Source: Catellatospora vulcania
GTDB lineage: Bacteria > Actinomycetota > Actinomycetes > Mycobacteriales > Micromonosporaceae
Direction: 5' to 3'
DNA: 64,000 nt
Assembly: GCF_009720385.1 (NCBI RefSeq)
Contig: NZ_WARX01000007.1
Location: forward strand, 248,001-312,000
The position numbers and the translations under genes were made by a program. The notes beneath the pieces are model-generated. The model had not been told where the DNA came from, ran no database searches, and saw only the letters and a list, made by a program, of their open reading frames with translations. Of this stretch, positions 1 through 64,000 are shown in pieces (position 1 is the first letter of the stretch; each line of letters opens with the position of its first letter).

Positions 1-2
1 CG

Positions 3-341
3 CTGCTGCTGGCCCACGCGCCCGACGAGGAGCAGCAGCGCGACCTGGACTTCCTGCTCACGGTCGGCCAGCTGTTCGCGCTGGTCGTGTACGGCCAGCT
101 GATCCTGGAGCAGGCCGAGCTGACCGGCCTGGACCGCGAGCTGCTCGACGAGATCTTCGCGGTGCTCGTCGGGGACTTCTCCGGCTACGCGACCGAACTG
201 CACGGCAAGGCGGCCACCACGCAGGCGCAGGCCGCCTGGGCGCTGGCGCACCTGCGCCGCCCGGTCCGCGACGCCGCCCGCACCGCCGCGGTGTGGGCGC
301 AGGTGGAGGCGCTCTGCGGCGCGTACGCGATGCAGCCGTAG
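3..341 (+). CDS. Acyl-CoA dehydrogenase, C-terminal part (5' end outside window)
   Basis: The reading frame is open from the left edge and ends at a TAG, giving the last 112 residues. The text reads like the C-terminal helical domain of actinobacterial acyl-CoA dehydrogenases: a DEEQQRDLDFLL segment, then a hydrophobic helix (TVGQLFALVVYGQLILEQ) and a final helix with HGKAATTQAQ and AWALAHLRRP. The family oxidises acyl-CoA to enoyl-CoA with FAD in the cytoplasm. The catalytic glutamate and flavin-binding parts lie upstream of the window, so substrate class cannot be judged. It is followed by a hairpin-forming inverted repeat and then a PadR gene that looks independently expressed. Confidence 0.6.
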   Translation: MLLAHAPDEEQQRDLDFLLTVGQLFALVVYGQLILEQAELTGLDRELLDEIFAVLVGDFSGYATELHGKAATTQAQAAWALAHLRRPVRDAARTAAVWAQVEALCGAYAMQP

Positions 342-365
342 GACGGCGCGGCTGGTGTTTCAGTT

Positions 366-436
366 GTCAAGATCGCTGTTTGGTGTCAGAACCTGTGGTC
401 AGACCGCAGATCCTGACCAACAACAGCGATCTTGAC
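366..436. repeat. 15-bp perfect inverted repeat, possible terminator
   Basis: GTCAAGATCGCTGTT at 366-380 is exactly reverse-complemented at 422-436, with a 41-nt spacer in which TGGTGTCAG and CTGACCA can extend the pairing. It sits between the end of the acyl-CoA dehydrogenase gene and the PadR promoter. It lacks a U-tract, so it could be a terminator stem or a copy of a dispersed intergenic element. Confidence 0.6.
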
Positions 437-485
437 GCGCATGTGGGGTGGTCCGTTGTCCACGGAAGGGCTTGCGCGGTAAGTC

Positions 486-499
486 TATCTAGGTAGATA
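486..499. promoter_or_regulatory. Palindromic operator overlapping a probable -10 of the PadR gene
   Basis: TATCTA-GG-TAGATA is a perfect 14-bp palindrome ending 8 bp before the ATG at 508. Its right arm TAGATA fits a -10 hexamer for a transcript starting at or just before the start codon, so the mRNA may be leaderless. Autorepression by PadR-type regulators through such palindromes is common; the assignment to this gene is inference from position. Confidence 0.5.
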
Positions 500-507
500 T
501 TAGGGGC

Positions 508-834
508 ATGGCACGCGTACGACAGCCCTCACCGCAGACCGCGGCCGTGCTCATCGCCCTCGCCGAGACCGGAGAGGACTGGAGCCACGGCTACGACCTG
601 TGCCGCAGCCTGGATCTGAAGGCGGGCACGGTCTACCCGATCCTCATCCGACTCGCCGAACGAGGGCAGGTGGAGACCTCGTGGGAGACCGACCCGCCAC
701 GCGGGCGGCCCGCCCGGCACCTGTACCGGCTCACCACAGCGGGCGCCGAACTCGCGCGCACCGTCGCCGCGTCGGCGCGCGCCGCCGAAGCACCCGCCCC
801 GGGCGCGACCCGGCTCGCTCCCCGAACCGCCTGA
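508..834 (+). CDS. PadR-family transcriptional regulator
   Basis: A 108-aa winged-helix protein. Residues about 8-80 carry the PadR pattern: an opening helix, W-S-H-G-YDLCRSLDLKAGTVYPILIRL (recognition helix with the family-typical GTVYP.L.RL), and a wing containing PRGRPARHLYRLTTAG. PadR proteins bind DNA as dimers and usually repress themselves and a neighbouring gene. This one is followed after 49 bp by a multi-spanning membrane protein, the classic PadR arrangement. The C-terminus after about residue 88 is Ala/Pro-rich and looks disordered; the second dimerisation helix is short. A palindrome overlaps its probable -10. Confidence 0.85.
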   Translation: MARVRQPSPQTAAVLIALAETGEDWSHGYDLCRSLDLKAGTVYPILIRLAERGQVETSWETDPPRGRPARHLYRLTTAGAELARTVAASARAAEAPAPGATRLAPRTA

Positions 835-883
835 TCCGCGACCGCTCGATTCCCCGACCCGCCCTGCCGTTCGGAGGCCCTCG

Positions 884-2125
884 ATGCTCGACTTCCTCCT
901 CTTCCTGGTGGTGCTCGCACCAGCGCCACTGCTCGCGATCACAGTGCTCGCGGTCCGCCTGCGCGATGTCGTACGACGCGGCGGTGTCCGCGGGCTCGCC
1001 GCCCGCACCCGCGCCGCCCTGCGCGACGGCGCCCGCCGTCCCGTGTGGACGGCACTGATCGCCGTGGTCGCAGGCGCGGCAGCGCTCACCTTCGGTCTGG
1101 AACGCCTGTATCTCGCGACGGTCGAGAACGGCCCGCGCTGGGGTGTCGACCTGGTGCTGGTCACCATGGTGCTCGGCATGCTCGCCGCGGTCGCCTGCGG
1201 TGCGCTCGCCGCGCTGGCCGCGGCCACCGTCGCCCGGGGCCGGGGATTCGGGGCCGGAGCCGTCGCCGGACTGCTCGCCCTCCTGGCGATCGCCGCCGGC
1301 GCCGCCGCCGCGCACCTGCCGCTGCACGCCGCCTACCTGGCCGAACCCGCCGGCTTCCCGGTAGTCGCGAACCTCGGCGAGGGCGACCTGCTCATCCCGT
1401 TCGTGGTGTTCTTCGTCGTACTGGTATGGGCGCTGCCGTGGCCCGTCCTCGGCGCGGCCCACGGTGCCCGCACACCGGCGGAAAGCAGCCCGCACCCGGC
1501 CCGCGACCTCTGGCAGCTTTTGCTCGACCTCGCCACCGCGGACCTGCCCGCCGACCGGTCCGCGTGGGGCGCCGCGCTACGTGCCGAACTCGCCGCGATC
1601 GACCCGCCCGCCGAGCGGCGCAGGTTCGCCCTCGGCGGGGTGTGGGCGGCGCTGCGGTCCGGGCGGGCGCGCGGCGCGTGGGCGCAGGCCGCCGCGGTGG
1701 CGGTCGTCGTGGCGGGCGGCTCGTTCGCCGCCTCGCGATGGTCGCTGGCCCACGACCGGGGCGGGATCCTCAGTTTCTGGGTCACCGCGCCGAGCGCCCT
1801 GCTGGCCGTCGTCGCTCTCGCCACAGCCTGGCGTTTCCGGTCCTTCGGCGCGGGACTGCGGGCCGGGGCCCTGTCCGGGCTCGCCGCGCTGGTGGCGATC
1901 ATCGCCGTCGGCATTCCCGAGTCGCTGGTCTGGGCGCAGCGGCAGGCCGGCTACCTGAGCACCGGCGATGCCGTGCCGCCGACGTGGCAGTCCGCGGTCC
2001 TCGACGTGGTCCGCGTGGACTTCCTGCTCATCATGGGAGTGTTCTGGCTGGTCGGCACGGCCGGCGGCGCGGCCCTCGGCACCGCGCTGCGACGGCAGCC
2101 GGCCCGCGCCGCCGACGGGCGGTGA
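884..2125 (+). CDS. Multi-pass membrane protein of unknown function, PadR-linked
   Basis: 413 aa, start supported by GGAGG at 873-877. At least eight hydrophobic stretches are visible: residues about 1-22, 50-70, 90-120, 120-150 and 160-185, then a soluble loop of about 60 residues (HPARDLWQLLLDLATADLPADRSAWGAALRAEL region), then four more spans near the C-terminus. I do not recognise a catalytic or transport motif. It lies 49 bp behind the PadR gene on the same strand, so it is probably the target of that repressor. The central loop resembles permease-associated soluble segments found beside PadR genes in other actinomycetes, but that is memory, not an alignment. Confidence 0.7.
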   Translation: MLDFLLFLVVLAPAPLLAITVLAVRLRDVVRRGGVRGLAARTRAALRDGARRPVWTALIAVVAGAAALTFGLERLYLATVENGPRWGVDLVLVTMVLGMLAAVACGALAALAAATVARGRGFGAGAVAGLLALLAIAAGAAAAHLPLHAAYLAEPAGFPVVANLGEGDLLIPFVVFFVVLVWALPWPVLGAAHGARTPAESSPHPARDLWQLLLDLATADLPADRSAWGAALRAELAAIDPPAERRRFALGGVWAALRSGRARGAWAQAAAVAVVVAGGSFAASRWSLAHDRGGILSFWVTAPSALLAVVALATAWRFRSFGAGLRAGALSGLAALVAIIAVGIPESLVWAQRQAGYLSTGDAVPPTWQSAVLDVVRVDFLLIMGVFWLVGTAGGAALGTALRRQPARAADGR

Positions 2126-2130
2126 GCCGG

Positions 2131-2625
2131 CTACGGCTCGGCGTGCGGTTCGACGGCGAACTTGTCGCCAGGGCGGGTGCTGTGGCGCAGCACCTCCTCG
2201 GCGACGGCCTCGCGCGGGGCGCCCGTCCTGCCGTACAGGCCCGCCGTCAGCAGGATCGCGCCCACCACGAACGCCGGCACGCAGCCGGTCACGTCGAGGC
2301 CGAGCGTGTTGACGGGAGTCTCCAGCAGGGCGAGTGCGGCCAGGCCGCCGAGCAGGGTGACCGCGCCCGTGCCGAAGTGGAGCACCATGGCCGTGTTGCC
2401 GCCGACGATCGCGCCGAGCAGCGCGGCCGCACCGAGGAGGAGAGACAGCCAGGCCAGCGCTGGGCTCGTGTGCAGTCCCAGGACCGGACCGGCGGCGTCG
2501 TCGAGGAACGGCCGCCCGGACGTGGCGATCACGCCGAGCAGCCCGAAGACCAGCAGGCAGACGGCCGCCACGCCGGCCAGCGCCCGCCACAGCGGCCGCT
2601 TCCGGTGATTGATGGGCAGATGCAT
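2131..2625 (-). CDS. DUF4383-like four-helix membrane protein
   Basis: 164 aa with four predicted membrane spans (about residues 13-33, 53-75, 80-100 and 113-133). The segment GGNTAMVLHFGTGAVTLLGG resembles the NxxHxxxGxxGL signature of DUF4383 proteins. I chose the ATG at 2625 because GGGGAA lies 10 nt before it; an in-frame ATG at 2643 has no purine-rich site. Its 3' end is 5 bp from that of the convergent PadR-linked membrane protein. Function unknown; an envelope protein is the most that can be said. Confidence 0.65.
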   Translation of the reverse strand: MHLPINHRKRPLWRALAGVAAVCLLVFGLLGVIATSGRPFLDDAAGPVLGLHTSPALAWLSLLLGAAALLGAIVGGNTAMVLHFGTGAVTLLGGLAALALLETPVNTLGLDVTGCVPAFVVGAILLTAGLYGRTGAPREAVAEEVLRHSTRPGDKFAVEPHAEP

Positions 2626-2677
2626 ACGACACAGGTTCCCCATGCGCCGCAGGGGGAAACCGGTCGGTCACATAGGA

Positions 2678-2713
2678 ACAGGCCCGGGGCCGTTTTCCGG
2701 CTCCCGGGCCTGT
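2678..2713 (-). terminator. Hairpin downstream of the first 48-aa gene
   Basis: ACAGGCCCGGG (2678-2688) pairs with CCCGGGCCTGT (2703-2713), an 11-bp stem with a 14-nt loop that can itself pair (CCG/CGG around TTTT). It begins 11 bp after the stop codon of the 48-aa gene and is repeated exactly in copy 2. Confidence 0.7.
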
Positions 2714-2723
2714 CTGCTCATGC

Positions 2724-2870
2724 TCATCGTGCCGTGTGGTCGCGCGCCTGGCGGCGCTTGCGGCCGTGGCGGTGCAGCCTGTTGGCCACCCGCTCCTTCG
2801 CGGCCTCGTCGATGAGCTCTCGGTGATGCAGCTTCGCCAGGTCGAAGTACATCTCGGGTGTTCCGAACAT
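2724..2870 (-). CDS. 48-aa conserved small basic protein, paralogue 1
   Basis: Sequence begins MFGTPEMYFDLAKLHHREL and ends in an Arg/His/Lys-rich tail (RLHRHGRKRRQARDHTAR). The start has GAGGAG at a good distance (2876-2881). The first 25 residues predict an amphipathic helix rich in acidic and leucine positions, followed by a strongly basic tail. Such short helix-plus-basic-tail proteins recur near regulators in actinomycete genomes as hypothetical proteins; no function is known to me. A second copy (2724 versus 4392) differs at seven residues, most changes being in the middle of the helix and the tail, and the rest is conserved, which argues that the reading frame is real. Confidence 0.75.
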   Translation of the reverse strand: MFGTPEMYFDLAKLHHRELIDEAAKERVANRLHRHGRKRRQARDHTAR

Positions 2871-2978
2871 CGCAGACTCCTCAGTCCTTGACTCTGTGTC
2901 GTGCTGACGAGATGAATACTCCTCCTCCGCGAACCCTCGTCCATCCGCAGCGACGGCGTATCCTGCCTGGCCGAGACC

Positions 2979-3010
2979 TACCTAGAGCCATGCCTGGGCC
3001 GCTCTAGGTA
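2979..3010. promoter_or_regulatory. Inverted repeat upstream of the first 48-aa gene
   Basis: TACCTAGAG (2979-2987) is exactly reverse-complemented by CTCTAGGTA (3002-3010). It lies about 110 bp upstream of the small gene and is preserved, with one mismatch, in copy 2, while the intervening sequence drifts. A dimeric regulator site is the simplest reading; the regulator is not identifiable. Confidence 0.5.
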
Positions 3011-3104
3011 TGCCTACGCACCGTGACCGCCGCCACCCCGACGACGGCGAGGCGTCCCATTCGGAGCGATATGTCAATGCGTGGGCGCGCACGCCGCGAG
3101 GTGC

Positions 3105-3857
3105 TCAGGGCCGGAAGCTGGCGCGGTACTGCGTGGGGGTGCGGCCGGTCAGGTCCAGGAACGCGGCGTTGAACGCCGACAGCGAGGTGTAGCCGACCTG
3201 GTAGGCGATCCGGGTCACCGGGGTGTCGCCCGCGGCGAGTTCCTCGATCGCGCGCAGGACCCGCATCCGGCGCAGGACCGCCTGCCAGGTCAGGCCGGTC
3301 TCCTCGGCGAAACGCCGGGCCAGCGAGCGCGGTGCGAGGCCGACCTCGGCCGCCACGTCCTCGAAGCGGACCTCGCCGCCGAGCTGCCGCTCGGTCGATT
3401 CCAGCGCCCGGCGCAGTTCCGGGGACCGTCCGGCCGGCACGACGACCGGGCTCGGCCGTTCCGCGAGCCGCCAGGCGACCGCGGCGAGCGCGGCGAACAG
3501 CGTCCGGGCGTACGCGGGAAGGGGCTCGTCGCTGTCGTCCCAGCCGGCGCACTCGTCGACCAGCGCGCGGGCCAGCGGGTTGAGGTCGAACACGGTCAGC
3601 GGTGCCGGCGGGGCGGCGGTGAATCCGGTGTCGAACAGCACCGACGCCGTGGTGACCGGCTGCGGGATGCTCACCTGGATCGGCCGGCCCGCCTCGATCA
3701 GCGCGGCTCGGGCCGGGGGCAGCAGCCACGCCTGGCCCTGTGCCTCCAGCCGCAGCGTGCCGGCGGAGGCGCAGAGCAGGTAGTGGCGGTCCACGCGGAG
3801 TTCACGCGCGGGCTCGGCCGGGAACGTGCGGACGAAGCTGTACGCCTCGCGGGTCAT
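3105..3857 (-). CDS. AraC-family transcriptional regulator
   Basis: 250 aa. The N-terminal 150 residues look like the cupin-type AraC sensing domain (short beta strands, DRHYLLCASAGTLRLEA, then LPPARAALIEAGRPIQV). The C-terminal 95 residues hold the two helix-turn-helix units: FEDVAAEVGLAPRSLARRF for the first, and DTPVTRIAYQVGYTSLSAFNAAF with the family signature GY.S.SAF...F for the second, ending in GRTPTQYR. It is followed by a small monooxygenase gene read in the same direction but located upstream (3904-4206), so the two may be one unit. The ligand is unknown. Confidence 0.88.
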   Translation of the reverse strand: MTREAYSFVRTFPAEPARELRVDRHYLLCASAGTLRLEAQGQAWLLPPARAALIEAGRPIQVSIPQPVTTASVLFDTGFTAAPPAPLTVFDLNPLARALVDECAGWDDSDEPLPAYARTLFAALAAVAWRLAERPSPVVVPAGRSPELRRALESTERQLGGEVRFEDVAAEVGLAPRSLARRFAEETGLTWQAVLRRMRVLRAIEELAAGDTPVTRIAYQVGYTSLSAFNAAFLDLTGRTPTQYRASFRP

Positions 3858-3903
3858 CGGCGGCCTCGCACGGACCCATGGTAGGCGGCGGCCACGGTGC
3901 CGG

Positions 3904-4206
3904 TCAGCCGACCGTCTCGAGCAGGTCGGCGTGGAAGCGGCGGCTGACCGGCGCCGCGGTCATCATCGGGCGGAGCACCTCGCCGGAGCGGGCGAAGGAA
4001 TCCGAACCCAGGTAGCGGGTGAACGATTCCTGGTCGGCCCACTCGTGCACGACGGTGATCTCGGACTCGTCCGCCCGCGAGGCGTAGATCCGGTAGGCGA
4101 GGTTGCCCGGCATGGCGCGTACCTGCTCGCCTTCGCTGTCGAGCTGGGCGAGGGCGGCATCGCGCTCGGCGGCGGCGGTGCGGAAATCGAGGATCGCGAT
4201 GAACAT
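3904..4206 (-). CDS. ABM-superfamily monooxygenase (quinol/antibiotic-type), small dimeric
   Basis: 100 aa. The start at 4206 is fixed by GGAGG at 4214-4218. The sequence has the dimeric alpha+beta barrel pattern of ABM proteins: a first strand FIAILDFRT, helix AAERDAALAQLDSEGEQVRAMPG, strand NLAYRIYASRADESEITVVHEWADQESFTRYLGSD, and a terminal helix. ABM proteins oxygenate quinol-like substrates or detoxify reactive aldehydes without cofactor. The gene reads 46 bp ahead of the AraC gene on the same strand, suggesting co-regulation. No substrate can be inferred. Confidence 0.75.
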   Translation of the reverse strand: MFIAILDFRTAAAERDAALAQLDSEGEQVRAMPGNLAYRIYASRADESEITVVHEWADQESFTRYLGSDSFARSGEVLRPMMTAAPVSRRFHADLLETVG

Positions 4207-4345
4207 GTGGAGACCTCCGGTAGGACGGTCGCGGCGGTTGCCGCTGCTGGATTCGATCCTCACAGCGGGTCCGGCGGTCGGCTCCCGTCAGCCGGACACG
4301 TTCGCGCTTCCATCGGACGCACCTCGCCGTCGGCTGCGGACACGA

Positions 4346-4381
4346 ACAGGCCCGGGGCCGTTTTCCGGCTCCCGGGCCTGT
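4346..4381 (-). terminator. Hairpin downstream of the second 48-aa gene
   Basis: Same 11-bp stem as in copy 1: ACAGGCCCGGG at 4346-4356 and CCCGGGCCTGT at 4371-4381, directly after the stop of the 48-aa gene. Confidence 0.7.
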
Positions 4382-4391
4382 CTGCTCCTGC

Positions 4392-4538
4392 TCATCGCGT
4401 CGTGTTGTCGCGTGCCTGGCCGCGCTTGCGGCCGTGGCGGTGCAGCCTGTTGGCCACCCGCTCCTTCGCGGCCTCGTCGATGAGCTCTCGGTGATGCAAC
4501 TTCGCCAGTTCGTAGTGCATCTCGGGTGTTCCGAACAT
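4392..4538 (-). CDS. 48-aa conserved small basic protein, paralogue 2
   Basis: Sequence begins MFGTPEMHYELAKLHHREL and ends RLHRHGRKRGQARDNTTR, 48 aa, the same length as its paralogue at 2724-2870. The ribosome site (GAGGAG) and leader are conserved. Changes relative to copy 1 are Y8H, F9Y, D10E, R40G, H45N, A47T and one nearby silent change, a mostly conservative pattern that favours a translated protein under selection. Function unknown. Confidence 0.75.
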   Translation of the reverse strand: MFGTPEMHYELAKLHHRELIDEAAKERVANRLHRHGRKRGQARDNTTR

Positions 4539-4646
4539 CGCAGACTCCTCAGTCCTTGACTCTGTGTCTTGCTGACGAGATGAATACTCCTCTTCCGGCG
4601 ACCCCGCCCCATCCGCAGCGACGGCGTATCTTGCCTGGCCGCGCCC

Positions 4647-4678
4647 TACCTAGAGCCATGCCTGAGCGGGTCTAGGTA
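4647..4678. promoter_or_regulatory. Inverted repeat upstream of the second 48-aa gene
   Basis: TACCTAGAG (4647-4655) and GTCTAGGTA (4670-4678): the same arrangement as 2979-3010 with one mismatch and the same spacer length class, about 110 bp upstream of the gene. Confidence 0.45.
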
Positions 4679-4795
4679 TGCCTACACACCGTGACCGCGA
4701 TCACCGGTCCGACGCCGAGATGTCCCTTTCGGAGTGATCCGCTGTTGTCGGACGGCGCGGTTAGTGTCGGACCGTCCTAGGTGAGGAGGCACGTG

Positions 4796-5209
4796 GTGCA
4801 GGTCGAGGTGCGCAGCAGGATTCCCGGCGGGGACCGCCTGCCCGATGTGCTGGTGGAGCTCGCTCAGGAACAGACCACGGTGCGTGAGCTGATCCGCGCC
4901 GCCGTCGCCGGGCAGGTACGCGCCTGGCAGGCGGACAGCGCCCGCTGCCGGGCTTTGCTGGACCGGCAGTACCTCACCGACGACGACATCCGCGCCCAGG
5001 CCGCGACCGGGGTGGTGCGCCTGCCCGAGCGGTCGCAGGTCGTCCCCGACGTCGAGGCCGAGGTGGCCCGCGCCTGGCGGGCGTTCGAACGTGGCACGTT
5101 CGCGCTGTTCGTCGGCGGCCGGCAGCTGGACCTGCTGGACGAGCAGCTCGTGCTGCGCCTGGGCGAGCCGGTCGTGTTCGTGCGGCTCACCGCGCTGGTC
5201 GGAGGCTGA
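4796..5209 (+). CDS. Small protein with beta-grasp (ubiquitin-like) appearance and C-terminal Gly-Gly
   Basis: About 137 aa; GAGGAGG at 4783-4789 favours the GTG at 4796 (another GTG lies at 4793). The N-terminus reads as two strands and a helix (VQVEVRSRIPGG, DRLPDVLVELAQE, TTVRELIRAAVAGQV). After an insert of about 60 charged residues the C-terminus returns to FALFVGGRQLDLLDEQLVL and EPVVFVRLTALVGG, matching the order of strands in ubiquitin (IFAGKQLEDGRTL, then a last strand and GG). The chain stops immediately after Gly-Gly. It is 1 bp from the DUF4132 gene, so the two are co-translated. The ubiquitin-like call is pattern recognition; the insert is atypical. Confidence 0.6.
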   Translation: MQVEVRSRIPGGDRLPDVLVELAQEQTTVRELIRAAVAGQVRAWQADSARCRALLDRQYLTDDDIRAQAATGVVRLPERSQVVPDVEAEVARAWRAFERGTFALFVGGRQLDLLDEQLVLRLGEPVVFVRLTALVGG

Positions 5210-5210
5210 T

Positions 5211-7709
5211 GTGGAGCACCCGATGGCTGACCTCTACCGGGAGGCGTACGCGCAGGAGCGGGACGCGCTGTGGCAGCGGGTCGAGCAGGTGCGCGCCGCG
5301 GTCAAGGACGGTGAACTGGCGCTGCTGCGCAGCCTGGGCTCGATCGTCCGGGAGCAGCTGCGCCGCGGCGACGACCGGGTCGGCGGCAACCTTGAGGGCC
5401 GCATCCCCGACCTCGACCAGGCGTTCGGCGACGCCTACGACGAGGCGTTCCCGCTCGCGCCGGGCGCGGACGTCGTCACGGTGCTGGACACGCCGTGGCC
5501 GACCGCGTCCCGCGACGCCGCGTTGCGGGCGCTGCTGGGTTGGCCGGTGTGGGGGACCCCGCCCCTCGACGAGGTCGCCGACGAGGTCATCGCGGCCGGT
5601 GACGTGGGCGCGATGCGGATCCTGGTGCTGACCCCGCTGGGGCGGGTGGCCCGGCCCGCGGTGACCCGGCTGCTCGACGCCCTGCACGCCCGCGACGCCC
5701 TCGACGCTCACCTGGTCGAACACGCCTTCACCGTGGATCGCTGGCTGGGCAACACCATCGTGGGCCGGGACCCGTCGGGCGGCCCGTCGCTGCCGCCCGC
5801 GCCATGCGCCGACGGTGTGCGGCCGTACGTCGACGCGATGCTGTGGCGGATGACCACGGCCGGGGTGCCCGACGACGAACTGCCGCAGGTGATCCCGCCG
5901 CGGGGGCTGCGGTTCGTGCTGCGGGCGCTGGACTGGACCGGCGAGGAGAAGACCGGCGTGCGCCTGGGCGCGGCCGAGCTGACCGACGCCGAGCTGGCCG
6001 AGCTGGTCGCACACCTGCGGGAGCGTCCGCCGGCGGTCCGGCAGCGCGCCTTCCACCTGCGCCGCCCGGCGGGCGACGCCGAAGCGCTGCTGCCCGTCCT
6101 CGGACTCGAAGCGGCGACCGCCCTGCTGCGGCTCGTGCACGAGATCACGGCAGGTGGGGTGGTCCGCTACGACCGGCAGCTGATCCTGGCGGCGGCCGAG
6201 GCGGCCGGACCCGACGCGACCGCGCGGCTGCTCGCGCAGACGCCCTGTGAGCTGGTCAGCGCGGCCCTGGGCGACAACCGCGCGGCGGTGCTCAAACGCG
6301 TGAAGAACAACGCCCTGGCGGGCATCGCCGCGTACGGGATGCTGCCGCTCGCCGAGGGCGAGACGGTGCTGGACCGGTACACGGCGCTACGCGAGATCGC
6401 CAAGCGCGGGCCGAGACTCGGCCCGAACCGGCGGCACAGCCACGCCGCCGCGATCGAGGTCGCGCTGGAGCACCTGGCGCAGGTCGCCGGCCTGCCCGAC
6501 GCGAGCCGCCTGGAGACCGAGTGCGAGGGCCGCCTCGCCGACGCCACCCCACCGCCGTGGACGGTCGGCGACTACACGGTCGCGGTCGTCATGGACGGCC
6601 CCGACCCGGTCGTCACCGTGACCGGTGGCGGCAAGACGCTCAAGAGCGTGCCCGCGGCGGTACGCGCCGACGCCCGCTACGCGACGAGCCGCGAACACCA
6701 GGACCTGCTGCGCGACCAGGCCAGACGGCTGCGTACCGGGGTGATGGAACGGCTCGTCGCCACCGGTGCGCCGGTCAGCCCGGAAGAGCTGGCCGGGCTG
6801 CGCCGGCTGCCCGCTGGTGCGGCGATGCTGCCCGCACTGCTGTGGCGCGACCGGACCGGTGAGGTCGGGCTGCTCGACGACGTCGACACGGCCGGCCCGG
6901 TCACCGCGGTCCACCCGTTCGACCTGTACGCCGCCGGGCAGCTCGCCCACTGGCAGGCCGAGGTGGTGCGCCGCCGCCTGCGCCAACCCGTCAAGCAGGC
7001 GTTCCGCGAGCTGTACGTGCTGACGCCCGCCGAACGCGACGCCGTCGACGTCTCGCGGCGCTTCGCCGGCCACACCGTGACCGGCCGGGTCGCCGGGCAG
7101 CTGCTGTCCGGGCGCGGCTGGCGCACCCACGACGACTACGCCGACCACCAGGCCACCCGCCCGGCGGGCGGCCTGACGGCAGCCCTGCGCTGCGACCTCC
7201 ACGGTTACTTCGGCATGGGTGACGTGGAGATCGGCGGGCTGACCTTCCTGTCCGGACGCGACACCGTGCCGCTGGCCGACGTGCCGCCGATCGTGTTCTC
7301 CGAGGTCATGCGCGACCTCGACCTGGTCGTCTCGGTCGCGGGCAACGATCCCGCACGGCAGGATTCGGCGGCCCGCGCGCAGAGCCGGGCCGAGGTGCTG
7401 ACCGCGCTCATCGACGACCTGGGCCTGCGCCGGGTCGCCGTCGAGGGCACGGCCGCGGTGGTACACGGCTCACGGGCCGTCTACCGGGTGCATTTGACCA
7501 GCGGCAGCATCCACGTCGAGCCGGGCGGATACCTGTGCGTGGTCCCGGACGGCTTCGGCCGCAAGCCACACCGGCGGCTGTTCCTGCCGTTCGCCGACGA
7601 CGACCCGATGACGAGCATCGTGCTGAGCAAGGTGCTGCTGCTCACCGAAGACGAGAAGATCACCGACCCGTCGATCCTGTCCCAGCTGGCGGCCCTCACG
7701 TCGCGCTGA
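5211..7709 (+). CDS. DUF4132 domain protein (YehI/MolR-like, without an obvious WGR domain)
   Basis: 832 aa from the GTG at 5211 (GGAGG at 5201-5205); ATG at 5223 is an alternative. The N-terminal half is helical and repetitive. The C-terminal ~350 residues carry the DUF4132 pattern: DLYAAGQLAHWQAEVVRRRLRQPVKQAFRELYVLTPAE, RFAGHTVTGRVAGQLLSGRGW, DLHGYFGMGDVEIGGLTFLSG, PPIVFSEVMRDLDLVVSVAG, and a final PHRRLFLPFADDDPMTSIVLSKVLLLTED. In E. coli the homologous YehI belongs to the yehI-L-M-P-Q set with a MoxR ATPase and vWA protein; homologues of those partners lie at 23711-30859 here. The biochemical role is not established. Confidence 0.8.
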   Translation: MEHPMADLYREAYAQERDALWQRVEQVRAAVKDGELALLRSLGSIVREQLRRGDDRVGGNLEGRIPDLDQAFGDAYDEAFPLAPGADVVTVLDTPWPTASRDAALRALLGWPVWGTPPLDEVADEVIAAGDVGAMRILVLTPLGRVARPAVTRLLDALHARDALDAHLVEHAFTVDRWLGNTIVGRDPSGGPSLPPAPCADGVRPYVDAMLWRMTTAGVPDDELPQVIPPRGLRFVLRALDWTGEEKTGVRLGAAELTDAELAELVAHLRERPPAVRQRAFHLRRPAGDAEALLPVLGLEAATALLRLVHEITAGGVVRYDRQLILAAAEAAGPDATARLLAQTPCELVSAALGDNRAAVLKRVKNNALAGIAAYGMLPLAEGETVLDRYTALREIAKRGPRLGPNRRHSHAAAIEVALEHLAQVAGLPDASRLETECEGRLADATPPPWTVGDYTVAVVMDGPDPVVTVTGGGKTLKSVPAAVRADARYATSREHQDLLRDQARRLRTGVMERLVATGAPVSPEELAGLRRLPAGAAMLPALLWRDRTGEVGLLDDVDTAGPVTAVHPFDLYAAGQLAHWQAEVVRRRLRQPVKQAFRELYVLTPAERDAVDVSRRFAGHTVTGRVAGQLLSGRGWRTHDDYADHQATRPAGGLTAALRCDLHGYFGMGDVEIGGLTFLSGRDTVPLADVPPIVFSEVMRDLDLVVSVAGNDPARQDSAARAQSRAEVLTALIDDLGLRRVAVEGTAAVVHGSRAVYRVHLTSGSIHVEPGGYLCVVPDGFGRKPHRRLFLPFADDDPMTSIVLSKVLLLTEDEKITDPSILSQLAALTSR

Positions 7710-7782
7710 GGGCTGTCGCTTTGGCAGGTTTCCGCGTCGTGGACTCAACGCCGCTTCCGGCCGAGTCGCCGGTTGAGGCCGG

Positions 7783-8250
7783 TCAGCCCTCGTCGGCCGC
7801 GTCCTCGTCGAGCCTGAGCGCCACGAACTCCAGATCGCCATCGCGGTCGCGGCCCACCTGCCGGAAGCCACAGCGTTCGAGGAGCCTTATCGAGGCGGTG
7901 TTGCCCACGAACGAGTCGGCGTATAGGGGTCGGACCTCGCGCTGCAGGAACTGTCGCAGGGCCGCGGTCCCGACGCCGCGTCCCCAGAATCGCTGCCCGA
8001 ACCAGTAGCCGATGTAGCGCTTGTCGTCCTGCCACCAGGCGACGATGTTGCCGGCGACCTCTCCGTCGACCGTGACGGTCTGGAAGTGCCCGGTGGGGTT
8101 GCCGAGCACTTTCGTCCGCCAGTGCGTCAGGAAGCGGTCCCGATCGCGGGCGGGGAACTGCGCCCGCCGCACCGCCTCCTCCTCAAGCTGCTGCTCGTAG
8201 AACACCTCGAGGTCCGCGTCGTCGACATCGCGCAACAGCACAGCGGTCAT
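7783..8250 (-). CDS. GNAT-family N-acetyltransferase
   Basis: 155 aa, start at 8250 set by AGGAG a few bases upstream. The GNAT fold is recognisable: opening strand LLRDVDDADLEVFYEQ, motif region GEVAGNIVAWWQDDKRYIGYWFGQRFWGRGVGTAALRQFL with the acetyl-CoA pyrophosphate loop RGVGTAA, and a last part PLYADSFVGNTASIRLLERCGFRQVGRD, the usual N.aS..lLeKcGF element. It probably acetylates a small amine or protein N-terminus; the substrate is unknown. It converges with the DUF4132 gene. Confidence 0.88.
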   Translation of the reverse strand: MTAVLLRDVDDADLEVFYEQQLEEEAVRRAQFPARDRDRFLTHWRTKVLGNPTGHFQTVTVDGEVAGNIVAWWQDDKRYIGYWFGQRFWGRGVGTAALRQFLQREVRPLYADSFVGNTASIRLLERCGFRQVGRDRDGDLEFVALRLDEDAADEG

Positions 8251-8490
8251 GCCGGCTCCTGCGCGGGCGAGAGTGCGTCGTCGGTCATGCGGGACAGTGT
8301 GCCCGGACCTACCGACAGCGCCCGGCGAGCCGGCTGACGATGCCGCCCGGATTCCGGCGCAGGGCTGGTCCGCGGCGCCGTCTCGGTAGGCTCGTCTCGT
8401 CATGGACGTACGCCCGAAGATCGGGGATCCTCCTCCGGGGCCGGAGGCTCCGCTCGGGACCGCTCCGAGCCGTTGTGCCATGAGCGTGCG

Positions 8491-9228
8491 ATGCTTCGTC
8501 GCATGCGGGAGCCGCACGACCGTCGAAGCAGCGAGCACAGCGGGCACGTGCGCGCGGTGTTGTTGGACTTCTACGGCACGGTCGTCGCCGAGGACGACGC
8601 CATCGTCGCCGACATCTACCGGCAGGTACTGGACCAGTGCACTGATCCTCGTGAAGTATCCGCGACGCAGGTGGGCTCGTATCGGTGGCGCGCGTTTCGC
8701 GAGGAGATGGCGGCCGACGGGGCGGCGTTTCGATGTCAGCGGGACATCGCCGTGTCGTCACTGGCCCGCACGGTGCGTCGATTCGGCTCGGCCGCCGACC
8801 CGGAAGCCCTGTGCGCGTCGCAGTTCGCGTTCTGGCGTGAGCCGGACCTGTTTCCCGACGCCCGCGCATTCCTCGAGCTGATCGACGTGCCGGTCTGTGT
8901 GGTGTCCAACATCGACCGCGCCGATGTGCTGGCCGCGATCGCCTATCACGGGCTGCCGTTGGCGCACGTGGTCACCAGCGAGGACGTGGGCCGTTACAAG
9001 CCACACCCAGCGATGTTCGAGGCCGCGTTGGACCTGCTCGGCCTGCCCGTCGGCGCGGTGCTGCACATCGGCGACTCGCTGTCGGCCGACATCCTTGGCG
9101 CTCACACCCTCGGCATTCCCAGCGTGTGGGTCAACCGATCCGGCAAGCCACGGCCGGACCCGTTGCACGCGATCACCGAGGTGGACACCCTCGCGGCTGC
9201 GCTGCCGCTGGTGCCGCACCGGCGATGA
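8491..9228 (+). CDS. HAD-superfamily hydrolase
   Basis: About 245 aa. Motif I is VLLDFYGTVV with the nucleophile and acid pattern DxYGT (first Asp in place, usual second Asp replaced by Tyr as in many HAD proteins near the 2-haloacid dehalogenase/YjjG group). Motif II VCVVSNID, the lysine in SEDVGRYKPHPAMFEAAL (motif III) and LHIGDSLSADILGAHTLGIPSVWVNR (motif IV) are all present. It is likely a small-molecule phosphatase. In-frame starts at 8473 (TTG), 8491 and 8503 exist; none has a strong ribosome site. Confidence 0.85.
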   Translation: MLRRMREPHDRRSSEHSGHVRAVLLDFYGTVVAEDDAIVADIYRQVLDQCTDPREVSATQVGSYRWRAFREEMAADGAAFRCQRDIAVSSLARTVRRFGSAADPEALCASQFAFWREPDLFPDARAFLELIDVPVCVVSNIDRADVLAAIAYHGLPLAHVVTSEDVGRYKPHPAMFEAALDLLGLPVGAVLHIGDSLSADILGAHTLGIPSVWVNRSGKPRPDPLHAITEVDTLAAALPLVPHRR

Positions 9229-9468
9229 ACGCCACCGGTCGACGACCCGCGGCGGTCGATGGCGACTGGAGTGCGGCACTGCTGCGCGACGGTCGAAGGG
9301 CCGGCGGGCGACCCGGCTTATTCCGACGAGTTGCGGTGGCCCGTTCGGTGTGGCCCCATCCTCGCAAGATCGCTCCGCGGTCGGTAGAGATCGACGAAGT
9401 TGCGCAGCCGGCTGCGCCGGTACTCGTTCGCTACCCTCCGCGTGCGCGAGATCGCATGTCGTCGGTTG

Positions 9469-10254
9469 TCACACGGACGGGTCCCAGGCTATGAGCTGAT
9501 CGAAGATACGACGGTCGCCTTCGAACTCCAGCGAATCCAGCGGTATGCGGCCGTAAAAGAACAGGACCAGGTCACTGGCCGTGCCCCGGGCTGAGGCGTC
9601 GGCCGTGGCCGGGTCCTCGCCGGCAGTGGGCGCGAGGTGGGCGACCTGTGCGCCGTCGCCGGACAGCCGAAGGCGCCAGGAGTGGCCCTCGGTGGCGTGG
9701 TAATCGACGACGGCGGGTTCGTGTGGCCAGGCGACCGTCGTCGCGCAGAGGGTGAACTGGCAGTCGTCGAAACCGTCGAGGGCGATCTCCTCCGGTATCG
9801 GCTGCGGGAAGCCCCCGGTGAGCTGGACGTCGTAGGTGTGCACCGCGATCTCGTGGAGCTGGCGCCGCGCCCAGGCCCCGGAGGTCTGCGGTGACGGCGA
9901 GTCCCCCCACCATGTCCAGCAACCGCGATCCGGGCCCGCCTCGCGCAGCACGCTCGCCAGGTGCTCGACGGACTCGACCCACCAGGCCAGGAGAGCCTCG
10001 CGCTCCCGAGGTGCACCCGTGCCGCCACCCCATGCGGACTCATCCGGCGGGGCGTCCGCGGGTCCGGCGGCGACGATGGCGGCTGCCTTGCGGCGACCCA
10101 TGCCCACGTGTTGCACGTGATCGAACAGCGTCCGCTCGGGATGGGTCGGCATCTGAACGTCGAGGCTGGGCGCCGCGGCGACCGCAGCGCGGAAGGCGGC
10201 CGACCGTTCGTTGATCAGCCGCAGCTGATCGGGGAACGTGAGAATTCTGTGCAC
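9469..10254 (-). CDS. Maleylpyruvate isomerase-family mycothiol-dependent enzyme (DinB-like)
   Basis: 261 aa starting with GTG. The N-terminal half is a DinB-type helical bundle with MPTHPERTLFDHVQHVGMGRRKAAAIV and WTWWGDSPSPQTSGAWARRQLHEIAVHTYDVQL; the His residues in DHVQHVG and HEIAVHTYD fit the metal-binding triad of the family. The C-terminal part (about 190-258) resembles the MDMPI C-terminal domain. Such proteins use mycothiol, the actinobacterial thiol, for isomerisation or transfer to xenobiotics. Substrate unknown. Confidence 0.82.
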   Translation of the reverse strand: MHRILTFPDQLRLINERSAAFRAAVAAAPSLDVQMPTHPERTLFDHVQHVGMGRRKAAAIVAAGPADAPPDESAWGGGTGAPREREALLAWWVESVEHLASVLREAGPDRGCWTWWGDSPSPQTSGAWARRQLHEIAVHTYDVQLTGGFPQPIPEEIALDGFDDCQFTLCATTVAWPHEPAVVDYHATEGHSWRLRLSGDGAQVAHLAPTAGEDPATADASARGTASDLVLFFYGRIPLDSLEFEGDRRIFDQLIAWDPSV

Positions 10255-10848
10255 CCCGGCTTTCTATCACTGTGCTCCGATGACCGGACGGCGATTTTCG
10301 CAGCCGACACGGCGGCCGCCCGGCACTGATATGTGCCCTTGGGTAACGCGTGGGCGTCCTTTGCTCTCCGTCATCTCCGACGAGTCGCGCCTTCCGCTCG
10401 GCGGCGATGGTCAGCAGCTCGCCCGCCGTTCCCCACGGCCCGCTGATGTCGACGTCGCCGTGTCTCCAGGCCAGGCCGACCACGACGCCGTCGTTGTTCG
10501 TGAACGAGTGACTGGGATCGCGCCCGATGTCACTCCACTCGATTCAGCCCTCTTCGACCAGCAGCGGGTTCGCTGTGAACGAGGGGTTCGGGTGGCGAAT
10601 GGCGAGCACCCTTTAGGGCGGGGCCACTCCGGAGCGGCAGGTCCCGGCTCCGGCATGGTTCGCTGCCCTGCACAGTGGCGTCGGCGAGTGGCCATACGGG
10701 CCGTTGCTGTACAGCAGCGAAGTACAGCAACCCAGCCACCCACACCCAGCCGTGTCCGACCGTGAACCTGCTGCAAACCACGTCCGTGGTCGCAGACGAC
10801 CTTGTTGCGGGTAATCCGTAGGTTCAGGGTTCTGCGGTGCGTGAGGTG
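10255..10848. other. 594-bp gene-free stretch with coding debris
   Basis: No intact gene is visible. On the minus strand between about 10600 and 10330 there is readable protein-like text (NPSFTANPLLVEEG, then a TGA at 10546-10544, then IEWSDIGRDPSHSFTNNDG and VVVGLAWRHGDVDISGPWG), which looks like the remains of one hypothetical gene broken by a stop. The right part holds repeat element copy A (10701-10827). Confidence 0.4.
10701..10827 (-). repeat. Hairpin-bearing dispersed element, copy A
   Basis: A 31-bp sequence at 10701-10731 is identical to 12814-12844. Inside it GTTGCTGTAC and GTACAGCAAC form a 10-bp stem with a 9-nt loop. About 76 bp further on, the motif GTAATCCGTAGGTT (around 10811-10824) resembles AGTAATCGGAAGGTT at the same distance in copy B. 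Both copies have the same orientation and lie on either side of the metal operon. Confidence 0.65.
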
Positions 10849-11187
10849 TCAGCCTTCTGCACGCGGGGCGTACATGATGACGGCGACGCCGATGAGGCAG
10901 ATGGCTGCGCCGATGATGTCGTAGCGGTCGGGGCGGAACTTGTCGACGATGACGCCCCAGGCCAGTGATCCGGCGACGAAGACTCCGCCGTAGGCGGCCA
11001 GGATGCGGCCGAAGTTCGGGTCGGGCTGGAAGGTCGCCACGAACCCATAGGCACCCAGTGCGATGACTCCGGCCGCGATCCACCACAGTCCGCGGTTCTC
11101 TCGCCAGCCTTGCCAGACCAGCCACGCGCCGCCGATCTCGAACAGTGCGGCGATGACGAACAGCAGGATGGAACGGGCGATCATCAT
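10849..11187 (-). CDS. YnfA/UPF0060-family small membrane protein
   Basis: 112 aa, double ATG at 11187/11184. Four membrane spans with the family text [27 protein letters not shown]-like [33 protein letters not shown] and [23 protein letters not shown]. The UPF0060 family is related to small multidrug resistance-type proteins and frequently sits in metal or arsenic resistance islands. Here it is the last gene of a four-gene minus-strand run starting at 12261, 26 bp behind the MerT-like gene. Confidence 0.85.
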
Positions 11188-11213
11188 GGCTGGGAGCGTA
11201 TCGGCGTGGCCGG

Positions 11214-11477
11214 TCAGGTCGGCTGGGAGCAGGCGCAGTTGCCGCCGGAGCAGCCGGTGGCGTGGGTGCGGCGGCGGTTGGTCCACCACCAGGCCAGGCC
11301 GGCGAGGGCGGCCAGGGCGAGTGCGATGCCGGGCATGATGTCGCCGAGGTAGGCCCAGCCTGCTCCGCCGAGGATACCGGCGGCGAGAAAGATCGGGATG
11401 ACGCAGCACAGGGCACAGGCGATGCCCGCGAGGCTGCCGAGGCTGCCGGGCAGGAATAGGCGCAGGGTGGCCTTCAT
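11214..11477 (-). CDS. Mercuric/heavy-metal transport-type membrane protein (MerT/MerF-like)
   Basis: 87 aa. Begins in a 4-bp ATGA overlap with the MerR gene. Two or three membrane spans: [22 protein letters not shown] carries a Cys-Cys pair in the first span, as in MerT/MerF inner-membrane carriers, and [25 protein letters not shown] is the second. The tail [12 protein letters not shown] adds three cysteines suitable for soft-metal binding. Mercury is the likely ligand by family, though related proteins serve other thiophilic metals. No merA reductase is seen nearby. Confidence 0.7.
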
Positions 11478-11911
11478 CGGGTGGGTTCTCCTCGGCCGAG
11501 GTCGGCTAGCGGGATGGGGCAGCAGTCGCTGGTGGCGCAGGTGGTCAGGTCGTCGCATCCGGCGTCGAGCGCAGCGCGCAGGCTGGTGGCGATGACTTGC
11601 AGGTCGGCGATCTTCGTTTCGATCTCGGTGAGCTTGGTGGAGGCGCGGCGTTGCAGGCTGGAGTCGGTGCGGCGGCCGTGGCGGTGGGTGCCCAGGTCGA
11701 CCAGTTCGGCGACTTCGTCGAGGGTGAACCCGAGCCGTTGCGCGGTCTTGATGACGCGTAGGAGCGTCAGCGCCTCGGTGGGGTAGAGGCGGTGTCCGCC
11801 GGGGCTTCGCTGGGGTTCGGCGAGTAGGCCGCGCCGTTCGTAGTAGCGCAGGGTTTGCAGGTTCACCCCAGCGGCGTCGGCCAGTTCTCCGCTGCGCAGT
11901 CCGGTGTTCAC
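11474..11911 (-). CDS. MerR-family metal-responsive regulator
   Basis: 145 aa with a GTG start that overlaps the upstream gene by 4 bp (GTGA). Residues 5-70 give the MerR winged helix: [37 protein letters not shown] and [24 protein letters not shown] long dimerisation helix follows, then C119, C125 and C130-C131 near the C-terminus, suitable for soft-metal sensing. MerR proteins bend spaced promoters to activate transcription when metal binds. A short inverted repeat upstream of the operon (12275-12288) is the candidate site. Confidence 0.85.
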
Positions 11912-12261
11912 GGTTGGGTCCGCTTGGCGTCGGCGCGCTCGGCCAGGGCGTCGAGCACGTTGACGTGTGCGGGCGGGACCTCGACGTCGAGCACGACCTG
12001 GCCGGCGGCAGGGGCGACGATGCCGAAGGTGAGGAAGGAGCAGCACTGCGTCTCGCGGGCGGTGAGTTCCCGGACGACGGGTTCGAGGTCTGCGTCGCCC
12101 ATGAGCTGGAGTCGTAGGCGAGTTGTGCTGAGCCGGGTGCTGTCGCGGACAGCTTCGGTGAACAGGGCGTCGAACTCGGCCAGGCGCAGCGGCTGTTCGG
12201 CAGTTGGCAGCGTGCACGCCTCAGGCACCCAAGCCAGGCCCGACGAGGGCTGATCGGCCAT
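11908..12261 (-). CDS. Hypothetical protein, first gene of the metal operon
   Basis: 117 aa (ATG at 12261). Text of note: TLPTAEQPLRLAEFDALFTEAVRDSTRLSTTRLRLQLMGDADLEPVVRELTARETQCCSFLTF, then a beta segment VLDVEVPPAHVNVLDALAERA. The CC pair in ETQCCSFLTF invites metal binding. Proteins of this shape occur with MerR genes in actinobacterial resistance islands, but I know no function. It is translationally coupled to the MerR gene by a 4-bp overlap. Confidence 0.75.
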   Translation of the reverse strand: MADQPSSGLAWVPEACTLPTAEQPLRLAEFDALFTEAVRDSTRLSTTRLRLQLMGDADLEPVVRELTARETQCCSFLTFGIVAPAAGQVVLDVEVPPAHVNVLDALAERADAKRTQP

Positions 12262-12274
12262 GCCATCACGGTAA

Positions 12275-12288
12275 ACCTGTACCCAGGT
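12275..12288 (-). promoter_or_regulatory. Candidate MerR operator of the metal operon
   Basis: ACCTG-TACC-CAGGT is a 5-bp inverted repeat 14 bp before the first start codon, in the position where MerR proteins bind between -35 and -10. No unambiguous hexamers could be assigned. Confidence 0.4.
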
Positions 12289-12413
12289 ATCAGATGCAAC
12301 CCCGGAGCAGGCGATCTTGCGTGCGATCTACGTGCGATTAGCTCCGTTGATCGAGGGAGGAGTGCGGTACCTCACGGTCACTCGATCGAGTCAGCCGACC
12401 ATGACACAAGAAG

Positions 12414-12443
12414 GCCCCGAGCCGCGTTTCCGCAGTTCGGGGC
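12414..12443 (-). terminator. Hairpin 3' of the tRNA remnant
   Basis: GCCCCGA (12414-12420) pairs with TCGGGGC (12437-12443). Short GC stems of this form typically follow actinobacterial tRNA genes. It lies 22 bp past the CCA end of the tRNA fragment on the minus strand, as a native tRNA terminator would. Confidence 0.5.
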
Positions 12444-12465
12444 TACACAGCCCGGCGAAGAGCTT

Positions 12466-12505
12466 TGGTGGCCAGGGCGGGGCCGAACCGCCGACCTTCC
12501 GATTT
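12466..12505 (-). pseudogene. 3' end of a tRNA-Phe gene (decayed; probable attachment-site scar)
   Basis: Read on the minus strand, this 40-bp piece gives the anticodon-stem 3' side and variable loop (AAATCGGAAGGTC), a complete T-arm (GGCGG-TTCGGCC-CCGCC), the acceptor 3' strand and CCA. The 5' half of a tRNA is absent upstream. The normally invariant A58 of the T-loop is G and the acceptor strand seems one base short, so it is not functional. The sequence resembles tRNA-Phe(GAA) of high-GC actinobacteria. Duplicated tRNA 3' ends are left by tyrosine-recombinase elements. Confidence 0.6.
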
Positions 12506-12511
12506 CCCTTC

Positions 12512-12799
12512 CTAAACCGCACCTCGGATCTGGGAAGCGGTTACTGCATCTGTCCAGCTCTCATGGCGAACGGCAACCCACCCCAGGTCCAGGCCGCACA
12601 ACGTGCTTGCGATCGTCACTGCTGACGACGCCGGATCGCCCGCGGCGTAGACCTCTACGTCGAGGTGCCAGCCACGCTCACCGGTTCCAGCCCCTGTGAC
12701 TTCGCCATCCGAGCCGAGCGCGGCCGCAATGGCGTCCTCGACGTCGTCCCGGTCGACAGAGGCCGGCAGAGGTCGGCGGCCGACGATCTCGAAGAACAT
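12512..12799 (-). CDS. Hypothetical protein, 95 aa
   Basis: 95 aa starting MFFEIVGRRPLPASVDRDDV. Alternating strand-helix-strand text (DAIAAALGSDGEVTGAGTG, WHLDVEVYAAGDPASSAVTIASTLCGLDLGWVAVRHESW) suggests a small ferredoxin-like alpha+beta fold. It has no identifiable catalytic motif. Small proteins of this kind often occur near toxin or immunity genes, which is not enough for a call. It lies between the tRNA remnant and repeat copy B. Confidence 0.6.
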   Translation of the reverse strand: MFFEIVGRRPLPASVDRDDVEDAIAAALGSDGEVTGAGTGERGWHLDVEVYAAGDPASSAVTIASTLCGLDLGWVAVRHESWTDAVTASQIRGAV

Positions 12800-12813
12800 G
12801 AAGCGACCCTATG

Positions 12814-12940
12814 CCGTTGCTGTACAGCAGCGAAGTACAGCAACGGCACCACCCGCCAGCGACGCTGAACGGACGCATCCGAACGCCTGACCTCGTGGAC
12901 AGCTGTCCCCGACCGTGGCGCGAGTAATCGGAAGGTTGAA
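12814..12940 (-). repeat. Hairpin-bearing dispersed element, copy B
   Basis: The 31 bp at 12814-12844 are identical to copy A, and the GTAATC..AGGTT motif follows at the same distance (about 12921-12935). The middle is diverged. The element starts 14 bp upstream of the 95-aa gene and ends just after the stop of the broken trmO gene. Confidence 0.65.
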
Positions 12941-12960
12941 GGTTGAGTTCCTGGGCGACG

Positions 12961-13445
12961 TCAGTTGATCGGCGAGGCGAAGTACTCGGCCAGCATCTCG
13001 GTCGTCCAGGCGGCCTGGCGGACCTCTCCACGCGGACCGAAGTCGACGAACCACGGCTTGATGTCGAGGACTGGTGTGCCGTGGACCGCGTCGAAGTCCT
13101 CCACGTGCAGGTCCAGACCGTCGACCTTGAGCAGTCGGCAGCGGACACGCCGAGCCAGTTGAACCGTCGCATGTTGCGGTGGCCGAAGATGCCGACCTCC
13201 GGCCAGGCCGGATTGTCGCGGGGGCGGCGGGCACCGAGGTTCAGGTCCGCCGGATCGGTCAGGTGGAACCGGAACACCACCTCAAGGTGCGAGAAGTGTT
13301 CCAGGCCCTTGGTCGCGTCGGAGCCGAACCGGCTCGCGTCGACCCTGATGACGGCCCGTGTGCCACCCCAGAAGTCATCCGTGGGCTCGATCCGGCCGCC
13401 GACGACATGGGCAACCGGCACGACCTCGAGTGCCTGCTCCTGCAT
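12961..13445 (-). pseudogene. trmO-like tRNA m6t6A methyltransferase, frameshifted
   Basis: The first ~107 codons (from ATG at 13445) read as TrmO: VVPVAHVVGGRIEPTDDFWGG, VIRVDASRFGSDATKGLEHFSHLEVVFRFH, NLGARRPRDNPAWPEVGIFGHRNMRRFNWLGVS. At about 13122-13128 the frame breaks; resuming in another frame gives RCRLLKVDGLDLHVEDFDAV, GTPVLDIKPWF and EMLAEYFASPIN followed by a stop at 12961. One missing C in a TCC-C context explains it. The intact enzyme would N6-methylate t6A37 in tRNAs with SAM. Either a recent pseudogene or a sequencing error. Confidence 0.75.
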
Positions 13446-13663
13446 GGTGTTCCACTGCGACGGCGACCGCGCAGTGAGGCGACGACCGACACGCCTGCGC
13501 CCGTCCCGACTGCCAAACCGTTGCACGGCCTGGCCTGTCAGTGCTGGTCGTGCGGCTACACGGTCATGCTGCCGACGTATTCACTGGTACGGCCATTCGT
13601 ACAGCGAACGACCGGCTGACCGATGACCCCTGACCGGCATCTCCCATGACACGGTCAGGCAGG

Positions 13664-13716
13664 AGGGACCGGGCAATGGCGGGATTCGCATCCATCCCGC
13701 CCCGCGCCCGGTCCCT
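13664..13716 (-). terminator. Two-tier hairpin downstream of the flavoprotein gene
   Basis: AGGGACCGGGC (13664-13674) pairs with GCCCGGTCCCT (13706-13716), and inside it GGCGGGAT (13678-13685) pairs with ATCCCGCC (13694-13701). It starts 34 bp after the stop codon at 13750. The rest of 13446-13749 holds no gene that I can support. Confidence 0.7.
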
Positions 13717-13749
13717 CACCCGTTCAAAGACCCTCGACGAGGGCACCCG

Positions 13750-14937
13750 TCACGCCGTCGCCTTGGCGGCCGGGGCCGCTGCAGCCCGCTCGCGCGCGAC
13801 GTGGTGGCGCCGGGTCGGCATCCCGAGCATCGGGTTGGCGACGCCCCAGGCGGCGCCCTTGCAGATCAGTTCCTTGTATACGGCGGCGAGCCGTCCGGTC
13901 AGCACGGCCGGCTTGGCGACGTCGTCGGCGGTGACGTACTGGATCAGGCCCTCCTTGCGGCCCAGCGAGATGCACTGGTTGAAGTAGCGCAGGTGGCCCT
14001 TCGGGAGCTTGCCGCCGGTCAGCCGCGCCGCGATCGTGTCGGCGGCCAGCCAGGCCATCGGGGTGCCCGACGCGCACGACATCCGCAGCGGCTTGTCCCC
14101 GGCGCCGATGGCCAGGGCCGCGTCGCCGACGGCGTACACGTCCGGGTGCGAGACCGAGCGCATGGTCCCGTCGACGACGATCCGGCCGGTGTCGGTGACC
14201 TCGAGGGCGGTCGCTTGCGCGATCGGGTGGACCGCGAAGCCGGTGGTCCACACGGTGACCGCAGCGGGGATGGCCCTGCCGTCGGCGGTGGTGACCCGGT
14301 CGGATGCGACGCCGGTGACGGCGGCGTGCTCGTACGCGGTGATCCCGAGTTTGCCGAAGACCTTGCGCAGGTGCTCGCGGCCCTTCGGGGAGAGCCAGTC
14401 GCCGAGCGCGCCGCGGGCGGCCAGCGCCACGTCGAGGTCCGGGCGGGCCTCGGCGATCTCGGTCGCCGCCTCCAGGCCGGTGAGTCCGCCGCCGACGACG
14501 AGCACGGTCTGCCCGGCGTCGAGGCGGGCCAGGCGCTCGCGTAGCCGGTGCGCGCCGGGGCGGCTCGCGATCTCGTACGCGTGCTCGGCGGTCCCGGGGA
14601 CGCCCTGGGCGTTCCAGCCGCTGCCGAGGGCGTAGACGAGCGTGTCGTAGGCGAGTTCGGCGCCGTCCGCGACGGTGACGGTCTTGCGCTCGACGTCGAC
14701 TCCGGTGACCTTCGTGATCCTCAGCTCGACGCCGGTGTCGGCGAACGTCTCGCGCAGCGGCCGGGGCGGGAGGTCCTGGCCGGTCGCGAGCTGGTGCATA
14801 CGTACGCGTTCGACGAAGTCGGGCTCGGCGTTGACGAGGGTGATGGCGACGTCGTCGCGGTACAGCCGCTTGGCGAGGCGGCCGGCGGCGATGGCCCCGG
14901 AGTATCCGGCTCCGAGGACGACGATGCGGTGCTGCAT
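13750..14937 (-). CDS. NAD(P)/FAD-dependent oxidoreductase, type II NADH dehydrogenase-like
   Basis: 395 aa. N-terminal FAD Rossmann motif IVVLGAGYSGAIAAGRL, a second dinucleotide motif VLVVGGGLTGLEAATEIAE near residue 150, and the FAD-closing motif PDVYAVGDAALA near residue 270. These match the NDH-2 group, which passes electrons from NAD(P)H to quinones at the membrane face; no membrane anchor is obvious. The gene is directly downstream of an ECF41 sigma factor gene, a pairing characteristic of that sigma group, and is probably its regulon member. Confidence 0.85.
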   Translation of the reverse strand: MQHRIVVLGAGYSGAIAAGRLAKRLYRDDVAITLVNAEPDFVERVRMHQLATGQDLPPRPLRETFADTGVELRITKVTGVDVERKTVTVADGAELAYDTLVYALGSGWNAQGVPGTAEHAYEIASRPGAHRLRERLARLDAGQTVLVVGGGLTGLEAATEIAEARPDLDVALAARGALGDWLSPKGREHLRKVFGKLGITAYEHAAVTGVASDRVTTADGRAIPAAVTVWTTGFAVHPIAQATALEVTDTGRIVVDGTMRSVSHPDVYAVGDAALAIGAGDKPLRMSCASGTPMAWLAADTIAARLTGGKLPKGHLRYFNQCISLGRKEGLIQYVTADDVAKPAVLTGRLAAVYKELICKGAAWGVANPMLGMPTRRHHVARERAAAAPAAKATA

Positions 14938-14970
14938 GTCCTTGCTCCTGTCCTTCGCGGGTTCGCCTCT

Positions 14971-14999
14971 TGAACCGGGCAGCCCGCCGTTTCCTGACA
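14971..14999 (-). promoter_or_regulatory. Candidate ECF41 promoter of the flavoprotein gene
   Basis: On the minus strand TGTCAGGAAA (14999-14990) is followed 13 nt later by GGTTCA (14976-14971), 34 bp upstream of the start codon. ECF41 promoters have a TGTCA-type -35; the -10 match to CGTC is poor, so this is tentative. Confidence 0.3.
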
Positions 15000-15029
15000 G
15001 GTCCGGCTGTGAAGCACCTCACAAAGCGA

Positions 15030-15974
15030 TCAGAAGGCGTTGAACAGGGGTTTCCCGTGCTCAGTGGCCGCCCAGCGCGCGGTGGCGCGGGCCAGCTTGT
15101 CGGGGTTGACCTGGTTGCGGAACGCGGCGATGCCGTCGGCGGTGACCTCCAGGCACATGATGCCGACGACCCGGCCGTCAAGGACCGCCACCGCGGCGGG
15201 GTCGCCGTTGGCGGTCCAGGCGTAGATCTCCGGCGAGCCGCCGACGATGGCACGTTTGGCCTCGGCGGGCCTGAACAGGCCCCACAGGAACTTCGCGACC
15301 GCGACCGCGCCCTCGAACGCCTTGGCGCGGGCCGGGACCTTGCCGCCGCCGTCGCCGATCGCGATGGCGTCCGCGGTGAGCAGGCGCACCAGCGGCTCGG
15401 TCCGGCCGCTGGTCGCGGCCGCCAGGAACTCCTCGACGATGCGCCGGGCGGCGGCCTCGTCGATCTCGGTGCGGGCCTTGCCGTCGGCGATGTGCCGCTT
15501 GGCGCGGTGGAAGATCTGCTGGCTGCCGGACTCGGTGAGGTCGAGGATCTCGGCGATGTCCCGGTGCGGGTAGTCGAACGCCTCCCGCAGCACGTACACG
15601 GCCCGCTCGCCGGGGGTGAGGCGCTCCATGAGGGTGAGGACCGCGTAGGAGACGGATTCGCGCTGCTCGGCGGTGTCGGCCGGGCCGAGCATCGGGTCGC
15701 CGGCCAGCAGCGGCTCGGGAAGCCATTCGCCCACGTAGGTCTCGCGGCGCGCCCGCGCGGAGGTGAGCTGGTTGAGGCACAGGTTGGTGAGGACCTTCGT
15801 CAGCCAGGCCTCGGGCACCTCGATGCGGTCGACGTCGGCGGCCTGCCAGCGCAGGAAGGTCTCCTGCACGGTGTCCTCGGCCTCCGCGGCGGAGCCGAGC
15901 AGGCGATAGGCGATGGCCTCCAGGCGGGGCCGGGCGGCCACGAACCGGTCGACGTCGTCCACGGTCAACGGCAT
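15030..15974 (-). CDS. sigJ: ECF41-group RNA polymerase sigma factor (SigJ-like)
   Basis: 314 aa. Region 2 is at about 8-75 (FVAARPRLEAIAYRLLGSAAEAEDTVQETFLRWQ), a WLPEPL linker follows, and region 4 is at about 115-165 (LTPGERAVYVLREAFDYPHRDIAEILDLTESGSQQIFHRAKRHI). The C-terminal 150 residues form the SnoaL-like extension that replaces an anti-sigma factor in ECF41, with the group signatures DGGGK and NPDKL both present. In this group the extension controls sigma activity directly. It reads into the NADH dehydrogenase-like gene 92 bp downstream. Confidence 0.9.
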   Translation of the reverse strand: MPLTVDDVDRFVAARPRLEAIAYRLLGSAAEAEDTVQETFLRWQAADVDRIEVPEAWLTKVLTNLCLNQLTSARARRETYVGEWLPEPLLAGDPMLGPADTAEQRESVSYAVLTLMERLTPGERAVYVLREAFDYPHRDIAEILDLTESGSQQIFHRAKRHIADGKARTEIDEAAARRIVEEFLAAATSGRTEPLVRLLTADAIAIGDGGGKVPARAKAFEGAVAVAKFLWGLFRPAEAKRAIVGGSPEIYAWTANGDPAAVAVLDGRVVGIMCLEVTADGIAAFRNQVNPDKLARATARWAATEHGKPLFNAF

Positions 15975-16042
15975 GGCCCGATCGTAGCCACCCGCGTGGG
16001 CCCGCCCGCCGCCGCCGGTCTACGCCACCCGGTCCGGCGCGC

Positions 16043-16285
16043 TCACCGGCCCGTGGCGGGTACGCGGGCCGGTGCCGGCAGTTCGCCGATCCGCTGGGCG
16101 AATGCCCGCGGGTGGGTGAGGTTTCCGTTGTGCCCGCCGGGAAACCGCCGCACCGGCACGTCGAGGTGTGCGGCGAGCGCGATCCCGGCGAGGTGGTCGA
16201 ATCCGTCGTGGGGACTGGTCTCACCCCCGGCGGGGATGACACGGCCGTCGCGGGGCCCACTGCCGTCGACCAGGACTTTCGGCGT
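16043..16285 (-). pseudogene. C-terminal remnant of an alpha/beta hydrolase
   Basis: About 80 readable residues, ending VPVRRFPGGHNGNLTHPRAFAQRIGELP, give the last strand, the catalytic His (GGHNG) and final helix of an alpha/beta hydrolase; VLVDGSGPRDGRVIPAGGE corresponds to the preceding acid-bearing strand. The N-terminal two thirds with the Ser nucleophile are missing upstream, where an unrelated iron-permease-like gene starts on the other strand. A deletion remnant is the best explanation. Confidence 0.55.
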
Positions 16286-16371
16286 GTTCCGGGACCGGGG
16301 CGCGGTTCCAGGCATGGAAAGTGCCGGGGGCGGGCAATACCCGGATGTGACGCGACGACGGGAGGCCGGCC

Positions 16372-16779
16372 ATGACCGGGCGTAAGGGGGACATGCCCTC
16401 ATCGGTGTCCGGTAAGGACATGTCGATGTTCGATCACTTCGCGGAGGCGGCCAGCACCTTCGCGTCGAAGGCGTGGTTCTTCGCGCTGTGCGTGCTGCTG
16501 ATCCTGGTCTGGGCGCCGTCGATCCTGGTCATCGGCAAGGTCGACACCTGGCAGCTGATCATCAACACGGCGACGACCATCGTCACGTTCCTGATGGTGG
16601 CCCTGCTGCAGAACAGCTCGACCCGGGCCAACGAGGCGGTGCAGCACAAGCTGAACGCGATCGCCGACGGGCTGGCCGACCTGATGGAGGCGCAGAGCGA
16701 CGAGAACCAGCAGCTGGTGCAGGACATGGTGGAGCTGCGTGACGCCGTCGGCCTGGAGCACCGGGAGGGCACCCGCTGA
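16372..16779 (+). CDS. Low-affinity iron permease family membrane protein
   Basis: 135 aa. The start at 16372 has GGGAGG upstream; internal ATGs at 16393 and 16420 are possible. Text: FDHFAEAASTFASKAWFFALCVLLILVWAPSIL and DTWQLIINTATTIVTFLMVALLQNSSTRANEAVQHKLNAIADGLADLM, the signature of the Iron_permease (FET4-like) bacterial family, with two spans and a cytosolic coiled tail containing the conserved Q.K..E/D.L pattern. Despite the family name, transport by the bacterial members is unproven. Confidence 0.8.
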   Translation: MTGRKGDMPSSVSGKDMSMFDHFAEAASTFASKAWFFALCVLLILVWAPSILVIGKVDTWQLIINTATTIVTFLMVALLQNSSTRANEAVQHKLNAIADGLADLMEAQSDENQQLVQDMVELRDAVGLEHREGTR

Positions 16780-16783
16780 CGGG

Positions 16784-17860
16784 TCAGCCGCGCTCGCGGC
16801 GGGTCCAGGCCAGCAGCCGGTCCAGTGGCCAGGTGTTGACCACCCGGTCCACCGGCACGCCGCAGCGGGCGGCCCGCTCGCACCCGAAGCGCAGCCAGTC
16901 CAGCTGGACGCCGTAGTGGGCGTCGGAGTCGATGGCGAACAGGCAGCCCGCCTCGACGGCCAGCCGCAGCAGCCGCTTGGGCGGGTCGAGCCGGTCCGGC
17001 CGAGAGTTGATCTCCACGGCCACGCCGCGGTCGGCGCAGGCGGCGAACACGGCCTCGGCGTCGAACGTGCTCTCCGGCCGGGTCTCGGTCGCCGAGTCAC
17101 CGCCCGCGCGCCGCAGCACCCGGCCGGTGCAGTGGCCCAGGATGTCGGTGTGCGGGTCGGCGACGGCCGCGAGCATCCGCGGGGTCATCACCTCCGTCGG
17201 GGCGCGCAGCTTGCTGTGCACGCTGGCCACCACCACGTCGAGGCGGCTCAGCAGCTCGTCGGTCTGGTCCAGCGACCCGTCGTCGAGGATGTCCACCTCG
17301 ATGCCCGACAGCAGGCGGAAGCCGTCGCCGTACCCGGCGTTGAGGCGCTCGACCTCGGCCAGCTGCCGCTCCAGCCGCTCGGCGGTCAGGCCGCGGGCGA
17401 TGGTCAGGCGGGGGGAGTGGTCGGTGAGCACCAGGTACTCCCGGCCCAGGGCGCGGGCGGCGTCGGCCATCGCGGCGATGGGCTCCGTGCCGTCGGACCA
17501 GTCCGAGTGGCTGTGGCAGTCGCCACGCAGGGCGCTGTGCAGCGCCTCGACGGCCTCGTCCAGGGGGCGGTCCGCGGTGGCCAGCAGGCGGCGTAGGTAG
17601 ACGGGCTCCTCACCGGCCAGCGACTCGGCCACGCAGCGGGCGGTCACCTCGCCCAGGCCCGGCAGCTTGGCGAGGGCGCCCTGGGCGGCCCGGTCTGCCA
17701 GCTCGGCGGGCTCGGTGGCGGCGACGGTCTGCGCGGCCCGGCGGAAGGCCCGGATCCGGTAGCCGGCCTCCCCGGCGCGCTCCAGCTCCACGGCGATGGC
17801 CAGCAGGTCGGCGGCGGCGTCCCGGGTCACCACCGAGTTGTACCCCGTCGTATCGGACAT
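16784..17860 (-). CDS. PHP-domain protein with HhH region (PolX C-terminal-like)
   Basis: 358 aa from ATG 17860 (GAGGA upstream). The N-terminus (residues about 10-95) resembles the 8-kDa/HhH part of X-family polymerases: YRIRAFRRAAQTV and LAKLPGLGEVTARCVAESL. From about residue 112 a PHP phosphoesterase domain follows: GDCHSHSDWSDGTEPI, YLVLTDHSPRL, LLSGIEVDIL, DVVVASVHSK, DILGHCTGR, VAVEINSRPDRLDPPKRLLRLA and FAIDSDAHY, covering the metal-binding His/Asp/Glu set. The nucleotidyl transferase palm is missing, so this is a PHP exonuclease or phosphatase rather than a polymerase. Confidence 0.82.
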   Translation of the reverse strand: MSDTTGYNSVVTRDAAADLLAIAVELERAGEAGYRIRAFRRAAQTVAATEPAELADRAAQGALAKLPGLGEVTARCVAESLAGEEPVYLRRLLATADRPLDEAVEALHSALRGDCHSHSDWSDGTEPIAAMADAARALGREYLVLTDHSPRLTIARGLTAERLERQLAEVERLNAGYGDGFRLLSGIEVDILDDGSLDQTDELLSRLDVVVASVHSKLRAPTEVMTPRMLAAVADPHTDILGHCTGRVLRRAGGDSATETRPESTFDAEAVFAACADRGVAVEINSRPDRLDPPKRLLRLAVEAGCLFAIDSDAHYGVQLDWLRFGCERAARCGVPVDRVVNTWPLDRLLAWTRRERG

Positions 17861-18007
17861 GTCACATCCTCGCGGCCCGCTGAGCGTACGCAATCAAGAT
17901 CATGGAATGGTCTTCGCCCTTATCCTGGCTAACATTGCTGATCCTCGCTGGCCCCAGCGGGGCAGGCCGCACCGGCGCGGTCTTGTGCCACCCCGAATGA
18001 GGTAGTC

Positions 18008-18535
18008 GTGACCGCAGGCCTGGCCCCCGTCATCGCCGCCACCACCCACTGGCTGACCCGTGCGTACCCGTCCGACGGCGGGCCGGCGCAGGCTGCCCGT
18101 GTGCTGGCGCAGGCCCGGCAGGCGGCCACCGTCGCGGCCTGGCTGCGCTACCCGACGGAGATGGACGCCGGGCTGCTGTCCATGCTCGGGCCGGGCGGCT
18201 CCGGCGGGCTGGACCGCGTCATGCGCGTCGACGAGCACGAGGAGCCCGCTGCCGCCGACCGGATCTGGCGCGGCTGGGTCGACGAGGTCGTCGCCAGCTG
18301 GGCCGCCTGCCTGCTGTCGGACCCGAGGCTGGCCGCCGACGCGGTGAGCGCCACCGCGGACTGCGAGCACGCCCAGGTCGTCGAGCGCGACTTCAGCCGC
18401 CTCACCTCGCCTGACGAGCAGGACGCCCGCGCCGCGGCCCTGCTACGCCACCCGGACCTGGTGGCCCCGGTCGCCGCCATGCACCGCAGCGGCCTCATCG
18501 AGCGGCTGCGCCTCGACCCCGTCGAGGTCGGCTGA
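18008..18535 (+). CDS. Hypothetical protein, 175 aa
   Basis: GTG start with GAGG a few bases upstream. Entirely helical by appearance (LTRAYPSDGGPAQAARVLAQARQAATVAAWLRYP, RIWRGWVDEVVASWAACLLSDPRLAADAVSATADCEHAQVVERDF). No motif recognised. It stands alone between the PHP gene (divergent) and the GPGG small membrane protein. The codon pattern is that of a genuine high-GC gene. Confidence 0.6.
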   Translation: MTAGLAPVIAATTHWLTRAYPSDGGPAQAARVLAQARQAATVAAWLRYPTEMDAGLLSMLGPGGSGGLDRVMRVDEHEEPAAADRIWRGWVDEVVASWAACLLSDPRLAADAVSATADCEHAQVVERDFSRLTSPDEQDARAAALLRHPDLVAPVAAMHRSGLIERLRLDPVEVG

Positions 18536-18668
18536 ACCGGCGGCGGTTTGACATGAATCACCCAGGGGTACCCGTTATGTGATGCGGCTCCCGGCCGACC
18601 TGCCTGGTCGGCCCGCGCGCCGAAGAGTCCAGCCCGACCAGGGCCGGCAGTCACAGAGGGAGAAGGAA

Positions 18669-18812
18669 ATGGCCACGCTGCTGTGGATTCTCGCGGTCGT
18701 GCTGGTGGTCGCGGGCATTTTCGCCCTTATCCGCAGGGAGATCCTGTGGGGCATCGTGCTGATCGTCATCGGGCTGCTCGTGGGCCCCGGCGGCGTCAGC
18801 ATCTTCACCTGA
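18669..18812 (+). CDS. GPGG-motif small membrane protein
   Basis: 47 aa, start preceded by GAGGGAGAAGG. Two hydrophobic helices (LLWILAVVLVVAGIFALI and EILWGIVLIVIGLLV) joined by a basic turn RRE, ending with GPGGVSIF. This is the conserved GPGG small membrane protein found across actinobacteria. The role is unknown. A strong terminator follows. Confidence 0.85.
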   Translation: MATLLWILAVVLVVAGIFALIRREILWGIVLIVIGLLVGPGGVSIFT

Positions 18813-18823
18813 TCTCAACACGC

Positions 18824-18877
18824 GTCCCCGCTCGTTTACGGCCGCCCCGGGCGGTTTCGGCCGATACGAGCGGGGAC
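18824..18877. terminator. Bidirectional terminator hairpin
   Basis: GTCCCCGCTCGT (18824-18835) pairs with ACGAGCGGGGAC (18866-18877), with GC-rich pairing inside the loop. It lies between the convergent GPGG gene and the 18899-20101 gene. Confidence 0.75.
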
Positions 18878-18898
18878 TCCTGTTCCCGCCGACGGGCG

Positions 18899-20101
18899 TC
18901 AGTCGACGGCGTGGGCGCGCAGCTGCGCCATGACCTCCGGGGCGGGCCAGCCGCCGACCTGGTAGCGGGTGGGCGCCAGCAGCGGCACTGGCGTCAGCTC
19001 GGCGAGCCGGGCGACCTCGTGCCACGGCACCCGGCCCCAGGTCTCGCCGTCGCGGACGAAGGCGACGAAATCCGCCTCCGGCAGCAGCGAGGTGATGCCG
19101 TCCGTCCACGTGGTGACCGTGATCGCCGGCTCGTCGGGGCGGGCCGCGGCGATCAGCGCGGCCACGAAGACGTCGATGTCGTGCTCGGCGTACTGGGACG
19201 CCAGCCACCGGGTCTGCGCGCCGTACTCGGTGTGGGCGAGCACGACCTGGGCCCGCCGGGCGGGCACGTGATCGGGGTGGCCGGGCGGCGGCGCGTACAC
19301 CGTGACCCGGCCGCGCTCGCCGGCGACGTAACCGACCGGGGAGACCCCGCGGGTCGCCTCGTTGAACTCGCTCTCGATGAGGGAGAACAGGCTGGGCATG
19401 CCGCCCTCGCCGACCGGGCACAGCAGGACCGTGTTGACGTCGGGCACGAACGCGACGACCTGCGCCTGCATCGCCTCGCTGATCCCGGCCAGCCAACCGG
19501 GGGCCAGCAGCAGTGAGGTGAAGTAACCGTCGCCGGTGTCGACCATGCGGATCAGCGCGCCGGCATCGGGCCACCCGCGGTTCAGCGAGCGCTCGGCTAT
19601 GCGCTGGAGGTTCTCGCGCGCGGCGGCGAAGACCTCGTCGGCGGTCACCTCCCACTCGTCGAGCCGGGGCGGGGTCACGTACGCCATGGACTCGGGGCTG
19701 TCGACGACGACCAGTTCGCGCAGGTGAGGCAGGGCGGCCCGGGACAGCGGCGGGACCATGCCCATCGGCCCGGCCTGGCCGAACGTCTCCGCGCGCAGCA
19801 CCGGCCGCAGCCGATGGCGCACCTGCGGCCAGGTCTCGTCCGCGCGCGGGGTCATGATGATGCGCACGAGCTGCGTGATCCGCTCGCGTCGGCCGGCCGC
19901 CCCGGCCCCCTCGCATTCGGCGAAGACGTTCGACAGGTAGATCCACACCGGGCTGGTCGTGCCGTCGCGCCAGGCCGCGATGGCGAACTTCGCCGGGTCG
20001 TAGGCCACCCGGAGAACCCCCGGGGTGCGCCGGGTGATCCTGAGCGCCTCGGCCGCGAACCTGTCCCGGGGCGATCCGAACAACCTTCCCAGCAATCCCA
20101 T
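18899..20101 (-). CDS. Hypothetical protein, 400 aa, weak DUF1444/YtpQ resemblance
   Basis: ATG at 20101 preferred over TTG at 20110. Residues about 80-260 read WPQVRHRLRPVLRAE, RELVVVDSPESMAYVTPPRLDEWEVTADEVFAAARENLQRIAE and FTSLLLAPGWLAGISEAM, an order (a start helix, Y-V strand, E.v...A..NL, and a late L.p.w) reminiscent of DUF1444 proteins. The C-terminal third (ERGRVTVYAPPPGHPDHVP and onward) is unfamiliar. Soluble, no signal peptide. It precedes nothing co-directional within 40 bp except the TMEM175-type gene upstream (gap 42 bp), so the two may be co-transcribed. Confidence 0.55.
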   Translation of the reverse strand: MGLLGRLFGSPRDRFAAEALRITRRTPGVLRVAYDPAKFAIAAWRDGTTSPVWIYLSNVFAECEGAGAAGRRERITQLVRIIMTPRADETWPQVRHRLRPVLRAETFGQAGPMGMVPPLSRAALPHLRELVVVDSPESMAYVTPPRLDEWEVTADEVFAAARENLQRIAERSLNRGWPDAGALIRMVDTGDGYFTSLLLAPGWLAGISEAMQAQVVAFVPDVNTVLLCPVGEGGMPSLFSLIESEFNEATRGVSPVGYVAGERGRVTVYAPPPGHPDHVPARRAQVVLAHTEYGAQTRWLASQYAEHDIDVFVAALIAAARPDEPAITVTTWTDGITSLLPEADFVAFVRDGETWGRVPWHEVARLAELTPVPLLAPTRYQVGGWPAPEVMAQLRAHAVD

Positions 20102-20143
20102 GGCGGCCAAGGTAATGGATGGCCGTCGGCGGCGGGTGCCCGG

Positions 20144-20752
<609 letters not shown>

Positions 20753-20782
20753 CGCACTACCGCCCTTCCTCGTTCCGCCGGG

Positions 20783-20819
20783 GGGGTGAGGTCCGAGGAG
20801 ACAACCAGGACCTCACCCC
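20783..20819 (-). terminator. Terminator downstream of the alpha/beta hydrolase
   Basis: GGGGTGAGGTCC (20783-20794) pairs with GGACCTCACCCC (20808-20819), a perfect 12-bp stem with a 13-nt loop, 8 bp after the hydrolase stop codon. Confidence 0.75.
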
Positions 20820-20827
20820 GGATCGGG

Positions 20828-21544
20828 TCAGACCGCGTCCACGGCCTCGATGATCGACGCCGCCACGACGTCGGGCTGCGAGACGCTGATCGCGTGGGAC
20901 GCGCCGGGCACCTCCCGCACGCTCTTCGCGCCGGCCCGGGTCGCCATGAACCGCTGCAGCTCGGCCGGGATGCAGCGGTCGGCGTCGCCGATGACGAACC
21001 ACGACGGGACGGACCTCCACGCCGGCGTGCTCGTCGGCAGCTCCGCGGTGAGGGCGAGCTCGGTGACCGGGCGCTGCGTCGCGCACATCACGGCGGCCCA
21101 GGCGGCCGGGACGTCGGCGGCGAACTGCCGGTGGAACGCGTCCGGCCGGATGGCCAGCTCGTTGCCGCCGGTCGCGACCGGGTGGCCGGTCAGCGCCGGG
21201 CCGAGGGTGCTGCCGGGGAACATGGCCGACAGCGCGAGCGCCGACTCGCCCTGATCGGGCGCGAACGCGCAGGCGTAGACGAGGCCGACGACCTTGTCGC
21301 TGCCGGCGGCGGCCTCGGTGATGACCATGCCGCCGTACGAGTGGCCGACGAGCACCACAGGTCCGTCGATCGCCGCGACCACATCGCGCACGTAGGCGGC
21401 GTCGCCCGGCAGGCTGCGCAGCGGGTTGGCGGCCGCGACGACGTCGATCGACCTCGCCCGCAACCGCTCGACGACACCGGACCAGCTCGCGGATTCGGCG
21501 AACGCTCCGTGCACGAGGACGACGGTCGGCTGGTGGTCGGACAT
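20828..21544 (-). CDS. Alpha/beta hydrolase
   Basis: 238 aa. Oxyanion strand VVLVHGAFAESASW, nucleophile elbow LVGHSYGGMVI (Ser in G-H-S-Y-G), acid region FVIGDADRCIP and the His in VPGASHAISVSQPD. This is the YbbA/EstC-like single-domain group, common as esterases with unknown substrates. An intergenic region of about 215 bp separates it from the divergently read oxidoreductase at 21760. Confidence 0.85.
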   Translation of the reverse strand: MSDHQPTVVLVHGAFAESASWSGVVERLRARSIDVVAAANPLRSLPGDAAYVRDVVAAIDGPVVLVGHSYGGMVITEAAAGSDKVVGLVYACAFAPDQGESALALSAMFPGSTLGPALTGHPVATGGNELAIRPDAFHRQFAADVPAAWAAVMCATQRPVTELALTAELPTSTPAWRSVPSWFVIGDADRCIPAELQRFMATRAGAKSVREVPGASHAISVSQPDVVAASIIEAVDAV

Positions 21545-21759
21545 CTTCTTCTCCCATTCGTAAGGTTTGCCCTGCTCAACCAGCTAAGACAGGGCAGCCG
21601 CAGGCGCTGTGACGGAGCGTGACCTGAGTCACTACCGTGAGTGTCATTAGGGGGAAGGTTCGGGGATGACGCCGATGCGGCGGGCCACCGAGCGGGCCTA
21701 GCGTCGAGGACATCGGCCGACGTCGTCCGCCCGATGCCACCTCGGGGATGGGACCGCCC

Positions 21760-22731
21760 ATGCGAGCGATCGAGCACACCGCCTACGGCTCCCCGGACGT
21801 CCTGCGCCTGACCGAGGTGGACCCGCCCGTGCCCGGCCACCGCGACGTCCTGGTCAAGGTCGTCGCGACCACCGTCACGTCGGCCGAGTGCGCGATGCGG
21901 CGCGGCGAGCCGCGCTGGGGCCGGGTGGTCATCGGTTTCACCCGGCCGCGCCGCCGGATGCGCAGGCTCGGCATGGAACTGGCCGGTGAGGTGGCCGCGG
22001 TGGGCGCGGGCGTGACCCGGTTCCGGCCCGGCGACCGCGTGTTCGGCTTCACCGGCTTCGGGCTGGGCGCGTACGCCGACTACAAATGCATGCCGGAGCT
22101 GGGCTCGCTGGCGGTGATGCCCGCGAACACGACCTTCGAGCAGGCCGCCGCCGCGGTGGACGGGGCCACCACCGCGCTGTTCTTCCTCCGGGACCAGGCC
22201 CGGGTGCGGCCGGGTCAGCGGGTGCTCGTGGTCGGCGCGTCCGGCAGCGTCGGCACGTACGCCGTCCAGCTGGCCAAGCACCTCGGCGCGCACGTCACCG
22301 GGGTCTGCGGCACCCGCAACACCGCCCTGGTGGCCGAACTCGGCGCGGACCACGTGATCGACTACACGGAAGCGGACTTCACCGCTAACGGCGAGCGCTA
22401 CGACGTCGTCTTCGACACGGTCGGGCGGAGTTCCTTCAGCGCCTGCCGGCCGTCGCTGACGCCCCGGGGCTGCTACGTGCCGACGACGGGCCTGCACAAC
22501 GTGCCGCTGGTCTGGCTGACCGGGCTGTCCCGGGGCCGCCGCGTGGTCGGCGGAATGTCGGTGCACAAGGGCGAGCTGCTGGCCTACGTGCGCGACCTCA
22601 TCGAGCAGGACCGGCTGCGGATCGTCATCGACCGGACCTATCCGCTGGAGCGGATCGCCGACGCGCACCGCTACGTCGACACCGGTCACAAGACCGGCAA
22701 CGTGGTCATCACGCTCGGTGGAGCTAGTTGA
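21760..22731 (+). CDS. MDR-family NAD(P)-dependent oxidoreductase (quinone reductase/zinc-free alcohol dehydrogenase type)
   Basis: 323 aa from ATG 21760 (an ATG at 21748 is in frame). Medium-chain fold: RAIEHTAYGSPDVLRLTEVDPPVPGHRDVLVKVVATTV, GMELAGEVAAVGAGVTRFRPGDRVFGF, then the dinucleotide site VLVVGASGSVGTYAVQLAKHLGAHVTGV and YDVVFDTVG. Structural zinc cysteines are absent, as in quinone oxidoreductase-like members. It reduces quinones, enones or similar with NAD(P)H; the substrate is unspecified. Confidence 0.87.
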   Translation: MRAIEHTAYGSPDVLRLTEVDPPVPGHRDVLVKVVATTVTSAECAMRRGEPRWGRVVIGFTRPRRRMRRLGMELAGEVAAVGAGVTRFRPGDRVFGFTGFGLGAYADYKCMPELGSLAVMPANTTFEQAAAAVDGATTALFFLRDQARVRPGQRVLVVGASGSVGTYAVQLAKHLGAHVTGVCGTRNTALVAELGADHVIDYTEADFTANGERYDVVFDTVGRSSFSACRPSLTPRGCYVPTTGLHNVPLVWLTGLSRGRRVVGGMSVHKGELLAYVRDLIEQDRLRIVIDRTYPLERIADAHRYVDTGHKTGNVVITLGGAS

Positions 22732-22882
22732 TCAGTATTACGGCGTACACACGATGCGACCGGCTGCACCGGGTGCGACGGGAGCGGGCGAGCCGCCGCC
22801 AGCAGGCCGCGTGAACATCACCGTCGTGCTGGACGTCTCCGCGCAACGTGCGTAAGCCCGGCTGGAGAGCGTGTCAGCGCGC

Positions 22883-23506
22883 TCAGGCGAGCTCGACCGC
22901 GAGGAAGGCGCGGGCGGCGGCCGCGCCCGCAGCCGCGTCCCACTTGTCGCCGATGACTGCCGCGACCTGCGCGGCGGTCACGTCGGCGTCCGCTGCGATC
23001 AGGGCTTCGATCGCGGCCGGATCCGGTGCGCCGGTGCGGGCGTCCTTGGCGAACTCCGAGACCAGTTCGACGCAGTGTGCGTCATCGAGGGCGGGGATGC
23101 CGACGGATGCGAAGCCGTCGTAGAGGTCGTAGTCCGCGCGCCGCCACGCTCCGTCGAAGCCGTAGACGAAGCCCAGCCGCTCGCCGCCGGCGATGACCTG
23201 CCGCGCGTACGGAGCCCACCACTGCGGCGCCCCGGCCAGCAGGTCGGTCTCCGGTTCGGAGAACATCTGGGCGAACGGGCCGTAGTGGGTCTCGGAGTAT
23301 TCATGGTCGTTGCCGACCATGACCACCCGGCCACCACCGTCGTGATGCAACTCGGCCCAGTTTCCGCCCCAGTCGTCGAAGTGCCACAGCGGGCCGTCGG
23401 CGAAGCAGCCGCGACGCTCGCGGCTTTGCGCACCGCAGATGGCCGCGAACGCGGCGAGCCGGCCGCGCATCTGCGCGGGCGTGGGAAGATCCATCGTCAC
23501 GAGCAC
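22883..23506 (-). CDS. Hypothetical protein, 207 aa
   Basis: GTG start at 23506 supported by AAGGAG. Recognisable composition but no family: GPLWHFDDWGGNWAELHHDGGGRVVMVGNDHEYSETHYGPFAQMF is a compact aromatic-rich beta region, followed by ADYDLYDGFASVGIPALDDAHCVELVSEFAKDA. The style resembles SMI1/SUKH-like or other immunity-type proteins, without a decisive motif. It is divergent from the MoxR-vWA operon, separated by about 200 bp. Confidence 0.6.
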   Translation of the reverse strand: MLVTMDLPTPAQMRGRLAAFAAICGAQSRERRGCFADGPLWHFDDWGGNWAELHHDGGGRVVMVGNDHEYSETHYGPFAQMFSEPETDLLAGAPQWWAPYARQVIAGGERLGFVYGFDGAWRRADYDLYDGFASVGIPALDDAHCVELVSEFAKDARTGAPDPAAIEALIAADADVTAAQVAAVIGDKWDAAAGAAAARAFLAVELA

Positions 23507-23710
23507 GCGATCTCCTTGTCGCTACGGTGTCCTCCGACCGCGAGTGGCGTGGAGCAGTGTCTCACGGCTGATCATTCGGTCCCGGCGGGTGGCCGGCTCC
23601 GGTGCGCTGCCTGGGCCGGGTGGAAACTGTCGGGCGGCGACGGTAATTTCACCGCGCCGCCGGAGCCGACCTTGGCCGGTGGAACCGCCGTTCAAGGAGG
23701 TGCAGGCAGG

Positions 23711-24214
23711 GTGAATGCTGCCCAGAAACCGTGGGAGGAGCGCAGCGCCGCGCGCGTGGTCGCGCCCGCGCGGCCGCGCAAACTCGCCAAGGTGCCGTTC
23801 GTGGAGCTGGCCGACGGGCGGCTGCAGGGAGTGGTGTCCAGCGGCTCGGACATCGAGCGGGTGTACGTCTCCTCGCTGACCGCAGCCAACCACTCGTTCC
23901 ACTGCAGCACCAACAACAACCGCCCCTGCGGCGGCATCCGCTCCGGCGGCTGCAACCACCTGCGCGCCCTGGCCGACGAGGCCGTGCTGCAGTACGGCGT
24001 CGCCCGGGTGGCCCGCTACCTGCGCGCCGACGTCGCCGAGGACGCCACGACCGGCGCGGCCGTGCTGGCCGCGGTCAACGCGTGGCACGAGCCGTCGGCC
24101 GGCGCGCCGGTGTTCAGCCGCTTCCTGCGCCACCTGGCGTACCTGGAGCTGCCTGCCACCACCGAGCCGCTGCCCGAACTGCACTGGTTCCCGGCCGGCG
24201 GGGCGGTGCGCTGA
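23711..24214 (+). CDS. Zinc-finger (SWIM-like) protein, first gene of the MoxR-vWA operon
   Basis: 167 aa, GTG start with AAGGAGG at 23695-23701. The only clear motif is C65-(7)-C73-(7)-C81-x-H83 in HCSTNNNRPCGGIRSGGCNHLRALADEAV, a spaced C..C..CxH arrangement like the end of a SWIM zinc finger, which in E. coli YehQ accompanies the same partners. The N-terminus (LAKVPFVELADGRLQGVVSSGSDIERVYVSS) is beta-rich. It overlaps the next gene by 1 bp (TGATG). Probable role: nucleic-acid or protein binding within the system. Confidence 0.65.
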   Translation: MNAAQKPWEERSAARVVAPARPRKLAKVPFVELADGRLQGVVSSGSDIERVYVSSLTAANHSFHCSTNNNRPCGGIRSGGCNHLRALADEAVLQYGVARVARYLRADVAEDATTGAAVLAAVNAWHEPSAGAPVFSRFLRHLAYLELPATTEPLPELHWFPAGGAVR

Positions 24215-25596
24215 TGCGGTTCGACCTGCTGACGACCCCGGTCGACGGGGTGTCCGAGGCGTACGACGTGGTGGCCGGGTTCGACGGCGCGCTGGTGGGC
24301 GGCCTGCTGCGGCCGGGAGCGGAGCAGATCGCGGCGCTGCACGCGCTCGCGGCGGCGGTGTCGGGGACTCCACTGGCCGGCCGGGTGGCCGAGGCGGTGG
24401 AGAAGACCATCGCGGGTTCCATCTCCGACGAGCATCTGGCGGCGCTGGTCGCGGCCCGCTCGGCGCTGCTGGGCGCGGCGCATGACGCGCTGCTGGCGAG
24501 GCTGGACGAGGCGGCCGGGCGCAGCCGCGGAACATGGCCCGCCGATGGGCCGGGCGTCTCGGCAGGAGCCGACAACCTGCTGGCAGCGGCGCGGTCCTGG
24601 CTGTCCGATCTGGCCATCGCGGGCTGGCGCGGCATCGACCACGACCTCGTGTCGCACGCCGACCAGGCGGTGCAGGCTTTGCTCGCGGAGCCACGGCTGC
24701 GCCGGCTCGGCGCGCTGCTCGACGGCTTCGCCGGTGAACTGCGCGCCAGCGCCCCGGGCGCGACGATGCCGCGGGTGCCGGTGCGCCGCTGGGCCGACCT
24801 GTGGGCCCGGGCTGTGCTGCTGGCCCAGCCGGGCGCGCTCGCGGCAGCCGAGGCGGGCGCGGTGTCCGGGCGGCTGCTGCCGCTCGGGATCGACCTGCAC
24901 GAGCACCCGACCGCGGTGCAGGCGCAGGTGCACGCCGTGCTGGAGACCGCGGACGGGCCGCGCCTGGTCCGCGCGAGCGTCTCCGCCCCGAAGGTCGACA
25001 CGCTGGTCGGGTCAGGCGTGTGGCAGCTGCTGCGTAGCCACAGCGCGCTGCTCGCGGCGATCACCGAGCAGCGCGCGATGGAACTGACGGACATGCCGGT
25101 CACCCCTGGCGGCGACCTGATCTGGTCCGATGCGCACGCGAAACCCGGCACGCCCGCCGAGCCGTTCGCCACCGCACGGGTGCAGCTCGCCGCCGCGGCC
25201 GCCGCGCCGGTCCCGCCGCTGGAACGGCACCCGGTCAGGCTGGCCGAGCCTGTGCTGATCGAGGGGTACACCACGGCGGCGCACGACGACGGTGTCACGC
25301 TCACCCTGCCCGGCCTCACCCTGGAGGTCGACCTGGAGCGGATGCACGGCGCCGGGCCGCTCACGCCCGCGCTGGTCGCCGCATCCACGGCGTGCATCGG
25401 GCTGCTGCGCTGGGACGGGCACTGGACGATCCAGCCACTCGCGGTCGAGGCACAGGTCAAGCGCAAGACGGTCGCCGTGCACGCCGGTGCCTGGGCGGGC
25501 GGGGCCGCCGACGCGGCCGGAGCCAAGGCCGAGGCAGCCGCCGCGGACGCGGTGAAGGTGCTGCGCGAACGGGCCGGAAGGTTGCTGCGCAGATGA
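24214..25596 (+). CDS. Uncharacterised protein of the MoxR-vWA operon
   Basis: 460 aa, start fixed by the 1-bp overlap with the previous gene. The N-terminal two thirds look helical (KTIAGSISDEHLAALVAARSALLGAAHDALLARLDEAAG; AAARSWLSDLAIAGWRGIDHDLVSHADQAVQALL), the last third beta-rich (LIEGYTTAAHDDGVTLTLPGLTLEVDLERM). It ends with an Ala-rich helical tail. I do not recognise a family. Its position between the SWIM-like and vWA genes, with overlaps on both sides, implies a constant stoichiometric role in the complex. Confidence 0.65.
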   Translation: MRFDLLTTPVDGVSEAYDVVAGFDGALVGGLLRPGAEQIAALHALAAAVSGTPLAGRVAEAVEKTIAGSISDEHLAALVAARSALLGAAHDALLARLDEAAGRSRGTWPADGPGVSAGADNLLAAARSWLSDLAIAGWRGIDHDLVSHADQAVQALLAEPRLRRLGALLDGFAGELRASAPGATMPRVPVRRWADLWARAVLLAQPGALAAAEAGAVSGRLLPLGIDLHEHPTAVQAQVHAVLETADGPRLVRASVSAPKVDTLVGSGVWQLLRSHSALLAAITEQRAMELTDMPVTPGGDLIWSDAHAKPGTPAEPFATARVQLAAAAAAPVPPLERHPVRLAEPVLIEGYTTAAHDDGVTLTLPGLTLEVDLERMHGAGPLTPALVAASTACIGLLRWDGHWTIQPLAVEAQVKRKTVAVHAGAWAGGAADAAGAKAEAAAADAVKVLRERAGRLLRR

Positions 25597-26936
25597 CCGT
25601 GGACGCGGACTTCAACCGCCGCCAGGTGATCTACTGGCGGCTCATCGCCCGGCTGTTCAGCCGCGAGGAGCAGAGCACCCTGGAAGCGGCAAGCCTGGCC
25701 GTGACCGAGGACATCGGCCTGCCCGCGGCGCTGCTCGACCCGTCGGTGTCGATCGACAACATCGTGCAGCGCTTCCCCGACCTGGCCGCGGAATTCGACG
25801 GCCTGATGACGGCCGAGAACCTCGCCTCCGACGACGACAGCCGCGACCCGGCCGCCGAGGTACGCCGGGCCGCGCTCGCGGCGAAGCTGCTGCTCAACGT
25901 GTTCGACACCGGATCGGGCTCGGTGTCGGCGACGCAGCTTTCGCGCTGGCAGTCCGACGCGGGCTGGCTGGAGCGGGCGCTCGGCGAGGAGCCGGGCAGC
26001 CTGCGCCGCCAGGGCGGCGGGGGAGCGGGCGGCGACAGCGGGCAGGGCATGGGCGGCACGCTCGGCGAGCTGGAAGGCGACCTGGTGAGCCGGATGCAGC
26101 TGCGTGAGGTGCTGGCCGACCCGAAGCTCGCCGCGCAGCTCACCCCGAGCATGTCGCTGATCGAGCAACTGCTGCGGGACAAGTCGAACCTGTCCGGGGT
26201 GGCGCTGGCCAACGCCAAATCGCTGATCCGCCGGTTCGTCGACGACGTCGCGGCGGTGCTGCGTACGCAGGTGGAACGCACCGCCACCGGAAAGATCGAC
26301 CGGAGCGTGCCGCCCAAGCGGGTGTTCCGCAACCTGGACCTGGACCGCACCATCTGGAAGAACCTCACCAACTGGAGCCCGGACGACCAGAAGCTCTACG
26401 TCGACCGGCTGTTCTACCGGCACACCGCCAGCAAGACCACGCCGTCCCGGCTGATCGTGGTGGTGGACCAGTCCGGTTCGATGGTCGACTCGATGGTCAA
26501 CTGCACCATCCTCGCCTCGATCTTCGCGGGGCTGCCGAAGGTGGACGTGCACCTCATCGCGTACGACACCCGGGCCATCGACCTGACCCCGTGGGTGCAC
26601 GACCCGTTCGAGGTGCTGCTGCGCACCAACCTCGGCGGCGGCAACGACGGGCCGATCGCGATGGCCATGGCCCGCCCGAAGATCGCCGAACCGGCCAACA
26701 CCGCGATGGTCTGGATCTCGGACTTCTACGAGTTCGACCGCTCCCAGCCGCTGTACGACAGCATCGTGGCGGTGCAGCGCTCCGGGGTGCGGTTCATCCC
26801 CGTCGGCTCGGTGACCAGCTCCGGGCAGAACATCGTCAACCCGTGGTTCCGCCAGCGGTTCAAGGACCTCGGCACGCCGGTCGTGTCCGGCCACATCCGC
26901 AAGCTCGTGTTCGAACTCAAGAACTTCCTGGCATAG
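25593..26936 (+). CDS. vWA-domain protein (YehP/CoxE-like) of the MoxR-vWA operon
   Basis: 447 aa, starting in a 4-bp ATGA overlap. After a helical N-terminal region and a Gly-rich linker (GGGGAGGDSGQGMGG) the C-terminal half is a von Willebrand A domain with the MIDAS motif D292-Q-S294-G-S296 (IVVVDQSGSMVDSMV), a threonine/Gly-rich second MIDAS element NLGGGNDG and the acid strand MVWISDFYEF. vWA proteins paired with MoxR ATPases act as metal-dependent adaptors that present substrates for AAA+ remodelling. Compared with CoxE the architecture is intact. Confidence 0.85.
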   Translation: MTVDADFNRRQVIYWRLIARLFSREEQSTLEAASLAVTEDIGLPAALLDPSVSIDNIVQRFPDLAAEFDGLMTAENLASDDDSRDPAAEVRRAALAAKLLLNVFDTGSGSVSATQLSRWQSDAGWLERALGEEPGSLRRQGGGGAGGDSGQGMGGTLGELEGDLVSRMQLREVLADPKLAAQLTPSMSLIEQLLRDKSNLSGVALANAKSLIRRFVDDVAAVLRTQVERTATGKIDRSVPPKRVFRNLDLDRTIWKNLTNWSPDDQKLYVDRLFYRHTASKTTPSRLIVVVDQSGSMVDSMVNCTILASIFAGLPKVDVHLIAYDTRAIDLTPWVHDPFEVLLRTNLGGGNDGPIAMAMARPKIAEPANTAMVWISDFYEFDRSQPLYDSIVAVQRSGVRFIPVGSVTSSGQNIVNPWFRQRFKDLGTPVVSGHIRKLVFELKNFLA

Positions 26937-26948
26937 GAGAACCGACCC

Positions 26949-28061
26949 ATGACCGAGATGCTGCGCGCCCCCGCCGAGACCAAGTACGCCGAGGAGCTGG
27001 ACTGGCTGGAGTCGATCGACGACGGCCCGAAGCCGTTCTCGTGGCGGCTGAGCCCGAAGATGGTACGGCTTTTCATCCTGGGCAGCGAACGCGCCGACGG
27101 CCTGCCCCGCGAGGTCGCCCAGAAGTGGTTCGGCGACCGCAGTTTCGTCGAACGGGCCATCGTCACCCTCGCCTCCGACCGAGGCCTGCTGCTCATCGGC
27201 GACCCCGGCACCGGCAAGAGCTGGCTGGCCGAGCTGCTGTCCGCGGCGATCAGCCGCAACTCGACCCTGGTCGTGCAGGGCACCGCCGGCACCACCGAGG
27301 ACCACATCAAGTACTCCTGGAACGTGTCGGCGGTCATCGCCAACGGCCAGTCCCGCGCCTCGATGATCCCGTCGCCGATCATGACGGCGATGGAGCAGGG
27401 CGTCATCGGCCGCTTCGAGGAGCTGACCCGCTCCACCAGCGACGTCCAGGACGCCCTGATCTCGATCCTGTCCGAGAAGTACGTGTCCATTCCCGAACTC
27501 GACGACGACAACATCGTGTTCGCCAAGCCCGGCTTCTCGATCATCGCCACGGCGAACAGCCGCGACCGGGGCGTCAACGACCTGTCGTCGGCGCTCAAGC
27601 GCCGCTTCAACTTCGTGCGCATCCCGGTGGTGACCAACAAGAAGAGCGAAGCCGAGATCGTACGGTTCCGCACCGTGGAGCTGCTGCGCCGGCACCAGAT
27701 CGAGCTGGACGTGCCGCCGACGCTGCTCGACATCCTGCTGCAGAGCTTCGCCGACCTGCGCGCCGCGGCCGCGTCGGCGGGCAGTGACGACGAGAAGCTG
27801 GAGTCGGCGCTGTCCACTGCCGAGCAGATCGGCGTCCTCGAAGACGCGATCCTGCACAGCAACTTCTTCGGCGACCGCTCGCTGCGGGCGCAGACGCTGG
27901 CCGGTTCGCTGGTCGGGTCGCTGGCCCGGCGCGCACCGGAGGACCTGGCCATCCTCAACAAGTACTGGCACGGTGTCGTCGAGCCGCGAAGCAAGGCCGA
28001 GGGCGGGTCGTGGACCGAGTTCCTCGAAGGCGGCCGCGAAGCGATCAAGACGCTGTCGTGA
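26949..28061 (+). CDS. MoxR-family AAA+ ATPase (YehL-like)
   Basis: 370 aa with AGGAG before the ATG. Walker A LLIGDPGTGKSWL (K90), followed by VQGTAGTTEDHIKYSWN, the Walker B/sensor region FEELTRSTSDVQDALISILSEKY, sensor 1 IIATANSRDRGVNDLSSALKRRFNF (arginine finger RRF) and a helical lid. The VQG-EDHIKYSW and TANSRDRGVN-LS motifs are those of the MoxR branch. It hydrolyses ATP to remodel client complexes recruited by the vWA protein. It overlaps the next gene by 4 bp. Confidence 0.9.
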   Translation: MTEMLRAPAETKYAEELDWLESIDDGPKPFSWRLSPKMVRLFILGSERADGLPREVAQKWFGDRSFVERAIVTLASDRGLLLIGDPGTGKSWLAELLSAAISRNSTLVVQGTAGTTEDHIKYSWNVSAVIANGQSRASMIPSPIMTAMEQGVIGRFEELTRSTSDVQDALISILSEKYVSIPELDDDNIVFAKPGFSIIATANSRDRGVNDLSSALKRRFNFVRIPVVTNKKSEAEIVRFRTVELLRRHQIELDVPPTLLDILLQSFADLRAAAASAGSDDEKLESALSTAEQIGVLEDAILHSNFFGDRSLRAQTLAGSLVGSLARRAPEDLAILNKYWHGVVEPRSKAEGGSWTEFLEGGREAIKTLS

Positions 28062-30859
28062 GCACGCCTACTTTCGGGGCGCTGCGCTCGCAGCTGCTCG
28101 ACGCGGCGGCGGCGCTCGCCGACGGTCCGGACGCGCTCGCCGGGATCCTCTCCGGCATCGTGGACGACGTCGACCGGGCGCTCGCCGAACCGCTGGAGAT
28201 CTTCCCGGTGTGCCACCACTCGCCCGCGTCCGCCATGGCGATGGCCCGCAGGCTGCGCGAGAAGCAGCCCAAGGTCATCTACCTGGAGCTGTGCGAGGAC
28301 CTGACGCCGCTGCTCACCGAGCTGCGCAACTGCCGCCTGCCGGTGGCCGTGCAGGCGTTCGCGTCCGAACTCGACGGATTCCCGCAGGACTGGGCGCCGC
28401 TGTCGGTGGTCGCGCCGATCACCGAGGCGTCGGCCGAATACCAGGCCATCGCGTACGCCCTGGACACGCCCGGGGTCGAGCTGGTGCTCGTCGACCGGTC
28501 CACCGACCACGTGTTCCAGTGGCAGCCACGCAAGGAGAAGGCGGCCGAACCGGCACTGGAGCCCGGTGCGGAACCCGCCGAGGACGCGGACCTGCACGGC
28601 GACGCCGTCGGCGTGGAGATCGGCGACCTGCGGCCGCGCTTCGCCGAACTCGAGGAGCACCTGCTGCACCACGGCAAGGTGCGCCACTGGTCGGAGTGGT
28701 GGGACCAGTACGTCGAGCAGCCCCTCGGCGACGCCGACTACGACACGTACCGCCAGGTCATGGTCCTGATCGGCAGCCTGTTCCGGCGGCTCGCCCCCGG
28801 CGCGCACGACCGGGTCGCCTCCGACGAGGAACGCGAGCGCTACATGTGGACCCGGATGCGGCAGCACCTCGCCACCTCCGGCATCGACGCGGCCGACGCC
28901 CTGCACATCTGCGGCGCGTTTCACGCGGCCAGCCACGTCGCCGAGTTCGGCCTGCACGGCGCGGACACGTACGAGATCAGCCCCCGGACCGCCACGAAAT
29001 GGCACTACGGGCTGATCCCGTCCAGCCACTCCTCGATCGAGGCCCAGTTCGGGCTGGCCTCGGGCTCGGTGTCGATCGCCGCCGCGGTGTTCGCGAAGTC
29101 CCTGACCCGCACCGGCGTCGTCCCGTACCGGCTGGAGGGCCAGCAGGGTCGTGCGTCGGCGAAGAAGAAGGCCAAGCCGGTTCCGGTCGTCACACCGCAG
29201 TCCCAGCAGGTCGCCGACCGGCTGTCCGGGTTCCTCGCCCGGCCGCCGGTGCTCGACACGCTCGACGAGGACGAGCTGCTCGGCTGGTCCGTGGAGATCG
29301 TGCGGCTGGCCCGCCGCAACGGCTACCTGGCCAGCACCGCCGACGCCATCGCCGTGTTCGAGACGTCGATCCTGCTCGCCGGGATGCGCGGCCGGGCCCG
29401 GCCCACGCCGTACGACTTCCAGGACGCGGCCGTCACCTGCATCGAGAAGGAGTCCGTGCCCGGCCGCCGCGACGTGCGGCGGCTCTGCGAGATCATGCTC
29501 GGCGGCGACCGCATCGGCCAGGTCGGCTACGAGTCGCTGCCGCCGCTGGCCCGCGACGTGCACGACCGGCTCGCGCCGCTCGGCCTCAAACTGGAGCAGC
29601 GCGGCGTGCAGCGGGCGCTGCTCGACATCGCGGGCGATCCGGTGCTGGGCAAGTGCTCCGACCTGCTGTGGATCCTGCGGCACCTGCTGCCCAAAGGCGC
29701 GGCCCGCCCGATCATGGGCGAGCGGCGGCTCGGCCACCGGGCCATCCAGGAGTCCTGGGACCTGGCGCTGGGCACCCACCAGCGGGAGCTGATCGAGCTC
29801 GGCTACGAGGGCATCACCGTCGAGCAGGTGCTCGAACAGCGGCTGCGTCGCTCCGTGTGGGGTCCGCAGGCCACCGCCGCGGTCGCCCTCGGCGCGGTCG
29901 AGGACGCCACGCTGTACCTGCGCAGCCGCCGTTTCGCCGACGAGCTGGGCGCGCGTGCGGTCGACCTGCTGGCCGCCGAACGCACCGTCGACGACGCGCC
30001 GGACGTGCTGCGGCGGGCCCGCCGCCTGCTGGCCCACTACCGGGCCACCGAGCCGGTGCTGCCCGCCTGGCTGGAGTCGTTCGTCAAGGCCGGGTACGCC
30101 CACTACTGCACGCTGCTGCCGAACGCCTTCGTCGAGGAGGAGACCGGCACCAAGCAGGTCGCCGCGATGCTGGGCTTCCTGTTCAGCATGGAAAGCCTGG
30201 CGCTGTCGCTGGGCTGCGATCGGGCCCAGCTGGAGCTGGCCGTGGCGCAGTCGCACCCGACGACGCCCGGCAAGACCGCGCTGCTGTGGGCGGCACAGCA
30301 CCAGCTCGGCGTGCTGCCCCGCGCCGAGCTGCGTGAACGCTGCGCGGCACTGCTGGACAATCCGCTGGTGCTGCCCGCGTACCCGCAATACCTGAGCGGG
30401 TTCGTGCAGGCCCTGGAACCCGTCCCGGCGCTGGCCGGGTTCGTTGTCGAGGCGATCTCGCAGGCGTTCGGGCGGCTGCCCGACGCGGTGCTGCTGCCCT
30501 GGCTGCCGACCCTGATCACGACCCTGCGCAAGGAGGGCGGCGACCACGTCGGCCTGCTGGTCCGCGAGGCCGGCCGGGTGTTCCCCGGCGACCTGCCGAC
30601 CCTGGACACGTGGACCCCGCCCTGGTCGACGACGGCCGTGGAACCGGCCACTGCCGGCGCGCCGCGTGTCCAGGCAGGACCGGTCGGGATGCTGCTGGCC
30701 ACGTACCCGGTGCCGACCGATGCGCTCGCCGCGCTGCTCGGCTGTGACGGCGAGTGGGCGTCGCCGGAGCGGGACACCGGCACCGGGGCGGTGCGCGAAC
30801 TGCTGGCCCGCTACCCCGAGTCGGCCGTCGCGCTCGCCGCGGCGACCGGCGCCGGCTGA
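28058..30859 (+). CDS. DUF5682 family protein (YehM-like) of the MoxR-vWA operon
   Basis: 933 aa from a GTG in a 4-bp GTGA overlap with the MoxR gene. The N-terminus has the family hallmark C52-H-H-S-P56 (IFPVCHHSPASAMAMARRLREKQPKVIYLELCED) and a second His element AADALHICGAFHAASHVAEFGL. This order resembles ChaN/EreA-type esterase folds, in which paired histidines and acids form an active site; that link is my inference. The long C-terminal part is helical and repetitive. It is the terminal gene and is followed by an elaborate inverted-repeat structure. Confidence 0.8.
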   Translation: MSTPTFGALRSQLLDAAAALADGPDALAGILSGIVDDVDRALAEPLEIFPVCHHSPASAMAMARRLREKQPKVIYLELCEDLTPLLTELRNCRLPVAVQAFASELDGFPQDWAPLSVVAPITEASAEYQAIAYALDTPGVELVLVDRSTDHVFQWQPRKEKAAEPALEPGAEPAEDADLHGDAVGVEIGDLRPRFAELEEHLLHHGKVRHWSEWWDQYVEQPLGDADYDTYRQVMVLIGSLFRRLAPGAHDRVASDEERERYMWTRMRQHLATSGIDAADALHICGAFHAASHVAEFGLHGADTYEISPRTATKWHYGLIPSSHSSIEAQFGLASGSVSIAAAVFAKSLTRTGVVPYRLEGQQGRASAKKKAKPVPVVTPQSQQVADRLSGFLARPPVLDTLDEDELLGWSVEIVRLARRNGYLASTADAIAVFETSILLAGMRGRARPTPYDFQDAAVTCIEKESVPGRRDVRRLCEIMLGGDRIGQVGYESLPPLARDVHDRLAPLGLKLEQRGVQRALLDIAGDPVLGKCSDLLWILRHLLPKGAARPIMGERRLGHRAIQESWDLALGTHQRELIELGYEGITVEQVLEQRLRRSVWGPQATAAVALGAVEDATLYLRSRRFADELGARAVDLLAAERTVDDAPDVLRRARRLLAHYRATEPVLPAWLESFVKAGYAHYCTLLPNAFVEEETGTKQVAAMLGFLFSMESLALSLGCDRAQLELAVAQSHPTTPGKTALLWAAQHQLGVLPRAELRERCAALLDNPLVLPAYPQYLSGFVQALEPVPALAGFVVEAISQAFGRLPDAVLLPWLPTLITTLRKEGGDHVGLLVREAGRVFPGDLPTLDTWTPPWSTTAVEPATAGAPRVQAGPVGMLLATYPVPTDALAALLGCDGEWASPERDTGTGAVRELLARYPESAVALAAATGAG

Positions 30860-30863
30860 CGGG

Positions 30864-30924
30864 AGCCGACCGCGGTGGCCCCGCCCACAGGCAGGGCCAC
30901 CGCGGTCGGCGGCCCTGCCTGTGG
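30864..30924 (+). terminator. Two interleaved 15-bp inverted repeats after the MoxR-vWA operon
   Basis: Stem A: GCCGACCGCGGTGGC (30864-30878) with GCCACCGCGGTCGGC (30895-30909). Stem B: CCCACAGGCAGGGCC (30883-30897) with GGCCCTGCCTGTGGG (30910-30924). The arms alternate A-B-A'-B', so the RNA can form either hairpin, or nearly both as a pseudoknot. It begins 4 bp after the operon's last codon and probably ends its transcript. Confidence 0.75.
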
Positions 30925-31112
30925 GCCGTGTCCGGAGCCGACGCTCCGATCTTCTGGCGGCGGGCCGCTCCGGCTCGCCGTTCACCGAATGGCCCAGGTC
31001 AGCCCCGTAGGTGCTCTCCCCGGCAGGCAGCCGGAGTGGCGACCACCGCCAGGGCTGTCACGATCAGGAGCGAGCCAGGTGGGCAGCGGTAGGCGACGAT
31101 AGATTGCCTGGC

Positions 31113-31775
31113 ATGAGGTCGTCGGTGTCGTTTTCTGTTGAGGACCTGCGCGTGATCGTGCGTATCGACGGCGAGGATGTCAGCCGGGCCGACGACAACG
31201 GCGGCCCCGATCCGTGGCACGTGCTGGTGCCGGTGAACCGCTTCGTGGCGACCCGCGAGGCCACGACCGCGACGATCGCCTGCTGCCCGAGCTGCGGCCC
31301 CGGATGCTTCGCCATCACGGCGTGCATTCGCCGCGAGGGGGACGCCGTGCACTGGGAGTGGGGCCGGCTGCGCGGCGGAGCATGGGCGGGCGAGCGGCGT
31401 ACGGCGCTGTTCGATGCTGCGGCCTATGACGCCGAGGTGGCCCGGATCGGCGCCGAGCGCAGCTGGGAGACGGCGGAGCGCCGGGCCGGGCGGATCCTCC
31501 TCACCGGTCTTGCCCTGCCGCCGGGAGTCGAGGGCGTCAGGGTCCGTGCCTACCGCCCAGGCGAGCTCGAGGTCTGGTTCGAGGAGCCGGCCAGGTACCA
31601 GATATTCGTGAGCGTGCCCTGGGAGGAGGACAGGCCCGACGAGAGCGCCGCCCAGGCGCGGGCGCTGCTTGCCGGGCCGCCCGAACAGTGGCCCGCGACG
31701 TGGCTCAGTAACCAGTGGGGCCTGGACGATCCACCGGCGTACGCCGGTCCGTCCTGGCAGCGCGTCGAGCTCTGA
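31113..31775 (+). CDS. Hypothetical protein, 220 aa
   Basis: ATG at 31113; no ribosome site is visible, but TAGATT lies about 13 bp upstream, so the mRNA may be leaderless. Beta-rich start (SVSFSVEDLRVIVRIDGEDVS), a cysteine pattern ATIACCPSCGPGCFAITACIRR that could bind zinc, and a beta-rich end with VRVRAYRPGELEVWFEEPARYQIFVSVPWEED. No family recognised. Confidence 0.6.
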   Translation: MRSSVSFSVEDLRVIVRIDGEDVSRADDNGGPDPWHVLVPVNRFVATREATTATIACCPSCGPGCFAITACIRREGDAVHWEWGRLRGGAWAGERRTALFDAAAYDAEVARIGAERSWETAERRAGRILLTGLALPPGVEGVRVRAYRPGELEVWFEEPARYQIFVSVPWEEDRPDESAAQARALLAGPPEQWPATWLSNQWGLDDPPAYAGPSWQRVEL

Positions 31776-31784
31776 TCCGGGTCG

Positions 31785-32303
31785 TCAGGCGGAGGCGGCC
31801 CTCTGCAGGGTCACGAAGTGCCGCATCCGGGACCGGTCCTCGGGGAAGTAACTCTCCCAGTCCTCGTCCAGCCGCATCCAGCTGGCCTGCTGCCCGTCCT
31901 CCCCGGTCAGCGGGGTCGAGGCGGGCACTACCGCTGCGTAGGAGAGGGACAGCGTCGGCGGAAGCTCCGGATGGAACGCGCGCACCGCCACCGCCGCCGG
32001 CTCGCCCAGCAGTTCCACCCGCAGACCGGTCTCCTCGAACAGCTCCCGCGCCGCTCCCTCGCGAGGCGTCTCCCCGGGCTCGACCCTGCCGCCCGGCGGC
32101 ACCCAGGCCCGCCATGGGTGGCGGACCAACACGACATGGGTGAAATCAGGATCGAACACCCAGGCTTCGGCGCCAAGGGGCTCCGCCGGGCCCTGAACCG
32201 CGACGTCCAGCCAGCTCTGTGCATCGTCGAACTTCAGCACCGCCGCCGCCGCATCAGACTTCGCGGCATCGAGGACTAGCTGCTCAAGGCGAGTAGGGGC
32301 CAT
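31785..32303 (-). CDS. NUDIX hydrolase
   Basis: 172 aa. Complete NUDIX box in WVPPGGRVEPGETPREGAARELFEETGLRVELLGE (G-x5-E-x7-REUxEExGU). It would hydrolyse a nucleoside diphosphate linked to a variable moiety using Mg2+. The N-terminal 30 residues precede the Nudix fold and are specific to this protein. It converges with the hypothetical gene at 31113. Confidence 0.88.
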   Translation of the reverse strand: MAPTRLEQLVLDAAKSDAAAAVLKFDDAQSWLDVAVQGPAEPLGAEAWVFDPDFTHVVLVRHPWRAWVPPGGRVEPGETPREGAARELFEETGLRVELLGEPAAVAVRAFHPELPPTLSLSYAAVVPASTPLTGEDGQQASWMRLDEDWESYFPEDRSRMRHFVTLQRAASA

Positions 32304-32414
32304 GGGCGCACGCTAGTGGAACCCTCTGACATCCACTCGGTGCCGCGTCTGGAGACGTAGGTGCGAGACCTCGGGCGCAGGAGTCCGACGTGGTCGGCGG
32401 CGTGCTGCCGCTGA

Positions 32415-32450
32415 GCTGAGCCGCGGATCGGGCTGACGGCTCGGCTCAGC
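32415..32450 (-). terminator. Hairpin at the 3' end of the 32446 gene
   Basis: GCTGAGCCG (32415-32423) pairs with CGGCTCAGC (32442-32450). The right arm overlaps the stop codon of the minus-strand gene, placing the stem right at its end. Confidence 0.5.
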
Positions 32451-32784
32451 GCTGCTCGACGACGGCACTCGTGCCGGAGCCGGGGCGCGACTCCCACTGC
32501 CAGGTCTCGTCCAGCCGCATCCGGCCGTCGGGCAGCAGGGACAGCACGGACACGCAGTGCCCGGTCGAGGTCTGCCCGTCGGTGTTGAGCTGCGTGTACC
32601 GGAAGTCGAGCTGGTCGCCGTCGCGGGTGCCGACGAGGAAGCCGCGCCGGATCGCGCCACCGGCGTACTCGGCCCAGATCATGCCTTCGTGCTCGTGGTA
32701 GTCGAAGACCGTATGCGTGCCGACCTCGCCACCCGCGACCTCGGCCACCGCCGCGAAGCGGCACCCGTCCAGTGATGCGATCAT
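32446..32784 (-). CDS. Small conserved beta-barrel-like protein, 112 aa
   Basis: [53 protein letters not shown] then [38 protein letters not shown]. This family is often labelled N-acetylglutamate synthase in annotations; nothing in the sequence supports that activity. The repeated strand-turn pattern suggests a small beta barrel. Start chosen at the first Met of the conserved block. Confidence 0.65.
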
Positions 32785-32837
32785 GACCCAGATGGTGGCA
32801 TCCCGCGCCTGACCGCCGGAACCCGCCGCCTGCGGCT

Positions 32838-32899
32838 CGCAGTTTCGGGGAAAGTGCACCTACCGAGCCGTCGATTCGTGCACTTTCCCCGAAACTGCG
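32838..32899. repeat. 22-bp perfect inverted repeat
   Basis: The arm at 32838-32859 (containing CAGTTTCGGGGAAAGTGC) is exactly reverse-complemented at 32878-32899, with an 18-nt loop. It is one of the strongest hairpins in the window and is not next to the end of a gene on the plus strand; it lies upstream of the 32446 gene. It looks like a dispersed palindromic element. Confidence 0.75.
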
Positions 32900-32900
32900 G

Positions 32901-32954
32901 GCCGTGCAAGCCGTGCAAGCCGTGCAAGCCGTGCAAGCCGTGCAAGCCGTGCAA
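32901..32954. repeat. Six tandem copies of a 9-bp unit
   Basis: GCCGTGCAA is repeated six times without variation, beginning 1 bp after the 22-bp inverted repeat; a seventh, degenerate unit (GCCGAGCGG) follows. No coding gene covers it. A variable-number tandem repeat is likely. Confidence 0.85.
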
Positions 32955-33037
32955 GCCGAGCGGGCCGGGCGGGCGGGTCGGGCGGTCGTGGTGCTGGTCG
33001 TGGGGGTGAGGGGTGGGTGGCGTGAAATGATCCACCC

Positions 33038-34132
33038 ATGCTGACCCGCCGCGATCTCAACCGTGCCCTGCTCGCGCGTCAGTTGCTGCTGGAGCGCTCG
33101 CCGATGGCCCCGCTGGAGGCGATCGAGCACCTCGCGGGTCTGCCCGCGCAGGCGCCGAACCCGCCGTACATCGGGCTGTGGACGCGGCTGCGGGACTTCC
33201 GGATCGAGGACCTCTCGGAGCTGCTCACCTCCCGGGCCGCCGTGCGGCTGGCGCTGATGCAGGCGACTCCGCACCTGGTCAGCGCCCGGGACGCCCGTCG
33301 GCTGCGGCCGCCGCTGCAGGTCGTGCAGGACCGGAACCTGACCGCCGCGTCGCACGAGCGGCTGCGCGGGGCCGACCCGGCCCAGGTCGCGGCGGCGGCA
33401 CGGGTCCTGGTCGAGCAGCGGCCGTACACCGTCAAGGAGCTGGGTGCGGCGCTGGCGGGCCAGTGGCCGGACGCCGACCCCGCCGCGCTCGGGGCGGCTG
33501 CGCGGGCGGGGCTGCCGCTGGTGCAGGTACCGCCGCACGGGCTCTGGGGCGCTGTCGGGCAGCCTGCGTGGACCACGGTCGAGCACTGGCTCGGGGCGGG
33601 CGACGGCCCGGCGGCCACCGTCGACGACCTGTTCCTGCGGTATCTGGCGGCGTTCGGCCCGGCGACGGTCCGCGATGTGCAGGCGTGGTCGGGGCTCGGC
33701 GGGCTGGGCGAGGTCGCCGACCGGCTCGGCGACCGGCTGGTGGCTTACCGCGACGAGCAGGGCGCCGAGCTGCTCGATCTGCCCGAAGCACCGCTGCCGC
33801 ACCCCGACACCCCCGCGCCTGCGCGGTACCTCGCGGACTTCGACGCGATGCTGGACGCGTACGACGACACCAGCCGGATCATGGACGACCGGGACCGCCG
33901 TGACGTGTTCGCCGTGCCCGGGGTCGTGCCCGGCACGGTGCTGGTGGACGGGTTCGTCCAGGCGATCTGGACGATCACCAGAAAGAAGGGCGCGGCGACG
34001 CTGGTCGTGCGTCCCCTGTTCCAGATCCCGACCCGGGACGTGCAGGACCTGACCGAGGAGGGCGAGCGGCTGCTCGCGTTCGCCGCACCGGACGCCACCC
34101 GGCGGGACGTGCGGTTCAACTCCCGCTGGTGA
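33038..34132 (+). CDS. Winged-helix DNA-binding domain protein (AlkX/YcaQ-like family)
   Basis: 364 aa. N-terminus MLTRRDLNRALLARQLLLERSPMAPLEAIEHLAGLPAQAPNPPYIGLWTRL is the opening of the winged-helix DNA-binding family, with VDDLFLRYLAAFGPATVRDVQAWSGLG in the middle and PGTVLVDGFVQAIWTI near the end. Its closest described relatives are DNA glycosylases of the AlkZ/YcaQ group that unhook interstrand crosslinks; the catalytic QxQ or equivalent motif is not evident (the aligned segment is PAQAPN), so glycosylase activity is uncertain. A palindromic terminator follows. Confidence 0.8.
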   Translation: MLTRRDLNRALLARQLLLERSPMAPLEAIEHLAGLPAQAPNPPYIGLWTRLRDFRIEDLSELLTSRAAVRLALMQATPHLVSARDARRLRPPLQVVQDRNLTAASHERLRGADPAQVAAAARVLVEQRPYTVKELGAALAGQWPDADPAALGAAARAGLPLVQVPPHGLWGAVGQPAWTTVEHWLGAGDGPAATVDDLFLRYLAAFGPATVRDVQAWSGLGGLGEVADRLGDRLVAYRDEQGAELLDLPEAPLPHPDTPAPARYLADFDAMLDAYDDTSRIMDDRDRRDVFAVPGVVPGTVLVDGFVQAIWTITRKKGAATLVVRPLFQIPTRDVQDLTEEGERLLAFAAPDATRRDVRFNSRW

Positions 34133-34148
34133 AGCGTGAGACGAAGAA

Positions 34149-34178
34149 GCCGGCGTCACGCGATCGCGTGACGCCGGC
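34149..34178. terminator. 30-bp perfect palindrome between convergent genes
   Basis: GCCGGCGTCACGCGA and its exact reverse complement are adjacent (34149-34163, 34164-34178), with no loop bases. It lies 17 bp after the winged-helix gene and 17 bp before the 3' end of the secreted protein gene, a bidirectional terminator position. Confidence 0.8.
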
Positions 34179-34194
34179 GTTCTGGAGGCAGACG

Positions 34195-37100
34195 TTACGA
34201 GGTGTACGCCTCGAACTCGGAGATCTGCCCGGCCGGCCAGCCGCTGTTGGCAGTGACGGTCAGCCGGAGGTGCCGTGCTGCGGCTGCCGGGAACGTGATG
34301 GTCACCGTGTTTCCGGTGGCCGGGTCGAAGGTGTAGGTCGCGGTGGCCTTCAGGGTGTTGAAGGTGGAGCCGTCGGTGCTGCCGGTGACGGCGATGGTCT
34401 GGGTGCGGGTGGCCCAGGCGGTCGCGGGCGGCAGTTTGAGCACGACCCGGCCGACCGTCTGCGCGGAGCCCAGGTCGACCTGCACCCACTGCGGGAACGC
34501 GTTGTTGGCGCTCTCCCAGTAGCTGCTGGCGTTGCCGTCGGTGACGTTGCCCGAGCCGTAGTTCTGGGTGCTGGACGACTGGCTGGTCGCCTTGTTCAGC
34601 GCCAGGTTGACGTTCGCCGCGGGGTTGCCGGTGCCGCTCAGCGTCACCGTGGCCGGGCTGTTGGTCGCGCTGCTGGTGACGGTCAGGGCACCGGTGCGTA
34701 CGCCGGTCGCGGTCGGCCGGAACACGGCGGTGACGAGGCAGGACGCCCCGGCCGCGAGGGTGGTGCCGCAGTTGTTGGTCTGCGTGAAGTCACCGGTCAC
34801 CGTGATCGAGGAGACGGTCGCGGCGGCGGTGCCGCTGTTCGACACCGTGATCGTCTGGCCGGTGCTCGATCCGCCGACGGTGGTCGCCGCGAAGGTGATC
34901 GAAGTGGGGGCGGCCGACACGGACGCGGTGCCGGTCGTGGTTCCGGTGCCGGTCAGCGCAACGGTCCGGGGGCTGTTGGTCGCGTTGCCGGCGATGGTCA
35001 GTGTGCCGTTGCGGACACCGGCCGCCGTGGGGTGGAACGTCACCGTGACGGTGCAGTTCGCTCCGGGGGCGAGGGTCGCGCCGCAGGTTGTGACCAGGGT
35101 GTAGTCGCCAGTCGCGGTGATCGACGAAACCGTGGCGGTGGCGGTGCCCGTGTTGGACAGGGTCACCGTCTGCCATTCGCTGTTGGCGTTGACGGGGGTC
35201 GGCTCGAACGTCAGCGACGACGGGTTCGTCGCGAACGTGGCCGATCCGGTGCCGGTGCCGGTGGCGTACACCTCGAAGGCGGAGATCTGGCCCGCGGGCC
35301 AACCGGTGTTGCCGGTGATGTTGAGCCGCAGGTAGCGGGCGTTGACGGCGGGGAAGACGATGCTGACCGTGTTTCCGGTGGCCGGGTCGAAGGTGTAGCC
35401 CGTCGACGCGACGACGGTCGAGAAGTTCGAACCGTCGAGGCTGCCGTGCACCGACAGGGTCTGCACCCGGGTCGCCCAGGCCGCCGGCGGCGGCAGCTTG
35501 AGCGTCACCTTGCCCACGCTCGTCGACGTGCCGAGGTCGACCTGGACCCACTGCGGGAACGCGTTGTTGGCGCTCTCCCAGTAGGAGCCCGGGTCGGTGT
35601 CGGTGACGTTGCCCGCCGGGTAGCCGCCCTGCGCCGAGGATGCCGAGGTCGGCTTGCCCGCGGCCACGTTGACGGTGCCGGTCCCGGTGACGCCGGTGCC
35701 GGTGAGCTGGACCGCGATGGCGCCCTGGCCGTCGTCGCCGGTGATCGAGTAGATCGCGGACTGGGCCCCGGTGGCGGTCGGGGTGAAGGTGACCGTCTGG
35801 TGGATGACGTCACCGGGGGACAGCTGCTGGCCCTCGGAGACGGGGGTGGTGGTGTTGAACGCGCCGACCGGCGGCGCGGCCTTGGTGAGGGTCAGCGTGA
35901 TGTTGCCGGTGTTGGCGATGTCGAAGGTGTGCGTGGCGGTCTGGCCGACCGGCACCGAGCCGAACGCGACCGGGTTCGGGGTGATGGTCAGGTGCGGTGC
36001 GCCGGTGACCGCGGTGCCGGAGATCGGCACGGTGACCGCGCCCGCGTTGCTGGTCACCGTCAGCGAGCCGGTCTGGTTGCCAGCGACCGTCGGGGTGTAC
36101 TTGACCGACACCGAGACCGACGCGCCCGGGGCCAGCGTGGAGCCGTTGGCGGGGAAACCGGTGGCGGTGAACGGGGCGGCGGGCGGCGTGGACCCGGTGA
36201 TGGTGACCGCCGAGGTGCCGGTGTTGGCGATGCTCACGCTGATCGTCTTGTTCGCGCCGGTCGGCACGGTGCCGAACGACAGCGCCGACGGCGTCGCGCC
36301 CAGGCCGGTCTGCGTACCGGTGCCGTGCAGGTCGAACGAGACGACACCGCTGTCCGTGGTGAATGTCAGCGCACCGGTCGCGCCGCCGGTTCCGGCCGGG
36401 GTGAAGCGCACCGGCACGGCGAGGGTCTGCCCCGTGGTGAGGCTGCGCGGCAGCGACGGCGGGGTCGCGCCGAACGGGGCCCCGGTCGTGATCGCCGAGA
36501 TGGTCACTGTGCGGGTGGCGGTCACCGTGACGGTCGCGTTGGCGGTGCTGCCGACGGCGACGTTGCCGAAGTCGGTCGGCGGGCTGTTCAGGGCCGAGGT
36601 GGTGGGCCTGCCGAAGCCGTAGATGCGGCCGTCGCGGGTGCCGACGTAGACGCGGCCGTTGTCGGTGGCGGGGGTGGCGAACTTGGTGGCGGTGCCGATG
36701 GGCGCGGAGTAGCGCAGGTTCAGCCGCCCGTTGACGGGCAGCGCGTCGTATGCCCGCAGCTGGCCGTTGGCGCCGGTGGACCCGTCGCTGTAGACGACCC
36801 AGACGATGGCGGTGCCCGACGTGGTCCCGGTGGACGTGACGACCGGCGAGCCCGAGGTGTAGCCGAACGTCGACGAGCTGGTCCCGGCGGAGCTGAGCAC
36901 GGGCAGGCCGCTGCCGTTGACGCCGTATTTCAGCGCGCGCAGGAAGCCCTGGTTCTCGACGTTGTACACGTAGCCGCCGTCGCCGCCCCAGAACGCGGGG
37001 TGGCCCCAGACGCCGTTGTACGGTCCGGCCGGTGCGCCGACGGAGGCGTCCGTGCCGCCGGGGCCCTGGGCGTTGCCGCCGAGGTTGTCGCGGTCGAGCA

Positions 37101-38181
37101 GGTAGACGCGGCCGTCCTTGCCGGTCTGCACGAGCAGCCGCGGGTGGGCCGCGGTGCCGAACCCGGCGGGCAGCGCCATCGGGCCGCCGGAGCCGAAGTC
37201 GGTGTCGTCCTGGTCCAGCCTGGTGTTGTTGAAGGGGCTGAAGAAGTCCCGGGCGGCCAGCGAGCCGTCGCCGTTGACCTGCAGCCGGATGACCGACTCG
37301 GCCAGCGTGCCGGGCGGGCTGAACCCGGGTCCGGGGGCGGGGGAGACGCCGTTGCCGGTGGCCACGATGATCCGGCCGGGGCCGTCGGAGACCAGGCCGC
37401 CGCCGGACTGCCAGATGCCGGCCATGCCGTTGGACCGGCCGGCCTCGGTCGACCAGAGCGTCGACATGGCGGGGGTGCTCGTCTTGACGCCGGCGACGTA
37501 GCCGACGTACGGGCCGTAGTCGCAGTGGCTGGCGAAGCCGGCGTAGATCACGCCGTCGAGCAGCAGCAGGCCCGGCCGCTGGGCGGCGGTGCGCGGGTTG
37601 AACACGTTGGCCGGGTCGTTGGTCGGCGAGCCCTGGATGGTGACCGGCCAGCCGGCCCGCTCGACGCCGGTCGCCGGGTTGACCGAGTGCAGGTAGAAGT
37701 GCGGGTGCGCGGTGTCCGGGCCGTCGTTGACCTTGGCCATGAAGTACACGGCGTTGGTCGCCGGGTCGTACACCGGGGTGCTGGTGATGCCGATGTCGGG
37801 CACCAGGTCGCCGCAGCCGATGGCCGAGGCGGGCCAGGACGGGCCGACGTTGCGCGACCAGGTGACCGCGCCGGTCACCGCGTTGAGGCCGTAGACCCAG
37901 TTCTTCTCGGTGACGGCGATGACGGTGCCGGCCACGACGATCGGCTGGGCGTACACCTGGCCGTCGACCGCGGTCGAGAACAGCTGGCCGAAGTCGGCGG
38001 CCGAGACGGCCGAGGGCGCCAGGCCGGGCTCGTTCTGGTCCCAGCCGGTGCGCAGGGTGTCGACCGAGATCGTGGTCTCGTCGGCGGCGGCGGTGTGGGG
38101 CAGCACCAGGACGGCGGCCAGGAGCAGCGCTCCCGGGAGGAGCCCGGCGAGTGTTCGACGTATGCGGGTGGACAGATGCAC
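34195..38181 (-). CDS. Large secreted beta-propeller / choice-of-anchor / discoidin protein
   Basis: 1328 aa from GTG 38181 (GAGGAG at 38188-38193). A signal peptide (RTLAGLLPGALLLAAVLVL, cleaved near TAAA-DE) is followed by a PQQ-like beta-propeller (about 35-525; GRVYVGTRDGRIYGFG), three choice-of-anchor D type repeats (530-835; FGTVPTGANKTISVSIANTGT), a discoidin domain (835-975), two more anchor repeats and a second discoidin domain (1190-1328). The discoidin domains share the DNA around 34494 and 35552 (YWESANNAFPQWVQVDLG), a recent internal duplication. It is probably an extracellular carbohydrate- or surface-binding protein; no enzymatic site is obvious. It is divergent from the biosynthetic cluster. 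Confidence 0.82.
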   Translation of the reverse strand: MHLSTRIRRTLAGLLPGALLLAAVLVLPHTAAADETTISVDTLRTGWDQNEPGLAPSAVSAADFGQLFSTAVDGQVYAQPIVVAGTVIAVTEKNWVYGLNAVTGAVTWSRNVGPSWPASAIGCGDLVPDIGITSTPVYDPATNAVYFMAKVNDGPDTAHPHFYLHSVNPATGVERAGWPVTIQGSPTNDPANVFNPRTAAQRPGLLLLDGVIYAGFASHCDYGPYVGYVAGVKTSTPAMSTLWSTEAGRSNGMAGIWQSGGGLVSDGPGRIIVATGNGVSPAPGPGFSPPGTLAESVIRLQVNGDGSLAARDFFSPFNNTRLDQDDTDFGSGGPMALPAGFGTAAHPRLLVQTGKDGRVYLLDRDNLGGNAQGPGGTDASVGAPAGPYNGVWGHPAFWGGDGGYVYNVENQGFLRALKYGVNGSGLPVLSSAGTSSSTFGYTSGSPVVTSTGTTSGTAIVWVVYSDGSTGANGQLRAYDALPVNGRLNLRYSAPIGTATKFATPATDNGRVYVGTRDGRIYGFGRPTTSALNSPPTDFGNVAVGSTANATVTVTATRTVTISAITTGAPFGATPPSLPRSLTTGQTLAVPVRFTPAGTGGATGALTFTTDSGVVSFDLHGTGTQTGLGATPSALSFGTVPTGANKTISVSIANTGTSAVTITGSTPPAAPFTATGFPANGSTLAPGASVSVSVKYTPTVAGNQTGSLTVTSNAGAVTVPISGTAVTGAPHLTITPNPVAFGSVPVGQTATHTFDIANTGNITLTLTKAAPPVGAFNTTTPVSEGQQLSPGDVIHQTVTFTPTATGAQSAIYSITGDDGQGAIAVQLTGTGVTGTGTVNVAAGKPTSASSAQGGYPAGNVTDTDPGSYWESANNAFPQWVQVDLGTSTSVGKVTLKLPPPAAWATRVQTLSVHGSLDGSNFSTVVASTGYTFDPATGNTVSIVFPAVNARYLRLNITGNTGWPAGQISAFEVYATGTGTGSATFATNPSSLTFEPTPVNANSEWQTVTLSNTGTATATVSSITATGDYTLVTTCGATLAPGANCTVTVTFHPTAAGVRNGTLTIAGNATNSPRTVALTGTGTTTGTASVSAAPTSITFAATTVGGSSTGQTITVSNSGTAAATVSSITVTGDFTQTNNCGTTLAAGASCLVTAVFRPTATGVRTGALTVTSSATNSPATVTLSGTGNPAANVNLALNKATSQSSSTQNYGSGNVTDGNASSYWESANNAFPQWVQVDLGSAQTVGRVVLKLPPATAWATRTQTIAVTGSTDGSTFNTLKATATYTFDPATGNTVTITFPAAAARHLRLTVTANSGWPAGQISEFEAYTS

Positions 38182-38449
38182 GACCTGCTCCTCGGTGAGG
38201 CACCGGAGACCGGCGGAACCGGGTGGGCCGTGGCGGCGGGCACCGTCCGGCCTGAATGGAGCGAACGGTAATCTTGTCGATACCTGCGCGCAAGATACTG
38301 ACATTGAGTTGAAATATTTGTAGGTTAGGTCTCTTAAGATTTTGCACAGCAGCTGTCCCTGACATCTGCACTGTCCAATGTCGACCAGGCGTTCGGCCAT
38401 AGATGAGTCCCACTCCCGCAGGATTTCGCGATGTGGTAGGACTGTGCCC
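38182..38449. promoter_or_regulatory. Divergent promoter region, low-GC
   Basis: 268 bp between the secreted protein and P450 genes, visibly more AT-rich than the surroundings (for example around 38300-38345). ATCTTG (38271-38276) is reverse-complemented by CAAGAT (38291-38296). No sigma consensus could be named; a TAGGAC near 38437 could be a -10 for a leaderless P450 mRNA. Confidence 0.45.
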
Positions 38450-39649
38450 ATGGACCTGGGCATGCTCCTTTCCGAGCAGGGACGAGTGGACCCGCCGGCG
38501 CTCTACGCGCGCCTGCACCGCGAAGGTGTCGTGCAGGCCGTGGACGAGGGCGCGCAGGGCTTCGCCGTAGCCGTGTACGGCTTCGAGGCGGTCGCCCAGG
38601 TGCTCAAGGACCCCAGGTTCCGTCAGCTCGACGCGGACTACCTGGACCTGCACACCCCGCAGTGGCGGCGCCATCCCGCGCTGCGGGTGCTGCGCGACTC
38701 GATGTTCTTCACCGACGGGCCGGCCCACGACGGCGTGCGGCAGATCATCGGGCGGGCGTTCACCGCGCGCCGGGTGGCCGCGCTGGAGCACGCGATGACG
38801 GAGCTGACCGAGCGCCTGCTCGACCGGCTGGCCCAGCTCGCCGCGGACGGCCCGGTCGAGTTCATGGGCGAGTTCGCCTACCTGCTGCCCAGCAGTGTGA
38901 TGGCCGAGCTGCTGGGCGTGCCGCAGGAGGATCTGGCCTGGTTCCGGCCGCGGGTGCTGGCGATCGGGGCGATCCTCGAACTCGACGGCGCGAACTGGCG
39001 CAACATGGTGCGCGCCGACACGGCGGCCAAGGAGCTGTCGGCGTACTTCACGGACCTGGTGGCGCTGCGCCGCGCCGAGCCCCGCGACGACCTGATCAGC
39101 CTGCTGGCCGCCACGGATCTGAGTGACGACGCGCTCGTCGCCAATCTGATCACGACCTTCAACGCCGGCTTCGTGACGACGACCCACCTGCTCGGCAACG
39201 GCCTGACCATGCTGCTGGAGCGCCCGCACCTGCGCGCGGAGCTGGGCGCCCACAACGTCGGCTCGTACGTCGACGAGATGCTGCGCTTCGAGCCGCCGGT
39301 GCAGATCCTGGTCCGGTACGCGCCGGAGGACGCCGAGATCGAGGGCGTGCCCTGCCCGGCCGGTCAGGCCGTGCTCGTGATGATCGGGGCGGCGAACCGC
39401 GACCCGGCCCGGTTCACCGACCCGGACACCTTCGACCCTGCCCGGCCCGATCCCGGGTCGCTTAGCTTCGGCTTCGGCCCGCACTACTGCCTCGGCGCGG
39501 CACTGAGCCGCCTGGAGGGGCAGGTCGCGTTCCCGGCGCTGTTCGACCGGTTCCCTGACCTGGCCCTGGCGCAGCAGCCCGGCAACGCGCCCAAGCCGCT
39601 GATCCTGCGCGGGCACGACACGCTCACCGTGGCGTGCCATGGCCGCTGA
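38450..39649 (+). CDS. Cytochrome P450
   Basis: 399 aa. All P450 marks are present: I-helix AGFVTTTHLLG (oxygen-activating Thr), K-helix EMLRFEPPV (ExxR), and the heme loop FGFGPHYCLGAALSRLE with the axial thiolate C347. Bacterial class I type needing ferredoxin, none of which is encoded nearby. It overlaps the AMP-ligase gene by 11 bp, so both belong to the same transcript and probably oxidise or activate a product building block, or tailor the final product. Confidence 0.92.
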   Translation: MDLGMLLSEQGRVDPPALYARLHREGVVQAVDEGAQGFAVAVYGFEAVAQVLKDPRFRQLDADYLDLHTPQWRRHPALRVLRDSMFFTDGPAHDGVRQIIGRAFTARRVAALEHAMTELTERLLDRLAQLAADGPVEFMGEFAYLLPSSVMAELLGVPQEDLAWFRPRVLAIGAILELDGANWRNMVRADTAAKELSAYFTDLVALRRAEPRDDLISLLAATDLSDDALVANLITTFNAGFVTTTHLLGNGLTMLLERPHLRAELGAHNVGSYVDEMLRFEPPVQILVRYAPEDAEIEGVPCPAGQAVLVMIGAANRDPARFTDPDTFDPARPDPGSLSFGFGPHYCLGAALSRLEGQVAFPALFDRFPDLALAQQPGNAPKPLILRGHDTLTVACHGR

Positions 39650-41183
39650 GGACAACTACGTCCGGCGGGGACTGGAGCTGTTCGCGGGTCACGGTGCGGC
39701 CGAGGCGATCGTGCACGGCGACCGGCGGATCACGTACGCCCAGCTGCGCGCAGGGGTGCTGGGCATGGCCGGGGCGCTGCAAGGGCACGGCGTCGGGCCG
39801 GGCTCGGCGATCGCGGTGCTGGCGGGCAACCAGCCCGAGGCCGTGTACGCGCAGCTGGCGCTGCACCTGCTGGGCTGCCGGTCGGTGTGGGTCGCGCCGA
39901 ACGCGCCGCCCTCGCAGAGCGCGCAATACCTGGCACTGGCCGAGGTCGACGGGTTCGTCTACGACGCCCGCACCCATGCCGCGCCCGGCGCGGCGCTGGC
40001 CGAACAGGTTCCGCACCTGCCCGTGCTGTGTTTCGGGGCGGGCGGGGCCGGCCCCGACCTCACCGGGTCGGCCGGGGACGTGCTGCCGCCGGTGACGGAC
40101 GCCGAGCCGCAGTCGCTGTTCCAGACCGGCGGCACGACGGGCCTGCCGAAGCTGGTGCACCACCGGCACGGCTTCTTCGCCAACGTGCTCGCCGCGGCGC
40201 AGCGCCAGCTCGACGCCGGGGCCCCGCGGCTGCGGCAGCTCGCGGTGGCCGGGTTCTGGCACTCCAGCCAGCAGGCCGCGGGGCTGATCACGCTGTTCAG
40301 CGGCGGGCTGCTGGTGCAGCACGACGGCTTCGACGCCGGGCGGTTCCTGGCCGCCGTGCAGCAGGAGCGGATCACCGTGGCGACGCTGCCGCCGCCGATG
40401 CTCTACCAGGTGCTCGACCACCCGGACCTGGCCGCCGCCGACACCACCAGCCTGACCATGCTGTCCTGCGCGGGCAGCGCCATCGCGCCGTCCCGGCTGG
40501 CGCAGGCCATGGCGCGGTTCGGCCCGGTGCTGCTCGTCGCGTACGGGATGAGCGAGGCGACGCTGCTGGCCGCCTACCCGACGGCCCAGCACGATCCGGC
40601 GTTCCCGCAGCGGCTCGCCTCGTGCGGCCGGCCGCTGCCGCCGTCCCGCGTCGAGATCCGCGACGACGCGGGACGGCTCGTCGCCCCTGGCGAGGTGGGT
40701 GAGGTCTGGGCGTCGGCGCGGCTGATGACCTCCGGCTACTGGGGCCAGGCCGACCTGACCGCGCAGACGCTGGTGGACGGCTGGCTGCGCACCGGGGACG
40801 TCGGCTACTTCGACGCGGACGGGTACCTCTACCTCGTCGACCGGGCCAAGGACATGATCGTGACCGGGCTGACGTCGTCCAACGTGTACTCCCGCACGGT
40901 CGAGGACGTGCTCAACGCCCACCCTGCGGTGAGCGCCGCCGCGGTGATCGGGGTCCCGGACGAGCGGTTGGGCGAGGCGGTGCACGCCGTCGTGCAGCTT
41001 TTTCCGGGCGTCTCGGTCGACATCGACGAATTGCGGCAATGGTGTGTGGAGCGCCTCAATTCACTGTGGGCGCCGCAGACAGTCGACATCGTGGATCGCC
41101 TTCCGCTGACCGGGCTCGGCAAGATCGACAAGAAGCTGCTGCGGGCGAAGTGCCTGGACAATAGGGATATGGCCCGCCGATAG
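39639..41183 (+). CDS. AMP-dependent acyl/aryl ligase (ANL superfamily)
   Basis: 514 aa. ANL motifs: A3 SLFQTGGTTGLPKLVHH, A5 VAYGMSEATLLAAYP, A7 GWLRTGDVGYFDADGYLYLVDRAKDMIVTG, A10 PLTGLGKIDKKLL with the catalytic Lys. It activates a carboxylic acid as an adenylate and usually transfers it to CoA or a carrier protein. The N-terminus LLGCRSVWVAPNAPPSQSAQYLALAEVD fits the fatty-acid/aryl-CoA ligase branch rather than an amino-acid adenylation domain. Probably supplies the starter acid of the cluster. Confidence 0.88.
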   Translation: MAAEDNYVRRGLELFAGHGAAEAIVHGDRRITYAQLRAGVLGMAGALQGHGVGPGSAIAVLAGNQPEAVYAQLALHLLGCRSVWVAPNAPPSQSAQYLALAEVDGFVYDARTHAAPGAALAEQVPHLPVLCFGAGGAGPDLTGSAGDVLPPVTDAEPQSLFQTGGTTGLPKLVHHRHGFFANVLAAAQRQLDAGAPRLRQLAVAGFWHSSQQAAGLITLFSGGLLVQHDGFDAGRFLAAVQQERITVATLPPPMLYQVLDHPDLAAADTTSLTMLSCAGSAIAPSRLAQAMARFGPVLLVAYGMSEATLLAAYPTAQHDPAFPQRLASCGRPLPPSRVEIRDDAGRLVAPGEVGEVWASARLMTSGYWGQADLTAQTLVDGWLRTGDVGYFDADGYLYLVDRAKDMIVTGLTSSNVYSRTVEDVLNAHPAVSAAAVIGVPDERLGEAVHAVVQLFPGVSVDIDELRQWCVERLNSLWAPQTVDIVDRLPLTGLGKIDKKLLRAKCLDNRDMARR

Positions 41184-41319
41184 AACGCGCACTGGCGTAT
41201 GTATGACAGCCCCTATCAGTGCGAGTATTTCCATGTGACAATGGCTTCCGCGAAGGACGGGGCCCTCGCCGCCGTACCCCCACTCGGACGTGTTCGTGTC
41301 ATCGGAGGCTGCGCGGAAT

Positions 41320-41691
41320 ATGTACCGCACCATGCTCAAGTCCAAGGTCCACCGGGCCACGGTCACCCAGGCGGAGCTGCACTACGTCGGCTCCCTGACC
41401 CTGGACCCCGACCTGATGGACGCCGCCGACCTGCTGCCCGGTGAGCTCATCCACGTCCTCGACGTCACCAACGGGGCCAGGCTCGAGACCTACGTCATCG
41501 AGGGCGCGCGGGGCAGCGGCGTGGTCTGCGTCAACGGCGCGGCCGCACACCTGATCCACCCCGGCGACCTCGTCATCATCGCCGCGTACGCGATGATGTC
41601 CGACGAGGAGTCGCGCGACTGCAAGCCGAAGGTCGTCTTCGTCGACGAGGCCAACCGCATCGCCTCGGTGCACAGCGATCCTGCCGTCTGA
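41320..41691 (+). CDS. panD: Aspartate 1-decarboxylase, pyruvoyl type
   Basis: 123 aa from ATG 41320 (GGAGG at 41304-41308). Starting there puts the self-cleavage site at Gly24-Ser25 ([11 protein letters not shown]), exactly the PanD numbering, which confirms the start. Further family text: [67 protein letters not shown]. It converts L-aspartate to beta-alanine after forming a pyruvoyl group. As first gene of the eight-gene run, it indicates a beta-alanine demand of the pathway beyond pantothenate. Confidence 0.93.
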
Positions 41692-41694
41692 GCC

Positions 41695-42786
41695 ATGACG
41701 AACCGGCACCACATCGCCATCGTCGGCAGCGGCTCGCTGGCGACCTCGATCTGCGAGTCGCTGGCCGCGCTCGCGCCGCCGCTCGGCGCGCTCAACGCGG
41801 CCCCGATCGAGGTCACCGTGCTCGCCCGCAATCCCGACGCGGTGTCGGCCATCGCCCGCCACTGCCGGGCACGGGCCGCCGTCGCCGGCACGGCGGTCAG
41901 CTTCACCGGGGAGCGGCTGGGCGACGAGGCCGCGACCCTGGCCCGGCTCCAGCCGACCTACCTGGTGTGCTGCGCGTCCGCCCAGTCGCCGTACGAGAAG
42001 GTCGACCGGCCCTCGGCGTGGACGCGGCTGATCGGGCAGGCCGGGTTCGGGGTGACGCTGCCGCTGCAGGCCACCGTCGCCGTGCGGCTGGCCCGCGCGA
42101 TCACCGCGGCCAGCCCGCACACCGCGCTGATCAACGGCTGCTTCCCCGACGCGGTCAACCCGTTGCTGGCCGCCATGGGGCTGCCGGTGCTCTGCGGCGT
42201 CGGCAACGTGGCCACCCTCGCGGCGTGCCTGCAGGCCGCCCTCGGGCTGCCCGATCAGCGCCGCCTGGCCGTGCTCGGCCACCACGCGCACCTCGACGCC
42301 CCCGACGTCCCCGGCGACGACGTGCTGGCCTGGCGCGACGGACGGCCGGTGCCCGGGGTGACGGGCCTGCTCGCACCCGACCGGGCGCTGCCCCGGCCGC
42401 AGCTCAACGCGATCGCCGGGCACGCCGCCGCCCGCCTGCTCACCGACCTGCTCTCCGGCGCGGAGGTGCACACCAGCCTGCCCGGTCCGCTCGGCCTGCC
42501 CGGCGGCTACCCGGTGCGGCTGACCGGCGGCGGGCTCGCGCTGAACCTGCCGGGCCTGAGCCCGGCGGAGGCGATCGAGTGGAACGTGCGCGCCGGCCGC
42601 CGGGACGGCATCGAACTCGGCGGCGGCCGCGTCCGGCACCTGCCCGCGGCGGTGTCCGCGCTGGAGCCCCACCTGCCCGAGCTGGCGCACGGCTGGGACG
42701 CCACCGACTACGACGCGGTGCAGGACCTGTTCCGCGTGCTGCGCCGCCGGCTGCGGGCCACGAGCCCCAGCCCGGCCCTCATCTGA
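41695..42786 (+). CDS. NAD(P)-binding dehydrogenase (LDH/MDH- or opine dehydrogenase-like)
   Basis: 363 aa, beginning 3 bp after panD. N-terminal Rossmann motif IAIVGSGSLATSICESLA, then VTVLARNPDAV. The middle (ALINGCFPDAVNPLLAAMGLPVLCGVGNVATLAACLQAALGL, VLGHHAHLDAPD) recalls lactate/malate dehydrogenases: an N..D substrate/cofactor loop, a G-x-G helix start and the catalytic H within GxH. Which fold member it is remains open; opine dehydrogenases share the first part. In this context it may form or reduce an unusual amino acid with the DUF6002 protein. Confidence 0.6.
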   Translation: MTNRHHIAIVGSGSLATSICESLAALAPPLGALNAAPIEVTVLARNPDAVSAIARHCRARAAVAGTAVSFTGERLGDEAATLARLQPTYLVCCASAQSPYEKVDRPSAWTRLIGQAGFGVTLPLQATVAVRLARAITAASPHTALINGCFPDAVNPLLAAMGLPVLCGVGNVATLAACLQAALGLPDQRRLAVLGHHAHLDAPDVPGDDVLAWRDGRPVPGVTGLLAPDRALPRPQLNAIAGHAAARLLTDLLSGAEVHTSLPGPLGLPGGYPVRLTGGGLALNLPGLSPAEAIEWNVRAGRRDGIELGGGRVRHLPAAVSALEPHLPELAHGWDATDYDAVQDLFRVLRRRLRATSPSPALI

Positions 42787-42822
42787 CCGAATCCATCGAG
42801 CCGACCTCACGAAGGAGCAACG

Positions 42823-44193
42823 GTGCTCACGACAGCGACCGTCCCGGTGACCCGCAATCTCATCGTCGACTACTACGGAGTCATCGCGGCCGCCGTCGCC
42901 CGGCTCGGCGCCGGCCCCGGCGGCCCGGCGGGCACGGCCGCCTTCGCGCCCGGGTTCGACCTGCCGGAGCTGTCCGACGAGGTGCGGCAGTTCTTCGCCG
43001 TGGCCACCGCGACGTGGCGGGACCTGGGCGCGCACGGCGGCCACGGCGTGCAGTTCATGGACCTGACCGGCAACCCCGGCACGCACACCACCAAGACGTT
43101 CCCGTCGCTGCTCATCGTCGCCCGCGCCGTGCAGCACATCCGGCGGACCGGCGAGTCGGTCTGCATCTTCACCCCCACCTCGGCGAACAAGGGCATCGCG
43201 CTGCGCGACGCGGTCAGCCGCGCGATCGCCGCGAAGCTGGTCACCCCGGAGCAGCTGCGGGTCGTGGTGCTGGCGCCGGCCTCGACGCGCCACAAGTTCC
43301 GCCGCGACGCGCTGTCCGCCGACCCCGCGCTGCGGGCAGCCAACCCGCTGCTGCGCTTCGGCGGAGACGAGCCCGAGGGGGTCAAGGCACTCGGCCGGGC
43401 CTTCGTGGACGCGTACGCGCAGGAGGCGTACGACAAGCACGGCACCACGCTGTGGTTCTCCCTGGCGCTGCCGAACTACCTGGTCGCCGACGCGGCACGG
43501 GCCGCGTTCGAGCTGGACGCCGCCCCCGCGGTCGCCGCCGCGCCGCGCTGGCACGCGCATGCCGTGTCCAGCGCGTTCGGCCTGCTCGGCTACAACCTCG
43601 GCCGGGACGTGCTGGAGGACTCCGGGCGCGCGGACGGCTCGCCGCGGCCCGGTTTCCTGCTCGTGCAGCACCTGGGCACCCCGGACATGGTGCTCAACCT
43701 GCGGCACGGCTCGTTCTCCCGGGACGGGCTGCCCGCATACCGGCTGGACGCCGCGACCGGGCTGTGGGCGCAGGACGCCGACCCGCACTTCCCGGCCGTG
43801 ACCGGCGACCCCGGCGAGGTGCTCGACCCGACCTTCTACACCCACCAGCCGGTCACCTCACCCGCGATGAACGACCTGATCAGCCGGTACGGCGGCGACG
43901 GCATCACCGTCTCGCGGCACGAATGCGTCGCCCGCTACCCGCAGCTGCGGGAGTGGCTGCGCAACACCCCGTGCGAGCTGCCCGCCGACCCGGCGGACCT
44001 GCGCGAGTGGTCCATCGTCATGGCGCTGACCGGCGTGCTCAACGCGATCGACCGGGGACTCGTCCCGGCCGGTCGGGAGATCGTGGTGCACGGCTCGGGC
44101 AGCTACCGCGACGACGACTACGCGGTGTGCGAGCCGGACGCGCAGGTGTCCACGGTCGAGGAGATCGCGGCGGCGGTCCTGGGCGGCCGCTGA
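42823..44193 (+). CDS. DUF6002 protein, probable PLP fold type II enzyme
   Basis: 456 aa, GTG start after AAGGAG. The text NPGTHTTKTFPSLLIVARAV has the Lys context of PLP enzymes; CIFTPTSANKGIALRDAVSRAI matches the PTSGNTGIALA phosphate-loop motif of cysteine synthases and threonine synthases; and the C-terminus has VHGSGSY, like the SxN/HGSG end. These resemble the beta-family fold. This class makes unusual amino acids such as 2,3-diaminopropionate in natural-product clusters, in tandem with a dehydrogenase. Here its upstream neighbour is such a dehydrogenase. The reaction is not defined. Confidence 0.6.
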   Translation: MLTTATVPVTRNLIVDYYGVIAAAVARLGAGPGGPAGTAAFAPGFDLPELSDEVRQFFAVATATWRDLGAHGGHGVQFMDLTGNPGTHTTKTFPSLLIVARAVQHIRRTGESVCIFTPTSANKGIALRDAVSRAIAAKLVTPEQLRVVVLAPASTRHKFRRDALSADPALRAANPLLRFGGDEPEGVKALGRAFVDAYAQEAYDKHGTTLWFSLALPNYLVADAARAAFELDAAPAVAAAPRWHAHAVSSAFGLLGYNLGRDVLEDSGRADGSPRPGFLLVQHLGTPDMVLNLRHGSFSRDGLPAYRLDAATGLWAQDADPHFPAVTGDPGEVLDPTFYTHQPVTSPAMNDLISRYGGDGITVSRHECVARYPQLREWLRNTPCELPADPADLREWSIVMALTGVLNAIDRGLVPAGREIVVHGSGSYRDDDYAVCEPDAQVSTVEEIAAAVLGGR

Positions 44194-46679
44194 TGGCGAT
44201 CGTCGCGCCCTCCGCCGTGCTGGACGAGCTGGCCCGCGCCTGCGACGTCCCCGCTGACCAGGCCGCCCGCGCAGCCGTTGCGCTGCTGGCCCGCCGCTAC
44301 ACCGGCCGTGCCGCGCAGACCGTGCGCACGCCCGACGGCGCCGTCCACTTCGACCTGACCGTCGACGGCTCGGTCCGTGACCTGGTCACTGCCCCGGCCA
44401 TCGACAGCACGGAGCGGCTTTCGCCGGGTGAAGGAGATCAGCTCACCGACCTGGCCGTGCTGCCCGGCGACGGTGGGCTGGTCGTCGTCGGCTGCCCGGC
44501 GGAGCTGGCCGGGGCTTTCGCCGTGGACCTGGCGGCGCTGCTTTCCGTGATGGCCGCCGATCCTGGGCAGTCCACGGCGGACCTGTTGCCGGAGTCCGCG
44601 TACGAGCGCGGGCGGTCTGTCGACCGGGCGGCGCTGCACGGCGGGTCGCGACGGGAGCCGACCGGCTGGGAGCCGGGCTCGGCGGACACGATCTGCACCG
44701 CGTTCGCCGCGCAGGTCGCGCGCCATCCCGACCGTGCGGCTGTGCTCGCCGACGACGGGGAGCTGACCTACCGGCAGCTCGGGTCGGCCGTGGCGGCCAC
44801 CGTGGCGGCGGTCCGGGACGCGGTCGGCGACAGCGGTGGCGCGGGCCGCGCGGCGCTGCTGTGCCGGCACGGTGCGACCACGGTCGTCGGGCTGCTCGCC
44901 GCGCTGGCCGGCGGCCGGGCGTACGTGCCGCTCGAGCCGAGTTTCCCGGCCGGACGGCTGGCGCACATCCTCGCCGACAGCGACGCCGACGTGCTGCTGA
45001 TCGACGCCGCACACGCCGACCTGGCCCACCGCGTCGCCGCCGAGGCGGGCCGCCCGGACCTGACGATGGTCCACATCGAAGTGACCGCGCCCGCCGCCGA
45101 ACTCGACGAGCTGGTCGCGGCACTGCTCGGCCGCGCCGCGCCGGACGATCCGGCGTACCTGCTCTACACGTCCGGTTCGACCGGCGCGCCCAAGGCCGTG
45201 GTGCAGAGCCACCGCAACGTGCTGTTCGGGGTGGCCAACCACATCCGCAACTTCGCGATCTCCCCGGCTGACCGGACCAGCGTGCTCACCTCGTTCGGGT
45301 ACGACATGGCGGTCACCGACCTGTTCGGCGCGATCCTGTGCGGGGCCGCAGCGGTGCCGTCCGACATCCGCGAACACGGCCTCGGCCACCTCGCGCAGAC
45401 CATCGCCCGGCACGGCGTGACGATCTACCACTCGCCGCCGACCGTCTACCGCTACCTGCTGGCCGGGCTCGGCCCGGACGGGCGGCTGCCCAGCGTACGG
45501 GCGGTGCTGCTCGGCGGGGAGGAGGTCACCCGCCACGACGTGGAGCTGTGCCGACGCCACTTCGCCGCCGGGGCGGTGTTCGTCAACGGATACGGCACCA
45601 CGGAGATCAGCTTCGCGGCGCAGCACCACCTCGCCCCGGACGCTCCGCTGGACCACGCGGTGGTGCCGATCGGGCATCCGCTCGACGGCATCGACGTGGT
45701 GCTGGTGGACGCGGCCGGGCGGCCGGTCTGCCTGACCGGCGAGGTCGTGGTCCGCTGCGCGCACGTGGCGCTCGGCTACTGGGGCCGGCCGGAGCTGACC
45801 GCGAGCCGGTTCCGGGAGCACGGCGGCAGCCGCGCGTACTGGACGGGCGATGTCGCGCGGCGGCTGCCCGACGGGCGGCTGGTGTTCCTGGGCCGCGCCG
45901 ACCGCCTCGTCAAGATCCGCGGGTACCGGGTCGAGCTGGGCGAGGTCGAGTCCCGGCTGGCCGCCCTGCCCGGCGTCGGCCAGGCCGCCGTCGTCGCCCG
46001 CTCGAGCAGGCACGGCACGGGCCCGGAAGCCAAGGAGATCATCGCGTACACCGTCGCGGCCGGCGGCGCCGAAGTGGACCCGGGCAGCCTGCGTGCCGCC
46101 CTGGCCGAGCTGCTGCCCGACTACATGGTGCCGCGGGCGGTGATCGTGGTCGACGCGCTGCCGATGGGCGACACGGGCAAGCTCGACGTCCGGGCCCTGC
46201 CGGAACCGCCGGTCGCGGCCGTCCCCGCCCAGGTGCGCCGGAGCGCGGCAGCGGGTGAGCCCGATCCGCTGGAACAGGTGATCGCGGCGGCGTGGTGCGC
46301 GGCGCTCGGTGTCGACGCCGTCGACCGGCGCACCTCGTTCTTCGACGTGGGCGGTCATTCGCTGCTGCTGGCGCTGGTGCAGGAGCGGTTGCAGGCCGTA
46401 CTCGGCGAGCGGATCTCGATGATCCGGCTGCTGGAGTTCCCGACCGTCGCCGGACTCGCCGCCCACCTGCGCGCTGCCCGGCCCGCCGCGCGCCCGGGGC
46501 ACGACGCCCGGTCCGTGGCGGACGACCGGTCCGCCGCTGATGCGCCGATCACGGACGAGCAGTCCACGGCCGACAGCTGGACCGCGCTCGACGCCGGGCA
46601 GTCCCAGCTCGCCGACCGGATGCGCCGCCGTCGGGCGGCACGGCAGGGGTCGGCCGACCGGGTGGAGACGCCGTCATGA
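44193..46679 (+). CDS. NRPS protein: C-like remnant, adenylation, thiolation (A-T)
   Basis: 828 aa, 1-bp overlap with the preceding gene. Residues about 1-160 read like the C-terminal end of a condensation domain without its HHxxxDG half (LLPESAYERG just before A). The A domain spans 165-670: A3 LLYTSGSTGAPKAVV, A5 VNGYGTTEISF, A7 YWTGDVARRLPDG, A8 GRADRLVKIRGYRVELGEVE, A10 PMGDTGKLDVRAL. T domain S723 (DVGGHSLL). Hand-read specificity code D-M-T-H-L-G-G-F-A, which I cannot assign to a substrate. Acts as a loading/first module. Confidence 0.85.
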   Translation: MAIVAPSAVLDELARACDVPADQAARAAVALLARRYTGRAAQTVRTPDGAVHFDLTVDGSVRDLVTAPAIDSTERLSPGEGDQLTDLAVLPGDGGLVVVGCPAELAGAFAVDLAALLSVMAADPGQSTADLLPESAYERGRSVDRAALHGGSRREPTGWEPGSADTICTAFAAQVARHPDRAAVLADDGELTYRQLGSAVAATVAAVRDAVGDSGGAGRAALLCRHGATTVVGLLAALAGGRAYVPLEPSFPAGRLAHILADSDADVLLIDAAHADLAHRVAAEAGRPDLTMVHIEVTAPAAELDELVAALLGRAAPDDPAYLLYTSGSTGAPKAVVQSHRNVLFGVANHIRNFAISPADRTSVLTSFGYDMAVTDLFGAILCGAAAVPSDIREHGLGHLAQTIARHGVTIYHSPPTVYRYLLAGLGPDGRLPSVRAVLLGGEEVTRHDVELCRRHFAAGAVFVNGYGTTEISFAAQHHLAPDAPLDHAVVPIGHPLDGIDVVLVDAAGRPVCLTGEVVVRCAHVALGYWGRPELTASRFREHGGSRAYWTGDVARRLPDGRLVFLGRADRLVKIRGYRVELGEVESRLAALPGVGQAAVVARSSRHGTGPEAKEIIAYTVAAGGAEVDPGSLRAALAELLPDYMVPRAVIVVDALPMGDTGKLDVRALPEPPVAAVPAQVRRSAAAGEPDPLEQVIAAAWCAALGVDAVDRRTSFFDVGGHSLLLALVQERLQAVLGERISMIRLLEFPTVAGLAAHLRAARPAARPGHDARSVADDRSAADAPITDEQSTADSWTALDAGQSQLADRMRRRRAARQGSADRVETPS

Positions 46680-48061
46680 GCGAGGACGACCTGATCGCCG
46701 TGGTGGGCATGGCCTGCCGGGTGCCGGGCGCGCCGGACGTCGCGACCCTGTGGCGCAACCTGCTCGACGGGGTGGACGCCGTTCGCCGGTCCACCCCGGC
46801 CGAGCTGGTGGCGGCCGGGCTGCCCGTGGACGGCACGTACGTGCCCGCGTTCGGGCGGCTGGACGCGCTGGAGGACTTCGACGCGGCACGGTTCGGGTAC
46901 ACCGACGCCGAGGCCGCGCTGCTCGACCCGCAGCACCGCATCTTCCTGGAGTCGGCCTGGCACGCCCTGGAGGACGCCGGGCTCGATCCGGCGCGCGGGC
47001 AGACAGCCCCGATCGGCGTGTTCGCGGGCTGCGGCGTGAACCGATACCTGCGCCATCACCTGCTCGGCAACCCGGCGGTGAAAACGGCCGGGCCGCTGCC
47101 CGACGACTGGGACGACGCGCTGGCCGGGGGGACCTGCGACTACCTGCCCACCCGGGTCGCGTACGCGCTGGGCCTGACCGGCCCGGCCGTGGCCGTGCAG
47201 ACGGCCTGCTCGTCGTCGCTGGTCGCGGTGTGCCAGGCGGCGCAGAGCCTGCTCGACTTCCGGTGCGACGTCGCGCTCGCGGGCGGGGCGGCGGTCGTGT
47301 CGACCGGGCAGCTCGGCTACCGCCACCGGCCCGGCGGCACGTGGGCCGCCGACGGGGTGTGCCGGCCCTACGACGCGGACGCCACCGGTCAGGTCTTCGG
47401 CAACGGCGGTGGGGCTGTGGTGCTCAAACGGCTGCCCGACGCGGTCGCCGACGGCGATCACGTGTACGGCGTGCTGGCCGGCTGGGCGGTCAACAACGAC
47501 GGCGCGGCCCGCGCCGGTTTCAGCGTGCCGGGCGTGGCCGGGCAGGCGGCCGTGGTCGCCGAGGCCCTGGCCGCCGCCGACTGGGACGCGGGCAGCGTCG
47601 GTTTCGTCGAGGGCCACGGCAGTGGCACCGCCGTCGGCGACGCGATCGAGATCGAGGCGCTGACCCGCGCGTTCCGGGCGTCGGGCGGGCGTGCGGGACA
47701 CTGCGTGCTCGGCTCGATGAAGCCCAACACCGGCAACCTCGACGCCGCCGCCGGCGTGCTCGGCCTGATCAAGGCGGTGCTCGCGGTACGCGACGGGATG
47801 ATCCCGCCGACCCTGCACTTCCGCCGCCCGCACCCCGACGTGGACCTCGCGGCCTCGCCGTTCACCGTCGCGGCCGAGCTGCGTACCTGGTCCGGTGCGC
47901 GGCGGGCCGGGGTCAGCTCGTTCGGGCTGGGCGGCACCAACGCCCACGTGCTCGTCACCCAGGGCCCGGAACACGCGGGCCCGCCCCGGGTTCCCGTGCC
48001 CGGCTACGCGTTTCGGCGGCGGCGGCACTGGATCGAGCCGATGGCAGGCGACCATGCCTGA
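46676..48061 (+). CDS. Free-standing ketosynthase with altered active site
   Basis: 461 aa, ATGA overlap. KS fold with nucleophile C178 (VQTACSSSLVA), first histidine H314 (VEGHGSGTAVGD) and a C-terminal SSFGLGGTNAHVLV. The second catalytic His is missing: the NIGH motif reads KPNTGN, Asn354. The tail RVPVPGYAFRRRRHWIEP is a post-AT linker, so the gene looks like a KS-AT module that lost its AT. Without both His, decarboxylative Claisen condensation is not expected; acyl transfer or non-decarboxylating chemistry is possible. Confidence 0.85.
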   Translation: MSEDDLIAVVGMACRVPGAPDVATLWRNLLDGVDAVRRSTPAELVAAGLPVDGTYVPAFGRLDALEDFDAARFGYTDAEAALLDPQHRIFLESAWHALEDAGLDPARGQTAPIGVFAGCGVNRYLRHHLLGNPAVKTAGPLPDDWDDALAGGTCDYLPTRVAYALGLTGPAVAVQTACSSSLVAVCQAAQSLLDFRCDVALAGGAAVVSTGQLGYRHRPGGTWAADGVCRPYDADATGQVFGNGGGAVVLKRLPDAVADGDHVYGVLAGWAVNNDGAARAGFSVPGVAGQAAVVAEALAAADWDAGSVGFVEGHGSGTAVGDAIEIEALTRAFRASGGRAGHCVLGSMKPNTGNLDAAAGVLGLIKAVLAVRDGMIPPTLHFRRPHPDVDLAASPFTVAAELRTWSGARRAGVSSFGLGGTNAHVLVTQGPEHAGPPRVPVPGYAFRRRRHWIEPMAGDHA

Positions 48062-50366
48062 GCCGGACGGCCTCGTGCCGCTGGGCGACACCGGCTGGCA
48101 GGCGTGGCGCTCGGCCGTGCTGCGGGCGCCCGGGTTCCCCGCCACCGGTCTCGACCTGCTGGCCGCGCCCGAGTGCGCGAAGGAAGCCGACGCGCTGCTC
48201 GCCACCGGCGGCGACCGGGCCGCGTTCGACGGCGCGTTCGCGTCCGCGACCCGGCGGATGACCGCCCGCCTGCACGACATCGCCGCCGACCCGCTGTTCC
48301 GCGAGGCCGTGACCTGGCAGAGCCTGAACGCGGTCGAGGCCCTCGACGGGCTGCTGCGCGCGGGCCCGGACGCCAACCGCAACTCGCGGCACCGCCCGCG
48401 CGAGGTCCTGGTGACCCGCTACTGGCAGCGCTACTGCGGCAAGAACGACACCATCGGATTCTTCGGCCCGGTCTGCTGGGCGTCGCTGACCGACGGCGAC
48501 GCCACCGCCCGGGTCGAGCCCGGCCCGGGCCTGGTCCGCGCCCGTGTGGTCGACCTCGAACGCCGGGTCCTGTCCGCGTACGCCGACCGGCTCGCCGCCG
48601 ACCCGAGGTTCCGGCCGTGGCTGCCCGTGACCCGGCAACCCCAGCTGGCGCTGCGCGGCGACGACCTGCTCCAGGCCGGCGTGCCCGCAAGACGGCTGAC
48701 CCCCGCGCACACGGTCCTGCTGGGCGCGTGCGACGGCAGCCGCAGCGCCCGCGACGTGGCCGCGCTCGCCCTGGCCGATCCGCGCACCGGGCTGCGCCAC
48801 ACCTCGGACGCCCTGCTGGCGCTGACCCAGCTGGCCGAGCAGGATTTGCTGCGCTGGGGCGTCGAGCTGCCACTGACCGTCGCCGCCGAAGCCGAACTGC
48901 GCCGACGCCTGGCCGGGATCGCAGACCCGGCACTGCGCGAAGAAGCTCTGGCAGGCCTGACCCGGCTGCTCACCGCCCGCGACCGGCTCGCGGCCGCGGC
49001 CGGTGACGCGGCCGCGGTCCGGTCGGCCCTGCTCGGCCTGCAGGACGAATTCGTCGCGGTGACCGGCGGGGACGTGCTGCACCGCCCCGGCGCCACCTAC
49101 GCCGGGCGCGGCCTGGCCTACGAGGAGACGCTGCGCGACCTGGACGTCGAGTTCGGCGAGCCGCTGCTGACCATGCTCGCCGACACGCTCGTGCCGCTGC
49201 TGGAAGCCGCCCGCTGGCTGACCGCCGCGATCGCCGGGGCGTTCACGGTCGCGCTGCGCGAGCTGTACGACGACGCCGCCGCCGACGGCCCTGTCGCGCT
49301 GGGCGACCTGTTCGACGCGGCGCTCGGTGTCCTGTTCGGGCAGGGGCCGGTCGAGGACGTGCTCGCCGACTTCACCACGCGCTGGTCGCAGCTGCTCGGG
49401 CTGACCGGCCGGGTCGACGGCCCGATCACCCTCGACCCGGCCGAGGTCCGCGCCGGGGTCGCCCGGCTGTTCGGCGCGACCGCGCCCGGCTGGACCGCGG
49501 CCCGCCTGCACAGCCCCGACCTGCACCTGTGCGCGCCGAACGCGCAGGCGCTGGCCGACGGCGACTTCACCGCGGTGCTCGGCGAGCTGCACGTCTCCTG
49601 GCTCACCTGTGACAGCGGCACCCTCACCCGCTTCCACCCCGACCCGGCCGCGCTGCGTGCCGCACTGCACCGCGACCTGGGCGACCGGACCCTGCTCCTC
49701 TACCCGACGGACTTCCCCGAGTTCACCGCCCGGATCGCGTTCACCCTCGACGGGCCCGGCGACGTCCGGCTCGCCTACGGTTCGGCTCCCGTGCCGGATC
49801 CGGCGCAGGTGCTGCCGCTGGCGGCGGTGACGGTATCGCTCGTGGACGGAGAACTGACCGGCTCCGCCCCGGACGGGCGCGCCTGGCCGCTGCTGGAGCT
49901 GTTCGGCCCGTTCCTGTCGTCGCGGGCGGTCAACGCGTTCAAGGTCGCCGCCGACGGCGCGCACACCCCACGGGTGAGCATCGGCCGCCTCGTCGTGCAC
50001 CGCCAGACCTGGCGCACCACGGTCGCCGACTGCGGCCTCGACGACCAGCTCGCCGACGAGGCCGCCCGCTACCTGGCCGTACGCCGCTGGCGGGACCGGC
50101 TGGGGCTGCCCGAGCAGGTGTTCGTCCGGGTCGGCACCGAGGTCAAGCCGGTCTACGTCGACTTCACCAGCCCGGCGTACGTGGCCGCCTTCGTGGCGAT
50201 GGTCCGGGCCGCCGTGCGCACCGGCGGCCCCGGCGTGCCGTTGACGGTCTCCGAGATGCTGCCGGGGCCCGAGCAGGCGTGGGTGCCGGACGCGGCCGGG
50301 CGGCGCTACTTCAGCGAGCTGCGGATGGCGATCCGCGACCCGGCGTCCGCACCGACGAGGAGCTGA
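48054..50366 (+). CDS. LanB-like protein (lantibiotic dehydratase glutamylation domain type)
   Basis: 770 aa, 8-bp overlap with the KS gene. The N-terminal third has the LanB text SRHRPREVLVTRYWQRYCGKNDTIGFFGPV, and further family-like stretches follow (FNAFKVAADGAHTPRVSIGRLVVHRQTW, RLGLPEQVFVRVGTEVKPVYVDF). LanB proteins of this length hold the aminoacyl-tRNA-using glutamylation domain but lack the elimination domain; stand-alone forms (PEARL-type) add an amino acid from aminoacyl-tRNA to a peptide C-terminus. No precursor peptide is encoded here, so the acceptor may be carrier-bound. Confidence 0.78.
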   Translation: MPEPDGLVPLGDTGWQAWRSAVLRAPGFPATGLDLLAAPECAKEADALLATGGDRAAFDGAFASATRRMTARLHDIAADPLFREAVTWQSLNAVEALDGLLRAGPDANRNSRHRPREVLVTRYWQRYCGKNDTIGFFGPVCWASLTDGDATARVEPGPGLVRARVVDLERRVLSAYADRLAADPRFRPWLPVTRQPQLALRGDDLLQAGVPARRLTPAHTVLLGACDGSRSARDVAALALADPRTGLRHTSDALLALTQLAEQDLLRWGVELPLTVAAEAELRRRLAGIADPALREEALAGLTRLLTARDRLAAAAGDAAAVRSALLGLQDEFVAVTGGDVLHRPGATYAGRGLAYEETLRDLDVEFGEPLLTMLADTLVPLLEAARWLTAAIAGAFTVALRELYDDAAADGPVALGDLFDAALGVLFGQGPVEDVLADFTTRWSQLLGLTGRVDGPITLDPAEVRAGVARLFGATAPGWTAARLHSPDLHLCAPNAQALADGDFTAVLGELHVSWLTCDSGTLTRFHPDPAALRAALHRDLGDRTLLLYPTDFPEFTARIAFTLDGPGDVRLAYGSAPVPDPAQVLPLAAVTVSLVDGELTGSAPDGRAWPLLELFGPFLSSRAVNAFKVAADGAHTPRVSIGRLVVHRQTWRTTVADCGLDDQLADEAARYLAVRRWRDRLGLPEQVFVRVGTEVKPVYVDFTSPAYVAAFVAMVRAAVRTGGPGVPLTVSEMLPGPEQAWVPDAAGRRYFSELRMAIRDPASAPTRS

Positions 50367-50368
50367 CC

Positions 50369-53300
50369 ATGTCGACCGAACACGGCGCGGTCCTGGCCTT
50401 TCCCGACCGCAGATATCCCGACCTCGTCGCCGACCACGCGGCGGAGCGGCCCGACGCGGTCGCGGTCCGGCAGTGGGACACCGTGCTCACCTACCGGCAA
50501 CTGTGCACGGCAGCGGCGACGCTGGCGGCCACCCTGCGCGCGGCCGGCCCGCAGCCGCTGGTCGGGGTGTGCGCCGACCGGCAGCCGATGCTGGTCGCGG
50601 GCCTGCTCGGGGTGCTGGCGTCGGGCGCGGCGTACGTGCCGCTCGACCCCGCGCTGCCGCCGGCCCGGCTGCGCGACATCGCCCGCGAGGCGGGCCTGCG
50701 CACAGTCGTCTGCGACCCGCTCGGCGCACGCCTGCTCGACGGCGCGGACCTGCACCTGCTGCCGCTCCCGGCCGAAGCGGACTCAGCCGGTCGAGGGCCG
50801 GACAGGTGTGCCGCGGCGGCCGACGATCTCGCCTACGTGATGTTCACGTCGGGGTCGACGGGACGGCCGAAGGGCGTGATGATCCCGCACTCGGCGCTGA
50901 CCGAGTTCGTCGTCAGCCTTGCCGACATCGCCACTCTGAGCAGCGACAGCGTCGCGCTCGGGTTCGCGTCGATCGGGTTCGACGCCTCCGTCATCGACCT
51001 CCTGGCACCGCTCGCGGCGGGCGGGACGGTGGCGCTCGCCGGGACCGCCGACCGGGCCGACCCGGTGCGGCTGCAGCGCTTCTGCGCCGAGCACCGGGTC
51101 ACGGCCGCGTTCGTGCCCCCGGCGCTGCTGCCCGTGCTCGACCCGTCCGGCCTGCCGGACCTGCGGGTGGTGCTGACCGGCAGCGAGGCCCCGGGTCCGG
51201 AGCAGGTGGCGCGCTGGTCGGCCGGGGGCCGCCGGTTCCTCAACCTGTTCGGCCCGACCGAGACGACCGTGCTGGTCACCTGGTTCGAGGCGACCGGCGA
51301 CTGGGACCGGCCGCTGCCGATCGGCCGCCCGGCCGCCAACCACCGGGTGTACGTCGTCGACGAGCACCTGCGCCCGGTGGCCGACGGCGTGCCGGGAGAG
51401 CTGCTCGCCGGGGGCGCCGGGCTGGCCCGGGGCTACCTGGGTGCGCCGGACCTCACCGAGGAGCGGTTCGTGCCCGACCCGTTCTCCGGCGTGCCCGGCG
51501 CGCGGCTCTACCGCACCGGCGACCTGGTCGTCCGGCAACCGGACGGGCTGCTGCACTTCCTCGGGCGGGTCGACCGGCAGGTGAAGATCCGCGGTCAGCG
51601 CGTCGAGATCGGCGAGGTCGAGGCGGTGCTGCGCAGCCACCCCGGCGTCGGGCACGCGGCCGTCGCCGCCGTCGACGGCCCCGGCGGCACGCGGCTGATC
51701 GCTTTCACGACCGGCGCCGCGACCCCGCAGGCCCTGCACGAGCACTGCGCCGCCCGGCTCGGGCCCGCGATGGTCCCCGCCCGGATCACCGCCGTGCCGG
51801 AGCTGCCGCTGCTGTCCAGCGGCAAGGTCGACCTCGACCGGCTCGTCGCCGACGACGTGCCGCCCGTGGACGGGACACCGTTCGCCGCGCCGGCCACGCC
51901 GACCGAGACCGAGGTCGCCGCCGTCTGGGCCGAGCTGCTCGGGCTGGACCGGGTCGGCCGCGACGACGACTTCTTCGACACCGGCGGGCATTCGATCACC
52001 GCGATGCGGCTGGTCGCCGCCCTGCGCCCGCGGCTGCGCCGCGACGTGGCGATCGAGGACGTGCTGCAGGGCCGCACCCTGCGGGAGATCGCGGCCCGCG
52101 CGCAGGCCGCGGCCGTGCTCGGCGACCAGCCGCCGGCACGCGGACGCCCGCCCGCGCTGTCGCCCGCCCAGCAGCGCCTGTGGTTCCTGGAGCGGTACTC
52201 GCCCGAGGCCGCGGCCGCCTACAACATCGTGCTCGCCGAACGCCTGCACGGTCCCCTCGACTCCGCCGCGCTGGCCGCCGCGCTCGCGGCCGTCGCAGCA
52301 CGGCACGAGGTGCTGCGCTGGCGTATCCCGGACGCCGACGGGGCGCCGTACGCGGTGCTCGACCCGGCGGGCCCGGTGCCGCTGCCGGTCACGGACCTGA
52401 GCACGCTGCCGCCCGCGGCACGCGAACGCGAACTCGCCGCACAGCTGGCCGCCGAGGCGGGCGGCCGGTTCCGGCTCGCGACCGACGCGCTGTGGCGGCA
52501 CCGGCTGTTCCGGCTCGGCGAGGACGAGCACGTGTGGGCGGTCACCGCCCACCACGCCGTGTTCGACGGCTGGTCACAGGCCATGCTCTACGACGACCTC
52601 GCCACCGCGTACGCGGGCACGCCCCTGCCGCCGCTGCCCGCCACCTACGGCGACTACGTGGCCTGGCGGGCCGACCGGCGCGAGCAGCGCGCCGACACCG
52701 ACCTCGACTGGTGGACGTCCCACCTGGACGGTGCGCCGACCGTCCTCGAAGTGCCCGGCGACCGGCCCCGGCCCGCCGAGCAGACCTACCCCGCCGGGTA
52801 CAGCGGCACCTGGCTCGACCCCGACACGACTGCAGACCTGCACCGCTTCGCCCGGGAACAGGGCGCGACCCCGTCGGCGGTGCTGCTCGCGGCGTTCGGG
52901 CTGGTCCTGGCAAGCTGGGCCGGGCAGGACGAACTGGTGATCGGCACCCCGGCCGTGGACCGCCGGCACCCCGACTTCGAGCCCATGGTCGGCTTCTTCG
53001 TCGACATCACCCCGCTGCGGCTGCGCACGGACGCGGGTCTCAGCTTCGCCGCACATGTGCGCGCCGCCCGCGACGAGCTGATCGCCGCGCTGGCCCACCC
53101 CGAAGCGCCCCTGGAGCGCCTGGTGCAGGCGTTCGGGCTGGGCGGTCAGACGGTCCGCAGCCCGCTGGTCCAGGTGCTGTTCAACGTGTTCAACTTCGCC
53201 GCGCCCCGGCTCGACCTCAAGGGGCTGGTCAGCGAGCCGGTGCCGGTGCCCGCGCCGGGTTCGGCGTTCGACCTGACGCTCTACGGCGTGGAGCGCGAGG

Positions 53301-53842
53301 GCCGGATGCGGCTGGAAGTCGTGCACAACAGCGACCTCTACGACACGTCCCGGATGGACCTGCTGCTGGACTCGCTCCGGCAGGTGATCGTCCGTGGCGT
53401 CGCCGAAGGCGACCTGCCCGGCGGCGAGCTGGCCCCTGCGCGCGGCGTGACTGCCGTCGAGTCCCCGCGAGCCCGGTTGCGGCCGACAAGGCCGGATCAC
53501 GTCGGCGTCCCCCCGGCGACCGCGACCGAGCAGGCCGTCGCCGCCGTGTGGTGCGAAGTGCTCGGCCGCGACGCCGTCGGGGTCACCGACAACTTCTTCG
53601 ACTCCGGCGGCGGCTCGCTGGCCGCGGTCACCGTGCAGCAGCGGCTCAACCGGATGCTGGGCCGCGACCTGCGTGTCGTCGACCTGTTCCGGTACCCGAC
53701 CGTCCGCACGCTGGCGTCGTTCCTGGACGGCGCGACGGGCGTGGACAGCGCCGACGACGCGGTGGAACAGGCGTTGCGCCGGGGCGCGGCCCGGCGGGCG
53801 CGGACCCGGCACCGCGCCGCGACCGAAGGAGAGTCCCCGTGA
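50369..53842 (+). CDS. NRPS protein, A-T-C-T
   Basis: 1157 aa, start after GAGGAGCTG. A domain (12-500): A3 VMFTSGSTGRPKGVM, A4 GFDASVIDLL, A5 LNLFGPTETTVLV, A7 LYRTGDLVVRQPDG, A8 GRVDRQVKIRGQRVEIGEVE, A10 LLSSGKVDLDRL. First carrier Ser542 (DTGGHSITA); C domain 594-1020 with intact H728-H-A-V-F-D-G734; second carrier Ser1083 (DSGGGSLAAV). Hand-read code D-A-I-F-L-G-L-V-L suggests a neutral, hydrophobic amino acid. The A-T-C-T order is inverted relative to an ordinary C-A-T module: the C would join the amino acid on T1 to something on T2 or a partner. Confidence 0.88.
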   Translation: MSTEHGAVLAFPDRRYPDLVADHAAERPDAVAVRQWDTVLTYRQLCTAAATLAATLRAAGPQPLVGVCADRQPMLVAGLLGVLASGAAYVPLDPALPPARLRDIAREAGLRTVVCDPLGARLLDGADLHLLPLPAEADSAGRGPDRCAAAADDLAYVMFTSGSTGRPKGVMIPHSALTEFVVSLADIATLSSDSVALGFASIGFDASVIDLLAPLAAGGTVALAGTADRADPVRLQRFCAEHRVTAAFVPPALLPVLDPSGLPDLRVVLTGSEAPGPEQVARWSAGGRRFLNLFGPTETTVLVTWFEATGDWDRPLPIGRPAANHRVYVVDEHLRPVADGVPGELLAGGAGLARGYLGAPDLTEERFVPDPFSGVPGARLYRTGDLVVRQPDGLLHFLGRVDRQVKIRGQRVEIGEVEAVLRSHPGVGHAAVAAVDGPGGTRLIAFTTGAATPQALHEHCAARLGPAMVPARITAVPELPLLSSGKVDLDRLVADDVPPVDGTPFAAPATPTETEVAAVWAELLGLDRVGRDDDFFDTGGHSITAMRLVAALRPRLRRDVAIEDVLQGRTLREIAARAQAAAVLGDQPPARGRPPALSPAQQRLWFLERYSPEAAAAYNIVLAERLHGPLDSAALAAALAAVAARHEVLRWRIPDADGAPYAVLDPAGPVPLPVTDLSTLPPAARERELAAQLAAEAGGRFRLATDALWRHRLFRLGEDEHVWAVTAHHAVFDGWSQAMLYDDLATAYAGTPLPPLPATYGDYVAWRADRREQRADTDLDWWTSHLDGAPTVLEVPGDRPRPAEQTYPAGYSGTWLDPDTTADLHRFAREQGATPSAVLLAAFGLVLASWAGQDELVIGTPAVDRRHPDFEPMVGFFVDITPLRLRTDAGLSFAAHVRAARDELIAALAHPEAPLERLVQAFGLGGQTVRSPLVQVLFNVFNFAAPRLDLKGLVSEPVPVPAPGSAFDLTLYGVEREGRMRLEVVHNSDLYDTSRMDLLLDSLRQVIVRGVAEGDLPGGELAPARGVTAVESPRARLRPTRPDHVGVPPATATEQAVAAVWCEVLGRDAVGVTDNFFDSGGGSLAAVTVQQRLNRMLGRDLRVVDLFRYPTVRTLASFLDGATGVDSADDAVEQALRRGAARRARTRHRAATEGESP

Positions 53843-56817
53843 GCGACGATCTGACCGACGGACCCGAGCCCATCGCCGTGATCGGCATGGCCTGCCGGGT
53901 GCCCGGCGCACCCGACCTCGCCCGGTTCTGGGACAACCTGGTCGCCGGGCGCAGCGCGCGCACCGAACTGAGCCGCGAGCACCTGCAACGCGCCGGGGTC
54001 CCGGCGGAGCAGGTCGACGACCCCGATTTCGTACCGGTCGGCTACCTGCTCGACGACGTCGAGAACTTCGACGCGGGCCTGTTCGGCATGACCCCGCGCG
54101 AAGCCGCGCTGGCCGACCCGCAACACCGGCTGTTCCTGGAGCTGTGCCACGCCGCGCTGGAGCACGCGGGCTGGGACCCGGCCCGCTTTCCCGGCGACAT
54201 CGGCGTCTACGGCGGACGGGGCATGGAGACCTACCGCTGGCGGCACATCCACGCCAACCAGGCGATCATGGCGGTCACCGACCACACCACCATCGGCAAC
54301 GGCAACCACGCCGACACGTTCACCACCCTCGCCTCGTACCACCTGAACCTGCGCGGCCCGAGCGTCGGGGTCTACACGGCCTGCTCCACCTCGCTGGTCG
54401 CCGTGCACACTGCCGCCGAGGCGCTGCGTGCCGGTGAGTGCGACATGGCGCTGGCCGGTGGCGTCAGCATCGAGCTGCCCGCCGACCGGGGCTACCTGCA
54501 CCGCGAGGGCGCCGGCGACTCCGCCGACGGGCACTGCCGCCCGTTCGACGCGGCCGCGACCGGTGTCGTGGCGGGCAGCGGCGGGGGAGTGGTGCTGCTC
54601 AAGCGGCTCGCCGACGCGGTCGACGACGGCGATCACGTGTACGCGGTCGTGCTCGGCAACGCCGTCAACAACGACGGTGCGGCCAAGGTCGGGTTCACCG
54701 CCTCCGGCGTCGCCGGGCAGGCCGCCGCCGTCGCCAACGCGCTGGCCACCGCAGGTGTCGACCCGCGCACCGTGACCTACGTCGAGGCGTCCGCCACCGG
54801 CAGCGCCCTCGGCGACGCCATCGAGGTCGAGGCGCTGACCTCCGTGTACGGCCGCGGCCGCACCGACCGGCAGTGGTGTGCCCTGGGCTCGGTGAAGTCG
54901 AACATCGGCCACCTCAGCCAGGGCGCGGGCGTCGTCGGTCTCATCAAGACAGCCCTCGCCCTCGACCACAGCCTGATCCCGGCGAGCCTCGGCTACACGG
55001 CCCCGAACCCGGCCCTCGACCTGGACAAGAGCCCGTTCTACGTCAACGCGACCCTCGCCACCTGGGAGTCCGGCACGACCCCGCGCCGCGCCGCGGTCAG
55101 CTCGTTCGGCATCGGCGGCACCAACGCCCACGTCGTGCTCCAGCAGTCCCCCGCCCGCGAACCGGGCCGGCCGCCGCACCCCGCCGGCCGGCCGTCAGCA
55201 GCCGCGTCGACGCCGGCCGGGCAGGGCAGACCGCACCTGCTGACCGTCTCGGCCCGCTCGGCCGCCGCGCGGGACGCCGCCGCGTCACGGCTCGCCGACC
55301 ATCTCGCCGTGGCCGGTGACCTGGACCTCGCCGACGTCGCGCACACGCTGCGGGTCGGCCGGGCCGAGCACCCGTACCGCGCCGCGGTCGTCGCCACCGA
55401 CGCGACCGACGCCGCAGCCGCGCTGCGCACCCCGCAGCGCCGCCTCTCCGCCATCGCCGGCGGGACGCCGCGCGTGGTGCTGCTCTTCGGCGACCAGGCC
55501 GCCGTTCCCGCCGGGCTCGGCCTGTACGCCGCCGAACCCGCCTTCGCCGACGCCGTCGAGCGCTGCGCCGCCGCGGCCGGTCGCGATGCCCGCGACCTGC
55601 TGGCCGACCCCGTGCTCGCGCCGTTCACCGTCGGCTACGCCACGGCGCGGCTCTGGCAGTCGTGGGGATTGCGCCCCGCCACGATGCTCGGCCACGGCGC
55701 GGGCGAGTACGTCGCGGCGACCCTGGCCGGTGTGTTCGACCTGCCCGCCGCGCTGCGCCTGGTTGCCCTGCACGGGCGGCTGCTGCGCGAGGCCGCCGCC
55801 GAGGCCGCGTTCACGGTGTCGGCCGACGCGGAGAAACTGGCCGCGCTGCTCCCGCCGCAGGCGTCGATCGTCGCCGTCGACGGCCCTGCGACCTGCGTCG
55901 TCACCGGCCCGGCCGAGCTGCTGGAGCGGCTCACCGAACCGTCCGGCCGCAAGATCGCCACCCGGCGGCTGCGTACCGTCCACGCGTCCCCGCCCGCCGT
56001 CACCGACGCGATGGTCGGCGAGCTGGCCGCCGCGGTCGCCGCCGCACGCCCGTCCGCGCCGACCGGCCCCTACCTGTCCTGCCGCACCGGTCTGCCGGTC
56101 ACCGCCGACCAGACCCGTGATCCGAGCTACTGGGCCGGACTGCTGCGCGAACCGGTCCTGTTCGGACCTGGCGTCGCCACGGCGCTGGCCGGTGGTGCGA
56201 CACTGTTCCTCGAGTGCGGCCCCGGGCGCCGGCTGGCCGGTCTCGCCCAGATGCAGGCGCCCAAAGGCGGTCCCGCGCCGCAGCACAGCCTGCCCGCCGC
56301 AGCGGATCCGGCCGCGAAGGACCCCGGCGACGACGTCATGACCTGGTACACCGCAGCGGGGCTGCTGTGGGCGCACGGAGTGCCGTTGACCCTCGGCGAC
56401 ACGGGCCGACGCGTGCCGCTGCCCGGCTACCCCTACGAGCGCACCCGGCACTGGATCGAGCCCGACCCGCCCGTGGCCGTCCAGGCAGTCCCACTGGTGA
56501 CAGGGGGTGTGCCGGCAGTCGGCATAGCCACCGGCGCGGTGGTCGCAGGCGACGCGAGTGGGCACACGGAGCAGCCGGACGTGGCCGCCGCGCTCGCGCC
56601 GATCTGGTCCTCGCTGCTCGGCATCGAGCGGATCCGGCCCGACGACGACTTCTTCGCCATCGGCGGGACCTCGCTCACGGCGGTGCAGCTCGTCGCCCAG
56701 GTCCGGGCGTCGTTCGGGGTGCGGCTGTCGATGCGGCTGATCTTCGACGCGCCGACGCTGGACGAGATGGCCAGGACCATCGAACAGCGCCGAGCCGCCG
56801 CCGCGGCCCGGGTGTGA
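53839..56817 (+). CDS. PKS module KS-AT-ACP with mutated KS and AT active sites
   Basis: 992 aa, GTGA overlap with the NRPS gene. KS (about 12-435): C182 (YTACSTSLVA) and H358 (KSNIGH) are present, but the HGTGT motif reads EASATGS (Ser318 for His). AT-like domain (540-830): GHGAGEY, Gly620 in place of the nucleophilic Ser, and VHASPP instead of the HAFH/YASH specificity motif. Post-AT linker PLPGYPYERTRHWIEP; ACP S945 (AIGGTSLTA). The module looks unable to load malonyl by itself. A trans-acting AT would be needed, or the KS/AT act as structural scaffolds. Confidence 0.85.
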   Translation: MSDDLTDGPEPIAVIGMACRVPGAPDLARFWDNLVAGRSARTELSREHLQRAGVPAEQVDDPDFVPVGYLLDDVENFDAGLFGMTPREAALADPQHRLFLELCHAALEHAGWDPARFPGDIGVYGGRGMETYRWRHIHANQAIMAVTDHTTIGNGNHADTFTTLASYHLNLRGPSVGVYTACSTSLVAVHTAAEALRAGECDMALAGGVSIELPADRGYLHREGAGDSADGHCRPFDAAATGVVAGSGGGVVLLKRLADAVDDGDHVYAVVLGNAVNNDGAAKVGFTASGVAGQAAAVANALATAGVDPRTVTYVEASATGSALGDAIEVEALTSVYGRGRTDRQWCALGSVKSNIGHLSQGAGVVGLIKTALALDHSLIPASLGYTAPNPALDLDKSPFYVNATLATWESGTTPRRAAVSSFGIGGTNAHVVLQQSPAREPGRPPHPAGRPSAAASTPAGQGRPHLLTVSARSAAARDAAASRLADHLAVAGDLDLADVAHTLRVGRAEHPYRAAVVATDATDAAAALRTPQRRLSAIAGGTPRVVLLFGDQAAVPAGLGLYAAEPAFADAVERCAAAAGRDARDLLADPVLAPFTVGYATARLWQSWGLRPATMLGHGAGEYVAATLAGVFDLPAALRLVALHGRLLREAAAEAAFTVSADAEKLAALLPPQASIVAVDGPATCVVTGPAELLERLTEPSGRKIATRRLRTVHASPPAVTDAMVGELAAAVAAARPSAPTGPYLSCRTGLPVTADQTRDPSYWAGLLREPVLFGPGVATALAGGATLFLECGPGRRLAGLAQMQAPKGGPAPQHSLPAAADPAAKDPGDDVMTWYTAAGLLWAHGVPLTLGDTGRRVPLPGYPYERTRHWIEPDPPVAVQAVPLVTGGVPAVGIATGAVVAGDASGHTEQPDVAAALAPIWSSLLGIERIRPDDDFFAIGGTSLTAVQLVAQVRASFGVRLSMRLIFDAPTLDEMARTIEQRRAAAAARV

Positions 56818-56824
56818 CCGCGGC

Positions 56825-58207
56825 TCAGACCTGCTTGACCAGCTCCGACAGATGAAGGTCGGGGTCGTCGACCACCGCGCGCAGCAGGCGCTCGTACCCG
56901 TCGGCGAACCCGGCCACCGTCGGCTCCGTCAGCAGGCCCGTGTCGTAGACGAACGTGGTCGACAGGCCCCGCGGGCCGGGCCGGGCGTACACCATCAGGT
57001 CGTGCAGCACCTTCGGGATCCCCAGACCGAAGTCCTCCACGACCAGGCCCGGCAGCGTCAACCGGCTCGCGACCTCGACCTCCTCATGTAGGAACATCGC
57101 CTGGAAACCCTGCGCCCGGCCCGGATGCGGCGGCTCGTCCAGCGCCGCGACGACCTGCCCCCACGGCAGGTCCTGGTGGTCCAGCGCGTCGATCACCGTC
57201 TCCCTGGTGCGGGCCAGGACCTCCCGGAACGTCGGATCGCCGGACAGGTCGCCGCGCAGCGCCAGCGCGTTGTTGAACAGCCCCACCAGCCGGGCCAGCT
57301 CCGGCCGGGTGCGCCCGACCCCGGCGACCGGGATGCCGATCGCGAAGTCGTCGCGCCCGCTCGCCCGCCACAGCAGCACGTGCAGCGCGGCGAGCAGCAC
57401 CATGAACCGGGTACAGCGCGCCGACCGGCCCAGCTCCTCGACCTGGCGGACCAGCTCCGGGTCGATGGTCCGGGCGAGCTGCGCCGCGGGCGCGCCCTTC
57501 GCCGCAGGCCGCGGCAGCGCGTCGACCAGCTCCAGCGGGGCCAGCCCGGCGAGCTGCTCGTGCCAGTACTCGCGGTCCTCGTCCTCCTTCTCCGTGTCGG
57601 CGACGGACTGCGACCACGCGAAGTCGCCGTACTGCACCGGAAGGTCCGGCAGGTCGGCAGTCACGCCCGCGACCAGCGCCGGGTAGAGCAGGCCGAGTTC
57701 GCGGTCGATGACGCCGAGGGACGCGCCGTCGGCGAGGATGTGATGGATGGTCATCCGCCACACGTGGTCGTCGTCGGCCAGGCGCAGCAGCGACGTGTGC
57801 ACCAGCGGGCCGGTCTGCAGGTCCAGGGCCAGGGTGCGGCGCTCGTCGAGCAGCTCACGGGCCCGCTGTTCGCGCTGGTCGGCCGGAAGGTCGCGCAGGT
57901 CGAGCAACTCCATCGGTATGCCGTTCGCGGGCCCGACGACCTGGACCGGGCCGTCGGGCCGGTCGACGAACAGCGTGCGCAGGATCTCGTGCCGGTTCAC
58001 GACCGCGTCGACGGCACGCGACCAGGCGTCGGCGTCCAGCGGGCCGCGGAACCGGTGCACCAGGTCCACCAGCGGCGACATGCCGCCGGGGTGGTTCGTG
58101 CAGAGCAGCCACCACCGGGCCTGCAGCGGGGTCAGCGGCAGCTCCACCAGATGTGACGGCCGGACGTTGACGGGGGACTCCGCTGTCACATCAAACATGG
58201 TGAACAT
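56825..58207 (-). CDS. Free-standing NRPS condensation-domain protein
   Basis: 460 aa. Complete C-domain core: LTPLQARWWLL, RHEILRTLF, H155-H156-I-L-A-D160-G161 active motif (MTIHHILADGAS), VQYGDFAW, IGIPVAGVGRTRPELARLVGLFNNALALR and later helices. It is convergent to the main operon (7-bp gap). Such free proteins release chains by condensation with a free amine or alcohol, or join two carrier-bound pieces; here it is the only release candidate visible. Start ATG 58207; 58198 is an alternative. Confidence 0.85.
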   Translation of the reverse strand: MFTMFDVTAESPVNVRPSHLVELPLTPLQARWWLLCTNHPGGMSPLVDLVHRFRGPLDADAWSRAVDAVVNRHEILRTLFVDRPDGPVQVVGPANGIPMELLDLRDLPADQREQRARELLDERRTLALDLQTGPLVHTSLLRLADDDHVWRMTIHHILADGASLGVIDRELGLLYPALVAGVTADLPDLPVQYGDFAWSQSVADTEKEDEDREYWHEQLAGLAPLELVDALPRPAAKGAPAAQLARTIDPELVRQVEELGRSARCTRFMVLLAALHVLLWRASGRDDFAIGIPVAGVGRTRPELARLVGLFNNALALRGDLSGDPTFREVLARTRETVIDALDHQDLPWGQVVAALDEPPHPGRAQGFQAMFLHEEVEVASRLTLPGLVVEDFGLGIPKVLHDLMVYARPGPRGLSTTFVYDTGLLTEPTVAGFADGYERLLRAVVDDPDLHLSELVKQV

Positions 58208-58250
58208 CTTGGAGACGCGCGCCGACGGTGTCCAGCGGTCCGTCGTGTAC

Positions 58251-59810
58251 CTAACCGCGTTCCAGGGCCCGGTTCAGGTCGGACAGCTGCCGGTCCAGGT
58301 ATGCGGCCTGGCCGCGTACCACGCGGGTCCGGTGTTCGGTCAGGGCCCGGTCGTGGTCGATCGCGGCCCGCACCGCCTTCTGCACCGGTTCGGCCGCCAA
58401 CTGCGCCAGCGCCGCGACCGCGGACTTGGGCGGCACAGGTTGCTCCGGAACCAGCCTGCGCAGGCCGTGCCGGGCCCGCACGGTCCAGCGGCCCTCGGCG
58501 TAACGCAGGCTGATCCGTGGCCCGGTGGCCGCGCCGGCCAGCCCGTACAGGGCAGGCAGCGGCTTGACGTCGCCGGGCTTGGGCTTCGGAGGCGCGGTGT
58601 CGTCGAGTTCGCGCCACAGCCGGTGCCCGACGACCGGGGTCAGCGTCACCGCGAAGTACAGGCCGGTGGCGACCAGGATCGCGTTGGTCAGACCGAGGTA
58701 CTGGACCAGGTAACCCGCGAGCAGGCCGCCCAGCGGTGCGCCGCCGAACGCCACCGCGGTGATGATGCCGCCCATCCGCGACAGCATCTCCTTCGGCGTC
58801 CGCTGGTAGATCATCGCGCTGACCGTCGGGTTGAGCGACGACATGGCGATCCCGCCGACCAGCGTCACCGCGACGATCACGAGCAGGTCGTCGGTCAGCG
58901 CGAGCACGATGAACCGCGGCACACCGCCGATCAGATATCCGGCGACCAGCATCGGGTAGCGCGGCATGATCGGCGCGACCCACGCGACGAGCACGTTGCC
59001 CGCGATGAGCCCCAGCGCGTACGCCGTGGCGACCGCGCCCAGCGCGGTCGGGTCGTCCATCGTCGTGTACACCCACAGCGGAACGAACACCACGGCGCTG
59101 GCCTGGTTGAACAGGTTGGTGAAGAACAGCATCCCGGTGACGGCGCGCATCAGCCGGTTGCGCCGGAACCAGGTGAACCCCTCCCGCAGCGCGGCGAAGT
59201 AGGGCACGGCCGCGGTCGCGTCGGCCGCCGCCGTCACCGCCGCCCGCACCGGGATCATCAGCACGACCGCGACCGCGTACGTGGCCGCGTCGATCCAGAT
59301 GCCCCCGATCGGCCCGAACACCACCACCGCGATCCCGGCCAGCGACGAACCCGCCAGGGTCGACGTGCGCAGCACGCCCTCGCGTACCGCGGCGACCCGC
59401 GCGTAGTCGCTGCCCGCCGCGCCCATCAGCGGCACCACCATGGTCGCCTTGGCCCGGTCGCCCTGCGCCCGCAGCACACCCAGCACCGCGACCAGCGCCA
59501 GCAGCAGGCCGAAGCCGTGCGGCCCGACCACGGCGATCGCAGCCATCACCGCGACGCTGCCCACGTCCGACCACAACGACGTGGGCCGGGCCCCGACCCG
59601 ATCCTGCAGCGGCGCGGCGAGCACGCCGCTGACCACGTAGGTCAGCGTCTCCACCCCGGCGACCAGGCCGACCTTCACCGGGTCGCCGGTGGTGACGAGC
59701 ACCAGCCACGGCACCGCGAAGAAGGTCATCCGGGTGCCGATGTTGGAGATGGCCTCGGCGGCGATGAGCCTGACCAGGTCCGACCGGTGGCGCTTCGGCG
59801 ACGTGTCCAA
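58251..59810 (-). CDS. MFS transporter, probable exporter of the cluster product
   Basis: 519 aa. TTG start at 59810, which is the only reasonable start because a TGA lies three codons upstream in frame. Twelve membrane segments are visible, the first beginning near residue 12 (AAEAISNIGTRMTFFAVPWLVLV). A cytosolic tail of about 95 residues follows the last span (from LWRELDDTAPPKPKPGDV). It reads 43 bp ahead of the condensation protein on the same strand. The enterobactin-exporter-like MFS group is the best fit. Confidence 0.85.
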   Translation of the reverse strand: MDTSPKRHRSDLVRLIAAEAISNIGTRMTFFAVPWLVLVTTGDPVKVGLVAGVETLTYVVSGVLAAPLQDRVGARPTSLWSDVGSVAVMAAIAVVGPHGFGLLLALVAVLGVLRAQGDRAKATMVVPLMGAAGSDYARVAAVREGVLRTSTLAGSSLAGIAVVVFGPIGGIWIDAATYAVAVVLMIPVRAAVTAAADATAAVPYFAALREGFTWFRRNRLMRAVTGMLFFTNLFNQASAVVFVPLWVYTTMDDPTALGAVATAYALGLIAGNVLVAWVAPIMPRYPMLVAGYLIGGVPRFIVLALTDDLLVIVAVTLVGGIAMSSLNPTVSAMIYQRTPKEMLSRMGGIITAVAFGGAPLGGLLAGYLVQYLGLTNAILVATGLYFAVTLTPVVGHRLWRELDDTAPPKPKPGDVKPLPALYGLAGAATGPRISLRYAEGRWTVRARHGLRRLVPEQPVPPKSAVAALAQLAAEPVQKAVRAAIDHDRALTEHRTRVVRGQAAYLDRQLSDLNRALERG

Positions 59811-60023
59811 TCCGGATCAGGCCCTCCGCGCCGGCTCGGTCAAGGTCTCCTCCACGGCTGATTCGCGGGGAAGGCCCAGCATAGAGGCATGTCGCTGCGG
59901 CGAGTGGCGGACACCCTTCCGGCCGCTCATCCGAGGTCGGAGCGAGGAGCCCGAACCCCGGCGGGCGGGCGGCGATCGGCCAGATAATGGCCGGTAGACG
60001 GCGGTCGAGAGGAGCGGCGGGCA

Positions 60024-60350
60024 ATGAGCACGATGCAGGCCGTGAGAGCGCACGCCAGGGGCGGCCCGGAGCAGCTCGTCTACGAGCAGGCGCCGCGGCC
60101 CGAACCCGGGCACGGTGACGTGCTGGTGGCCGTGAAAGCCGCCTCCATGACGCCGGACGAGCTCACCTGGCCGGAAACCTGGACGTACACCCCAGACGGC
60201 AGCGGGCCCGAGCGCACCCCGGTCACCCCGTCGCACGAGTTCTCCGGCGTCGTCGCGGCCACCGGGGCGGGCGTCGACCGTCTCCAAGTGCAAGGACCAC
60301 CCGGTGCTGAGGGTCGGGACGCGGCTCAACGCGGTGGTCGACCCTGCTGA
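60024..60350 (+). pseudogene. Truncated MDR-family oxidoreductase
   Basis: The first ~85 residues (MQAVRAHARGGPEQLVYEQAPRPEPGHGDVLVAVKAASMTPDELTWPETW; SHEFSGVVAATGAGVDRL) are the GroES-like start of a medium-chain NADP oxidoreductase. After VDRL the frame turns into unrelated text (QVQGPPGAEGRDAAQRGG) and stops; the coenzyme domain is absent before the DUF4259 gene. Upstream the gene has GGAG, so it was once a normal gene. About 240 residues are missing. Confidence 0.7.
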
Positions 60351-60406
60351 CAGGCTTTACGCGATAGTGCCTTGACGATGCAGGAACCGAGCGTGCCGTG
60401 CCCGGA

Positions 60407-60781
60407 TCAGGCCCGCTGGCTTACGGCCAATTCGGACAACTGGTCAAACGTCCGCACCAGCACGGCTCGCCGCTGCTCCTTGAACCCGGGCCGCGGCTCC
60501 AGCCCGTCGATCGCACGCTCCCAGACGGACAGGAAACGGGTCTTCCAACCTGCGATGACCTCAGGGTCAGGCAGGACAGCACCGACATAGCCCTGTTGCG
60601 CGACGAGCGCGAGCAGTTCGAGGTTGCACGGCACCGCGACACCCCAGTACTCGTCTGGTTCGATCTCGACGGAGTCGCCGGACATCGCCTCGGCGACCTC
60701 GCTGATGAGCCGGTCGGTCAGCATCGACAGGTGGTCGGCGGCGGTGTCGTCCTCGAAGTTTCCACTGCCCCAGGTCCCCAT
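60407..60781 (-). CDS. DUF4259 protein
   Basis: 124 aa. The opening MGTWGSGNFEDDTAADHL and the helical rest (LISEVAEAM; NLELLALVAQQGYVGAVLPDPEVIAGWKTRFLSVWERAIDGL) are the DUF4259 signature, including the MGTWGxGxFexDxAxD start. Function unknown; members often sit beside immunity-type genes. Confidence 0.88.
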   Translation of the reverse strand: MGTWGSGNFEDDTAADHLSMLTDRLISEVAEAMSGDSVEIEPDEYWGVAVPCNLELLALVAQQGYVGAVLPDPEVIAGWKTRFLSVWERAIDGLEPRPGFKEQRRAVLVRTFDQLSELAVSQRA

Positions 60782-60899
60782 GAGTGCCCTCCCCGTGCCG
60801 GTCGTCGCCGCAGCCTACCCAGACGCAGGGACATGTTCACCGACCGCGACGCGATAACGGGTGGCCGACGCCCGGCCGGATGCTGTCTACTGCCCGATC

Positions 60900-61376
60900 A
60901 TGGCGGGTACGACGTTGGCCTTCCTCAGTCCTTGCGAGGTCATGCAGGTCGAGGCGATTCTGAAGGAGGAATTGGCGGCTGCGGGGTTGGTTGAGCACCG
61001 TCGGTCGCCGGGCACTTGGCTTGGCAGCGGTCACCTTAACTACACCTACTGGATCCAGTCACCGGCCTGTGAGATCGAACCGGAGGCGCTGGTGCTTCTC
61101 GCGGAGGTGGCCGGCACGGCCATGTGCTGCGAATTCCTGCTGTACTCGTGCATCACCGACGCCGGCGACGCCCAGCTGCTGGGCGGCATCGCGCAGCGTG
61201 TGGCGGCTCGCACCAGAGGTTGGGTGTTCATCGAGTTCGAGGTCGAGCCGTCAGCGGAGGTGTACGGCCAGTTGAACCGCACCGGCCGGGGTATCCGGTT
61301 CGACGGCGACGCCTACCTCGACGCGGCGGCGATGGCGGCCTGGATGGCCCACCCCGACTACCACTTCGTCAAGTGA
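60900..61376 (+). CDS. DUF6368-like hypothetical protein
   Basis: 158 aa from ATG 60900, where the conserved text AGTTLAFLSPCEVMQVEAILKEELAAAGLVEH begins; an upstream GTG (60861) adds 13 residues of no character. Further text: WIQSPACEIEPEALVLLAEVAGTAMCCEFLLYS and ARTRGWVFIEFEVEPS. I think this is DUF6368, an immunity-like family, with modest certainty. It is divergent from DUF4259, whose start is 118 bp away. Confidence 0.6.
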   Translation: MAGTTLAFLSPCEVMQVEAILKEELAAAGLVEHRRSPGTWLGSGHLNYTYWIQSPACEIEPEALVLLAEVAGTAMCCEFLLYSCITDAGDAQLLGGIAQRVAARTRGWVFIEFEVEPSAEVYGQLNRTGRGIRFDGDAYLDAAAMAAWMAHPDYHFVK

Positions 61377-61378
61377 GG

Positions 61379-61418
61379 TCCGGCCGGGTCCTGGCCATGG
61401 GCGAGGGACCCGGCCGGA
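61379..61418. terminator. Bidirectional terminator
   Basis: TCCGGCCGGGTCC (61379-61391) pairs with GGACCCGGCCGGA (61406-61418), a 13-bp perfect stem with a 14-nt loop, between the convergent DUF6368-like and phytase-like genes. Confidence 0.8.
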
Positions 61419-61424
61419 GCGCGG

Positions 61425-62642
61425 TCAGCCGAGCACGCGGTGGTCGGCGTGCAGGGAGCGGTCGAGGCGGATGGTGATGAACTCGTTGTCGTCGGGGCGG
61501 CCCGGGGTGCGGCCCGACGAGAACGGGAAGTTGTTGTCGTTCAGTACGGCCAGGGTCCGGTTGTCGAGGATCAGCACGTCCTCGATCGTCTGGAACGGGT
61601 ACCGGAACGTGTCGGCGCCGCCGCCCAGGTGCTTCGGGTCGGCGATGTTCAGCAGGTCGGCGACCAGCGTCTTGTCTACCAGGCCGTCCCGGTCGCGGTC
61701 GGCCAGATCGGCCAGGTAGATCTTCTTGAACGCGGCCGCGTCGCCCTGGTTGTTGTCGCGCTCGATGACCAGGAAACGCTGCTTGTCGACCGCGATGAAG
61801 TCCCCGATCGCATTCGACGGCGACTCCAGCCGGTACGTCCAGCGCTTGGCCGTATACGCGCCTGCGCCCCGGTCGAACTGGTTTATCCGCAGGGTGCCCG
61901 CCGTGTCACCGCTGACGGTGCCTTCCAGCAACGGGTACAGGTACTTCCCGTCGACCGAGGCGGCCATGCCCTCGAAGCCCTTGCTGCTGCCCAGGTTCGC
62001 GGTCACGCCCAGCCGGGCGGCGCTCTCCGGCGCGTTGACGCCCGGCAGCGACACCGGCGCGGCCAGCAGCCGTCCGGCGCGGTCGAAGTGCAGCAGGTAC
62101 GGCCCGAACTCGTCGCCGATCCAGTAGCTGCCGTCCTTGGCCTTGACGATCGACTCGACGTCGAAGTCGGCGCCGGTCAGCACCCGGTCGGGGCGGGTCA
62201 GCGGCCACGGCACGAGCCCGGCCGGGTCGGTGAGGTTGACGCCGCCGACGGCGTCGACGGCGCGGGTGCCGAAGTCGGGGATGAGGCGCTGGATGCGCAG
62301 CACGAAGTCGCCGCTGTTGTTGATGTTGCCGTAGCCGTTGTCCGACAGCACGTCGTAGCTGCCGTCGCTGTTGCGGGCGATGCCGCTGAAGCCCTGCACG
62401 GGCTGGTCGGCGAAAGGCGGCGTCACCCCGTTGACCGGGGTGGTGCCGAGCAGCGAGCCGGACGGGTCGCTGGCGGGCACGAAGGTCAGCGCGGGCAGCG
62501 CGGCGAAGCCGGTGAGCACGGCCGGCCCGAAGTCACCGGACCGCTCCGCCTCGGCCGGGGCGGCCGAACCGCCGGTGGGCAGGGCGACCGCCAGGGTCAG
62601 CACGGTGAGGCCGGTGAGGGCCAGCCGGGGCAGACGTGTCAT
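61425..62642 (-). CDS. Secreted phytase-like esterase
   Basis: 405 aa with a signal peptide (LALTGLTVLTLAVALPTGGSAA). The mature part reads FSGIARNSDGSYDVLSDNGYGN, DVESIVKAKDGSYWIGDEFGPYLLHFDRAGRL, GFEGMAASVDGKYLYPLLEGTV, FLVIERDNNQG, TIEDVLILDNRTLAVLNDNNFPFS, the pattern of the esterase-like family with phytase-type beta-propeller. Acidic loop residues suggest calcium binding. Extracellular phosphomonoester or ester hydrolysis is likely. Confidence 0.85.
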   Translation of the reverse strand: MTRLPRLALTGLTVLTLAVALPTGGSAAPAEAERSGDFGPAVLTGFAALPALTFVPASDPSGSLLGTTPVNGVTPPFADQPVQGFSGIARNSDGSYDVLSDNGYGNINNSGDFVLRIQRLIPDFGTRAVDAVGGVNLTDPAGLVPWPLTRPDRVLTGADFDVESIVKAKDGSYWIGDEFGPYLLHFDRAGRLLAAPVSLPGVNAPESAARLGVTANLGSSKGFEGMAASVDGKYLYPLLEGTVSGDTAGTLRINQFDRGAGAYTAKRWTYRLESPSNAIGDFIAVDKQRFLVIERDNNQGDAAAFKKIYLADLADRDRDGLVDKTLVADLLNIADPKHLGGGADTFRYPFQTIEDVLILDNRTLAVLNDNNFPFSSGRTPGRPDDNEFITIRLDRSLHADHRVLG

Positions 62643-62760
62643 GAATCCTCCTCGAACGGGTAATCGACCCGGACGTTAGACATCCCGGTTGAACCCGCCG
62701 AGAACGTCCGCTCAACGGCGTATGGAGATCACCGTGCGGAGGAGGCGTTCGGCGACCCTG

Positions 62761-63132
62761 TCAGGCGTTGTGCACCCGCGCCTGCATGGTGAGTTTGTGT
62801 TGCAGATCCCGCAGGGTCTTCATCGTCTCCTCGTCGGTCAGGCCGGTGGTGGTCGACCACTCGTAGCCTGATCCGAAGATGTCGCTGGCGAAGACGATTT
62901 CCGTGGCGATCAGCGACCGTCGCCAGTCCCGCCGGCTGAGCGGCTGCCCGGCCTGGATGGACGTTCTGAGACGGCGGACCTGCTGGTACATGTCCTCGAC
63001 GTCCTCGAAACCCATGGCCACCGCAAGCGCGTCGGTGGCGTGGGCGGGTCCGCCCCATTCGTGGAAGCCGCGGACGAGCAGGTGGCGTTCGGCGTCGGTC
63101 AGGTCGATCGCCACTGGATCATCAATGGTCAC
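62761..63132 (-). CDS. Hypothetical protein, about 123 aa
   Basis: A helical cytosolic protein: DAERHLLVRGFHEWGGPAHATDALAVAMGFEDVEDMYQQVRRLRTSIQAGQPLSRRDWRRSLIATEIVFASDIFGSGYEWSTTTGLTDEETMKTLRDLQHKL. Start uncertain: TTG 63150, GTG 63132 or a later GTG. No family recognised. Confidence 0.6.
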   Translation of the reverse strand: MTIDDPVAIDLTDAERHLLVRGFHEWGGPAHATDALAVAMGFEDVEDMYQQVRRLRTSIQAGQPLSRRDWRRSLIATEIVFASDIFGSGYEWSTTTGLTDEETMKTLRDLQHKLTMQARVHNA

Positions 63133-63187
63133 GTCATGATGATCCCGCAAACCCTCGACGACCGCGGGGGCGACGGCTGCTGCGGGC

Positions 63188-63628
63188 TCAGCGCCGCTTC
63201 CACCAGGGTCGCGGGGGCGGGGCCGCGGCGGGCGGCGCGATCAGCGCCTGCGCCATCTCCTTGCTGATCACCTGCGCGATCTCCCTGGTGGCGCAGTTGA
63301 CGAGGATGCCGTGGCAGTCCGGAGCGCCGGCGGCCATCCGCAGCACGTCCTCGCCGCGCAGCCCGGCGTCGAAGCGCGGGCCGTAGGTACGCAGGAAGAC
63401 CTCCGGGTCGGCGAAGGTCAGAATCCGGGAGCGTCCGTCGTTGAAGGACGTGCTCGCGATGGTGAGCCGGCCGCCGGACACCACTGCGGCGCCCCTGGCC
63501 GCCATCATCTTGTCGGACATCACGCCGACCATGGAGGCGCGGAAGATCGTGGCGAACCGGTCGAAGGTCTCCGGGTTGGGATCTTCGGCGTGTGCCACCA
63601 GGGCGTCGGACAGCGGGGTGTCGGTCAT
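63188..63628 (-). CDS. SseB-like domain protein
   Basis: 146 aa: ETFDRFATIFRASMVGVMSD, GRLTIASTSFNDGRSRILTFADPEVFLRTYGPRFDAGLRGEDVLRMAAGAPDCHGILVNCATREIAQVISKEMAQALIA. This fits the SseB N-terminal domain (FADPEvF ... G.lvN). In actinomycetes SseB proteins have no secretion system to serve and their role is unclear. A proline-rich tail PPPRPWWKRR ends it. Confidence 0.65.
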   Translation of the reverse strand: MTDTPLSDALVAHAEDPNPETFDRFATIFRASMVGVMSDKMMAARGAAVVSGGRLTIASTSFNDGRSRILTFADPEVFLRTYGPRFDAGLRGEDVLRMAAGAPDCHGILVNCATREIAQVISKEMAQALIAPPAAAPPPRPWWKRR

Positions 63629-63692
63629 GGCGAGAGACGATAATGGAGATCCGCTCGGCCCGTGAGCCGGCGGCCTCGGCATACTCTGCCGG

Positions 63693-64000
63693 ATGAGCAC
63701 TCTCTACCTTGCCCGGGTGCTGGGGCACGAGCCGGTGGTCGCGGTCGAATGCGTGACCGTGCATCCCGACGCGGGACTGCCGCCTCATGCCGCTGACCAG
63801 CAGAGCCGCGCCGCCGAGCGGAGGTTCGTGCTGCGGCTGCTCATCGACGGTGACGAGGCGGGCGACGACGAGGACGTGGAGCAGGCCATGGCGCGCCAGG
63901 ACGCCGCCGCCGAAGACGGCTTCGTCGAGGAGGCCGTGCCCGATGTCCGGCGGGTGCGGGTGCTGGACATCGGGTTCGACGACAGGTTCTGGCGGGAGCA
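63693..64000 (+). CDS. Hypothetical protein, 5' part (runs off the window)
   Basis: From ATG 63693 (about 12 bp after a TACTCT that could be a -10) the frame is open to the edge, 102 residues: MSTLYLARVLGHEPVVAVECVTVHPDAG, then ERRFVLRLLIDGDEAGDDEDVEQAMARQDAAAEDGFVEEAV. Very acidic centre. No family recognised. Divergent from the SseB-like gene. Confidence 0.55.
   Translation, partial: MSTLYLARVLGHEPVVAVECVTVHPDAGLPPHAADQQSRAAERRFVLRLLIDGDEAGDDEDVEQAMARQDAAAEDGFVEEAVPDVRRVRVLDIGFDDRFWRE

Follow-up and report, generated by a model that had tools for sequence, protein, structure and literature searches.

What does a protein of the LanB family do in an NRPS-PKS operon in which no precursor peptide was found? 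We addressed this question for P0001, which is encoded in a stretch of 64,000 nucleotides from Catellatospora vulcania analysed as a whole (the window). Its gene is packed in one operon with those for the A-T, KS, A-T-C-T and KS-AT-T proteins. The features considered are as follows, with the basis of each assignment in brackets:

38378..39649, + strand: cytochrome P450 (Pfam)
39639..41183, + strand: acyl-CoA ligase-type adenylating enzyme (Pfam; PDB matches)
41290..41691, + strand: aspartate 1-decarboxylase PanD (PF02261; TIGR00223 above cut-off)
41695..42786, + strand: 363-aa protein, tentatively dehydrogenase-like on weak evidence (no Pfam family; synteny)
42823..44193, + strand: DUF6002 protein (PF19465, E 6.2e-195; AF2 and Foldseek)
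44190..46679, + strand: NRPS adenylation-carrier protein A-T, 829 aa (Pfam)
46676..48061, + strand: stand-alone ketosynthase, KS (Pfam; by motif alignment it retains Cys and the first His and has Asn for the second His, GNLD)
48054..50366, + strand: PEARL-like LanB-family protein P0001, 770 aa (PF04738 without PF14028; predicted fold; PEARL residues)
50366..53842, + strand: NRPS A-T-C-T, 1158 aa (Pfam)
53839..56817, + strand: KS-AT-T with catalysis erased (Pfam; alignment of 78 rows)
56825..58207, − strand: stand-alone condensation domain protein, HHILADG (Pfam; translation)
58251..59810, − strand: MFS transporter (Pfam)

The LanB-like gene and its neighbours

The start of P0001 is the in-frame ATG at 48054, which lies inside the open reading frame 47895..50366 (+), yields a protein of 770 aa and produces an 8-base overlap with the end of the KS gene, whose stop lies at 48061. 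Codon-position G+C in the 823-aa open reading frame is 0.78/0.57/0.94, the pattern of real genes in this DNA, and comparison with three Catellatospora loci gave dN/dS ratios of 0.23, 0.23 and 0.41. Together these values rule out a chance or non-coding reading frame, and the gene is far beyond chance. A tRNA-Ala call inside it was discarded as an artefact, having no counterpart in loci L053-L056, where just two tRNA calls were made, for other tRNAs at other places.

P0001 carries the LanB N-terminal signature RYCGKNDTIGFFGPV at residues 126-140 and matches PF04738 (Lant_dehydr_N; E 1.8e-29, 102.9 bits against a cut-off of 28). The Pfam scan detected the elimination domain PF14028 neither in P0001 nor among the scanned cluster proteins. 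At E ≤ 0.001 this is the sole PF04738 gene of its own genome, both matches lying inside P0001, and NCBIfam gave no family for P0001, the 363-aa protein or the DUF6002 protein. The original prediction of a 770-aa LanB relative with the N-terminal signature, lacking the elimination domain and placed between a KS and an NRPS gene, is thus borne out.

Among the upstream genes, PanD may supply beta-alanine; the best PDB relatives of the acyl-CoA ligase, which we considered as a beta-alanine activator, are fatty-acyl and feruloyl-type ligases. The 363-aa protein gave one weak PDB profile match (5-ketofructose reductase, E 0.0059), and its gene adjoins the DUF6002 gene in relatives. For the DUF6002 protein, on which our literature search found nothing, AF2 and Foldseek predict a threonine-synthase-type PLP fold.

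Distribution of relatives and the search for a precursor peptide

At E ≤ 1e-5, 51 of 298 genomes from the order, its own included, match the LanB-like protein. The GTDB contig set yielded 491 relatives and a plasmid collection 16 records, all below 60% identity; PF04738 is matched by 27 of the 28 members of alignment A2, with no other family listed. The 76 named loci are the remainder of the best 80 of these 491 relatives, so they lean to close relatives, and because some stretches carry two ids (e.g. L034/L059, L033/L064, L051/L125 and L073/L155) our counts refer to loci, copies or rows and not to independent events. KS, A-T-C-T and KS-AT neighbours occur together in 62 of the 76 loci, across several families. 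Four loci (L067, L123, L126 and L127, two of them short stretches) have no NRPS/PKS query match, so the link of the LanB-like family to NRPS has exceptions.

In order to find a possible precursor, short open reading frames of at least 20 aa with less than 30% overlap with listed genes were considered, and their conservation was assessed against four loci. The sole in-operon candidate is a 28-aa frame at 41216..41302 (−), in the gap before PanD, which is alike in L056 (89%) and L053 (60% over 25 aa) and which we judged to be antisense sequence rather than a precursor. None of the window's open reading frames below 160 aa has the pattern P-[LIVM]-A-[LIVM]-A in its last 25 residues, and the precursor of a control locus (L129, genome G224) contains IAPLALA. 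A RiPP PEARL with a hidden precursor was rejected, since the small-frame list and the PLALA-like scan gave no convincing candidate in the operon. The Pfam scan also found no LanC or protease families among the proteins called between 25.4 and 59.8 kb, and the original claim that neither these nor a leader peptide are encoded nearby holds. It is also very unlikely that P0001 acts on a RiPP carrier peptide from another locus and lies in the NRPS operon incidentally: the same assembly-line neighbours recur in most loci, the operon shows no convincing precursor whereas the control locus has one, and two PEARLs are reported in PMC11962472 to engage their substrates without needing the RRE.

Predicted fold and conservation of PEARL residues

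The AF2 model of P0001 (pLDDT 90.2) predicts a full-length LanB glutamylation-domain fold of the TbtB/MibB/MadB/NisB type, in keeping with the assignment to LanB made beforehand. A phmmer search of the PDB with the single P0001 sequence gave no match, and among the 23 rows of a profile search TbtB was the sole plausible relative. For the peptide aminoacyl-tRNA ligase (PEARL) BhaB7, 15 ATP- and tRNA-contact positions have been published, and we mapped these onto P0001 through PEARL-type homologues whose numbering fits the papers. Thirteen of the 15 are identical in P0001 and nearly invariant in its family. In the ATP/Mg site, BhaB7 R34, Y426, D558, E575, H577, R715, F755, K763, E813 and R815 correspond to R24, Y349, D489, E511, H513, R650, F690, K698, E755 and R757, and these ATP-grasp-type positions are kept in 134 to 137 of 137 family rows, except for F/Y at 690. 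The tRNA 3′-CCA contacts Y205, R208 and R429, mutation of which is reported to cut BhaB7 activity, correspond to Y123, R126 and R352. The two exceptions are the predicted tRNA-helix contacts Q201 and R197, which by spacing become L119 and P115 and are variable in the family; among nine PEARL-type controls, position 119 is Q in three and position 115 is R in six. Conservation of the tRNA/ATP residues, proposed as a check on the prediction, thus extends to all but these two. E511 is not universal, the nine controls having five E, two D and two R, and R361, invariant in the P0001 family (137/137), is G or S in all nine. The LanB-like rows L133, L137, L139 and L141 were aligned but left out of the controls; by alignment L139 and L141 look PEARL-type and L133 and L137 do not.

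Five positions distinguish the PEARL-type rows from the three LanBs (H513, R650, K698, R757 and R352), and in P0001 all are of the PEARL kind; the PEARL-specific residues are absent from three canonical dehydratases. Since P0001 has these residues and lacks PF14028, a canonical dehydratase was rejected. A related proposal would make P0001 a LanB-type glutamyltransferase: it would form an ester with a hydroxyl of the product, in preparation for dehydration by an elimination domain that is not linked to it. The predicted fold, which P0001 shares along its entire length with TbtB, MibB and NisB, would suit such an enzyme, but PF14028 is missing from the scanned cluster proteins too, the discriminating residues are those of PEARLs, and a tree with midpoint root and long branches groups PEARL-type rows with the P0001 family (66 rows, fork 99) and leaves the three LanBs outside that group, which makes this extremely improbable. 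Judged from its residues, P0001 is most likely an ATP- and aminoacyl-tRNA-dependent amide ligase rather than a dehydratase.

Candidate substrates and mechanism

As a LanB relative in an NRPS/PKS operon that retains 13 of 15 PEARL contacts and for which no precursor was found, P0001 is very probably an aminoacyl-tRNA-dependent ligase. We consider it likely that an NRPS-PKS pathway has recruited P0001 as a PEARL-like (SnaE-type) amide ligase that acts on a free carboxylate; ATP use, tRNA use and the free-carboxylate substrate are features that we infer. P0001 would bind ATP in an ATP-grasp-like site and phosphorylate a small substrate, which the assembly line makes or releases, at its free carboxylate. 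The acyl phosphate would be attacked by the amino group of aminoacyl-tRNA and the tRNA then hydrolysed off, so that a carboxyl group out of reach of thioester chemistry gains one amino acid.

Which carboxylate might be the target? According to PMC11212132, the free carboxylate on which SnaE acts is left by a condensation domain of the ureido-forming type. The condensation motif of the window's A-T-C-T protein is AHHAVFDG, not the ureido motif EHHxxHDG, and the ureido motif occurs in none of the 65 readable relatives (65/65 loci at a 40% identity limit), all of which have ordinary condensation motifs; L047 and L152 served as positive controls for EHHxxHDG. In an earlier motif reading, the NRPS matches in L062, L079, L085 and L088 gave no readable condensation motif. 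Since window and relatives alike have ordinary motifs, the target must be a carboxylate other than that of SnaE. In 63 of 97 loci, a LanB copy is preceded within 1.5 kb by a thioesterase, often fused to it, so that the likeliest substrate there is a chain just hydrolysed from its carrier. Thioesterase-LanB fusions such as that of L037, with the thioesterase in front, account for 46 of 138 LanB copies and suggest action on a released chain; 75 of the 138, including that of the window, have no thioesterase within 1.5 kb upstream.

The original prediction had the tRNA-derived amino acid transferred to a carrier-protein thioester. Addition of such an amino acid in a non-ribosomal pathway is supported, whereas transfer to the thioester is not, since the ATP-site residues are kept. 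Conservation of D489, E511, H513, R650, K698, E755 and R757 points to a free carboxylate that is phosphorylated first, a step needless for a thioester, which is already activated. A broader version, in which P0001 aminoacylates a carrier-bound intermediate, either by attack of the tRNA amine on a T thioester or on a T-bound chain with a free carboxylate elsewhere, gains from the second T of the A-T-C-T protein, which has no A domain of its own, and from PMC11212132, which leaves action of SnaE on T-bound intermediates open as a possibility. LanB is also fused behind T domains, in frame according to tblastn coordinates, in C-A-T-LanB (L044) and A-T-Curea-A-T-LanB (L047); a Pfam scan of these long fusion proteins listed no PF04738, and such fusions were noticed in two loci, without a systematic count, against 46 thioesterase fusions. 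On balance we regard action on a carrier-bound intermediate as unlikely, and favour the free carboxylate.

An eroded last PKS module

The KS-AT-T protein has lost the KS His (EASATGS), the AT Ser (GHGAG) and the AT His, while its carrier Ser is kept (GGTS, read in translation). All three catalytic residues are lost in five of 78 KS-AT rows, the window's included. The KS His and AT His columns are accounted for in 78/78 rows; for the AT motif, among the 14 commonest motifs listed (74/78 rows), 69 rows have GHS and the five lineage rows do not. The second His of the stand-alone KS was unreadable in six of 65 KS rows. A thioesterase search that used a single seed (E 1e-6) gave no match in the window, nor was a thioesterase found in the window's lineage, and the MbtH matches of the genome fall outside the cluster (C5:451073 and C1).

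The loss of these residues and the lack of a thioesterase match in the window could mean that the LanB-like gene is itself a decaying passenger. This is most improbable given its dN/dS of 0.23 to 0.41, the intact catalytic positions of P0001 and a gene order that is the same in the window and three Catellatospora loci. A doubtful reading for the Catellatospora/Rhizocola lineage is that terminal PKS extension and thioesterase have been replaced, the KS-AT-T serving only as scaffold and carrier while a tRNA-fed PEARL-like ligase and the free-standing condensation protein complete the chain. If true, the last building block would come from the aminoacyl-tRNA pool of the ribosome, with no ureido chain reversal and possibly on a carrier-bound substrate.

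Comparison with known systems

P0001 resembles the RiPP PEARLs BhaB7, TglB and AmmB in fold class and size class and keeps 13 of 15 published ATP/tRNA positions; unlike them, it has no carrier peptide gene that we could find and does not keep the equivalents of Q201 and R197. With the class I dehydratase/split glutamylation enzymes NisB, MibB and TbtB it has in common the overall fold, the N-terminal Arg and the tRNA-helix Tyr and Arg, but it lacks the elimination domain and a detectable precursor, and has PEARL-specific residues.

The closest published case is SnaE of the threopeptin pathway (2024), for which PMC11212132 describes a LanB-type enzyme forming an amide bond in an NRPS-PKS pathway, its role shown genetically and its use of tRNA and ATP inferred; about 2000 NRPS/PKS clusters are reported to carry such a gene. 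The merger of ribosomal and non-ribosomal logic that the original prediction regarded as new was therefore already known. In the sna cluster of Stackebrandtia nassauensis, as described there, the gene is likewise annotated as LanB, without a precursor and beside NRPS and KS-AT-T genes; we liken SnaE to P0001 by published description and cluster content, not by sequence. That cluster has A-T-C(urea)-A-T with EHHxxHDG, where the window has A-T plus A-T-C-T with AHHAVFDG, and sna differs further in encoding MbtH, a thioesterase and an acyl-CoA dehydrogenase. The window has in addition a KS, PanD, the DUF6002/dehydrogenase-like pair and an inactive-looking KS-AT, and no thioesterase was found in it. 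Membership of the threopeptin (sna) type was rejected, since the cluster shows no ureido motif, thioesterase match or MbtH and the catalytic residues of KS-AT-T are absent. We found no description of the present cluster type in the literature covered, which was mostly open access and screened mainly from search listings.

The sole rationale found in that literature, a carboxylate from ureido chain reversal, does not fit the actinobacterial group studied here, and the target carboxylate thereby becomes a question open to direct test. That thioesterase-LanB fusions are frequent hints at a common principle, release followed by tRNA-dependent re-extension, which would allow amino-acid caps to be predicted for orphan products in genome mining, and the family points to ligases that may use small acids rather than peptides. 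With the merger of tRNA and NRPS already reported for SnaE, P0001 stands apart by the kind of cluster around it.

The LanB-like gene lies within a compact NRPS/PKS operon

The gene coordinates bear out the original prediction of a LanB-like gene of 770 aa between a KS gene and an NRPS gene. The preceding KS gene overlaps it by 8 bases, the NRPS gene follows directly on its 3′ side, and genes are packed with hardly any gaps from 41.29 to 56.8 kb. The features discussed below are:

41695..44193 (+), dehydrogenase-like protein and DUF6002 protein
46676..48061 (+), stand-alone KS
48054..50366 (+), LanB-like gene encoding P0001, ATG at 48054, 770 aa
50366..53842 (+), A-T-C-T protein
53839..56817 (+), KS-AT-T protein; KS His lost (EASATGS), AT Ser lost (GHGAG), AT His lost, carrier Ser kept

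Between 38.4 and 59.8 kb the order on the (+) strand is P450, acyl-CoA ligase, PanD, 363-aa dehydrogenase-like protein, DUF6002, A-T, KS, LanB-like, A-T-C-T and KS-AT-T; at the 3′ end of this cluster a stand-alone C protein and then an MFS transporter are encoded, both on (−). The nearest named loci in the GTDB contig set are those of Catellatospora coxensis (90%), C. paridis (88%) and C. bangladeshensis (70%). Adjoining the cluster but outside it, 34195..38463 (−) encodes a large protein of 1422 aa in which Ig-like domains of the HYDIN/ASH type and F5/8 type C domains are present, and consecutive VWA_CoxE, AAA_5 ATPase and DUF5682 genes occupy 25392..30859 (+). At 49785..49883 (+), within the LanB coding sequence, ARAGORN called a tRNA-Ala (GGC); a counterpart was sought in four relatives and was absent, so the call is probably an artefact.

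P0001 resembles peptide aminoacyl-tRNA ligases

P0001 was compared with nine genes of the peptide aminoacyl-tRNA ligase (PEARL) type, four from locus L129:5680-16159 with L130:1573-4068 and five from L131 and L138, and with three full-length canonical LanBs carrying PF14028. The L129/L130 locus encodes an 86-aa precursor peptide with IAPLALA, followed by its four LanBs; this contains the PLALA motif, a feature of PEARL substrate peptides according to PMC11962472. Positions of the PEARL BhaB7 were taken from PMC12945691 and PMC11962472 and mapped onto P0001 through PEARL-type homologues. An L138 protein supports the mapping: from Y426 onward it has the named residues at positions that differ by at most one from the published BhaB7 numbering. 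Mapped in this way rather than from the BhaB7 sequence itself, P0001 agrees with BhaB7 at 13 of the 15 positions named in those papers, including the equivalents of Y205, R208 and R429, mutants of which are described as severely impaired (PMC11962472). The two mismatches are the tRNA-helix contacts Q201 and R197, which by spacing line up with L119 and P115 in P0001, positions that are variable across its family.

The 13 shared positions are almost invariant in 137 aligned rows (690 is F or Y). The three canonical LanBs have different residues at 511, 513, 650, 698 and 757 and a gap at R352. Counting against a PEARL assignment, position 511 is not fixed: of the nine controls of PEARL type, five have E, two have D and two have R. 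R361 is Arg in 137/137 rows of the P0001 family and Gly or Ser in 9/9 controls; it is a possible mark of the family and a candidate mark of small-molecule versus peptide substrates. In a midpoint-rooted tree of 71 rows, with some long branches, PEARL-type rows and the P0001 family form a 66-row group (fork 99) that leaves out the canonical LanBs and two unclassified rows; 55 rows of the P0001 family fall under one fork of 100.

We consider it likely that P0001 is a PEARL-like ligase serving a non-ribosomal pathway, real, conserved and very probably functional, with confidence slightly reduced because the two tRNA positions are unmatched. In the original prediction, the protein would add an amino acid from aminoacyl-tRNA to a carrier-protein thioester; we regard this mechanism as less likely, because the ATP site is intact.

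Two subtypes of a widespread cluster

Within the order, 51 of 298 genomes contain LanB-like matches, and relatives are encoded in 491 stretches of GTDB contigs. Among the 76 named loci from the best 80 of these 491, which lean to close relatives and include stretches present under two identifiers, an A-T-C-T orthologue is found in 65, a KS in 65, a KS-AT in 69 and all three in 62; the NRPS/PKS queries gave no match in 4/76 (L067, L123, L126 and L127). One LanB copy is present in 40 loci, two in 35 and three in one.

These loci fall into two subtypes, split by the dehydrogenase-like and DUF6002 genes, which co-occur (both in 23/76, just one in 2). The DUF6002 subtype has a single LanB in 22/23 loci, and the second His of its stand-alone KS is Asn in 21, His in one and unreadable in one. 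The other 53 loci have two LanB copies in 34, and their 42 KS rows have His in 36, Asn in one and five unreadable. KAS III and chalcone synthase use a Cys-His-Asn triad; by analogy, Asn may reflect a change of chemistry rather than a loss. DUF6002 has a predicted threonine-synthase PLP fold (Foldseek E 1.7e-10). SbnA and SbnB make diaminopropionate, and the dehydrogenase-like/DUF6002 pair may similarly synthesize a non-protein amino acid. The second T of A-T-C-T is without its own A domain, so that loading of the acceptor amino acid has to occur in trans; the separate A-T protein may carry it out.

Proposed release of the acid and apparent erosion of KS-AT-T extension

A thioesterase match was found in 61/76 named loci, and 63/97 loci examined have a thioesterase upstream of a LanB copy at a distance of no more than 1.5 kb. 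Of 138 LanB copies, 46 are fused to it in frame, 17 have it separate but close, and 75 have none within 1.5 kb. On the simplest reading, the thioesterase would release an acid, which the LanB-like domain would then extend. The LanB domain is also found C-terminal and in frame on complete NRPS modules, as C-A-T-LanB in L044:5343-11096 (+) and A-T-Curea-A-T-LanB in L047:8745-16115 (−), assigned from frame and tblastn coordinates; a Pfam scan of these two long fusion proteins did not list PF04738.

The KS His, AT Ser and AT His are absent from KS-AT-T in 5/78 rows, namely the window and four relatives (L053, L054, L055 and L056; three Catellatospora loci and Rhizocola hellebori); the two His positions (KS and AT) are kept in 73/78 KS-AT rows. 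The KS is the most constrained portion of the protein (dN/dS 0.14 to 0.18). Together, the catalytic losses and this constraint suggest that polyketide extension has been erased while the protein is retained; judged on sequence, KS-AT-T is a PKS module under selection without its extension chemistry. No thioesterase match was found in the window or in the same four relatives, covered for about 10 kb each side. Candidates for a role before, or in place of, the LanB step are PanD, the acyl-CoA ligase and the stand-alone C protein.

Comparison with the threopeptin cluster

According to PMC11212132, SnaE, a PEARL-like protein of the threopeptin (sna) cluster, is required for adding Thr to a carboxylate left free by a ureido-forming C domain with the motif EHHxxHDG. 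The merger of ribosomal and non-ribosomal logic, originally predicted to be new, is therefore already in print for aminoacyl-tRNA and NRPS. Whereas the sna C domain has EHHxxHDG, that of the window has AHHAVFDG, and all 65 readable A-T-C-T orthologues have HHAVFDG (60), HHAVADG (4) or HHNVFDG (1). Because these motifs are of a non-ureido type, the ureido rationale of sna is not applicable to this cluster. Among loci L033-L166, EHHxxHDG occurs only in L047 and L152; L047 combines A-T-C-A-T-LanB in one protein with EHHFVHDG and resembles the SnaA/SnaE pair condensed into one polypeptide. The setting of P0001 thus represents a variant of a type known since 2024, not a new category.
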